Below are positions 1 through 40,482 of a stretch of DNA of 40,482 nucleotides, one piece after another. Position 1 is the stretch's first letter. Every line of letters begins with the position of its first letter. Source of the DNA: a bacterium (GTDB taxonomy: Bacteria; CLD3; SB21); NCBI GenBank assembly GCA_008933615.1, contig WBUR01000038.1, positions 1-40,482 on the forward strand. Direction: 5' to 3'. The position numbers and the translations under genes are program-made. The notes beneath the pieces are model-generated. The model worked only from the letters and a program-made list of their open reading frames with translations. It made no database searches and was not told the origin of the DNA.

Positions 1-654
1 CTTTCTGTTATCGCGCTGCAGTGAATAGCAATAAAAGGCCGATTCTTTCGCGAGCCTTCAGTATGAATCGCTCTCGCAACTAGCTCTTTTCCGGTTCCGC
101 TTTCCCCTTCTATCAGAACTGAAGAATCATTGGACGCGACGGCATGCACCATTTCCATCATTTTTACAAAAGCCTTACTGCGGCCAACCATCGAATTACC
201 GTCAGCCGGAACGGAGTAATTTAATTTTTGACGCAACGTTTTGAGTTCCAAATGCATTCGCCCGTAATCAAGCGCTTTGCAAATAGATAATAGCAGTTCA
301 TCATGCTGAAAGGGCTTAGTCAGATAATCGTAAGCTCCTAGCTTCATTGACCGCACCGCATCTTCAATCGTTCCAACGCCTGTCAGAATCATGAATGGAA
401 TGTCGGGTTGAAATGACTTAACCCGTTCGAGCAATTCTATGCCGCTCATTCCTTCCATAGCAAGATCCGAGATGATCAGATCGAAGGATTCCTTCTGAAT
501 AAGAGACCAGGCTTCTTCGCCGGTAAGCGCAGTTACTACTTCTACGGCGTCATACGGATTATCCATACTCCTGAAAGCCTCAACGTTCAGCATTTTTTTG
601 AACAAAGCTAAAATATTTTTCTCATCGTCAACCACTAAAATTCGCGTCGTCACA
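1..654 (-). CDS. Sigma-54-dependent response regulator, NtrC family (3' part cut off)
   Basis: The first 218 residues of an NtrC-type activator; the rest lies beyond the window edge. The receiver domain spans about residues 1-118, with the acidic pair D9/D10 and phospho-acceptor D63 (IISDLAMEGMSG). A linker leads into the AAA+ domain, with Walker A GESGTGKE and the following PFIAIHCSAITE. The family uses ATP hydrolysis to open sigma-54 promoters after receiver phosphorylation. I chose the GTG start at 654 because AAAGGG lies 6-7 nt upstream and the protein then begins MTTRILVVDDEK, as receivers usually do. It starts 13 bp after the stop of the receiver-PAS kinase, so it is almost certainly co-transcribed with that gene and is its likely partner. 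The DNA-binding domain is not in the window. I found no clear sigma-54 promoter (TGGCAC-N5-TTGC) nearby, so its targets are unknown. Confidence 0.93.
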
Positions 655-667
655 AATAAACCCTTTA

Positions 668-2185
668 TTAAAGACCCTTACCGGGCAAGTGAATAATAAA
701 CGTACTTCCTTCGCCTACTTTGCTTTTAACGCTGATGGTTCCCAGATGTTCCTTAATAATCGAACGACAAATGGATAAACCAAGACCCGTTCCCTTACTG
801 ACTTTTGTAGTAAAAAAAGGGTCAAATACTTTGCTCACCCGATCATCGGAAATGCCACATCCAGTATCGGACATCTGAATAATCACTTTTTCAGTTACGG
901 CGTCGTAGTTAATTAATACATACAAACTTCCGCCTTTAGGCATCGATTCGATTGCGTTTAACAAAATATTGATAAATACCTGCTGCATTTTTTTAGGATC
1001 AATCCACAATACGGGAACTTCGATCGCATATTCTTCATGAATCGTGATCTCGTTCTTTTTAATAAAATGACGTAAGAGGCCGATGGATGTTTGCATCAGC
1101 TCTATTACGTTCGATTCGGATTTCTCCATTCTGCCGGGCCTGGCAAATGTAAGCAAATCCTTGACAACTTTTGCGCAGCGCGTTGCTTCTTGTTCAATAA
1201 TCTGCAGGTCCTTATGAAGCCGGTGACCTTGTTCTGTTTCATTCAGCATCGTTTGCGCAAATCCTAGAATGATAGACAACGGGTTATTGATCTCATGCGC
1301 TACACCGGCAGCCAAGGTTCCCACGCTGGCTAATTTAACCGATTCTACCAACTGCTGTTCGAGATCTTTTTTTTCCGTAATATCCTTCAGGATCTCTATA
1401 AAATATGCTGTTTGTTTTGATTCGTTCATTACGGGAAATGTGCTGGCTTGGAAATACCGTCCGCCACTGACAATTTCAGATGTATGGGTCTGCGAAAATT
1501 TAATCGTCATCACTGCCGGACAATGTTCACAAACCGATGCACGTTGGAAGTAGCGTTCATAACATTTTTCACCTTCCGGTTGAGTTTCGAAACCTGATGA
1601 AACAGTATAATTTCCTGTAAAGAAAACTTCAGCAGCAGCCTTATTATAATTTTTGATATAAAATGAAGTGTCCTGCACACTTATGAAATCGGTAATTCCG
1701 TCAAGAACCGACTGGAGATAATTTTTAATATCGCTGACCTGCGCGTGCAGGCGGATATTTTCAAGCTTCGATTCATGGAGTGTGAGGACGTTTGAAATGA
1801 TATTGACTAATTCTTTATATCCAAAGGGCTTTAGTAAATAGGCGCTCATTCCCATATGCAGAAGTTCTTTTTGCTCTTCATCGTTATCGGTTTTTGCAGT
1901 CAACATAATAACAGGAGTGTCCCGATATAAGGTATACGCAGCGTCCTGTCGGATCTTTTTATATACATCCACCCCGTTCATTCCCGGCATCATATAGTCC
2001 AATAAAATGATGTGCGGATTTGTCCGGGACAATTCAACTAATGCTGCCTCACCTCCGGTTGCAGCAAATGGAACCATTCCGGAATTTCTGAGCATGATCA
2101 CAATCGTATTGAGTATGACGGAGTCATCATCCACAACGAGGATACGTTTTCCCTTTAGGGAAATATTCTGAAGACTGGGGGACAT
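668..2185 (-). CDS. Receiver-PAS-histidine kinase (hybrid with N-terminal receiver)
   Basis: 505-residue cytoplasmic sensor kinase with no membrane segment. Receiver domain at about residues 13-130 (D19-D21, phospho-acceptor D63 in LLDYMMPG). PAS domain at about 150-270, with a cysteine motif of the form C-x10-C-x2-C (KCYERYF...VCEHCP). HisKA around H297 (VAHEINNPLS), then HATPase_c with DTGCGIS and GTGLGLSI. A receiver placed before the kinase means it can probably receive phosphate or a regulatory interaction from another kinase as well as act on a partner regulator. The PAS cysteines suggest metal or redox sensing, but this is inference. It starts 5 bp after the CMD-like gene and ends 13 bp before the NtrC-type regulator, so the three form one transcription unit and the regulator is the obvious output. 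Confidence 0.93.
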   Translation of the reverse strand: MSPSLQNISLKGKRILVVDDDSVILNTIVIMLRNSGMVPFAATGGEAALVELSRTNPHIILLDYMMPGMNGVDVYKKIRQDAAYTLYRDTPVIMLTAKTDNDEEQKELLHMGMSAYLLKPFGYKELVNIISNVLTLHESKLENIRLHAQVSDIKNYLQSVLDGITDFISVQDTSFYIKNYNKAAAEVFFTGNYTVSSGFETQPEGEKCYERYFQRASVCEHCPAVMTIKFSQTHTSEIVSGGRYFQASTFPVMNESKQTAYFIEILKDITEKKDLEQQLVESVKLASVGTLAAGVAHEINNPLSIILGFAQTMLNETEQGHRLHKDLQIIEQEATRCAKVVKDLLTFARPGRMEKSESNVIELMQTSIGLLRHFIKKNEITIHEEYAIEVPVLWIDPKKMQQVFINILLNAIESMPKGGSLYVLINYDAVTEKVIIQMSDTGCGISDDRVSKVFDPFFTTKVSKGTGLGLSICRSIIKEHLGTISVKSKVGEGSTFIIHLPGKGL

Positions 2186-2190
2186 CGTTT

Positions 2191-2856
2191 CTATTTTAAT
2201 GTTTTGTCCAAGTAGCCCAACGTTATATTAACCAATTCCTGTGACACCGTCACCGTAAGTCCGGATATAATTTCATAAATCTCTTCGTATGTTGCTCCTA
2301 CATGTACTGCGCCGCGAATATGTGAAATCAGTTGTCTTTCACGCTGAAGAACGGCAAGAGCGGAGATCACGGACAGTTCTCGTTCAAGTGGCGTCAATAT
2401 TGGCCGGCTCAGCACCTTTCCGTAACCTTCCTTTACCATCCAATTGGAAATGTCCGAACTCACATGTTCCATATTTCTAATAAGCTTTTCATAAGTTTTA
2501 CCATAGACTTTTTGACAAAGGTTCAGCCCGTCCTGAATAATTTTTTGCGCATCCCGATCTTCTTTGAAATTATCATCTTTCAAACCTCTGTCGTGCAGAA
2601 CACGGTTCAATACGATCAACCCTTCAATAGCGTTAGGAAATCCGCAAAACAGATAATTCTGTAAAATAATTTCCTTTACTTTAATTACCGGAATTTGTTC
2701 GTCGAAGGCAAGTTCAATAAAAGAACGCGTGAGATTATTTTGATAAAGGGCGACTGAAGCGGATAGCCACGAATATATCCGAAGATGTGGCGTAAGTCCC
2801 GGCCTGAATAACAAATCCTTAATATGCGATCTCAATACTGGATCGTCAGGTTTCAT
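2191..2856 (-). CDS. Carboxymuconolactone decarboxylase (CMD/AhpD-fold) family protein
   Basis: 221 residues resembling a duplicated CMD fold. The C-terminal half carries the best signature: LTPLERELSVISALAVL, then RQLISHIRGAVHVGAT followed by YEEIYEIISG, the pattern of gamma-carboxymuconolactone decarboxylases. The N-terminal half repeats the pattern weakly (PGLTPHLRIYSWLSASVAL ... IKVKEIILQNYLFCGFPNAIEG). The redox C-x2-C-x3-H motif of AhpD peroxidases is absent, so peroxidase activity is unlikely; a decarboxylase or ligand-binding role is more plausible. No substrate can be named. It lies 5 bp upstream of the receiver-PAS kinase, and a promoter-like sequence sits 45-73 bp upstream of its start, so it probably leads the CMD-kinase-regulator transcript. 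It may make, consume or bind the signal that the kinase reads, but this is inference. Confidence 0.8.
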   Translation of the reverse strand: MKPDDPVLRSHIKDLLFRPGLTPHLRIYSWLSASVALYQNNLTRSFIELAFDEQIPVIKVKEIILQNYLFCGFPNAIEGLIVLNRVLHDRGLKDDNFKEDRDAQKIIQDGLNLCQKVYGKTYEKLIRNMEHVSSDISNWMVKEGYGKVLSRPILTPLERELSVISALAVLQRERQLISHIRGAVHVGATYEEIYEIISGLTVTVSQELVNITLGYLDKTLK

Positions 2857-2900
2857 TGTTAAATCATCACATTGAATGGTAACATTAATTCAGGCCGGTA

Positions 2901-2929
2901 ATGATACAAGAAAAAATAGAAAACCGCAA
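2901..2929 (-). promoter_or_regulatory. Candidate promoter for the CMD-kinase-NtrC unit
   Basis: On the minus strand TTGCGG (2924-2929) and TATCAT (2901-2906) are separated by exactly 17 bp. The -10 matches the primary-sigma consensus in 5 of 6 positions and the -35 in 4 of 6. It lies in the 119-bp gap between the receiver-kinase gene and the CMD-like gene, 45 bp upstream of the CMD start. This suggests the downstream three genes can be transcribed separately from lon. Confidence 0.45.
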
Positions 2930-2975
2930 GATGATGCGATGAGTTAGAATTATTTGTGGAAGTATGAACAGGCAA

Positions 2976-4214
2976 TCACTGTTCTACCGGCAATGAAATA
3001 ATGAACTCTGTACCTTCCCCAATCTCGCTTTGTACTGCAATCTTGCCGTTATGCTTTTCTATAATCCCCTGGCATATCGCCAAACCAAGGCCGGTTCCTT
3101 CATCTTCCGATTTGGTTGTAAAACCTAATTCAAAGATCTTTTCCAAATCGCCTTTTGGAATTCCTTTTCCATTATCTTTGATCGAAATGTTAGCCATGCC
3201 GTTGTCCATCCATGTCTTGATCCAAATTCCTCCATTGGACTCTATTGACTGCGCAGAATTGTGGATGAGATTTACCAAAACCTGTGTGAGTGGCCCCGGA
3301 AGACCTTTAATTGGAGATATTAGTTTTAGTTCTTTGTGAAATTCGATATTAAATTTGTACTTTGCTTGTACCAAATGAATCGCACGGTCGATCTGATCCT
3401 TTAAGCTGACATCAGCCCATTGAATATCATCTAAACGCGAAAACCCCCTTAGATCTTTGATGATCTCTGAAGCAAAGGAGGAAGAATTTTTTATTGTATG
3501 AATGATCGCCTCAAAGTCTTCTACGGATTGTACAATGTTTTTTTCCTGGATAAATAACTTGATGTCGGTAATGTCGGTTATGGATTCGGCATCAAGAATG
3601 TTTGAAAATAATTCTTTCAATTCGGCCCATTCGTGGTCGGCCAGCGATGCCGCGTGCCGTATATTGGCAACGGGATTGCCTAACTCATGCGCAACACCGC
3701 TCATCAATTTGCCTAGTAAAGACATTTTCTCGCTTCGAATTAAACGCTGTTGCGTCATCTCCAGTTCTCGATATGCTTTTTCAAAAGCTTTCTTATGATG
3801 ATAATGTTCGGCGGCGCGCCGAATGGTTATCCGTAATCCTTCGATCTCAAATGGCTTTAAGATGAATTTATAAATGTGACCGCGGTTAATTGACTCCATC
3901 AGAAGTTCCACATCCGAATAGGCCGAAACGATAATTCGAATCGCATCGGGTATGACCTTTTGCGATTCTGCTAAAAAATCATTGCCGCTCATTCCGCCCA
4001 TTTTCTGATCGGATAAGATCACGACGATTCCGGGATTGGCATTCAAAACTTCCAATCCCTCCTTTCCGCTCTGCGCAGTCAACACGTCAAAATCGTCTGA
4101 AAGGCCGCGCTCCATTACATTTAAGATAGCAGACTCGTCATCCACACACAGGATTTTAGCGCGTTCTGCTCTAGAATTATTGTTATCGTGTTTAAGGTCT
4201 AATTTTTTCAGCAT
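2976..4214 (-). CDS. Receiver-histidine kinase (N-terminal receiver hybrid)
   Basis: 412-residue soluble protein. The receiver domain spans about residues 19-138 (D25/D26, phospho-acceptor D69 in LSDQKMGGMSG, conserved Lys in FILKPFE). A helical linker (AFEKAYRELEMTQQRLIRSEKM) leads to a HisKA-like segment with H176 in VAHELGNPV, then HATPase_c with DNGKGIPKG and GTGLGLAICQG. The receiver resembles those in the RpfG/HupR-like group (ILCVDDE, SDQKM). There is no transmembrane or PAS input domain, so the input is probably phosphotransfer to the receiver or a protein partner. It follows lon by 50 bp on the same strand and precedes the CMD gene by 119 bp. Co-transcription with hsp20-lon is plausible because no terminator is visible between them. 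Confidence 0.92.
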   Translation of the reverse strand: MLKKLDLKHDNNNSRAERAKILCVDDESAILNVMERGLSDDFDVLTAQSGKEGLEVLNANPGIVVILSDQKMGGMSGNDFLAESQKVIPDAIRIIVSAYSDVELLMESINRGHIYKFILKPFEIEGLRITIRRAAEHYHHKKAFEKAYRELEMTQQRLIRSEKMSLLGKLMSGVAHELGNPVANIRHAASLADHEWAELKELFSNILDAESITDITDIKLFIQEKNIVQSVEDFEAIIHTIKNSSSFASEIIKDLRGFSRLDDIQWADVSLKDQIDRAIHLVQAKYKFNIEFHKELKLISPIKGLPGPLTQVLVNLIHNSAQSIESNGGIWIKTWMDNGMANISIKDNGKGIPKGDLEKIFELGFTTKSEDEGTGLGLAICQGIIEKHNGKIAVQSEIGEGTEFIISLPVEQ

Positions 4215-4264
4215 AGAGAAAGACGAGCTCCAGATGATTGAACCAAAAAATTAATTTTATTTCA

Positions 4265-6745
4265 TTAGGGAAGTTCTGTGTTTTTAGCAGAGCTTTTTGC
4301 TGCAGGATCGGATACAATGCGTGATTTCTTATACCGTACTTTTCCATTGTCTAATGTCTTTTTGTTCTTTCTAACGCCATTGTATCTCACCGGCTTATTT
4401 AACAATGCATGTTTTAAAACCTCATCAATGTGTTCGACATAGATAAACTGCAGCGACTTTTTGACGTAATCCGGCACGTCTTCAAGATCATTTTTATTCA
4501 TTTTGGGCATGATCACCGTGTTAATACCTGCTCTCCGCGCCGCGACAACCTTCTCCCGAATGCCTCCGACAGCTAAAACTTTGCCCCGCAGAGTGATCTC
4601 ACCAGTCATGGCTACGTTATGTTTTACAGGCCGCCCCGTCATCAGCGACGTGAGGCATGTCACGATAGTTACTCCTGCGGAAGGCCCGTCTTTTGGAGTA
4701 GCCCCCGAAGGAATATGAATGTGAATGTCCATCTTATTAAAAACTGACGGATTGATGTGTAGAATGCTCGCTTTTGAACGAATGTATGACAGACCTGCCT
4801 GAGCGGATTCTTTCATTACTTCACCCAATTGCCCGGTTAGTTGCAATCCTCGATTTCCCTGCATCAGGCGCGCTTCAATAAATAGAATTTCACCGCCGTT
4901 TTGTGTCCATGCTAGGCCTGTAGCAACGCCAATTTCATTTTCCCGATGCGCCATTTCAGGAAATATTTTCTGCGGGCCGAGATAATCGATTATGTCGCCG
5001 ATCTTAATTACGGCCTTGGATTTACCGCCCTCTGCCTTTTTGCGTGCCACTTTACGGCATATGTTTGCAATTTCGCGTTCAAGATTTCTGACGCCAGACT
5101 CCCAGGTATACGACGCAATGACCTGTAAAATCGAATCGTCATTAAAATTTATGTCCTTAGGTTTTAGACCGTTCTCCTTGATCTGGCGCGGAACAATATA
5201 TTTTTTTGCAATCTCGAGTTTATCCTCTGCGATATAACCCGACAAACGAATCACTTCCATACGGTCGAGCAATGCCGGTGGAATAGGCGAAAGATCGTTG
5301 GCCGTCGCGATAAACATCACATTTGAAAGATCAAACGGTATGTCTACATAATGATCAGTAAACGTATTATTCTGTTCCGGATCAAGAACTTCAAGCAACG
5401 CCGAAGCCGGATCCCCCCGAAAATCCTGACCGATCTTATCAATTTCATCCAACATAAACACCGGGTTGCTGCTTTGAGCTCGCCGCAATTCCTGTAATAT
5501 TTTCCCGGGGAGCGCACCTATATACGTTCGTCGATGCCCGCGGATTTCTGCTTCGTCTTTGACCCCGCCGAGGCTGAATCTTACGAATCTCCGGCCAATC
5601 GCTTTAGCAATCGACTTCCCTAACGATGTCTTACCCACTCCGGGCGGGCCGAGAAAACAAAGTATTGGACTCTTGCTGTCCTTGCGCAATTTCCGTACAG
5701 CTAGAAACTCTAAAATGCGGTTCTTTACATCTTCAAGATCATAATGATCGTCATCAAGAATTTTTTTCGCACGAACAATGTTAATCTGGTCTTTTGTTTT
5801 TGTCTGCCATGGTAATTCCAGAATCCAGTCAATGTAAGTCTTGCTCACGGTATATTCGGCAGATGAAGGCGACATCTGTGCCAGACGCTCCAGTTCTTTT
5901 CCGGCGATTTTTTTTGCCTCTTTTGGCATTTTTCTTTTTGCGATCTTTTTTCCCAATTCTTCTATCTCGACAGAGTCGTCGTCGTCATCACCGAGTTCGT
6001 GCCTAATGGCTTTGATCTGTTCTCTCAAAAAATAGTCGCGTTGAGTTTTACTCAATTCGGCATTCACCTCAGTTTGAATTTTATCATTCAGCTCCAGAAG
6101 TTGAATTTCCTTATTGATTGCCGTCATTACCTTGGTCAGCCGGTTTTTGACTCCAAATTCTTCAAGTATACTCTGCTTTTCTTGGACATCGATATTTAGA
6201 CTAGATGCCACCATATCCGCCATTCGATCCGGTTCCTTGATGTTACCGATGATGACCTTTAGTTCATCAGGCAGTACGGGCGATAAGGTAACCATTTTTT
6301 GAAAACTTTCGGAAACGCCTCGCGTGAGGGCTTCTATCTCCATATTCTGTTCAAATCGAATATCAACAGGTTTTACTGAACCCATTAAATACGGACGTTG
6401 TTGAGTGATGCCGTGGAGTTGTACGCGTAAAAACCCTTGAATTAAAAGGCGTATGCTCCCATCCGGAACCTGGAACATCTTTAAGACATTGGCTACCGTG
6501 CCGACGGGGTACATATCCTCCCTGGAAGGAAATTCTTTTTCAGAGTTCTTCTGTAAAAAAACACCGATAAGTTTAGAACTGATCAAAGCATCGTTGACCA
6601 ATTGGACCAGATGTTTCTCTATCACTACTAGCGGAAAAACCACAAATGGGAAAATCACATTATCACGCAAGGGCAGGATGGGTAATATTTCCGGAACAAT
6701 AAGCTCTCCGCTTTTTTCAGAAGTTATCATTGTAATATCAGACAT
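4265..6745 (-). CDS. lon: ATP-dependent endopeptidase Lon (La)
   Basis: 826 residues, close to the usual length for bacterial LonA. The N-terminal substrate-binding domain starts at about residue 18 (PILPLRDNVIFPF). AAA+ module: Walker A GPPGVGKTS near residue 364, Walker B VFMLDEIDKIG, arginine-containing sensor region near LLDRMEVIRLSGY. The C-terminal protease domain has the catalytic serine in KDGPSAGVT near residue 687 and the catalytic lysine in EKVVAARRAG about 45 residues later. Lon degrades misfolded and short-lived regulatory proteins in the cytoplasm. The last 45 or so residues form a basic, probably disordered tail (lysine-rich, ending in SSAKNTELP). It sits 51 bp downstream of hsp20, which fits a heat or protein-damage stress unit, and upstream of signalling genes. 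The start ATG has only a weak ribosome-binding site. Confidence 0.98.
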   Translation of the reverse strand: MSDITMITSEKSGELIVPEILPILPLRDNVIFPFVVFPLVVIEKHLVQLVNDALISSKLIGVFLQKNSEKEFPSREDMYPVGTVANVLKMFQVPDGSIRLLIQGFLRVQLHGITQQRPYLMGSVKPVDIRFEQNMEIEALTRGVSESFQKMVTLSPVLPDELKVIIGNIKEPDRMADMVASSLNIDVQEKQSILEEFGVKNRLTKVMTAINKEIQLLELNDKIQTEVNAELSKTQRDYFLREQIKAIRHELGDDDDDSVEIEELGKKIAKRKMPKEAKKIAGKELERLAQMSPSSAEYTVSKTYIDWILELPWQTKTKDQINIVRAKKILDDDHYDLEDVKNRILEFLAVRKLRKDSKSPILCFLGPPGVGKTSLGKSIAKAIGRRFVRFSLGGVKDEAEIRGHRRTYIGALPGKILQELRRAQSSNPVFMLDEIDKIGQDFRGDPASALLEVLDPEQNNTFTDHYVDIPFDLSNVMFIATANDLSPIPPALLDRMEVIRLSGYIAEDKLEIAKKYIVPRQIKENGLKPKDINFNDDSILQVIASYTWESGVRNLEREIANICRKVARKKAEGGKSKAVIKIGDIIDYLGPQKIFPEMAHRENEIGVATGLAWTQNGGEILFIEARLMQGNRGLQLTGQLGEVMKESAQAGLSYIRSKASILHINPSVFNKMDIHIHIPSGATPKDGPSAGVTIVTCLTSLMTGRPVKHNVAMTGEITLRGKVLAVGGIREKVVAARRAGINTVIMPKMNKNDLEDVPDYVKKSLQFIYVEHIDEVLKHALLNKPVRYNGVRKNKKTLDNGKVRYKKSRIVSDPAAKSSAKNTELP

Positions 6746-6796
6746 AATTTCGTTATCGCTTTGGGGTTACTTTTCAGATACCTGACACCATGTAGG

Positions 6797-7249
6797 TTAT
6801 TCGATTATGATATTAGTCACTCTGGACGTATTTGTATCTTTTTTTAATTTAATAATGAGAAATCCGTTATCATACAGCGCTTTAATAGAATTATCCACGA
6901 TACGGGCTTTGATTTTAATCCTCCGTTCAAAAGGACCAAAATCAATTTCCATTTTGTGGTAATGACGTTTTTGGTTTATGCTGAGTTCCTTTCGCAAGCC
7001 GGAAACGGTCAAAATGCCTGCTTCATATGTTAGTTTTATGTCATCCTGTTTCACATTAGCAACATCCATTACCACCATAAATTCCTCGTCCGTTTCAATG
7101 ACGTCCGTAGGCGGATGCCATCGTTTCTCCGCGCTGATCAAAATTGGATATTTTGAATTAAAAAAATTAGAAAAAAGAAATTCCATTTCGTCATCAATGC
7201 CGCGAAACCGGTGCGTTGGTGTTTTTTGATCGTCATCCATTTCTTCCAT
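6797..7249 (-). CDS. Small heat-shock protein, Hsp20/alpha-crystallin family
   Basis: 150 residues. The alpha-crystallin domain runs from about residue 40 to 145: PTDVIETDEEFMVVMDVANV, then the beta strands ILTVSGLRK and GPFERRIKI, and a C-terminal ALYDNGFLIIKLKK. Hsp20 proteins are ATP-independent holdases that bind unfolding proteins and form oligomers. The usual C-terminal I-x-I anchoring motif is present as TNIIIE. The start at 7249 follows a strong AAGGAGAGA site. It is the first gene of the minus-strand stress cluster, 51 bp before lon. No CIRCE (HrcA) inverted repeat is visible upstream, so repression by HrcA is not supported. Confidence 0.96.
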   Translation of the reverse strand: MEEMDDDQKTPTHRFRGIDDEMEFLFSNFFNSKYPILISAEKRWHPPTDVIETDEEFMVVMDVANVKQDDIKLTYEAGILTVSGLRKELSINQKRHYHKMEIDFGPFERRIKIKARIVDNSIKALYDNGFLIIKLKKDTNTSRVTNIIIE

Positions 7250-7299
7250 GCTCTCTCCTTAAAAGAAACAAAGTAACTTATCAAGTATTTGCGAAAGTT

Positions 7300-7329
7300 A
7301 ATATAGACATTATGGTCAAGGAAATGCAA
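7300..7329 (-). promoter_or_regulatory. Candidate promoter of hsp20(-lon)
   Basis: Reading the minus strand, TTGCAT (7324-7329) is followed after 18 bp by TATATT (7300-7305), about 50 bp before the hsp20 start. The same two hexamers with a 17-bp gap precede the tRNA-Arg gene in this window, which supports the call. No alternative heat-shock sigma motif was recognised. Confidence 0.4.
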
Positions 7330-7378
7330 GGGTTTTAAGGTGGCGCTAAAAAGAACAAAAAATATTTCATATCAAACA

Positions 7379-7410
7379 CTTGCTAAATCAAAAATGATTT
7401 AGTACCTTTG
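7379..7410 (+). promoter_or_regulatory. Candidate Bacteroidota-like promoter of the LamG gene
   Basis: TTG (7380-7382) and TACCTTTG (7403-7410) are separated by 20 bp. This fits the Bacteroidota primary-sigma pattern TTTG-N19-21-TAnnTTTG except that the upstream element reads CTTG. The site lies about 95 bp upstream of the LamG start. The same bases can be read as a weak TTGnnn-N17-TAnnnT site, so the sigma type is not settled. Confidence 0.4.
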
Positions 7411-7506
7411 TAGTAGATATTGTTCTTTGCCACAGAAAAAAAAGACAACCTTATTCATCTAAACTCATAAAATACAGTTATTTGCTAAACTAAATATGAG
7501 GTGTTG

Positions 7507-8580
7507 ATGGTTATTGATACAAAAAAAAGCCTCCCATTGTTCTTTAAAATATTTTTGCTCTTGTTTGTCTCATTCCTTTTGAATTCACATGTTTTTGCTC
7601 AACTTCGTATGGAATTGAATTTCGGGGAGGAGAACAACTATATTTTATTTGATAACGCCTACAATTCCCCAGATCCAAGTAAAACCCGGTTGAGTGAGTT
7701 GTTTCAAAATGGAGATTTTGAAGTTTCAGGTCTTACGGAGCGCAGTCCCTCCGGTGATAATTTTTTGGTTCTCAATGGGATAAATTATTTCCTGAAGACT
7801 CCGGGAAACGCCAATATTAATCTAAACGGACATGTCTCCTATTCCGTATCAATGTGGATTTATCTGTATTCATCCGGAATCAATGGAGAGATCATTAATG
7901 CAGATAACGGTTTTGTTTCAGGTTACCGCTTATTTTTAGAGAACAACGTACCTAAATTAGAGATTCGTGAAGGAATACAGGAAATTTTCTCTTCTGAAAA
8001 AACTCTTCCTTCCTCCCAATGGACGCATATCGGCTTCTACTGTGACGGTGTCAATGACAGCGTCACATTTTTTGTTGATGGTAATATTGCAAGCGAATCG
8101 GCGTTCACTAAAATCACACAGGTTAATACCGGCGCTAACAGTTACATAGGCGCGGCCGTCCGGTCAAGCCCTCCAAATTTTCTGAAAGCCAATTTGGATC
8201 AAATTCGCTTTTTTGCAGGACGAGATACTATTTTTGATTACGTCCAACATCTGCAGATCGCGTCAAAATCAAAATCACGAAAAAATAAGCCGGACATACC
8301 GCAATATTTCACGTTATTACAGAACTACCCAAACCCTTTTAATGCGTCAACCAAAATTTCGTTTATCCTTGAAAAAAGCGGATACGTGGAACTTAAGATA
8401 TACGACTTGTTAGGAAATACGGTGCGCACCTTATACGACGGTGTAAAAGAGGAAGGAACACACGAACTGTATTGGGATGGTATGGATTTCAAATCCATCA
8501 CAGTGCCCAGCGGTATCTATTTTATGAGGTTGTCATTCAATGGGTCTGTACAGACCAAGAAAATGATTCTGGTCAAATAA
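7507..8580 (+). CDS. Secreted LamG-domain protein with T9SS type A sorting domain
   Basis: 357 residues from the ATG at 7507; GTG at 7501 and TTG at 7504 are also in frame, but GAGG at 7498-7501 is better spaced for the ATG. Signal peptide: a hydrophobic stretch FFKIFLLLFVSFLL ending at FAQ near residue 32. A concanavalin A-like/LamG jelly-roll fold covers about residues 85-240 (VSMWIYL, WTHIGFYCDG, VTFFVDG, SYIGAAV), a fold that commonly binds glycans or surface ligands. The last 90 residues are a T9SS sorting domain (LLQNYPNPFNAST ... PSGIYFMRLSF ... KKMILVK), normally cleaved or used for cell-surface anchoring after outer-membrane passage. It is a single-gene unit, divergent from hsp20. 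Its stop codon directly abuts the stop of the convergent OmpR-type regulator. Confidence 0.88.
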   Translation: MVIDTKKSLPLFFKIFLLLFVSFLLNSHVFAQLRMELNFGEENNYILFDNAYNSPDPSKTRLSELFQNGDFEVSGLTERSPSGDNFLVLNGINYFLKTPGNANINLNGHVSYSVSMWIYLYSSGINGEIINADNGFVSGYRLFLENNVPKLEIREGIQEIFSSEKTLPSSQWTHIGFYCDGVNDSVTFFVDGNIASESAFTKITQVNTGANSYIGAAVRSSPPNFLKANLDQIRFFAGRDTIFDYVQHLQIASKSKSRKNKPDIPQYFTLLQNYPNPFNASTKISFILEKSGYVELKIYDLLGNTVRTLYDGVKEEGTHELYWDGMDFKSITVPSGIYFMRLSFNGSVQTKKMILVK

Positions 8581-9267
8581 TCACCTCGACACAAACTTGT
8601 ACCCCACCCCGTGTATCGATAATATGTACTTCGGTTCTTTTGGATTTAACTCAAAATAATTTCTTAATTTAACAATAAAATTATCGATCGTACGTGTCGA
8701 GGGAATGGTATCATAGCCCCAAACCTTGGTCAATATTTCTTCGCGCGTTACCACTTGTCCTTCCTTCTCGATGAGCAGCTTTAGTAACATGCATTCCTTT
8801 TTTGTCAGACGTATGGTTTCGTTGTCTACCACCGCTTCGTAATTTTCAAAGTTGATGGTATTCGAACCAAAACTGTATTGTACGACCTCATCCGCCAAAC
8901 TCTTCTGACCTCTGCGTACAAGCGCCTTCACACGCAACAAGAACTCATCCAAACTGAACGGTTTTCCAAGATAATCGTCCGCCCCTAACTTTAGCCCCTC
9001 AATACGGTCTTTTTCTTCATGTTTTGCAGTAAGAAAAAGAATCGGTGTTTCCTTGTCCTTTTTTCGTATTGAGTTGCATACTTCGTAACCGCTTAGTTTT
9101 GGCAGCATCACATCCAAAACTATCAATTGATACATATTACTCTGATACTTTAAAAGAGCTTCTTCACCGGTTTTAGCCCAGACAACTACAAAATCACTTT
9201 CAAGATTAAAAATCAGAGATTCAGCTATATTTTTTTCATCTTCGACTAACAGTATTTTTTGTTTCAT
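8581..9267 (-). CDS. Response regulator, OmpR/PhoB family
   Basis: 228 residues. The receiver domain has D10, phospho-acceptor D52 (LIVLDVMLPKLSG), the conserved Thr in ILFLTAKHEE and Lys in LGKPFSLDEF. The C-terminal winged-helix domain shows the expected pattern: IRLTKKECMLLKLL, REEILTKVWGYD, STRTIDNFIVKLRNYFE, ILSIHGVGYKF. It binds DNA as a dimer after phosphorylation. It is the last gene of a three-gene operon, 16 bp after the sensor kinase, which is its obvious partner. No binding-site repeat upstream of the operon was recognised. The stop codon lies directly against that of the convergent LamG gene, with no intergenic base. Confidence 0.97.
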   Translation of the reverse strand: MKQKILLVEDEKNIAESLIFNLESDFVVVWAKTGEEALLKYQSNMYQLIVLDVMLPKLSGYEVCNSIRKKDKETPILFLTAKHEEKDRIEGLKLGADDYLGKPFSLDEFLLRVKALVRRGQKSLADEVVQYSFGSNTINFENYEAVVDNETIRLTKKECMLLKLLIEKEGQVVTREEILTKVWGYDTIPSTRTIDNFIVKLRNYFELNPKEPKYILSIHGVGYKFVSR

Positions 9268-9283
9268 AAATCCGATTATGTTG

Positions 9284-10627
9284 TTAATGATTAATCAAAA
9301 GAGGTATTCGAATCTGGAATTGAGCGCCAACGCCGGATTCAGGAAGATTTACGAAAATCTTACCTTGATGCGCTTCGGTTATTTTCTTGACGAGATACAA
9401 GCCAATGCCGGTACCTTTGGTGTTCCGTGTTAGTTCATTCCCCGCCCGATAGAATCGATCAAAAATATACGTCAGATCCTCCTTATCGATACCCGGGCCG
9501 TTGTCTTCAATTTCGAAGATCATGTCCTTATTGTCATGATATAATTTGATTAAAATACGTTTAGGAGTGACCGAATATTTGACCGCATTCTCAATTAAAT
9601 TATTGAAAACCGAAAGTAAAGCATGATGGTCGCCCATCACTGCGATTTTCTCATCGAGCGTTGCCGTCATATCAATTTCTTCATCTTCCGCATACGATTT
9701 TATTTTTTTAATACAAGGATTTAATATGTTAAAAACTACAAGAGGTTGCATTTCAAAATGGAATTCGCCCCTCTCAAGACGGGCTGCTTCCAAAACATTT
9801 TCTACCAATCGCTCAAGCCGTTCTACATCATACAACGAATGTTCAAAAAACTGTTTTTGTTTATCTGCCGGGACCGGCCTTGACAAAAGCGTTTGCAAAT
9901 ATAGTTTTATTGACGCCAGAGGCGACTTCAGTTCATGAGTAATACTGAGAATAAAATTTTTTTGCTGTGATTCTAGTCTAATCTCTTTTTTAAGAATAAC
10001 AAACATAAAATATACGCCCAGAAGGACCATCAATGAAAAGAAGATGCCTTCCGAAATGAACATGATGGTTTTGCGTTCCGTTTTGTCGATAAGTTCATTT
10101 AGAAATTCCGTTTTAGGTCGAATTAGAATCGGCAATTTAAGGACTCGTGAGGGCCCAAAACTATAAACTGCCTTGAGGTCTGTGCGGGGCAGTTGTTCTA
10201 CCGTCAAATCAGGATGACGGCTGGACATCCATTTATTCAATTCTCCGTAGACAATTGTTGAGGCGACTATCGTTCCGTCCGTATCTTTATAGAAAACGGT
10301 ATCGCTGACGCAATAAAACGTACTATAATATTGATTTCCAACGAGTATCTCCGGAACAGACTCAAGCGGCCGCGACCCAATAGTTTCGCGGTGAACCTCC
10401 ATATTGTGAATCACGACCTGCTCATATTCGCGATTCAGCTCATTAACCGCCTTCTGCACGCGTACTGATAAGACCGCCTGATGTAATTGAAATAAAACGG
10501 TATTCTGCTGAACCTGATAATATATCCACCAGAATATCTGCGCTAAGCAAATGACGACAATCACCGTAAAAATAATGACCGGAATACGGTCAACAAATTT
10601 AGTTTTATTAGATTGCTTGAAAGACAT
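9284..10627 (-). CDS. Membrane sensor histidine kinase of the J-domain operon
   Basis: 447 residues. First membrane span at about residues 14-36 (VIIFTVIVVICLAQIFWW), an extracytoplasmic sensor region of roughly 150 residues with no recognised fold, second span at about 188-212 (SLMVLLGVYFMFVILKK). HisKA carries H231 in ILSITHELKSPLASIKL; HATPase_c has NLIENAVKYS, DNGPGIDKED and GTGIGLYLVKK. There is no HAMP or PAS domain between the second span and HisKA, so the signal passes directly. It starts 12 bp after the beta-helix/J-domain gene and ends 16 bp before the OmpR-type regulator. The tight spacing argues that the beta-helix/J protein acts in the same signalling route. Confidence 0.95.
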   Translation of the reverse strand: MSFKQSNKTKFVDRIPVIIFTVIVVICLAQIFWWIYYQVQQNTVLFQLHQAVLSVRVQKAVNELNREYEQVVIHNMEVHRETIGSRPLESVPEILVGNQYYSTFYCVSDTVFYKDTDGTIVASTIVYGELNKWMSSRHPDLTVEQLPRTDLKAVYSFGPSRVLKLPILIRPKTEFLNELIDKTERKTIMFISEGIFFSLMVLLGVYFMFVILKKEIRLESQQKNFILSITHELKSPLASIKLYLQTLLSRPVPADKQKQFFEHSLYDVERLERLVENVLEAARLERGEFHFEMQPLVVFNILNPCIKKIKSYAEDEEIDMTATLDEKIAVMGDHHALLSVFNNLIENAVKYSVTPKRILIKLYHDNKDMIFEIEDNGPGIDKEDLTYIFDRFYRAGNELTRNTKGTGIGLYLVKKITEAHQGKIFVNLPESGVGAQFQIRIPLLINH

Positions 10628-10639
10628 TACAATTCCATT

Positions 10640-13072
10640 TCATTGATTAGGTTTACCTGCAATAAGTATCTCATAGGCTTCTTTAATCTCTCTGAATCGT
10701 TCATCCCCGGCAATACCTAATTCTCCGGACGTATTCATATCTGGATGATAGATCATACTGAGCTTTCGGTAAACCGATTTGATTTGTTCCAATGTGGCGT
10801 CCTCTTTTACACCGAGTATTTCATAGTAATTTTTTTTACGTTTTGGGCGGGAAACGGGATCAAACTCGTCGCCCAGGCGCAGGGCTTCACTTACAAATTC
10901 TTTGATCTGCAATATCTGGTGCGTGATTTCCTCGATCTGTATCTGTCCATTGTTAAAACCATTTTTTAATATTTCTAATTCAGCTTTGAAATCTATTACC
11001 GCAATAATGATATCCGCACTGGTGTTGCTGGTTAGCGCCTCGATAATCAGTTTTTCCGTTTCATCGATCAAACATAGTACTTTATCATCTTTTTCAGCCT
11101 GCAGCTGTTCGTGCAACTTCTTTAGCGATGATTGTATATCTTCGGCAATTTCTTTGGCAAGAACAAACTGTTTATGAATCAATGCATCCTGGGCGCGCTC
11201 AAGATAGAATGAAAACTCTTTTATTTCATCTTCAAATCTTTCGGCTATTTCACTGTGGGCTTGTCTTTGCATCTCCACTTCGGCATTTGACAATGCCAGA
11301 TGCGCGTCCTTGCGAATTTGTTTAAATTTTTCAGCTTCGTCTCTGGCGCGTACAGCATGGCGCGCTGCTTCATTGCATAGCGCCTCACAGCTATCAAACT
11401 GGTTAGTTGCAAATGCCTGTTTAGCTTCATTCAATTTCACGACTGCATCGGTAAAATATTCGTTCGCATATTTTTCCGCATCGGAAGCCCGGGCCAATTC
11501 TACCTGTTCCTCCGAGTCGTTTAACCACCATAATACCTGTCTTTTTATTTCACCTGTTTGAATACGTTTTTTCCACCAGAGCCCGAAAACAAAAACACCG
11601 ATGAGTCCAAAGCTGAACATAAAAAGGGTCTTCAATTGGCTTAGCTGGGCTTCATCGTCAATTAAAGCCTTGAGTTCCAGAATCTCTGAATTGTCGGGAT
11701 CGTATTTTAAAGCCGCTGTCAGGTAGTTATCAGCAACGCGAAAATTACCCGCATCATAATCCATTTTTGCGCTCTGAAGATAGTTTCGCGCCATTTCAGA
11801 ACCGGCTTTTTTGAATAATGTTTTCCCTTCCGTATCACTCTTGTCAATTGAAAGTATTTCTTGAGCTGACTGATATGCCAAATACCAATTCTCACGCGCA
11901 AGATCTTTCGTTGCCTGTGTTTTAAGGTAATCTAATCTTCTTTTTTTTTCGATCCTCGTATTGTCATAATGAGCTCCGATCGAAACGTCATCCTCGCCCT
12001 TTCGATAAAGTTGAGACGAAGTAGCGATCTTAAAATTCTGTTCGTCCGGATTCAGAAAAAAAGGATCTACATTCATGTCGGTCGAATGGGCAAAAACACC
12101 TATATAATTAGAATCATTGTTCCACAAATTATTTTTTAACAATTCAATACTTTTACTTTCTTTAACACCAATTCCGAATACATTTAATGCGCATATATTA
12201 TTTATCAGCGATATGGCGGACGTATTTCGTATTAAAATGCCATAACCTGAAACAAAATTGTCAGCTGCTGACTTGTCTGCGACTCCTGTTCCGTTCTTTA
12301 CGATGGTATTATTCCGAACTAAGGGACTGGCATTATTGTCGATCATAATACCGTTTTTTTTGTTTTGGTATATATAATTACCCAGCACTTTGTTTGTAGA
12401 ATTTGTAGTGACGGTAATCCCATTACCCCCATTTTCTTTAATTATGTTTTTTTCAATAGTTGGCGAAGCATTGGTACCAATGAATATTCCATCCGACTGA
12501 TTTTCAGATATAACGCAGTCAATGATATACCCATGGCTTTTTTCCATGACGACAATGCCATTTCTTATGTTTCCTCTAAAACTGGACTGGCGTATGTTGA
12601 CCGAACTGCTGCTGAGTATTTCAATTCCGTTTCCGCCGTTCATAAACGAACAATTTTCAATAAAAAATGTCGAATACTTTGAATACAGTAACGGCCGATT
12701 TGCCGGTTTAGAAAATGTTACCGACATATTTGCAATTTTCCCGCCGCCAAGGTTATAAGCTTCTATCACAGATGTGCTCCCATCTGTCTGTATTATGGTC
12801 TTGCCTATTCCATCTCCGTCCAGATTCACAAAATTTTTCAGTAAGATTTTTTCATTGTATACACCGGCTTTGATCTTAATCGTGGCATTAAATTCAGCTT
12901 GATCTATGGCTTGCTGAATGGACGTATATTTTCCGCTTCCATCCAGAGCGACCGTTGCGTATTTTTGTCTGTCTGCCTTTTTGGAACCGCGGCGAACTTG
13001 CGCAAAGCTCAGGTTCTGAAGATGGAAAATGAATAGCAATAAAAGAAAGAAGTATAGTTTTATTTTTTGCAT
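10640..13072 (-). CDS. Membrane protein: extracytoplasmic beta-helix, TPR-like region, one membrane span, cytoplasmic J-domain
   Basis: 810 residues with an unusual order of parts. A signal peptide (LYFFLLLLFIFHLQNLSFAQ) covers residues 6-25. Residues 40-100 resemble the start of pectate-lyase/pectinesterase-type helices (GSGKYTSIQQAIDQA, IKAGVYNEKI). Residues 100-345 are right-handed parallel beta-helix rungs of the NosD/CASH type (repeats such as SPTIEKNIIKENGGNGI and SPLVRNNTIVKNG). Residues 370-470 contain TPR-like helices (AKMDYDAGNFRVADNYL). A single span lies at about 479-498, followed by WWKKRIQTGEIKRQ, so by the positive-inside rule the C-terminus is cytoplasmic. About 200 residues of charged helix follow, then a J-domain at about 745-808 (NYYEILGV, HPD near 776, EAYEIL). 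J-domains recruit DnaK. It leads an operon with a sensor kinase and regulator. The start has no clear Shine-Dalgarno. The role is unknown. Confidence 0.88.
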   Translation of the reverse strand: MQKIKLYFFLLLLFIFHLQNLSFAQVRRGSKKADRQKYATVALDGSGKYTSIQQAIDQAEFNATIKIKAGVYNEKILLKNFVNLDGDGIGKTIIQTDGSTSVIEAYNLGGGKIANMSVTFSKPANRPLLYSKYSTFFIENCSFMNGGNGIEILSSSSVNIRQSSFRGNIRNGIVVMEKSHGYIIDCVISENQSDGIFIGTNASPTIEKNIIKENGGNGITVTTNSTNKVLGNYIYQNKKNGIMIDNNASPLVRNNTIVKNGTGVADKSAADNFVSGYGILIRNTSAISLINNICALNVFGIGVKESKSIELLKNNLWNNDSNYIGVFAHSTDMNVDPFFLNPDEQNFKIATSSQLYRKGEDDVSIGAHYDNTRIEKKRRLDYLKTQATKDLARENWYLAYQSAQEILSIDKSDTEGKTLFKKAGSEMARNYLQSAKMDYDAGNFRVADNYLTAALKYDPDNSEILELKALIDDEAQLSQLKTLFMFSFGLIGVFVFGLWWKKRIQTGEIKRQVLWWLNDSEEQVELARASDAEKYANEYFTDAVVKLNEAKQAFATNQFDSCEALCNEAARHAVRARDEAEKFKQIRKDAHLALSNAEVEMQRQAHSEIAERFEDEIKEFSFYLERAQDALIHKQFVLAKEIAEDIQSSLKKLHEQLQAEKDDKVLCLIDETEKLIIEALTSNTSADIIIAVIDFKAELEILKNGFNNGQIQIEEITHQILQIKEFVSEALRLGDEFDPVSRPKRKKNYYEILGVKEDATLEQIKSVYRKLSMIYHPDMNTSGELGIAGDERFREIKEAYEILIAGKPNQ

Positions 13073-13157
13073 TTTATTTTAAATAAGCATGTAAACTGAA
13101 TGTATTCGATTTTAATATTTTTTGCACGGTTTTTGTTTAAAAAATCAAATGCATACT

Positions 13158-13190
13158 AAAAAACCTTGCCCGCACAAACGAACAAGGTTT
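13158..13190 (-). terminator. Rho-independent terminator after the polyferredoxin gene
   Basis: On the minus strand an 8-bp stem, AAACCTTG/CAAGGTTT (13183-13190 with 13161-13168), with a 14-nt loop is followed by a T run. It lies 27 bp after the stop of the 4Fe-4S membrane protein and would end transcription coming from the FAD oxidoreductase direction. This separates that unit from the beta-helix/J-domain operon. Confidence 0.7.
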
Positions 13191-13216
13191 CAGTCAACTC
13201 CTAATGATTTTCAATT

Positions 13217-14554
13217 CTATTGTATATTAAATCGTTTTTCTGAAGGGCCATTTTCGAGGTTCAGTACTCCACGCGGACAAACGGCCGAGCACACTCCGCA
13301 TCCGACGCACGAAGCACGGACAATATTTTCACCCCGTTGCGCATAGGCGCGGACATCTATTCCCATTTCGCAGTACGTAGAACAATTGCCGCAGGAAATA
13401 CATTGGCTGCCGTTTGTTGTGATTCGAAACCGAGAATAATATTTCTGTAGAATCCCAAGAATGGCGGCCATAGGACAACCAAAGCGACACCAGACGCGAC
13501 TTCCCATAATTGGGTAAAATCCTGTTCCTATGACTCCTGAGAAGACAGACCCAATTAGAAATCCATACCACGATGCAAAATTTCCGGATAAATTCCCTAG
13601 AATAGTTCCGCTAAAATATGAATTTAACCAAAGTAAGGACGTGGTTACAGTCACAAAAATCAAAACAGAATAGATCAAGATCCGTTCAATTTTCCACGCT
13701 CTTAAGGACTTGTCAGACAATTGCCGAAATGGATCGCCAAGCGTTTCGGCTAATCCTCCACACCCGCAGACCCAGGAACAATACCAGCGCTTTCCAAAAA
13801 AATAGGTCAGCACCGGAGTTGCGATGAAAGTCATAATAACACCCCAGAAAATCATAAAAATACCAAGCCCTCCCGGGTGAGCTAACAGATTCTGAAAGTC
13901 GCTTGGCCACAGTGAATAAGGTCGAAGCGGCCAAAAATAGGTAAAATAGAAACCGGGCTGGTTTAACAATTCAAGCAATGAGGGGATAATAAACGCAAAA
14001 CCCAATTGAAAGAACATAACCGAGGAAGTCCGAAGAATCTGATAACGACTATGGCGGTATTTTACGATCATTCGGGTTCCCATAATGAGAACGGCCAGCG
14101 TATAGAAAGTCCCATACAAAAACCATTGATCCGCTGTTTTACCACGCAGGATAAGGCTGAGAGGGTCAACCAACCTAATCCAGTTCGAAATCAGATGAGG
14201 GAACCAGTACAACACGATATAAAAGCCGGTAAAGAGAATGCCAATTATCCACGCAATTGCGCCTCGTGACATTGCCGAACTGAAAAAAATATTATTATTT
14301 CTGATTCCGGCTGGAGATTTTTTGAGCTGCGGGACTATGTACATAAGTCCACCGACGACAGAGAAACCGAAGCTAAGAAAAAAGAATAATGCTGGATTTG
14401 CATTTGAAGCGCCCGTCAAACATACAAATAACATCAACAGACCAAAACCAAAAACTCCCAGTCCTGCCTTCATTGTTACGTTCATATCCTGATGAACGTT
14501 TTGAGATAAAGACATGGATATATCCGCAGATCCGTTCATCGACACGTGTTGCAC
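13217..14554 (-). CDS. Polytopic 4Fe-4S membrane protein, NapH/NosR/CcoG-like
   Basis: 445 residues with about eight membrane spans in the first 330 residues. Two cysteine motifs lie on the membrane side: WYCSWVCGCGG and VWCRFGCPM, as in the NapH/NosR C-terminal family. Two ferredoxin-type clusters follow at the C-terminus: CISCGNCSTYC near residue 383 and CVGCGVCSAVCP near 414. Family members pass electrons between quinol, flavin or ferredoxin donors and periplasmic or membrane redox partners. It lies 56 bp after the FAD oxidoreductase on the same strand and ends before a clear terminator, so the two probably form one electron-transfer unit with the flavoprotein as donor or acceptor. The first 25 residues are an unusual Met/Ser/Asn-rich tail, and a later start is possible. 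The terminal electron acceptor is not visible here. Confidence 0.88.
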   Translation of the reverse strand: MQHVSMNGSADISMSLSQNVHQDMNVTMKAGLGVFGFGLLMLFVCLTGASNANPALFFFLSFGFSVVGGLMYIVPQLKKSPAGIRNNNIFFSSAMSRGAIAWIIGILFTGFYIVLYWFPHLISNWIRLVDPLSLILRGKTADQWFLYGTFYTLAVLIMGTRMIVKYRHSRYQILRTSSVMFFQLGFAFIIPSLLELLNQPGFYFTYFWPLRPYSLWPSDFQNLLAHPGGLGIFMIFWGVIMTFIATPVLTYFFGKRWYCSWVCGCGGLAETLGDPFRQLSDKSLRAWKIERILIYSVLIFVTVTTSLLWLNSYFSGTILGNLSGNFASWYGFLIGSVFSGVIGTGFYPIMGSRVWCRFGCPMAAILGILQKYYSRFRITTNGSQCISCGNCSTYCEMGIDVRAYAQRGENIVRASCVGCGVCSAVCPRGVLNLENGPSEKRFNIQ

Positions 14555-14610
14555 ATGATCTCCTTACATATAATTTGAATCATAGTGGCGTTATATCAAA
14601 TGGGTATCCA

Positions 14611-15942
14611 TTAGACCGCAAAGCTGGCTAGGCCGCGCCTTTTCTTAAGCGTTATGGGCTTCTGTGGATTTTGTTCATTAAACAATTCGACAATATTCTC
14701 TTCAAACTGCATAAAAAATTCAGGATCAAAATTAGCCTCACCTAAATTCTCCAATACATATTCGAGAGGCTTTTTTTCGCGTATCCAATGTTCACATACA
14801 TTCTGACGAAATCGAATACCAAAAAGATTAAACCCAATTACCGAATAATCATTGGTAGAATAAACGATCCGAATCGCATGTTTCCCTGCCGGATGCTGCC
14901 AATATAATGACTGCTCACCTTCAATCGGTACATTGCTGACAAATCCATACGTCTGGTATTCAATATCAAAGAATTTTGCGGAATTGAACCATATACCTCT
15001 TTCATAAGGCGTTCTTTCTCCGCAAACGGTTTTGGCGAGCGCCTCACCATGCATTCTCCCTGTATACCATAATTGCTCGATCTTGGGGTGACGCGGCTTT
15101 GGAGCCCTGAATTCAACACAATCCCCGGCTGCATAGACATTGCTTATATTAGTCTCCAGAAATTCATTTACAAGAACCCCGCGATTCGTTTCAATTTTTG
15201 AATTCTTTACAACATCAATATTTGGAGAAACCCCCGCAGTCAAGCCAACAAACTGGCATGAAATTTCCTCATCTCGGCTGGTGATAACTGAGTTAACTCG
15301 TCCGTTATCGCCAGGCACAATTTTTTTTAATTCGGTAGACAGGCGTAAATCTATTCCGTGTTCAACAATATGATTCCCGATAAGCAACGCTTCTTCTTTG
15401 GGTAAAATGTTATCCCAATAAAATGTTTCGCGGACCAAAAAAGTAACAGGAATTTTTCTGCTATTCAGCATTTCCGCCATTTCGATACCTATGAGCCCGC
15501 CACCAACGATAACCGCGCGACTAATATCTTTAGTATTACGTTCCATGAGATCTAAATCAGGCTTAGAATACAGGCCTTGCACCGCTTCTAGGTCCTGTCC
15601 AGGCCAGCCGAACTTATTGCTTTTTGAGCCTGATGCAATTACAAGCGTGTCATATTGAATCAACTGTCCATCATTTAATTTAAGCCTCTGCTCATCGGTG
15701 TTGATAGACTCTACAAAACCCTTTATAAGGGTTAAATTATTCTTAGCCCAGAACCAATCCTCATAAGGCTTTGTATGTTCATATTTCATGTGGCCCATAT
15801 AAATATACATAAGAGCTGTACGAGAAAAAAAATGCTCCGTTTCTCCAGAAATGATAGTTATTTTCGTGTCCGATCTTTTACGAACATTTCTGGCAGTTGT
15901 AATACCGGCAATACCATTACCGATGATAACTAAATGTGACAT
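14611..15942 (-). CDS. FAD-dependent pyridine-nucleotide oxidoreductase (NirB/rubredoxin-reductase-like)
   Basis: 443 residues with the two dinucleotide folds of this superfamily. An FAD-binding GNGIAGITTA lies at the N-terminus, TLVIASGSKS near residue 100, an NAD(P)-binding VGGGLIGIEMAE near residue 155, and the second FAD motif VYAAGDCVEF near 275. The active-site disulfide C-x4-C of glutathione- or lipoamide-type reductases is absent, so it belongs with the single-electron-partner group (nitrite, rubredoxin or ferredoxin reductases). The C-terminal 150 residues do not match a domain I can name. It is followed after 56 bp by the polyferredoxin-like membrane protein, suggesting NAD(P)H-to-iron-sulphur electron transfer at the membrane. 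It begins 70 bp after the stop of the bS21 gene. Confidence 0.9.
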   Translation of the reverse strand: MSHLVIIGNGIAGITTARNVRKRSDTKITIISGETEHFFSRTALMYIYMGHMKYEHTKPYEDWFWAKNNLTLIKGFVESINTDEQRLKLNDGQLIQYDTLVIASGSKSNKFGWPGQDLEAVQGLYSKPDLDLMERNTKDISRAVIVGGGLIGIEMAEMLNSRKIPVTFLVRETFYWDNILPKEEALLIGNHIVEHGIDLRLSTELKKIVPGDNGRVNSVITSRDEEISCQFVGLTAGVSPNIDVVKNSKIETNRGVLVNEFLETNISNVYAAGDCVEFRAPKPRHPKIEQLWYTGRMHGEALAKTVCGERTPYERGIWFNSAKFFDIEYQTYGFVSNVPIEGEQSLYWQHPAGKHAIRIVYSTNDYSVIGFNLFGIRFRQNVCEHWIREKKPLEYVLENLGEANFDPEFFMQFEENIVELFNEQNPQKPITLKKRRGLASFAV

Positions 15943-16012
15943 GCGTCATCTCTGATTTGAAACAATAATGTTCCGGGTTGATTAAGAATATATATTATTT
16001 TGCAGGATACGA

Positions 16013-16207
16013 TTAGTGTGTAAATGAGTAGTCCAAGTCATCAATGCGTTTTTTACGTTTACGCATCTGATGTTTGCGCTGGCTTGGGCTTGTATAGTTC
16101 GATTTTTCAATGAAGGTTTGGATGATGCGGGCTTTTCGGCACTCGGTTTCAAACCGTCGAATTGCTTTTTCTATTGGTTCGTTTTTTTTAACGATTGTAG
16201 AAAGCAT
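16013..16207 (-). CDS. rpsU: Small ribosomal subunit protein bS21
   Basis: 64 residues, the normal size for S21, with the family pattern MLSTIVKKNEPIEKAIRRFE near the start, a central basic helix and a C-terminal run QMRKRKKRIDD. bS21 sits on the 30S platform near the anti-Shine-Dalgarno region of 16S rRNA and helps mRNA binding. A strong GGAGG ends 7 nt before the ATG. It stands alone here, with no primase or sigma factor gene next to it as in many Proteobacteria. No terminator is visible between it and the FAD oxidoreductase 70 bp downstream. Confidence 0.96.
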   Translation of the reverse strand: MLSTIVKKNEPIEKAIRRFETECRKARIIQTFIEKSNYTSPSQRKHQMRKRKKRIDDLDYSFTH

Positions 16208-16312
16208 GTGCCGCCTCCGGGAAAGTTTTAGAGTAGTATTTGACTATAAAAACTCCTGTGACCATTTTTTATTCCCGGTGTAAATACTTTATTTCCGTTA
16301 AGGAAATCTTTC

Positions 16313-18649
16313 TTATTTTAAAAGAATCATCTTTTTTGTTTTGGAATAAGGGCCTGCTTTGACTCGGTATAAATATATACCGGATGACAGCGTTTTACCA
16401 AAATTATCCCTTCCATCCCATGCAACTTGATGGTAGCCGGGACTAAATTCCTTCTTGATTACCGTCCTAACTTCCTGCCCGAGTATATTATAAATTTTTA
16501 AAGTTACTTCTGATTTGGCCCAAATTCCAAAACGAATAAGCGTTTCAGGGTTAAACGGATTGGGATAATTTTGTTCTAAACTCAGGCGCACCGGCACTGC
16601 AGGCACAACTTCGATATCAAAAGTTTTTTCGTCAAAACCCAGCGTGTTTGCCGCACGAACCATTACGCGATGATGCCCTATCTGTTCTGATGTTGGAATC
16701 CATTGTATACGCCCGGAGTTTGAATTTAAAAACATGTTCGAGGGACCTTCTGTGATGGAGAATAGCGGAGATGGGTTTCCCGATGCAATAACATACAGCG
16801 CAAATAACGAGTCTGCGAACACGGTCTGATTCGTTATTGCACTTATGATTGGCGCCTGGTTTCCGGCTTCATAAAACTCAATACCTCCTCTAATATTTCC
16901 CATTAGCAAATCCAGATCGCCATCCTTATCCATATCAATAAATCTTGGCACGGCGTTTTGGGTTGCTTTGAGTGATTGATATAACTCACTATTATCAAGG
17001 AAAAGCGGGGTTCCATCGCTGCCGATGTTTTCATAATATGACATATGGCCGTCCTTAAAACCCACAAAGAAATCAAGATCACCATCCGCATCGGAGTCAA
17101 TAATTTCAGGAACCGACTCGGCTTTTCCGCTACCGATACCAAGATAGTCTAAAACGGGAGCCGCGAACTCCGGTGCGGAAGATGTTCCCGCGTTTTTAAA
17201 ATAATTAATAGTACCGTCCTCTTCTCCTACAAAAAGATCAAAATCACCATCGTGGTCGATATCAGCGAAATGAGGGGCGCTGTAGTTGCCAACATCGATT
17301 CCATGATAAAAACTATCTGTCAACTCAAAAACGGGATTTACTGCATTTCCGTTATTTCTAAAGTAAAATATTTTACCGGAAAAACTCCCTGAAAAACAAT
17401 CCTGGTCGCTGTCGTTATCTATATCTATAAATGACGGAGACGAAATAAATTCATCAACCGGGAATGGCACCCTGATCGTCGTGTCGAGTGATAATTTAAT
17501 AATATTGCCAGTCAACGTAACATTTCTATAAAAAACGATTCCCCCCTGATAGCTTCCGATAAATAAGTCATCGTCGCCGTCCGCATCAATATCGGCCAAA
17601 ACAGGATGCGATGATCTGCCGACGTCTATTCCATCAAGGTAATTCTTGGTAATCAGATCGAATTGCAGCGAACCTGCCGTTCTACGTTTAGCTAACGAAT
17701 TATTTTTAAAAAACCAAAAATTATCCTTCTCTCGATCTTTAAATAACACATTCACAAAAAGGTCTTCATCACCGTCCCCGTCTATGTCGGCGAATGCCGG
17801 AACATTGAATCCTTGAGTATTCAGGATAGCATTTGGAAAAGCGGATGATGTAATTTCCGGAAAATCCGGTGTGAATTTGTTTCCCTTATTTTCAAGATAA
17901 TACATTCCGACACTAAAAAAATCACCCCAAATAATGTCCGGATCAGTATCCTTATCGACATCCGAAAAAACGATTCCGCTTGCTCCGTGGCGCTGAACCG
18001 ACGTAGCCTTTGCACCTGAGATGATGAGAATGTTTTCAAAATTATCCGTTACGAACCGGAAAATGTAGTTAGAAGCAGTTCCAATATTCTCGTAAAAACC
18101 AAGTGACCCCACGCTTCGCCCTGTAAAGAAATCAAAATCCCCGTCGGCATCGATATCGGAAAAAAAAGGAATGCTCTGATTTTCAGTTATGATGGCGTTG
18201 CCGGATGAATCGGTAACTACCTCATCTTTTAGAATAAACACGGGGTGAACGAGTCCGCCTGTATTCTCGTACAAACGCATCGCGGCAGATGGCCCGGCCG
18301 CAAAAATATCCTTATCGCCGTCTCCGTCAATATCAACAAAACGGCACCAATTCCCGACATTCAGCGAATCAAAATAATCCGTAACCAATACAAACTTTGC
18401 ACCGTCATTTTCATAATATGACAATCTTCCGTCGATCTGCGTTATAAAAAGGTCAAGATCCAGATCGCCATCATAGTCTATAAAATCGGATTTGGGAACG
18501 TAAGTTCCTCCAAAAAAATCATGGGGAAGCCGGTGTTCGTAATGCTCCACAACGAAAGGATTAATTTTTTTGACAAAACTCTGACTGAGGGTATTGCGTG
18601 GGATTAAAATAGAGAATAATAATAGACCGAATAGATGAGTAAATTTCAT
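16313..18649 (-). CDS. Secreted FG-GAP/VCBS repeat protein with Ig-like and T9SS sorting domains
   Basis: 778 residues. Signal peptide FGLLLFSILIP ending near residue 23 (LSQ). About ten copies of a calcium-binding-type motif D-x-D-x-D-x-D-x-D run from residue 55 to 600 (for example DIDGDGDKDIF, DIDADGDFDFF, DMDKDGDLDLL), each inside an FG-GAP-like blade, giving a predicted beta-propeller. An Ig/cadherin-like segment follows at about 605-690 (QAPIISAITNQTVFADS). The last 85 residues are a T9SS sorting domain (LSLEQNYPNPFNPET ... SGIYLYRVKAG ... KKMILLK). It should be exported and displayed or released. It starts 7 bp after the permease stop, and its AGGG lies directly against the ATG, so translation may depend on coupling to the permease. 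No enzymatic domain is seen. Confidence 0.88.
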   Translation of the reverse strand: MKFTHLFGLLLFSILIPRNTLSQSFVKKINPFVVEHYEHRLPHDFFGGTYVPKSDFIDYDGDLDLDLFITQIDGRLSYYENDGAKFVLVTDYFDSLNVGNWCRFVDIDGDGDKDIFAAGPSAAMRLYENTGGLVHPVFILKDEVVTDSSGNAIITENQSIPFFSDIDADGDFDFFTGRSVGSLGFYENIGTASNYIFRFVTDNFENILIISGAKATSVQRHGASGIVFSDVDKDTDPDIIWGDFFSVGMYYLENKGNKFTPDFPEITSSAFPNAILNTQGFNVPAFADIDGDGDEDLFVNVLFKDREKDNFWFFKNNSLAKRRTAGSLQFDLITKNYLDGIDVGRSSHPVLADIDADGDDDLFIGSYQGGIVFYRNVTLTGNIIKLSLDTTIRVPFPVDEFISSPSFIDIDNDSDQDCFSGSFSGKIFYFRNNGNAVNPVFELTDSFYHGIDVGNYSAPHFADIDHDGDFDLFVGEEDGTINYFKNAGTSSAPEFAAPVLDYLGIGSGKAESVPEIIDSDADGDLDFFVGFKDGHMSYYENIGSDGTPLFLDNSELYQSLKATQNAVPRFIDMDKDGDLDLLMGNIRGGIEFYEAGNQAPIISAITNQTVFADSLFALYVIASGNPSPLFSITEGPSNMFLNSNSGRIQWIPTSEQIGHHRVMVRAANTLGFDEKTFDIEVVPAVPVRLSLEQNYPNPFNPETLIRFGIWAKSEVTLKIYNILGQEVRTVIKKEFSPGYHQVAWDGRDNFGKTLSSGIYLYRVKAGPYSKTKKMILLK

Positions 18650-18656
18650 CCCTGAT

Positions 18657-19757
18657 TTATTTTTTTAACAGACGTGTTTTTATTTCTTTACCAAGATTCA
18701 AAAAAAGTAACGGTAGAAAAATAATTGCACTGCCATACTTTACGGTATCCGGCACAATTTCTGAAGCGCTTCCCATACTGACAACCATTTCAATGCCAAA
18801 ATAAGCGTAAATTGTGTTCAGAATAAATCCCAATAGGAGCGCCGCAACGGCTATGGAAGAAATATACGAAATGATAGATCGTGTCCCTAAGGTACTCTTA
18901 ACCACGCTCATCGTCGATATGTTGGTAGCGGGCCCGGCAAGTAGAAATACGAGCGCCGCGCCCGGAGAGATCCCTTTCATAATTAAAGCGGCGGCAATCG
19001 GCGTTGATGCGCTGGCACAAACATACAGAGGTATTCCAATTACCAGCATAATAAACATGGTCAACGTATCGTTATGGAAATAAGTCGAAAAAAAATCTTC
19101 AGGAATCGCAACTGAAATGATTGCCGAAATGACCATTCCTATCAATAAATAATACGCAATATCACCCAGCAAGTCCGTAAAGGCATAATATATTCCGTTC
19201 CTCAATCTTGTATAAAAACTCACTGTTGTTTCAGAAACAACATTCGGCTCATGACAATGGCAGTGATCATCTTCACAAACGGCTGCCGATGCCGCGCCAT
19301 CGGCAGTTTTGACATGCAATCCTTTGTGGTCATTTTTAGAATGAAAATTTTCGGCTATCCCGGCGATAAAAGCAGTCACAAAAGCCGCTATCGGTCTGAA
19401 TACCGTCATTAAGGGATCCAACATGGCATATGATATCGCAACTGAGTCGATACCTGTTTCCGGAGCGGAAACCAGAAAACTAACGGTCGCTCCTTTACTT
19501 GCGCCGTTCTTATGCAACGATACCGCCATTGGAATAACACTGCAAGAACATAGCGGCAACGGAGTACCTATAAACGAAGCTCTCAATACAGAAGACATGT
19601 TCGGCTGACCCACATAGCGAACAATCGTTTCAGCGCGAACAAACCCTTTAACAATACCTGCGCATAAAAAGCCAGCCAGCAAATAGAACGAAGCATCTAC
19701 CAACGTGTGAAAGATCGATAGTGCCATTTCCAGCGCATATGATATGGCTAATTCCAT
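18657..19757 (-). CDS. Metal-efflux permease, SO_0444/YraQ (DUF318) family
   Basis: 366 residues with about eight membrane spans in two related halves. Characteristic motifs are SFIGTPLPLCSCSVIPMAVSL in the first half and ASASTPIAAALIMKGISPG with FLLAGPATNIS in the second. The central loop near residues 158-172 is rich in potential metal ligands (CEDDHCHCHEP). Relatives adjacent to ArsR-type genes are annotated as Cu/Zn efflux transporters of the SO_0444 family. It follows the ArsR/SmtB sensor by 6 bp, so its expression should be de-repressed by the metal that the sensor binds. Zn(II), Cd(II) or Pb(II) fit the sensor best, but this is inference. The FG-GAP T9SS gene starts 7 bp downstream. 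Confidence 0.9.
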   Translation of the reverse strand: MELAISYALEMALSIFHTLVDASFYLLAGFLCAGIVKGFVRAETIVRYVGQPNMSSVLRASFIGTPLPLCSCSVIPMAVSLHKNGASKGATVSFLVSAPETGIDSVAISYAMLDPLMTVFRPIAAFVTAFIAGIAENFHSKNDHKGLHVKTADGAASAAVCEDDHCHCHEPNVVSETTVSFYTRLRNGIYYAFTDLLGDIAYYLLIGMVISAIISVAIPEDFFSTYFHNDTLTMFIMLVIGIPLYVCASASTPIAAALIMKGISPGAALVFLLAGPATNISTMSVVKSTLGTRSIISYISSIAVAALLLGFILNTIYAYFGIEMVVSMGSASEIVPDTVKYGSAIIFLPLLFLNLGKEIKTRLLKK

Positions 19758-19763
19758 AGTAAT

Positions 19764-20168
19764 CTATTTACGTTCCTCTATATGGTCCGTGGCCTGTTTT
19801 AATAAATTTTCAATGTGGTGATCGTCCAGACTGTAATAAGTCATTTTTCCATCACGGCGAAATCTTACCAATCTAAGATTACGCATCAACCTGAGATGGT
19901 GTGAGACTGCCGACTTAGTAATACCTAAGAAGTTGGCAATGTCACAAACGCACAATTCCGTCTCTATTAAGGCCAGAACAACTTTCAGCCGCGTGGTATC
20001 GCCAAGAATCGAGAAAACTTCACTTAGTTGGTATAATTCACTATCGGGTCGCATTTTCTTGCGCAACACTTTGATCTTTTTTGCGTCAAAGAAGTCAACT
20101 TCACACACGTCCATCGATTCCGATTTTTCAAGATCAAGGCGCTTTGTGTTTTTTTCTCGTGTGTGCAT
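19764..20168 (-). CDS. ArsR/SmtB-family metal-responsive repressor with both alpha3 and alpha5 metal sites
   Basis: 134 residues. Winged-helix core: LGDTTRLKVVLALIETELCVCDIANFLG, recognition helix ITKSAVSHHLRLMRNLRLV, wing RRDGKMTYYSL. The ELCVCD motif (C73, C75), together with N-terminal C22, resembles the CadC-type alpha3N site. At the C-terminus D116, H118, H129 and E132 reproduce the spacing D-x-H-x10-H-x2-E of the SmtB/CzrA/ZiaR alpha5 Zn site. Such proteins leave DNA when metal binds. It is the first gene of the sensor-permease unit (6-bp gap) and should repress its own promoter; a matching operator lies 10 bp upstream. The start is uncertain: ATG at 20168 has no clear Shine-Dalgarno, and residue 19 (Met, just before C22) is an alternative. 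Confidence 0.94.
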   Translation of the reverse strand: MHTREKNTKRLDLEKSESMDVCEVDFFDAKKIKVLRKKMRPDSELYQLSEVFSILGDTTRLKVVLALIETELCVCDIANFLGITKSAVSHHLRLMRNLRLVRFRRDGKMTYYSLDDHHIENLLKQATDHIEERK

Positions 20169-20177
20169 GATATGACA

Positions 20178-20203
20178 AACAATTAAACAATCATTTAACT
20201 GTT
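20178..20203 (-). promoter_or_regulatory. Predicted ArsR/SmtB operator (12-2-12 inverted repeat)
   Basis: Reading the minus strand, half-site AACAGTTAAATG, a 2-bp centre AT, and half-site TGTTTAATTGTT. The second half, reversed and complemented, matches the first in 9 of 12 positions. The 12-2-12 layout is the one used by ArsR/SmtB repressors. It starts at the last base of the -10 element and ends 10 bp before the repressor start codon, so binding would block transcription start and early elongation. Confidence 0.75.
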
Positions 20204-20231
20204 AAATACAAAAAATCTGTCGTGATGTCAA
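20203..20231 (-). promoter_or_regulatory. Promoter of the metal sensor-permease unit
   Basis: A perfect TTGACA (20226-20231 on the minus strand) and TATTTA (20203-20208) are separated by 17 bp. The predicted operator begins at the last base of the -10 element. It is divergent from the tRNA-Arg promoter, with 27 bp between the two -35 hexamers. Confidence 0.65.
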
Positions 20232-20258
20232 GTGTTACGAATCCCGCTGAAATAAATC

Positions 20259-20287
20259 TTGCATTTATCTCGCTCCGGTTATATATT
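20259..20287 (+). promoter_or_regulatory. Promoter of tRNA-Arg
   Basis: TTGCAT (20259-20264) and TATATT (20282-20287) are separated by 17 bp and end 20 bp before the first tRNA base. The same hexamers occur upstream of hsp20 with an 18-bp gap. Confidence 0.55.
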
Positions 20288-20307
20288 CGCCTTTGCAAAA
20301 ATGATAC

Positions 20308-20381
20308 GCACCCGTAGCTCAATTGGATAGAGCATCTGACTACGGATCAGAAGGTTTGGGGTTCAAATCCCTACGGGTGTA
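20308..20381 (+). tRNA. tRNA-Arg (anticodon ACG)
   Basis: 74 nt fold as a complete cloverleaf. The acceptor stem GCACCCG pairs with CGGGTGT (first pair G-U), with discriminator A. D-arm region AGCTCAATTGGATAGAGC. Anticodon stem TCTGA/TCAGA encloses loop CTACGGA, giving anticodon ACG, whose A34 is normally deaminated to inosine to read CGU/CGC/CGA. The T-arm loop is TTCAAAT. The CCA end is not encoded (the sequence continues CAA), so it must be added by a nucleotidyltransferase. A strong terminator follows within 7 nt. Confidence 0.97.
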
Positions 20382-20387
20382 CAAACT

Positions 20388-20415
20388 AAAACCCTTTGAC
20401 CTCAAAGGGTTTTTT
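20388..20415 (+). terminator. Rho-independent terminator after tRNA-Arg
   Basis: Stem ACCCTTTGA/TCAAAGGGT with a very short loop and a following run of T, directly after the tRNA. It also lies only 18 nt before the glycosyltransferase start codon, so that gene needs read-through or a promoter hidden in this interval. Confidence 0.85.
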
Positions 20416-20433
20416 AATTCCGTCCTTGTTATT

Positions 20434-21117
20434 ATGGAACCAATACTTGTAGTAATTCCAGCATACAATTCCGAGTCTTCATTAGGAAATGTGATTGCTA
20501 AGATTCGTCATCACCTGACAGCTTCTGGATACCCGTATGATATTTTGGTAATAAATGACGGCTCTACAGATCTGACCGCAGGGATAGCAACAGGGCTCGG
20601 CGTTTTACTTGTAAATCACGCTGAGAATCTGGGAAAAGGAGCAGCGTTAAAATCAGCTTTCCAATACGCCGACAAAAATAAATATGCTGTGATAGCTACT
20701 ATAGATGCAGATCTTCAGCATGATCCGTCTTCACTACCTTCAATGTTATCTCTATTTATGTCCGGTAACTACGACCTTATAATCGGAGCTAGACAGTTCA
20801 AGGCAAATAAAATGTCGCTGAGCCGAATTATTTCGAATCGCCTTACCAGCCGGCTGATATCTATGCGCGCCAAACAACCCATACTTGACAGCCAATCCGG
20901 TTATAGAATTATACGAACGTCGGCAATTAAAAATATTACTATTAGAACGTCACGATTTGAAACTGAATCGGAAATATTAATACGTTTAGCGCAAAATCAC
21001 TGCCGAATTGGGTTTTTCCCGATTGATACCCTATACGCCGGGGAGAAGAGCCATATTCGACATATACAGGATACATTGCGCTTTATCAAAATGTATTTTC
21101 ACACAATTTTTAATTAA
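20434..21117 (+). CDS. Family 2 glycosyltransferase (dolichol-/undecaprenyl-phosphate sugar synthase type)
   Basis: 227 residues from the ATG at 20434. GT-A fold motifs: ILVVIPAYNSESSL at the N-terminus, ILVINDGSTD, and the metal/nucleotide-sugar motif TIDADLQHDP. QSGYRIIRTSA and the ETESEILIRLA helix region are typical of DPM1-like polyprenyl-phosphate glycosyltransferases, which charge a lipid carrier with a sugar for envelope polymer assembly. No C-terminal membrane span is present, so it is the soluble or peripheral type. The open frame runs upstream through the tRNA, but the family start and the tRNA place the real start here. The ribosome-binding site is poor. It is followed after 21 bp by a DedA gene; the pair fits lipid-carrier or membrane-lipid handling. 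Confidence 0.9.
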   Translation: MEPILVVIPAYNSESSLGNVIAKIRHHLTASGYPYDILVINDGSTDLTAGIATGLGVLLVNHAENLGKGAALKSAFQYADKNKYAVIATIDADLQHDPSSLPSMLSLFMSGNYDLIIGARQFKANKMSLSRIISNRLTSRLISMRAKQPILDSQSGYRIIRTSAIKNITIRTSRFETESEILIRLAQNHCRIGFFPIDTLYAGEKSHIRHIQDTLRFIKMYFHTIFN

Positions 21118-21138
21118 CCCAGTCAAAGGGCACGCAGA

Positions 21139-21780
21139 ATGGAACTACTGAAGGATTTAATTGACATTGTTCTACACTTAGATTCTCACCTGGCAGAACT
21201 CATAGCCAACTATGGAGCATGGACTTATGCTATTTTATTTTTAATTATTTTTTGTGAGACTGGATTAGTCATATTCCCTATACTTCCCGGTGATTCATTG
21301 CTATTTGCGGCCGGAGCCTTAGCTGCAACGACAGAATTGGACGTACATACACTAGCAGTCCTGCTGACTGCGGCCGCTGTGCTTGGAGATTCGGTGAATT
21401 ACGCTATCGGTAAAAGAATAGGTCCAAAAGTATTTCATTATGAAGATTCTAAATTCTTTAACAAACAACATCTTATACGCACACATGAGTTTTATGAACG
21501 ATACGGAGGCGTGACGATTATTGTGGCGCGTTTTATTCCTATCATCCGAACTTTTGCACCCTTTGTTGCCGGAATAGGAGCCATGACTTACTCAAAATTT
21601 ATACTATATAATATTTTCGGTGGAATTTTTTGGATCGTTTCATTATTGTACGCGGGCTACTTTTTTGGAAACATCCCGATAGTAAAGGACAACTTTTCTC
21701 TCGTGATCCTTGCCATTATTTTTATTTCTATTCTGCCGGGACTCGTTGCCTATTTGCAAGCAAAGATAAAAAGAGAATAA
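21139..21780 (+). CDS. DedA-family membrane protein
   Basis: 213 residues with the family pattern: FCETGLVIFPILPGDSLLFAAGALA, then a second conserved block FYERYGGVTIIVARFIPIIRTFAPFVAGIGAM, which holds the re-entrant loop arginines (ARFIPIIR). About five membrane segments. DedA/VTT proteins act in the cytoplasmic membrane; several are lipid scramblases or undecaprenyl-phosphate flippases, and loss impairs division and antibiotic tolerance. AAAGGG lies 8 nt before the ATG. It sits 21 bp after the GT2 gene, whose predicted substrate class (polyprenyl phosphate) matches the DedA role. A strong bidirectional terminator ends the unit. Confidence 0.95.
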   Translation: MELLKDLIDIVLHLDSHLAELIANYGAWTYAILFLIIFCETGLVIFPILPGDSLLFAAGALAATTELDVHTLAVLLTAAAVLGDSVNYAIGKRIGPKVFHYEDSKFFNKQHLIRTHEFYERYGGVTIIVARFIPIIRTFAPFVAGIGAMTYSKFILYNIFGGIFWIVSLLYAGYFFGNIPIVKDNFSLVILAIIFISILPGLVAYLQAKIKRE

Positions 21781-21887
21781 CGAAGGCAATTACTCACGTT
21801 AATACTTGTAAGCAATTTTCATTGAGGCGAAACCTCACCCTCACAGCGAATCGCCTCTAATTAATTTTGTAAAATTGTATAAAAAAG

Positions 21888-21922
21888 AAAACCCCGTAAG
21901 AAAAATCTTACGGGGTTTTTTG
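21888..21922. terminator. Bidirectional terminator between dedA and the giant T9SS gene
   Basis: A perfect stem AACCCCGTAAGA/TCTTACGGGGTT with a 3-nt loop, flanked by an A run on the left and T run on the right. It can therefore end transcripts from both the dedA side and the convergent 2980-residue protein gene. Confidence 0.9.
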
Positions 21923-21941
21923 TAATCAATTATTCTTAAGG

Positions 21942-24900
21942 CTATTTGAGCATGATCATCTTGCGGGTCTGCGTGAATTTATCTTTACCGTCAGCTGAAA
22001 CGGCCGTTAATCGATAAATGTAGATACCGCTGGCAACCGATTGATTGTATTTATTCAATCCGTTCCATACCGCTTGTTGGAACCCGGCATCCATACGGCG
22101 ATCAACTAACGTCACGACTTCCTGCCCGAGAATATTATACACCTTCAGAGATACTTTTGCCGACACGGGTAATCTGAATTTGATTGTCGTTTCAGGATTA
22201 AACGGATTCGGCGCGTTGGGCTCTAAGGTAAATTTATTCGGTAATTCCACCGTGACGGTCACGTCATTGTGGTATGTAACGCTTCCATCAAAAGCAACGT
22301 CTGCCAGCCGGTAGAGATAGGTCTTACCTAATTCTACAGAATAATCAATCTCACTGTAATCCGTAGCCGAACTAGTTGAGCCTTGGCCTTCAACCGTCAT
22401 AATGGATTGGAATGCTTGATTCTTACTGAGATCGGCTGAAACCTCTTTTCGTTCTATAAACCAGTAGGCATTGTCAAGTTCACTCTCTGTTCTCCACACG
22501 AGCCGCACTTTGTTTTCATACGGAACTGCTTTGAACTTGCCGCTTAATAAGACCGGCACACTATTGTCCGGACTTAGCGTTCCATAAGCATAATAGGTTC
22601 CTGTTCCGGAAGAATTTGTAAACAGAATGTTAGCATTACCGCCTGAATCACGCCCGGCAGGAGATATCGTTTGGTAACCGGCACCAACAAGTGTGGTCCA
22701 GTTTAAACTATCTGCTGAACGCATCACCCGGATGCTGTCCGGCTTACTTACACCTTCAATATCACCACCGATACCAACATTCGTTTTTATACTTATGCGT
22801 ACTGTATCGGACGTAGCATTAAAAACCAACCCGCTATCAATTGAGATTCGATAAAAGCGAGCAGTCGATATGGCATTGATATCAGCGGGTTTAGATGAAA
22901 CTGTCACGCCCCTGGGTATGATCTCGACCCGAACTCTTGTTCTTGAAGCAGCTGTTGAACCCGTAACTCTCACCGGTCGATAGAAACTTCCGTTTCCAAC
23001 TTCGAAATTTCTTCCAACATTATTAGTCGAAGCCGGGAACGTGATAGCCATTTTGCCGTCAACATAGGACGTTGAATCGCCCCCTGATATCGGAGTAATG
23101 GCGCTATTCATTAATCGCATGATATTGTTTCCCATGCGAATGATTCCCTTAGTGAGGGTCAACGTACGAGTAAGTTGTAAGCTATCGTTAGTTCCGGTAA
23201 CAACCACTTTCGCTCCGGCAGCCGTCCTATTAATTGAAAAATCTCTAAACGATCTGGCCACGGCGCCGCTGGCAAATCTTAGCGTATCGTTAACCGTTGT
23301 GCCGCTCATACTGAGATCAGTCGAGTCGGATGACGTGATCGTGCCGGTACCGCCCGGATAAGTTATATTTCCTCCTAAGACCCACCGATTTCCTCGTCCC
23401 AACGACAAATTATTTCCAGCATTAATTGTCAGTACATTCTGGACGGTATCCAATTGCTGAAATACCCCCGGCGTTCCGCTGTAAATAAACGAAACACCGG
23501 CACTGTTGTTGATAGTTAGATTGTAGAAACTGGCAGTGCCGCCCGCAGCAGTGGCTCTTGTAATTCGCTGCAAAGAGGAACCGTTAAATGTAACCGTGTT
23601 CGTACCCAGCGTGAGGAGGCTTCTTGTATTATGCACTAGATGGAGGTGCCCGCCAAGTGTAATATTATAATTGCTCAGACCGGTATACAGATTATTAAAA
23701 TCGCCAATAGCCAAAGAATCTCTTACATTAATATTTCCTGCCAGAGTTCTTGTTCGTGTTGCTGCCGTCGCAAGAAACTGAAGTCGACCGTAATTGTATC
23801 CATTCAGCGCGCTGACAGTCGTTGTGCCATTAAAATCATATAGAGCTTTGCTCGTCGTATTAAGATCATATACATTATAACTAGCCGGGAAATTAGCTGC
23901 ACCAGAAACACGCAAAACCGTTCCTGCCGCCATGGTCAGCGAATCTCCCACACCGCCGTTGTGGTTTGCTGTAAATGTGCCCATACTTACCTGGCCGCCT
24001 AAGATTCTCATCGTGCCGTTAACCGTGATATTCGCCCCGATCGTCTTTGTCGTGTTGTTTGCAAATACCACATCATTAAAAGTTGTCGTTTGCCCATTAG
24101 GTATCGTATAGTTCGATGAACCGGCAAAAATAACTGTTCCACTGTCTTTCGCAACAAAAGTTGTGTACGTTCCGGTTGGCAACACCGGTGTTGCCGATGT
24201 GTTATCAAGTATAATGGTACCAACTCCGGATACATTTCCAAAGTCATTGGTAGCTGTATTCTGAATAAGAACGGTTCCTGCTCCAGGTGTAGATCCTCCA
24301 TACTGGTCAAACGTTACAGCCAAGACCGTTCGGCCCGACAGGCCAGTCGGAATTGTAACCGTTTTACTGTCTCCGATTACCACAGGGGTTTGGCCATTCG
24401 GTAGAAATAACGCAGTCGGACCTCCATAGCTCCCGGTGGCCCATGTGGTCAGGGTTTGCCAATTACCGTTGGCTCTGCTATAAAATACAGTCGGAGTACC
24501 ATAAGCCGCATCCTCGCCTGCCGTGTACTCTGCCGCTATTACTGCTGAATCCGGATTAAAAATCGTGATGCTGTCGCCCGCAGTGCTAATACTGGATGTC
24601 GGCTTTGTCCATGTAAATGGAATAAAATAGCCGCCAATATAGCTGGCTTCGGTCCCTAAAGGAGTAATGCCGGAACCGTAAACATAATAATGTTGCGCAG
24701 CCGCATCAGCAGCAAGACCGGTCTTGGTAACTTTCCAATAATAAGGCAAAGCAATAGAACCATCAGCCAAGTTCGGATGCGCTGAATTCACCGGTATAAC
24801 TGTTATGGTGCCCGCGGCCGGAGTTGTTCCCGCATTGGTAATTCGAATCGTTGCCGGAGTGTAATTGGCTCCCGTTCCTACAGGAAATCTGAAACCATGC

Positions 24901-27900
24901 GTGCTTGCCGGATAAGCTTTAGTCACACCCAAATCGCCCACCAGGCCGCCCGTTTGAATCATTCGCGTAGCACCAAAGGCTCCTTGAATGGCCGCAACAT
25001 CCGTCTCATTTAGAACGAGTGAATTAGCTCCGATAGCCAAAACCCCGTTCGACAGTGTCAAAACGCTGTCAACGGTCAAGACACCTGAGGCTAATGTGAT
25101 ATTACCAAATGTATTATCCAGCGTTAGATTATTAAATATCGTCGATCCGGTTATACTTTGCGCTACAGTCGTACTTGCAAATGTCACGAGACGTTTATTG
25201 GTGATCGCATCAAATTTTCCTGCCGTCATCGTCCAATTACCTGCGACGGTCAAATCCGTGCTTGCGCCTAACATAACAGTATCGCTTGGCGACGAAGTAT
25301 TATTGATAGTGACATTATTAAAAGTTGATGTTCCGGTAATGGTCTGTTTACCGGCATTACCGTCAAAAACAACCGTTGTTGTACCGGTGCCAACTCCAGT
25401 CGAGAATGTCCCGGAAGTACGTGTGAAATTCCCACCAATTAGGAAATCGCGGTTAGCTGCGCCGCCGCCATTCGCAGTACGGAATGTCCCGCCAATATTC
25501 AATGTAAAATTATTACGAATGTCAATTCGGTCATCTAATGATACATTGCCCGTAAATCCAGCGCATGGGCCAACTGTCAGGTTGTACATCCTGACGGTGT
25601 CAACTGCTCCTGCGGCGCTCATCAAATAATTATTGGCCGTTACCAAGCTCGGATCAAGAAGGTGAATCGTGCCTCCACTGATCCTTTGAACAGCCAATGC
25701 CCCAATATCAATAATAGCCTGATTATTAACAGCTCTTCGCAAAGCAAGGACCCCGCCTGACATCTGAAAAACGCTCGCCGCATTACTTGCGACTTGAAAT
25801 GTCGCGCCCGCAGCAACGGTAGTGTATCGCCCAACAATAACAGAATCACCGGACTGAATGTAAGAGAATATAGTTCCTGTTGCAGGCCTTAAGGCTCCGG
25901 ATACACGCAGAACTCCCGTCCCGATCACTTCAACGCCCGCAGCGGTGGAATCATAAAAGATAGAACTCGATATGGAAGTGCTCGTTCCGATGTTTAACGA
26001 CCCTGCAGATATCTTTAATTGGCCTTTAAGATTTAAATTATCACCGGTTCCGCTTAGCTGTGCTGACCCGCCTGCAATCCATAATCTTGTTCCGCCCAGA
26101 ATCGGGAAATCTCCGCCACCGGTACTAAGGTCAAGAATCGGGCTTGTACCCTGGCTCGTTAGTTTAAATGTGCCTCTTAACAGACGCAGTGGTTTGTCTG
26201 TGCCGCCGGCAGAGCCAGAAATGGTAAACCTATTGATATTAACGTCCAATATGTTGGATGTGTCGGCTGAAACGCCAGTGCCTTTATTAACGATAAGAGT
26301 TTCAAAATCGGTTGTGTCGGCTGTCGTGCCTGAAATAGATGCGCTTGAGTTTCCAGTAAACGTAACATTTGCAAACCTGCCGCCAGCGACACTCATATCA
26401 AATATCCCATTATTAACGAGATTACCACTGACTGTCACGCCGTTTGCAACAACGGTCCCCGCAGCAGTCACCACAAACTTGGCGCCGGAATTAATCGTAA
26501 CATTGCCGCCTACTGTAACTCCACGCGCATTGCCGTTTTGAAATCGCAAAACATCTCCAGATCCTTCTAATAATAGATTACCTGAAACTGAAAAACTACC
26601 ATTCACTCCGGCGGAAGATAAAAGAACGGTAGTACCGCCGGTAATTGTAATGTTTCCTGATGGTATTACGTTTACATTTGGACCAGTCTTAACACCACCT
26701 CCCGAAAAAACAAGGTTCCTGTAAATACTAATAAGACCTGAAATCGTGTAAGATCCAGCTCCCCCATATTCCACAGTCCCGCCCGAAGAACCCAAAAACG
26801 ACGTATAAGTCCCACTTGGAAAATTCCCGCTTTCTAAAGTAATCTTCCCATTCCCGGTCACGGTTCCGAAGTTGTTTCCTGTGGTTGCTAATACATTGAC
26901 CACGCCGGAGTCAACCAAACTTGCACAACGTGTGTTACTATTGTCTACAGTTATTGAGTCGCCGGCTCGAATTTTGACCGGACTATTCGGTCCTGGAGCC
27001 GAAGTTGCAGCAGCGCCGCCATATCCCAAATTTGACCAAGTGGTGACTATCTCCCAGTGATCGCTTTGTCTGCTATAGTAAACCGTAACCAAACCAAAAG
27101 CGTCCGGTGCTCCTGAAATACTCGTTTGTCCCATGGTATAATTACCGTCAATTGCGTTGAGAAAAGTTCCATTGCCATTGAACGTAATTGTGTGTCCGGC
27201 CAATGAAACATTCGCTTGCGCCTCCGTAAACCAGGACGTCTCGGAAGCTACATATCTTCCCGGAACAAAATTTCTGAACGCATACGTCCCTGAATAAGTT
27301 GCCTCCAGCGTGTCTACATTTACCCAAGTATATGTATGAGTAGTTTGCGGGTTTAAGAATCCCGTGCTGGATACATTCCAAAAATAAACTAAGGCTGGAG
27401 CATAGGTGGGGGTATTTGTTTTTGTCGCCACAGTATCATCAACCGCTCTTATTGTAATAGCGCCGGCTAAACCTGTGGATGAAACATTTATAGCGGCCGG
27501 TGTATATTTACCTACTACGCCTATGGGCCAGGTGAAACTTGATGTGCCGGTGTAATATCTTGTCACGCCGCCTGCACCTAGAGATCCTGAAACCTGGATC
27601 ATTTTTGATGTTCCGGGGGACGACACGGAAACTACGCCATTCGAACCCGATGTGTTTGATCCGAGTTCAAGCGCTTTGTCTCCTACAACCAATTTACCCG
27701 CGCTTAATACCAGCGTGTCTAACCGAAGAGAGTCTCCAAGCATTTCTAAGCTGTCGGCTGAATTTATCAATAGCGCATTGATGATACCGCGCCCATTTCC
27801 GTAGATATTTGCAGATGAGCCATTTAAGATGATACGTCCGGTTCCTACCTTATGACCTGAAAAAGACGCATTCTTGCTGGCAGTGATGTTCGTTCCGTTT

Positions 27901-30884
27901 GTATTTAAAAAACTTCCTTCGTTGATCATAATACTGTCGCCCAGTGTAAACGTCGTATGTAAGGTCAACGTGTCGTCGTAATTAAGATTGACTCTGAGCG
28001 ACTTGGCTCCTGAACCGCTCCACTCCGCAGCCTGCGTCGTTTTAGTAACGCCTGCATATTCGATTAAATAGGCGTTGGTCCCTACGTTGGTACTTACTGT
28101 TAATATACCTGACGCATCGTCTCCATTTCGTACAATGCGTGAGCCGGTGGCCATAGTCAGCAAGTTCGTTGCCGCAAGTGTACCGCCGTTTAACTGCAGA
28201 GTTCCTCTTACAATATTGCTGGCTCCCTGCAAAGTTTTAGTTGTTCCTGAACCGGAAATAGTCAGATTGCCCCATCCGGTTGCCGCCGGGCAATTAACAA
28301 AGGCAGTACCGGTTGCTCCGTCATATTCTACCGTGCTGGCAATATCCAGCGTGTATGCACCGGCGCCTCCAAACGTTCCCGGGAAGTTATTCGCACCATT
28401 GGTGTTGCTGATTTTCAATACGCCTGTCGGGCCGATGTTAAAAGTGCCGGCGCCATCCCCAACGATAATATTAGTACCTATTCTGAGTTCACCTGCAGCT
28501 ACATCGAAGCCGTCGTTAAAAGTGTAGGTCACTCCGGCGCCGTTTAGAACAACAAAACGATTAGATCCGGATGGATTGTTCACTTTAAAGGTTCCGTAGC
28601 TGTGTGAATTATTCAATGACATATCAAAACCTTCACTTGAACCCGTTCTGTTTTCAATTCCGTCTCCAAATTGAAGAGTACTGCCGGTGAGGTCCAACGG
28701 AGTGTTTGGCGTTGTAGAGCCGCTCAGTCGCGCTGCTGCAGATGGATCTCCCAAGAGCGTGAAGTTTATTGTAACGCCTGTACCTGTAACACCTTTTGGG
28801 TTTTTGAAAGTGATCGTGCCGCCGGTGATATTTACAATACCTCGCTGGAAATATAATAATGTTTGTTGGGCTAGAATTGCCGAGGTATCCGAGGGATTCA
28901 GATAGATATTACCGCCCGTCATGTGGAATCGGGCATTGGCATCGGCAACTGTCATTCGCCCGTTAATATTGAGCGTGCCGCCGGTAATATGAAGCGAGTC
29001 AAAAGCCGTCGTTGTACCAAGCGCTGGGTTATTGTCGTTGTTTCCCATATTAAAAGTAGCATTACCGTCGCCTAATGTAAATGCTCCGCCAGACAACTTG
29101 AAAATGGTCGGCGCCGTGGCGTTAGCGGGCCAAGTCACATTACCGGCGCTGTTGGCAAGAAGACCTACGCGGAAAGTTCCGTCCGACTGATAGAACTGTG
29201 CGCCGCTTCCAATCGTCAATGACCCTCCGATCAGAAAATCCGACGTCGCTCCGGAAATATAACCGATCGCATTAAAAGTCAGATTGCCTGAGGTTGTAGA
29301 ACCAACCGAGACTGATGCGCCATTTTGAATACGCATTGTATCATCGACAACGCCGGCAGTGCCGATAGTCATGTTTAGTCCCGTAGGCGTCAAAACAACG
29401 GTCGCGTTGTCAACGGTCCATGATCCGGTAATTTCATTTGCAGAAGAACCGGGACCTCCACCGTATCCGGTACGAATCGTGGCTCCGTTTTCGATAATAA
29501 AATCTGCGTCGGAATTATTATTGTTGTCAAAATTATCCGCAATATTAAAAACCGTCGTGGCTCCGGAAACGTGGAAGAGGGTGTGATCACCGACAAGATT
29601 ATTCCAACGGATTCGACCTTCACCCGAGACAGGATTACCGAAATCGATATTTCCCCCGAGAAAATGAAATTCGCAATCACCCGCATCTATACGAATACAG
29701 CGCGAGTTGTCGGCAATAACATTCGGAAAAACGGTGAATGTGCCCGCGTTCATGGTCAGAGTGTCTCTCGGTCCATTGACTTCCAACGCAATGCGCGCCG
29801 TTGCAGAAGATTCATTTCCGCCAATACTTACGGTGCCGTTGTTAATGGTGATATTCACATCGGCGTTAATAATCCAAGATGATCCGACGTATCCGCTATT
29901 GGTCAGTAACTGAAAAACAGATGTGCTTCCGTCAATAAAAAATCGAGATAGAGGGTTCATTGTAATTAAACCGCCCGCAGTTCCATCGCCAACTTCGACG
30001 CGTCCGCCTGTTGTAATGACCAAACGGCCATTAGTAGCGCCAATGGTAAGATTTTGTGCATACAACGTGTCCCCGCTGACCGTCACGGAATCGTTGGCTG
30101 TTAACGTACCGCCAACAACGCTGAATTTACCTTGTTTGATATGTAATCTTCCATTAACCGTTTGCGCTCCCGCCGTCGTAGCAGTATACAGCGCATCTAC
30201 ATCTTGTTCGTACGTTCCTAATGTGAATGTCGACAATCCGCCGCCGACGGATGTCGTATAGTTTACTGATTGATTTATGATACGAACAGCCTGGCTGGAT
30301 TTATTATAGGTAATTGCGCGTGTATCCCAAGTTCCACTGCCAGTGATCGTCGAATTACTTGCGCCTGTGAACTGCAAATTCACAAAACGATTAACCGTTG
30401 TTACCTGTTCGAGATCGATAACGCCGGCGTTGGACAAATCGCCTTGAACAATCATCGTGTGGGTACGTGACGTTGGGGTTCCTGGTTCAGATGTCTGTAT
30501 AGTTCCATTAGCGTTGACAGTCACATTACTTGAAAATGTTATGGTACGATTTCCTCCAACAGCCGCTGAAGCGGGAAAATTCAAAGTACCGGCGGTTCCT
30601 CCGCCGACCGTCAGCGCGCCAAGTGGGTTTAATAAAGTAAAATTAAAATCGAGCGTGACCGTAAAGCCTCCGTTAATAACCACTATGTCGGCTCCGTCCA
30701 CACTTCCTGCAGTTTGGCCAGGATAGACCGACGTACCGGGATTATCACCGTCTCGAACCACCGTCCAAGTTCCGCCGACATTCCAGTTTGCTGTAGCGGC
30801 TGATGTAAAAACGTCCTGAGCAAAAGTAGGGAGGTTATTAAAAAAAAGACCTGCAAGAAAAAACAGAACTGTAACCTTTTTCAT
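21942..30884 (-). CDS. Giant secreted beta-helix adhesin-like protein with T9SS sorting domain (2980 aa)
   Basis: I place the start at 30884, not the in-frame ATG at 30923, because AGAAGGAA lies 9 nt before the former and nothing before the latter. Signal peptide VTVLFFLAGLFFNNLPTFAQ. Almost the whole protein is Gly/Thr/Ser/Asn-rich beta-solenoid sequence with recurring strands such as GGTLNINGRMTV and GNVTINSGAKFVV. A module beginning YSR...W...TTW...YGG...P...PV.I..G recurs near residues 1266 and 2136, and a related WNVGGTW segment opens the mature protein, suggesting three large repeats. A fibronectin-like domain (VRLVWRTESELDNAYWF) lies near 2790, and the T9SS domain starts near 2885 (NAPNPFNPETTIKF ... 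KKMIMLK). A surface filament or adhesin is the likely role; no enzyme motif was seen. A promoter lies about 180 bp upstream. Confidence 0.9.
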   Translation of the reverse strand: MKKVTVLFFLAGLFFNNLPTFAQDVFTSAATANWNVGGTWTVVRDGDNPGTSVYPGQTAGSVDGADIVVINGGFTVTLDFNFTLLNPLGALTVGGGTAGTLNFPASAAVGGNRTITFSSNVTVNANGTIQTSEPGTPTSRTHTMIVQGDLSNAGVIDLEQVTTVNRFVNLQFTGASNSTITGSGTWDTRAITYNKSSQAVRIINQSVNYTTSVGGGLSTFTLGTYEQDVDALYTATTAGAQTVNGRLHIKQGKFSVVGGTLTANDSVTVSGDTLYAQNLTIGATNGRLVITTGGRVEVGDGTAGGLITMNPLSRFFIDGSTSVFQLLTNSGYVGSSWIINADVNITINNGTVSIGGNESSATARIALEVNGPRDTLTMNAGTFTVFPNVIADNSRCIRIDAGDCEFHFLGGNIDFGNPVSGEGRIRWNNLVGDHTLFHVSGATTVFNIADNFDNNNNSDADFIIENGATIRTGYGGGPGSSANEITGSWTVDNATVVLTPTGLNMTIGTAGVVDDTMRIQNGASVSVGSTTSGNLTFNAIGYISGATSDFLIGGSLTIGSGAQFYQSDGTFRVGLLANSAGNVTWPANATAPTIFKLSGGAFTLGDGNATFNMGNNDNNPALGTTTAFDSLHITGGTLNINGRMTVADANARFHMTGGNIYLNPSDTSAILAQQTLLYFQRGIVNITGGTITFKNPKGVTGTGVTINFTLLGDPSAAARLSGSTTPNTPLDLTGSTLQFGDGIENRTGSSEGFDMSLNNSHSYGTFKVNNPSGSNRFVVLNGAGVTYTFNDGFDVAAGELRIGTNIIVGDGAGTFNIGPTGVLKISNTNGANNFPGTFGGAGAYTLDIASTVEYDGATGTAFVNCPAATGWGNLTISGSGTTKTLQGASNIVRGTLQLNGGTLAATNLLTMATGSRIVRNGDDASGILTVSTNVGTNAYLIEYAGVTKTTQAAEWSGSGAKSLRVNLNYDDTLTLHTTFTLGDSIMINEGSFLNTNGTNITASKNASFSGHKVGTGRIILNGSSANIYGNGRGIINALLINSADSLEMLGDSLRLDTLVLSAGKLVVGDKALELGSNTSGSNGVVSVSSPGTSKMIQVSGSLGAGGVTRYYTGTSSFTWPIGVVGKYTPAAINVSSTGLAGAITIRAVDDTVATKTNTPTYAPALVYFWNVSSTGFLNPQTTHTYTWVNVDTLEATYSGTYAFRNFVPGRYVASETSWFTEAQANVSLAGHTITFNGNGTFLNAIDGNYTMGQTSISGAPDAFGLVTVYYSRQSDHWEIVTTWSNLGYGGAAATSAPGPNSPVKIRAGDSITVDNSNTRCASLVDSGVVNVLATTGNNFGTVTGNGKITLESGNFPSGTYTSFLGSSGGTVEYGGAGSYTISGLISIYRNLVFSGGGVKTGPNVNVIPSGNITITGGTTVLLSSAGVNGSFSVSGNLLLEGSGDVLRFQNGNARGVTVGGNVTINSGAKFVVTAAGTVVANGVTVSGNLVNNGIFDMSVAGGRFANVTFTGNSSASISGTTADTTDFETLIVNKGTGVSADTSNILDVNINRFTISGSAGGTDKPLRLLRGTFKLTSQGTSPILDLSTGGGDFPILGGTRLWIAGGSAQLSGTGDNLNLKGQLKISAGSLNIGTSTSISSSIFYDSTAAGVEVIGTGVLRVSGALRPATGTIFSYIQSGDSVIVGRYTTVAAGATFQVASNAASVFQMSGGVLALRRAVNNQAIIDIGALAVQRISGGTIHLLDPSLVTANNYLMSAAGAVDTVRMYNLTVGPCAGFTGNVSLDDRIDIRNNFTLNIGGTFRTANGGGAANRDFLIGGNFTRTSGTFSTGVGTGTTTVVFDGNAGKQTITGTSTFNNVTINNTSSPSDTVMLGASTDLTVAGNWTMTAGKFDAITNKRLVTFASTTVAQSITGSTIFNNLTLDNTFGNITLASGVLTVDSVLTLSNGVLAIGANSLVLNETDVAAIQGAFGATRMIQTGGLVGDLGVTKAYPASTHGFRFPVGTGANYTPATIRITNAGTTPAAGTITVIPVNSAHPNLADGSIALPYYWKVTKTGLAADAAAQHYYVYGSGITPLGTEASYIGGYFIPFTWTKPTSSISTAGDSITIFNPDSAVIAAEYTAGEDAAYGTPTVFYSRANGNWQTLTTWATGSYGGPTALFLPNGQTPVVIGDSKTVTIPTGLSGRTVLAVTFDQYGGSTPGAGTVLIQNTATNDFGNVSGVGTIILDNTSATPVLPTGTYTTFVAKDSGTVIFAGSSNYTIPNGQTTTFNDVVFANNTTKTIGANITVNGTMRILGGQVSMGTFTANHNGGVGDSLTMAAGTVLRVSGAANFPASYNVYDLNTTSKALYDFNGTTTVSALNGYNYGRLQFLATAATRTRTLAGNINVRDSLAIGDFNNLYTGLSNYNITLGGHLHLVHNTRSLLTLGTNTVTFNGSSLQRITRATAAGGTASFYNLTINNSAGVSFIYSGTPGVFQQLDTVQNVLTINAGNNLSLGRGNRWVLGGNITYPGGTGTITSSDSTDLSMSGTTVNDTLRFASGAVARSFRDFSINRTAAGAKVVVTGTNDSLQLTRTLTLTKGIIRMGNNIMRLMNSAITPISGGDSTSYVDGKMAITFPASTNNVGRNFEVGNGSFYRPVRVTGSTAASRTRVRVEIIPRGVTVSSKPADINAISTARFYRISIDSGLVFNATSDTVRISIKTNVGIGGDIEGVSKPDSIRVMRSADSLNWTTLVGAGYQTISPAGRDSGGNANILFTNSSGTGTYYAYGTLSPDNSVPVLLSGKFKAVPYENKVRLVWRTESELDNAYWFIERKEVSADLSKNQAFQSIMTVEGQGSTSSATDYSEIDYSVELGKTYLYRLADVAFDGSVTYHNDVTVTVELPNKFTLEPNAPNPFNPETTIKFRLPVSAKVSLKVYNILGQEVVTLVDRRMDAGFQQAVWNGLNKYNQSVASGIYIYRLTAVSADGKDKFTQTRKMIMLK

Positions 30885-31215
30885 TTGAAAGTTCCTTCTG
30901 TTATTGGAATTTATTTTTTTCATATTTTTTTCGTGTTTGAATTTTTATGTGTTTGAACGCAAAATCGTATCCTCTCCGTGGCCGGTAACGATTTTATGTT
31001 GTGTTTCTAAGACCTAAATGTAATTACCAAAAAATGGGATAAATTGGTTTAATCGCCATTAAAATAATACTTTAGCCCCATGAAGTCAACAAAATTTATT
31101 AAGTAATTCAAAATGTTATACTTCACTGTTCTTAGGTTAATTTTACCCTAAAATGACAAAACGGTCAGTATTTCTGTGAGTATTTTTTGGAACAACGGTA
31201 TATTCGGCAGATGCC
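30885..31215. other. Intergenic region upstream of the giant T9SS gene
   Basis: About 330 bp of AT-rich DNA with no convincing coding frame. It contains one promoter-like site on the minus strand (annotated separately) and the Shine-Dalgarno AGAAGGAA close to the giant gene. The implied leader of roughly 170 nt is long. I see no riboswitch or strong hairpin in it. Confidence 0.6.
31061..31089 (-). promoter_or_regulatory. Candidate promoter of the 2980-aa T9SS protein gene
   Basis: Minus strand TTGACT (31084-31089), 17 bp, then TATTTT (31061-31066). The site lies about 180 bp upstream of the chosen start and is the best primary-sigma match in this intergenic region. Confidence 0.45.
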
Positions 31216-31617
31216 CTATTTGCGGGCTTTCAGGAGCAACATAGGCATGTCTACCTGGTGGCGCACTTTGTCGGCCGTGCTACCGTAAATAATATCGCCG
31301 AGAAATCTATGGCCGTGGGTTGCCATCGCTATCAGATCAACTTTTATTTCTTTGGCAATTTTAATGATCTCCTCGGCCGGATCGCCCATAGCGAGAACAT
31401 AACTTGCTTCAAATCCTTCTTTCAAAAGTTCCTGTACACGGCTTTCGAGATAAACACGATCCGTCTTCATCTCTACGCTTTCCTGCAGATCAAGCTGGTC
31501 GTAATTTCGCGCCGCCCAGCCGTCCGCCACATGAAGAAGCGTTATTTTCGAATGCGTTAGTTTGCCCAGTGACCGGATATGATCCAGTATGGTGCTATCG
31601 GTCTCTTTATTTTCCAA
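31216..31617 (-). CDS. Universal stress protein (UspA) domain with damaged 5' end, probably the C-terminal part of a broken Nramp-Usp gene
   Basis: 133 residues from the only near-cognate start (TTG at 31617). Usp features: LLHVADGW, the ATP-loop-like segment THGHRFLGDIIYGSTADKV, and ending MPMLLLKA. The homologous protein clearly begins earlier: the same frame upstream reads N-I-L-I-P-L, the usual Usp beta strand 1, but has no ATG before a stop at 31657-31659. An ATG at 31637 lies one base out of frame; adding a single A to the AAA at 31631-31633 would give MQNILIPLENK. Either a 1-nt deletion has occurred or the domain was once translated from the Nramp gene just upstream on this strand. Usp domains bind ATP and respond to stress. 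Whether this fragment is expressed is doubtful. Confidence 0.7.
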   Translation of the reverse strand: MENKETDSTILDHIRSLGKLTHSKITLLHVADGWAARNYDQLDLQESVEMKTDRVYLESRVQELLKEGFEASYVLAMGDPAEEIIKIAKEIKVDLIAMATHGHRFLGDIIYGSTADKVRHQVDMPMLLLKARK

Positions 31618-31668
31618 AGGGATTAGAATGTTTGCATGAGTTACTCGGTTAATTGATTATTCAAATTA

Positions 31669-31793
31669 TCCAAAACTAAAATCACCATTCTCAAAAAACA
31701 ACAATTTCCAATGACCCGAATACGAAATCTCAAATAGAACCTCGGTTATTGGAGTGTTTGCATTTATTTGAAATTTGTTTTTTGTGATTTGGA
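31669..31793. repeat. Palindromic intergenic repeat (REP/MITE-like) between the Nramp and Usp parts
   Basis: About 125 bp bounded by TCCAAA and its complement TTTGGA. Inside are a perfect 10-bp inverted pair CAAAAAACAA (31692-31701) and TTGTTTTTTG (31775-31784), and a second pair CCAATGACC (31708-31716) with GGTTATTGG (31744-31752), so the unit can fold into one long imperfect hairpin. Its style (CAAATTTCAAATAA, TCCAATAACC, GGTCATTGG) resembles dispersed intergenic repeats I recall from several uncultivated lineages, but copy number here is unknown. It carries no gene and separates two fragments that look like one former protein. Confidence 0.6.
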
Positions 31794-31835
31794 GCTTCTT
31801 AAAAATTACTTGTTAAGATATTATACGATTTTTTT

Positions 31836-33007
31836 TCAACTCAACCAATCTATAAATGTTTGAACCAACAACCACACATTGAGCGCAGCGATGATCACCG
31901 CAACAATCCAAGCTAAAATTTTGATCCACAATGAATTGACGAAATCGCCCATTTTTAATTTGTCGCCGGTAAACATCACGAGTGGAATACCGCGAAACTC
32001 AATTGCAGACTTAAGATCACCTGGCTCAAGATCAGAAGCTGCGTCGTGCCGTGTTCGCCGGATATGGCGGTTACTATAACGGCGGGAATGATCGCGATCA
32101 GGCGTGTAATAAGCCTACGCAGCCACGGGCGCATCCGGATATTTAAAAATCCTTCCATGACTATCTGCCCGGCCAGCGTACCGGTTAGTGTGGAGTTCTG
32201 GCCGGATGCCAATAAAGCAAGCGCAAACAGCGTGCTCGCGCCGGTGACTCCTAAGAGCGGACTAAGCAATTGATACGCCTCCTGAATTTCCGCTACTTCA
32301 TTATAACCCTGTCTGTAAAAAGTCGCCGCGGAGACAATGAGAATTGCCGCATTGATAAATAAAGCAAACATTAAGGCAAACGTCGAGTCGATTGTGGCGA
32401 ACTTGATCGCTTCCCGTTTTCCAGCAGTGTTGAGTTCATACTTCCGCGTTTGAACGATCGAGGAATGCAGATATAAATTATGCGGCATGACCGTCGCGCC
32501 AAGTATGCCCATCGCGATATACAACATATCAGGATCCGAGATGATCTGCGTAGTCGGAATAAATCCCATCATGATGCCGGCGAATTCAGGTTTTGAAAAC
32601 AAAATTTCCAATCCGAAACATGTTCCGATCGTTGGTATCAAAGCGATGACCAGAGCTTCGATATATCGAAACCCTTTATTTTGCAGAAACAATATCAGCA
32701 ATACGTCCAGTGCGGTTATGCACACGCCCCAAATCAGCGGAATGCCGAATAACAAATTTAAAGCGATCGCCGAACCGATCACCTCGGCAAGGTCGCACGC
32801 GGCAATAGCCACTTCGCACAATACCCACAAACCAAACGACACGGGCTTGCTGTAGTGATCACGGCAAGCCTGCGCCAGATCACGCCCTGTTACGATGCCT
32901 AACTTTAGGGAAAGCGACTGAAGCAAAATCGGCATCAAATTGGAAATCATAATGACGGATAAGAGTGTGTAATTGTATTTCGAACCCGCGGCAAGATCCG
33001 TCGCCCA
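31836..33007 (-). pseudogene. Nramp-family Mn2+/Fe2+ transporter, 5'-truncated and frameshifted
   Basis: The longest intact stretch (31976-32950, 324 residues) is a typical Nramp/MntH core: [37 protein letters not shown], and the TM6 motif [12 protein letters not shown]. Two defects are visible. First, homology begins abruptly at 33007 (WATDLAAG); the upstream TM1 metal-binding motif D-P-G-N and the N-terminus are absent, and no start codon occurs before ATG at 32950. Second, the frame ends early (LSFAVFHS, stop at 31976), whereas the other frame continues the family sequence ([10 protein letters not shown] ... LAWIVAVIIAALNVWLL ... DWLS) to a stop at 31836; one base is missing near 31989. 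With TM1 lost, transport is not expected. The adjacent Usp domain was probably fused to it, as in some Bacteroidota Nramp proteins. Sequencing error could explain the frameshift but not the missing N-terminus. Confidence 0.82.
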
Positions 33008-33143
33008 GAATGCCGAACAGAACGATACGCAATTTTTGGTCTTAATTTAAGATTGAGCAAGATGGGACTAAATCCTGGCAAAATCGCGCCTATTTAGCAG
33101 AATATACATATACTTAAAAATCTCAATTTTTATCAAAAAAAGC

Positions 33144-33172
33144 TTGCTTTCGTACCAAGGAAAGGATATTAT
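33144..33172 (+). promoter_or_regulatory. Candidate promoter of the 1660-aa T9SS protein gene
   Basis: TTGCTT (33144-33149), 17 bp, then TATTAT (33167-33172), about 100 bp before the chosen start codon. The interval between the Nramp remnant and this gene (33008-33271) contains no other feature that I can recognise. Confidence 0.5.
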
Positions 33173-33271
33173 ACTTAATAATCGAATTTAAGATACATGC
33201 TGTCGCTTTATTACTAACTAATCACAAGTCAGTTGGTGCGGTTAGCTATCACCATTTGGAGTAAAGGGATC

Positions 33272-36200
33272 ATGAGAGATTGTAACAGTGAACCTGTTTA
33301 TCCTAAGAATCGAAATGTGTCCTGTGCAAAAAGCGGCCGGAACAGATCGAAAGTATTGTTGTATGTTTCGCTGTTTGGATTTGTGTGTTTATCAGCTATA
33401 CAACTGAACGCTCAAACGTGGTATTCTCAAGGGACCGCCAGTTTTGGTACATTATCCAATTGGAATAACATTGCAGGTGGCGGTGGTGGTAATCCAATAG
33501 CATCCGATCTAACCGATGGCAACAGCACATTTATTATTCAGAATACCCATGCCGTTAATATCGATCAAGATATTACTGTTGACAGTCTAACTATCAATTC
33601 AGGTGGAATTCTCACCAACGACGGGTTTAACGTTTCCCTCAACAGTCACTTCACTAATAATTCGTCTGCCAGCGGAGACGTCGATATCTCTGGTGGAATA
33701 GTAACATTTCAAGGGGGTAGTGCCCAAAAAATAGAGGGCACTCAAAAAACAATATTCAGTGAGCTCACGGTAAGTAATACAGGCGGGTTGACGGCCAATA
33801 CATCGGCTGACATCGATTTGACCATTTTGACTATTACAACGGGAGGTTTTACTTCGGGTTCAGGTAATATCAATATCAATAACTCAGTAACGCACGGAAT
33901 GATTGTCATTGATATTACTGCTGCAACTGATTTTTCGAGTGGTACGTTAGAGTTTGTCGGTAACCGGCGAGCTGTTGTACGGTCTGACCGCAATGTAACA
34001 TACAATAACATCACGATCAACAGTACCGCGGCGACATCCGCCGGGAATGGTGCCGTTGATTTTCGTAGCAATAATGGTACTACGCGAACATTCACCGTCA
34101 ATGGTACATTGGCACGCACATCGGGTGAACCCACTTTTGGAAGCAGTTTAACCCAACCCGTTTTATTGGATTACGGTTCTTCAGGCAAACTCTTGTATAA
34201 CAACGGCGGTGCAGCAATGACTATTTCCAATGAATGGCCGACCTCCTCAACCGAGGCGCCCAGCCAGGTACGGTTTGCGCCTTCAATTAGCTGCACTTAT
34301 ACGATCAATTCGGCAAAACCAATTCCTGATGGCGGTACACTGATCGTTGACGGTTCAACAGCTAATCCGTCTTTAAGCGCGGGAACAGGAAGCATCACAT
34401 ATGGATCCGGAGCAGGGCTTGTATTTAATGGCACCGTAGCACATACTGTAGCATACGAATGGACAACCACGTCCAGCATTGACAGCCTTTACATGAATAA
34501 TTCCGCCGGAGTAACTATTACTTCAGGGCGTCGTTTTGTAAATAAAGTGCTCACTCTCAATTCAGGCGAAATCAAGCACCCTTCTGCTGGTAACGATACA
34601 CTCTATCTTGGCGGCAATCTTGTCGGAGGACTCAGCGGCGGCGGCGCCTACGATACCACGGCATTGAATGGAATTTTGGCCTTCATCGGCTCACAAAACC
34701 AAACCATCACTGGATCTTCGACCATTAATTCAATTTATGTTAACAAACCTTTTGGAACTGCCCAGAACGATTCAACAGTTACGTTAGGCGCTTCTGCAGT
34801 GACCGTCAAACGCAGGCTGGTCATTGAACGGGGGCGTTTCCTTAATAGTTCCGGTACTCTTACTATTTCAGATCTCAGCGGCAGCAAAATTGTCATTAAC
34901 AATTCCAGTATCTTCGAGTTGGCAACTGGCGCTAATAACCTTACATTACCCGCGGTTGATGCAAATAGTACGTCAAGCATCATTACCGGCGGTAAGACTT
35001 TTTTTGGACACACCGCTTCTCAACCGATATTTACGCTTGCAACGGGAAGTACTTTTCAGTTCAATGGTTCCACTGGTGAAACCGTGCCATCCACTATACC
35101 CACATATGGCAAACTCAAGATATCAAATCCAGGGAACGTCACTCTGAGTGCACAAAATGTGATCGTCGACTCTGTGATTTTTACTTCAGGCCTTCTCGTC
35201 CAAGAAGGGAACGGCTCTTTGACCGTTCTCAGCGGTTTCAGGGGCGAGAGTTCAACTTTATTTGTGGCTGGTGCAGTTCGCTTTGTTGTGGTGGATAATA
35301 GTACCTATAGATTTCCAACAGGTGTGCAAACTGGAACTAAGTACCGGTTAGCCACATTCCGGTATCAGGATTTTACAGGCGGCGCCAACGATACGATCGA
35401 AGCGAAATATTTTAACTCCAATCCAGGTGGTAATGTACCTCCTGGCGTTTCATCCATTTCTACGACAGCATACTACACACTCCGACGGGTAGGAGGCACA
35501 GCTCCAAGTAGTGTGACTTACGATTTTACGGCTCGTTATACGGACGCCGGATTTAATCCGGAAAGCCGTAACCGTCTGCTTTTGCAAAATGCAGCTTTGA
35601 CAACTAATCCCAGTTATTTGCTGCTAACCGGAGAAACGCGCGATGAAACTGTAGATAGTATAAGAGTTGCAGGCATTACCGCATTTCCAACTAATAACCA
35701 AATAATCACATTTGGTTCAGGTGGTGCAACAGTAAAGTGGGACGCGGGAGCAGGGGATGGACAGTGGACGAGCCAGCTAAACTGGGATGGAGATGTGTTG
35801 CCTGGCTCCATTGATGATGTAGTTCTTGATAATTCGATAGTAGCGGGATCATACACTGCAACCTTGTCCGGATCAACGGCACAAACCATTCAGTCGTTAG
35901 TTATTGGGGACGGTGCGGGAAATACCGTAGCGCTTTCCATTACAAATACAAATGCAACGCCAATCACCATCACGGCTCTGTCCGGTGGATCCACTGATTC
36001 GTTGTCCGTCTTGAGCGACGGTACATTGACGATAAATGGAACTACAGGCGGAATCAGTATGTTAAATAATGCGGGTTTCAATTTCGCAAACGGAGCAACG
36101 CTTAATATCACTACTGGTTCGGGCTTAGCAACTACAGGCGAACGGACTTTTGGAGCAACAAGTACAACAAACGTTGCAAGTTCAAGTTCCGGAGCCCTTG

Positions 36201-38254
36201 ACCCAGCCACTTACGGCATCCTCAACGTGACGAATTCCAGCGGAACCATCAGTACCAGCGGAAATGTATCTTCTCAAAATTTCACTAAATCTGGCGTTGG
36301 TAGCCTTACGATTACAGGTGATCTGACAATCACCGGTACTTTGTCCAAATCGGGTTCGGGGACATTAACCATAAGCGGCGGAAATTGCAATACGACAGCA
36401 TCGGCAACGGTTAGCGGTGGAATCCTCACGGTAGATGGAAGCAGCGGTCGAATTAATGTCGGCACTACAACAAATACCACAGGCGGCACATTGACCATTG
36501 CAGCAACGGCAACAGGCAACTCCACATTCAGCGGCGCATTCACTAATGGTGGCACCCTGAATGTGAGCGGTTCCGGCACAACTACGTTTTCTAATACTCT
36601 GACAAATACCGGAACCATATCAATGAATACGGGTGCTGGTCTGGTTACCTTTACAGGCAACTATTCTGGCAGCGGGACAGTTTCAGCTACGGGGGCAACT
36701 CCTGACGTTACTTTCAGTGGCGATTTCAGTCCTGGCGGCAACGCAACATTTGGTTCGCAGACTCTGATATTCCAAAGCGATGTGACTGTAACTGGCGGTG
36801 CTCTAACCCTATCATCCAATTCCTCATTTACCGGAAATTCAAAAGATTTTGAAACCAACGGCGGATCGGTTGTTACATCTAGCGGAACGTTATCTTTTCA
36901 AACAGGAACCGGTCAAACCATCACTGGCGCTGTCACATTTCCTTCTCTGACGATTAATAATTCAAACGGCGTTACAATAGGCAACGGGAGCTTGCCGACG
37001 GTAACGGGAACCCTAACGCTGACAGACGGATTAATTAATTTTGCAAATGGCGCAGATTATCTCACTCTAAACAGCGCCTCTTCCGTATCTAGCGGATCAT
37101 CGTCATCTTACGTTAACGGCAAAGTCCGTAAGGTCTATGCTACGGGTTCAAATGTCTCGGGTGTATTTCCGGTGGGAAAACCAAGCGGCCGTTACCAGCC
37201 AGTTACTATAGCGGTAGGTACAGTTACAGGCGCCGGCCAGCACATCACGGTTGAGCAGATCGAAACGAATATTGTTCCGCCTCTTACATCCACATCCGGA
37301 ATTCTTGACGGAACTTTAGCCGTAGTTTCTCAGATTCGTCATTGGAACGTAACTTACTTTGATAACAGCGGCAGTATGACCAATCCTACGATTCGTTTGT
37401 CATGGGATAATAACGGAGCCGGCGGTATCGCAGACGGTGTTGCCAGCAGACCCGGCGGCGGTACATCCAGTTCAACAGATGTTGTCATAGCCCAGCGCAT
37501 AAACGGAACCGGTCTTTGGACGAGCCGCGGTCAAACCGCATTTACGGGTTCCTACGTGGATGGACCCAACAGCAATACAGGAACTGTGACGAGCAGCACG
37601 TCGTTTACGTTAACGAACGGGAACACAGATTTTCTAACCTTTGGCGGATTGAATACAGACGTCTCGCTGCCGGTCGAATTGACTTTGTTCGAAGCAGCGG
37701 AATTAGAAAATGTAGGACATGTAAAACTCGTCTGGAGAACGGAATCAGAAATTGAAAATGCATATTGGTTTGTACAAAAGAAAACGCTTAATACCGAATT
37801 CGTGACTATCGCAACGATTGACGGACAAGGATCGAAGGCTTCCTCGACGGATTACCAATACGTGGATACCGATGTTAAGCCGGGCGACAGTGTCAGTTAT
37901 CGATTGGCCGATATTGCATACAATGGCGATATTACGTTTCACTGGGAAAAATCTTTGAGATTAAAAGTACCTGAACGGTTTGAACTTCTGGCGAATTATC
38001 CTAATCCTTTTAATCCTTCGACTACGATTTCGTATAAGTTACCCAAACAAAGCCGGGTGCAACTGACGATTTATAATGTTCTTGGTCAAAAGGTTCGGGA
38101 ACTGGTTCGTGGCGAGCTACAAGGCGCAGGAGTTCAGAAAGTATTATGGGACAGCCGTAATGACGCCGGATCAACCGTTTCCACCGGTATTTACATTTAT
38201 CGTCTGCAAATCGGAAATTTTAACACGTCGAGAAAAATGATTTTGATGAAATAA
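33272..38254 (+). CDS. Large secreted beta-solenoid adhesin-like protein with T9SS sorting domain (1660 aa)
   Basis: The start at ATG 33272 has GGAG 10 nt upstream; an in-frame TTG at 33233 would add 13 residues and is less likely. A long charged n-region precedes the hydrophobic signal VLLYVSLFGFVCLSAIQL and cleavage after NAQ, near residue 48. The mature protein opens with TWYSQGTASFGTLSNW, similar to the modules of the 2980-aa protein. A second opening (WDAGAGDGQWTSQLNWDG) lies near residue 820. The body is Gly/Ser/Thr/Asn-rich beta-solenoid; the stretch at about 1000-1250 is especially regular (GTLTISGG, GTLNVSGSGT, GTTTFSNTL). A fibronectin-like domain (VKLVWRTESEIENAYWF) is clearly paralogous to that of the other giant. 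The T9SS domain (LANYPNPFNPSTTISY ... SRKMILMK) starts near 1569. It ends before a strong terminator. A surface adhesion role is inferred. Confidence 0.9.
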   Translation: MRDCNSEPVYPKNRNVSCAKSGRNRSKVLLYVSLFGFVCLSAIQLNAQTWYSQGTASFGTLSNWNNIAGGGGGNPIASDLTDGNSTFIIQNTHAVNIDQDITVDSLTINSGGILTNDGFNVSLNSHFTNNSSASGDVDISGGIVTFQGGSAQKIEGTQKTIFSELTVSNTGGLTANTSADIDLTILTITTGGFTSGSGNININNSVTHGMIVIDITAATDFSSGTLEFVGNRRAVVRSDRNVTYNNITINSTAATSAGNGAVDFRSNNGTTRTFTVNGTLARTSGEPTFGSSLTQPVLLDYGSSGKLLYNNGGAAMTISNEWPTSSTEAPSQVRFAPSISCTYTINSAKPIPDGGTLIVDGSTANPSLSAGTGSITYGSGAGLVFNGTVAHTVAYEWTTTSSIDSLYMNNSAGVTITSGRRFVNKVLTLNSGEIKHPSAGNDTLYLGGNLVGGLSGGGAYDTTALNGILAFIGSQNQTITGSSTINSIYVNKPFGTAQNDSTVTLGASAVTVKRRLVIERGRFLNSSGTLTISDLSGSKIVINNSSIFELATGANNLTLPAVDANSTSSIITGGKTFFGHTASQPIFTLATGSTFQFNGSTGETVPSTIPTYGKLKISNPGNVTLSAQNVIVDSVIFTSGLLVQEGNGSLTVLSGFRGESSTLFVAGAVRFVVVDNSTYRFPTGVQTGTKYRLATFRYQDFTGGANDTIEAKYFNSNPGGNVPPGVSSISTTAYYTLRRVGGTAPSSVTYDFTARYTDAGFNPESRNRLLLQNAALTTNPSYLLLTGETRDETVDSIRVAGITAFPTNNQIITFGSGGATVKWDAGAGDGQWTSQLNWDGDVLPGSIDDVVLDNSIVAGSYTATLSGSTAQTIQSLVIGDGAGNTVALSITNTNATPITITALSGGSTDSLSVLSDGTLTINGTTGGISMLNNAGFNFANGATLNITTGSGLATTGERTFGATSTTNVASSSSGALDPATYGILNVTNSSGTISTSGNVSSQNFTKSGVGSLTITGDLTITGTLSKSGSGTLTISGGNCNTTASATVSGGILTVDGSSGRINVGTTTNTTGGTLTIAATATGNSTFSGAFTNGGTLNVSGSGTTTFSNTLTNTGTISMNTGAGLVTFTGNYSGSGTVSATGATPDVTFSGDFSPGGNATFGSQTLIFQSDVTVTGGALTLSSNSSFTGNSKDFETNGGSVVTSSGTLSFQTGTGQTITGAVTFPSLTINNSNGVTIGNGSLPTVTGTLTLTDGLINFANGADYLTLNSASSVSSGSSSSYVNGKVRKVYATGSNVSGVFPVGKPSGRYQPVTIAVGTVTGAGQHITVEQIETNIVPPLTSTSGILDGTLAVVSQIRHWNVTYFDNSGSMTNPTIRLSWDNNGAGGIADGVASRPGGGTSSSTDVVIAQRINGTGLWTSRGQTAFTGSYVDGPNSNTGTVTSSTSFTLTNGNTDFLTFGGLNTDVSLPVELTLFEAAELENVGHVKLVWRTESEIENAYWFVQKKTLNTEFVTIATIDGQGSKASSTDYQYVDTDVKPGDSVSYRLADIAYNGDITFHWEKSLRLKVPERFELLANYPNPFNPSTTISYKLPKQSRVQLTIYNVLGQKVRELVRGELQGAGVQKVLWDSRNDAGSTVSTGIYIYRLQIGNFNTSRKMILMK

Positions 38255-38277
38255 TTCTAGAAGAAATTCAATCAATG

Positions 38278-38312
38278 AAACGGATAACCGAAATGTCGGT
38301 TATCCGTTTTTT
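38278..38312. terminator. Bidirectional terminator between the T9SS and nitrilase genes
   Basis: An 11-bp perfect stem CGGATAACCGA/TCGGTTATCCG with a 4-nt loop AATG, preceded by AAA and followed by a T run. It sits between two convergent genes and can serve both. Confidence 0.9.
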
Positions 38313-38330
38313 ATTTCATTCATCACAAGA

Positions 38331-39119
38331 TTATAAAGAATAAAATTCAGGACGGCGGTCGTTTTGCAGATCGTTCAGAGCGGTTATATTTTTATTCAAG
38401 GCGGTATCAGGATCTATTTCCGTTATGAATAACATTTCCCTTTGAGACGGCGCTTTGTGAATGACTACACCTTTTGGAGCCGTGATCTGGCTTTGGCCGG
38501 TAAACTTCAATTCACCGTGAGTACGTTTATCTGACCCGAAACGGTTTGCTGTCACCGAATAAACCATATTTTCTATACAACGCGTACGCATCGCATCCTG
38601 ACAATAGTTCATCACCAGATTAGACGGATGACAAATCACCTGCGCGCCTTGCAGAACCAGCGTGCGCATGACTTCCGGGAAAATCCAATCGAAACAGACC
38701 ATCATTCCAATTTTTACGCCGCGCACCGTTTGAACCTGCAGAGTAGTATCTCCCGGATCAAACCAGTTCTTTTCCTCATTGAATAAATGTAGTTTTCGAT
38801 ATGTGTGCATAAGTCCTTCCGGCCCGATGAGTAAAGCGCTATTAAAACATTTATCCGCTTTTCTTTCAGCAAACCCCGTGACTATATGATAATTTCGTTC
38901 TTTACACAATGCCCTTAACGCTTCGACAATAGTTGATCCCGACGGATCTTCTGAGAGCTTCATGGTCTCTTCTCTATCGCGAAAATAATAACCTGTAAAT
39001 GGTAGTTCCGGTAAAACGATCAAGTCGGCCGTTGCCTCATGAAGCGCATTAATTACTTTAACCAAATTTTTCTTTATTTGGCCAAAACCCGGCCGAAATT
39101 GATAATATCCAATTCGCAT
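38331..39119 (-). CDS. Carbon-nitrogen hydrolase (nitrilase superfamily)
   Basis: 262 residues with the complete catalytic set of the superfamily: Glu38 in VLPELPFTGY, Lys109 in YRKLHLFNE and Cys142 in MVCFDWIFPE. These enzymes hydrolyse non-peptide C-N bonds in amides or N-carbamoyl compounds through a Cys thioester. The substrate cannot be read from the sequence; relatives include omega-amidases and N-carbamoylputrescine amidases. GGAGAG lies 6 nt before the ATG, and a promoter-like site is about 45 bp upstream. It is divergent from the acyl-CoA synthetase gene and convergent with the T9SS gene, so it appears to be monocistronic. Confidence 0.94.
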   Translation of the reverse strand: MRIGYYQFRPGFGQIKKNLVKVINALHEATADLIVLPELPFTGYYFRDREETMKLSEDPSGSTIVEALRALCKERNYHIVTGFAERKADKCFNSALLIGPEGLMHTYRKLHLFNEEKNWFDPGDTTLQVQTVRGVKIGMMVCFDWIFPEVMRTLVLQGAQVICHPSNLVMNYCQDAMRTRCIENMVYSVTANRFGSDKRTHGELKFTGQSQITAPKGVVIHKAPSQREMLFITEIDPDTALNKNITALNDLQNDRRPEFYSL

Positions 39120-39161
39120 TTTACACTCTCCAATACAACATCATTTAATTACATCGGAATA

Positions 39162-39191
39162 AATATACGACAAAAATGTCCCCTTTTTCAA
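39162..39191 (-). promoter_or_regulatory. Candidate promoter of the nitrilase-family gene
   Basis: Minus strand TTGAAA (39186-39191), 18 bp, TATATT (39162-39167), 42 bp upstream of the start codon. The -10 is the same hexamer as in the tRNA and hsp20 candidate promoters. Confidence 0.4.
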
Positions 39192-39296
39192 ATTTATCCT
39201 GCAAAAAACAAGTGCATGTTTATAAAAAATGTATTATGTTGGCGGCGTAAGTGTTAAAAAACAACATACTCAATCTCATATAGTAAGGAATAGAAC

Positions 39297-40482
39297 TTGA
39301 ACAACCTGGACAAAGTCTTCAAACCCCGCTCCATTGCGATCATTGGAGCATCGAGAAGGAAGCAAACCATCGGACGTGAAATCATTCATAATTTGATCGA
39401 ATATGAATTTACAGGGGCCATTTATCCCGTTAACCCAAACGCCGACTCCATTCACAGCGTTAAATGTTACCCTTCAGTGAAAGAAATCCCTGGCGAGATT
39501 GATCTGGCCATCATCACCGTGCCAAAACAACTTGTTCTAGGTGTCGTGGATGAATGCGGAGAAAAAGGAATTAAAGGGCTAATCGTCATCACTGCTGGCT
39601 TTAGGGAAGTTGGAGCCGAAGGCGCCGCTCTGGAACAAAAATTGGTTGATAAAATCAAGCAGTACGGCATGCGTATGGTCGGCCCCAATTGTATGGGCAT
39701 TATCAATAACGATGAGCAGGTACAAATGAACGCCACGTTTGCCCCGACCCGATTAAGTAAAGGCCAGATCGCTTTTATTTCTCAGAGCGGCGCATTGGGC
39801 GTTGCGATTCTTGAGAATGCCGCCGCACTTCAGCTTGGGATCTCGTGTTTCGCCAGCATAGGCAATAAACCTAATATATCGGGAAATGATCTTTTAGAAT
39901 ACTGGAAGAACGAATCAAACACCAAATTGATTCTTATGTATCTGGAGAGCTTCGGTAATCCGAAGAAGTTCATAGAGATCGCGCGTGGCATCACCCGATT
40001 CAAACCTATCATTGCCGTGAAATCGGGAAGAACTGTAGCAGGCGCACGCGCGGCATCGTCGCATACAGGAGCCTTAGCCGGAGCGGATATCATAGTTGAC
40101 GAGATGTTCCGTCAAGCCGGCGTGATCCGGGTTCCCTCGATTGAACAGTTATTCGACCTTGCGATGGCTTTTGATAAGCAGCCTTTGCCGCACGGCGACC
40201 GCGTCGCGATATTATCCAATGCAGGCGGGCCGGCTATCATGGCAACCGATGCATTGATCAGTAACGGATTGACCTTAGCGGAATTATCTCAAAAAACAAA
40301 AGACGATCTGCGTCAGATACTCTCGCCCGATGCAAGCGTCACCAATCCGATCGACACGACGGCAGGGGGAAACGCCGTTATCTACGGAAAGGCGCTTCAA
40401 ATCCTACTGGCCGATCCCAATGTCGATTCCATGATGGCCATTTTCGTTCCGCCTATGACGGAATTTGCGCGAGAAGTAGCTC
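39297..40482 (+). CDS. NDP-forming acyl-/acetyl-CoA synthetase (3' part cut off)
   Basis: The first 395 residues are present; the gene runs off the window. It begins at TTG 39297: an in-frame stop lies at 39291-39293, AAGGAA lies 6 nt upstream, and the protein then opens LDKVFKPRSIAIIGASR, the usual family start. The CoA-binding Rossmann domain covers about residues 1-130 (IYPVNPN, VGPNCMGI), followed by succinyl-CoA-ligase-like domains with ISQSGALGVAI, and the phospho-histidine H256 in SHTGALAGAD, as in ADP-forming acetyl-CoA synthetases. These enzymes interconvert acyl-CoA, ADP and phosphate with free acid, CoA and ATP, giving ATP by substrate-level phosphorylation in fermenting organisms. 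The ATP-grasp domain, if fused, is outside the window. It is divergent from the nitrilase gene. Confidence 0.93.
   Translation, partial: MNNLDKVFKPRSIAIIGASRRKQTIGREIIHNLIEYEFTGAIYPVNPNADSIHSVKCYPSVKEIPGEIDLAIITVPKQLVLGVVDECGEKGIKGLIVITAGFREVGAEGAALEQKLVDKIKQYGMRMVGPNCMGIINNDEQVQMNATFAPTRLSKGQIAFISQSGALGVAILENAAALQLGISCFASIGNKPNISGNDLLEYWKNESNTKLILMYLESFGNPKKFIEIARGITRFKPIIAVKSGRTVAGARAASSHTGALAGADIIVDEMFRQAGVIRVPSIEQLFDLAMAFDKQPLPHGDRVAILSNAGGPAIMATDALISNGLTLAELSQKTKDDLRQILSPDASVTNPIDTTAGGNAVIYGKALQILLADPNVDSMMAIFVPPMTEFAREVA

Follow-up and report, generated by a model that had tools for sequence, protein, structure and literature searches.

The DNA analysed here, referred to as the window, comprises 40,482 bp of a bacterial genome (contig WBUR01000038.1 of assembly GCA_008933615.1) and contains a three-gene operon on the reverse strand (Table 1). 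Its first gene encodes a membrane protein with a C-terminal J-domain, here called BHJ, and is followed by the genes of a histidine kinase (HisKA and HATPase domains in Pfam) and of a response regulator (REC and Trans_reg_C), with intergenic gaps of 12 and 16 bp. These three open reading frames, both gaps and the architecture of the 810-aa BHJ with its intact HPD motif had been proposed in a preliminary description made from the sequence alone, and all were confirmed by ORF, Pfam, hydropathy and AlphaFold2 (AF2) analyses.

Table 1. Features of the BHJ operon and its conserved neighbours in the window
Feature	Position	Strand	Evidence
BHJ, 810-aa single-pass membrane J-domain protein	10640-13072	-	ORF, Pfam, hydropathy, AF2
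BHJ, predicted periplasmic right-handed beta-helix, residues 38-324	12101-12961	-	Pfam Beta_helix/NosD, AF2, Foldseek to AlgE4/AlgG
BHJ, predicted periplasmic TPR-like helices, residues 367-475	11648-11974	-	AF2; 51% identity between genera
BHJ, single TM helix, residues ~478-501	11570-11641	-	Hydropathy; basic residues after
BHJ, cytoplasmic helical region, residues 502-740	10853-11569	-	AF2, pLDDT mostly 86-94
BHJ, J-domain, residues 746-806, HPD at 776-778	10655-10837	-	Pfam DnaJ; HPD in 7/7
Histidine kinase, 447 aa, kin to hem-linked kinases; two TM helices, ~155-aa periplasmic sensor	9284-10627	-	
OmpR/PhoB-type response regulator, 228 aa, kin to hem-linked regulators	8581-9267	-	
Hairpin and T run, intrinsic-terminator-like, between NapH-like gene and BHJ	13140-13216	-	Fold -24.7 kcal/mol, z -5.0
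LamG and T9SS-tail surface protein, convergent conserved neighbour	7501-8580	+	
NapH-like membrane polyferredoxin, conserved neighbour upstream of BHJ	13217-14554	-	
NAD(P)H-FAD oxidoreductase resembling the N-terminus of NirB, conserved, upstream of BHJ	14611-15942	-	

Architecture of BHJ

The N-terminal half of BHJ matches the Pfam models Beta_helix (2.2e-25, residues 134-267) and NosD (1.6e-18), and the C-terminal J-domain matches DnaJ (4.1e-19, residues 748-804) with 68.9 bits against a cut-off of 27.8. Hydropathy analysis revealed a signal peptide (residues 6-24) and one transmembrane (TM) segment (residues ~480-498) followed by the sequence WWKKR; a third hydrophobic stretch (675-693) falls within a region that was modelled as helical. 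From the signal peptide, the single TM segment and the basic residues behind it, we infer by the positive-inside rule that the beta-helix and the TPR-like helices are located outside the cytoplasm and the J-domain inside. The AF2 model, built with seven orthologues, contains the beta-helix, TPR-like helices, membrane helix and J-domain that had been claimed beforehand: the beta-helix (38-324) has a mean pLDDT of 83-97 across nearly its whole length and is followed by the helices 367-475, one unbroken helix spanning the membrane (462-529), a helical region up to residue 735, and the J-domain (746-806). The mean pLDDT of the whole model is 81 and its pTM is 0.43, hence the placement of the domains relative to each other is unsure. 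No client- or kinase-binding domain was recognised in BHJ. Homology of its cytoplasmic helices to the DnaK lid was considered and rejected, the match having just 26.6 bits without composition correction.

The top fold matches of the beta-helix in Foldseek were the alginate C5-epimerases AlgE4, AlgE6 and AlgG, followed by pectin methylesterases and lyases, and the BHJ sequence profile also matches AlgE4 and AlgG. These matches would agree with a membrane-tethered polysaccharide enzyme (an epimerase, lyase or esterase); such a function is, however, very improbable, as the epimerase motif Y-G-x-D-P-H and the pectinesterase motifs GTVDF/RPW are absent from all seven BHJ orthologues, and the Pfam Pectinesterase match (3.7e-8) is limited to the N-terminal residues 39-98. 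With the right-handed beta-helix proteins NosD, AlgG and AlgE4 the periplasmic half of BHJ shares the fold and the Pfam match, but it lacks the epimerase catalytic motif, stays far under the NCBIfam NosD cut-off (43.6 bits against 300, while scoring above the threshold of the wider NosD model in Pfam) and is fused to TPR-like helices, a TM helix and a J-domain. With such a fold but none of these motifs, the beta-helix probably serves for binding or as a scaffold. The suggestion that it senses a ligand and passes the signal across the membrane found no support, the known catalytic motifs being absent and no ligand nameable.

With a J-domain that scores above the Pfam cut-off and has an intact HPD, BHJ fits the J-proteins of the class C type, a group defined by a J-domain that lacks G/F and zinc regions. 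The genome from which the window originates encodes a single full-length DnaK and, besides BHJ, two other J-domain proteins, in frames of 388 and 308 aa, the 308-aa one being near dnaK.

Conservation of the operon and its neighbourhood

Nine genomes of the phylum were compared, seven of which (four genera) represent the family of the window and two a sister family. Full-length BHJ orthologues with 45-94% identity were found in all seven family genomes, each with the kinase and regulator genes directly behind it, with spacings of 2-15 bp between BHJ and the kinase, and from 16 bp down to an overlap (in three genomes) between the kinase and the regulator. This settles two of the points on which the preliminary description could have failed: the beta-helix and J-domain parts are not separate genes joined by an assembly error, since the same intact frame and gene order recur in seven assemblies, so that an assembly chimera is rejected; and the kinase and regulator are kept beside BHJ throughout the family, including two genomes with an altered wider neighbourhood.

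The dN/dS of BHJ is about 0.08 against its nearest orthologue. Between genera, conservation peaks in the J-domain (74% identity) and falls off through the juxtamembrane region (57%), the TPR-like helices (51%), the helices 601-735 (50%), the beta-helix (43%) and the TM helix (21%). Measured against the orthologue of genome G001, the beta-helix has a dN/dS of 0.13, the TPR-like part one of 0.04 and the J-domain one of 0; J-domain values lie at 0-0.01. Neither the HPD nor the helix II sequence around it (VYRKLSMIYHPD) varies among the seven orthologues.

The oxidoreductase and NapH-like genes (13217-15942, -), possibly a membrane redox module, are kept upstream of BHJ wherever the contig reaches, and the convergent LamG/T9SS orthologue, the stop codon of which abuts that of the regulator exactly in the window, is present in every family genome with a readable region. 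Two ends could not be judged: the G003 contig stops just upstream of BHJ, and the position of the LamG gene in G004 reads N (L041, ~5880-6970). In several family genomes, as in the window (4265-7249, -), the genes of Lon and Hsp20 lie side by side close to the operon. In G005 these two genes, located near the operon in other members, are not adjacent, and in G006 the contig is short and lacks them; in both, the FAD oxidoreductase, NapH-like protein, BHJ, kinase, regulator and convergent LamG/T9SS genes remain together. The window also encodes two proteins with receiver and histidine kinase domains near the operon (668-2185 and 2976-4214, both -), and a 2993-aa protein (21942-30923, -) with almost no Pfam match besides a weak FlgD_ig-type C-terminal tail.

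Because of the strong hairpin and T's (z -5.0) that separate it from the NapH-like gene, BHJ probably begins a separate transcript; similar inverted repeats precede BHJ in G001-G004. In the sister family, both genomes contain an orthologous kinase (305-319 bits with the kinase profile, against 152 or less for other kinases); in G008 it has an adjoining regulator and no BHJ alongside, and the contig of G007 begins within the kinase. Such a pair without BHJ, as well as the synteny that preserves much of the wider neighbourhood in the family, might mean that BHJ has an unrelated scaffolding or localising role and that its position reflects nothing but a shared promoter. This explanation appears improbable: the block and its very short spacings persist in G005 and G006, where Lon and Hsp20 are no longer adjacent, and the inverted repeat or terminator-like hairpin splits BHJ from the preceding gene in five genomes.

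Outside the family, a profile of the middle part of BHJ (TPR-like helices, TM and cytoplasmic helices) gave no full-length match in the two sister-family genomes or in 377 others, and its weak matches were short, consistent with TPR or coil similarity. The searches covered hundreds of genomes, and a protein combining a beta-helix and a J-domain with an unrelated middle part could escape them. Of the J-domain proteins in the long frames opened from other phyla (L119-L124), L120 is rich in repeats, and the others are either typical DnaJ or J-TPR proteins whose N-terminal domain is of a different kind; no beta-helix was seen by eye. Among the genomes searched, BHJ is restricted to the family of the window.

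Relation of the two-component pair to hem-linked systems

The two-component pair is more widespread than BHJ and independent of it, orthologous pairs without BHJ occurring in the sister family and in other phyla; in this respect the preliminary description is not supported as it stands. Haem-biosynthesis genes neighbour the pair in three genomes from other phyla: in G069 it is followed by one small gene and then hemE; in G117 it is flanked by hemE and hemL, with hemB, hemC/hemD and hemA farther out; and in G163 it has genes for cytochrome c assembly on one side and hemL/hemA on the other (the key genes of these neighbourhoods were checked by Pfam and the remainder named by eye from the sequence). 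No hem link was noticed, judging from protein starts, at the loci found with the kinase profile in G161, G013, G096, G157 and G059. The best match of the G117 kinase in the window's genome is the kinase of the BHJ operon (146 bits against 81 for the next one), and that of the G117 regulator is the regulator of the operon (163 against 113). In the kinase tree, the sister-family kinases join the G069 kinase (100/97), while the BHJ-linked kinases are left unresolved.

The pair thus appears by sequence to be a HemKR-like two-component system, Leptospira HemKR itself being likened by description, not by sequence. Leptospira HemKR controls haem metabolism, its regulator recognising TGACA-N6-TGACA upstream of the genes concerned (PMC11426443). 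The likeness consists in the window pair being the best genome match to a pair inside a hem cluster of another phylum. The differences are that the membrane and periplasmic parts of HemK lie within its first 80 aa (PMC11426443), as against ~215 in the window kinase, and that a J-protein is not described with HemKR, whereas the window pair has BHJ. The sensor between the TM helices measures ~145-170 aa in BHJ-linked kinases, ~90 aa in G008 and nearly nothing in G069, with G163, G117 and G059 having lengths near that of G008; in this small sample, a longer sensor goes with BHJ. It is the least conserved signalling part (27% identity between genera), so that a conserved contact between BHJ and this sensor is not favoured, and its AF2 model (pLDDT 81, moderate confidence) had no significant match in the PDB.

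In the window's genome the hem genes are located on a different contig from the BHJ operon. The hem-box consensus TGACA-N6-TGACA is found before hemA exactly in G003, with one mismatch in G008 and with two in G007; in G000, G005 and G006 the hemA upstream regions, that of the window's genome included, contain only degenerate forms overlapping a -35-like TTGACA. As a link to HemR-like control these sites are suggestive. An exact copy inside the frame of the 2993-aa protein (25056-25071, -) is probably due to chance, since the window shows no excess of near matches. Genome G004, rated 100% complete, possesses the BHJ operon, yet gave no match for hemA (PF05201) or hemE (PF01208); as its relatives carry hemA-hemC-hemD-hemE in one cluster, a single loss or a single assembly gap would account for both absences. 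If the loss is real, the system of this family serves more than haem synthesis.

BHJ being confined to the family and the pair more widespread, the simplest reading is that BHJ was gained in the family and added to an older HemKR-like circuit, which we regard as probable; its loss from the sister family, instead of a gain, is possible.

Possible role of BHJ

The nearest working analogue of BHJ is DjlA. The Escherichia coli protein likewise has a single TM helix, a C-terminal cytoplasmic J-domain with a further domain between them, and a link to a histidine kinase pathway, as it activates the Rcs phosphorelay in a manner that depends on its J-domain and TM helix and on DnaK and GrpE (PMC11709261). 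It differs from BHJ in its short periplasmic N-terminus (BHJ has ~450 predicted periplasmic residues), its TerB-like domain and in that its effect is seen when it is overproduced, while BHJ, unlike DjlA, is encoded within the operon of the kinase. Searching BHJ with Pfam at E 0.01 gave no match to a TerB-like domain, the NCBIfam DjlA model scored 23 bits, far below its cut-off of 162, and the TM helix of BHJ lies in the middle of the protein, after a signal peptide. BHJ may therefore work like DjlA, yet it is not classed as a member of the DjlA family. We know of no natural trigger of DjlA. TPR-like helices together with a C-terminal J-domain are also found in P58IPK/DNAJC3, a weak fold match of rank 20; this is mere resemblance, as the alignment has an rmsd above 30 A, and in BHJ the two parts are predicted to lie on opposite sides of the membrane.

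The explanation that we tentatively prefer is that BHJ is an inner-membrane co-chaperone joined to an older HemKR-like system, which would recruit DnaK either to the kinase itself or to one of the kinase's partners in the membrane. The J-domain, borne on the long cytoplasmic helical region, would stimulate the cell's DnaK at the membrane; the recruitment of DnaK to the kinase, or to its membrane partner, would change the state of the kinase; and the periplasmic half would decide when or where DnaK acts. We favour action through DnaK on the kinase because DjlA activates Rcs through DnaK, and the linkage of the operon in all seven genomes, the preservation of the block in G005 and G006, the conserved J-domain, the presence of one full-length DnaK next to three J-domain proteins in the genome, and the longer sensors accompanying BHJ also argue for it.

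Operon membership by itself is equally compatible with BHJ being a regulated output. Almost as probable as the preferred explanation is that BHJ, expressed together with the two-component pair, helps DnaK with proteins of the envelope or the cell surface, such as redox, haem or T9SS-exported ones, and does not act on the kinase, folding and targeting being common tasks of J-proteins. The DjlA of Caulobacter crescentus binds to AcrA as well as to outer-membrane proteins, and it reduces the aggregation of AcrA (PMC10754441). The conserved neighbours of BHJ, a LamG/T9SS surface protein and membrane redox proteins, and the related kinase-regulator pairs that exist elsewhere without BHJ would suit such an effector. 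On the other hand, BHJ leads the kinase operon instead of residing in a separate target operon, no hem-box or other regulator site could be recognised upstream of it in the window, and the handling of clients in the cytosol needs no large periplasmic half.

A more specific form of the preferred explanation, in which BHJ acts on the co-encoded kinase as a periplasm-gated recruiter of Hsp70, is unlikely as a whole. Here occupancy or strain of the beta-helix and TPR-like helices would alter how the J-domain steers DnaK onto the kinase. The proposal in the preliminary description that BHJ may report across the membrane is plausible as a hypothesis. Its statement that no such bacterial system had been described stands for the architecture, as no description of a beta-helix, TM helix and J-domain in one protein was found in the open-access literature, but not for the idea, which has a precedent in DjlA activating Rcs through DnaK (PMC11709261). 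What is new is the architecture of BHJ and the close linkage of its gene, in one operon, to a HemKR-like pair; the general notion that a J-protein in the membrane can influence two-component signalling was known already.

The DjlA/Rcs precedent demonstrates that phosphorelays can receive input from a J-protein in the membrane. Throughout the family, BHJ with its large periplasmic half is encoded together with a candidate kinase, and orthologous kinases free of BHJ allow comparison, so that Hsp70 as an input of a two-component system becomes directly testable. If BHJ is a periplasm-gated recruiter, a HemKR-like circuit would have gained a chaperone-based input in this family.
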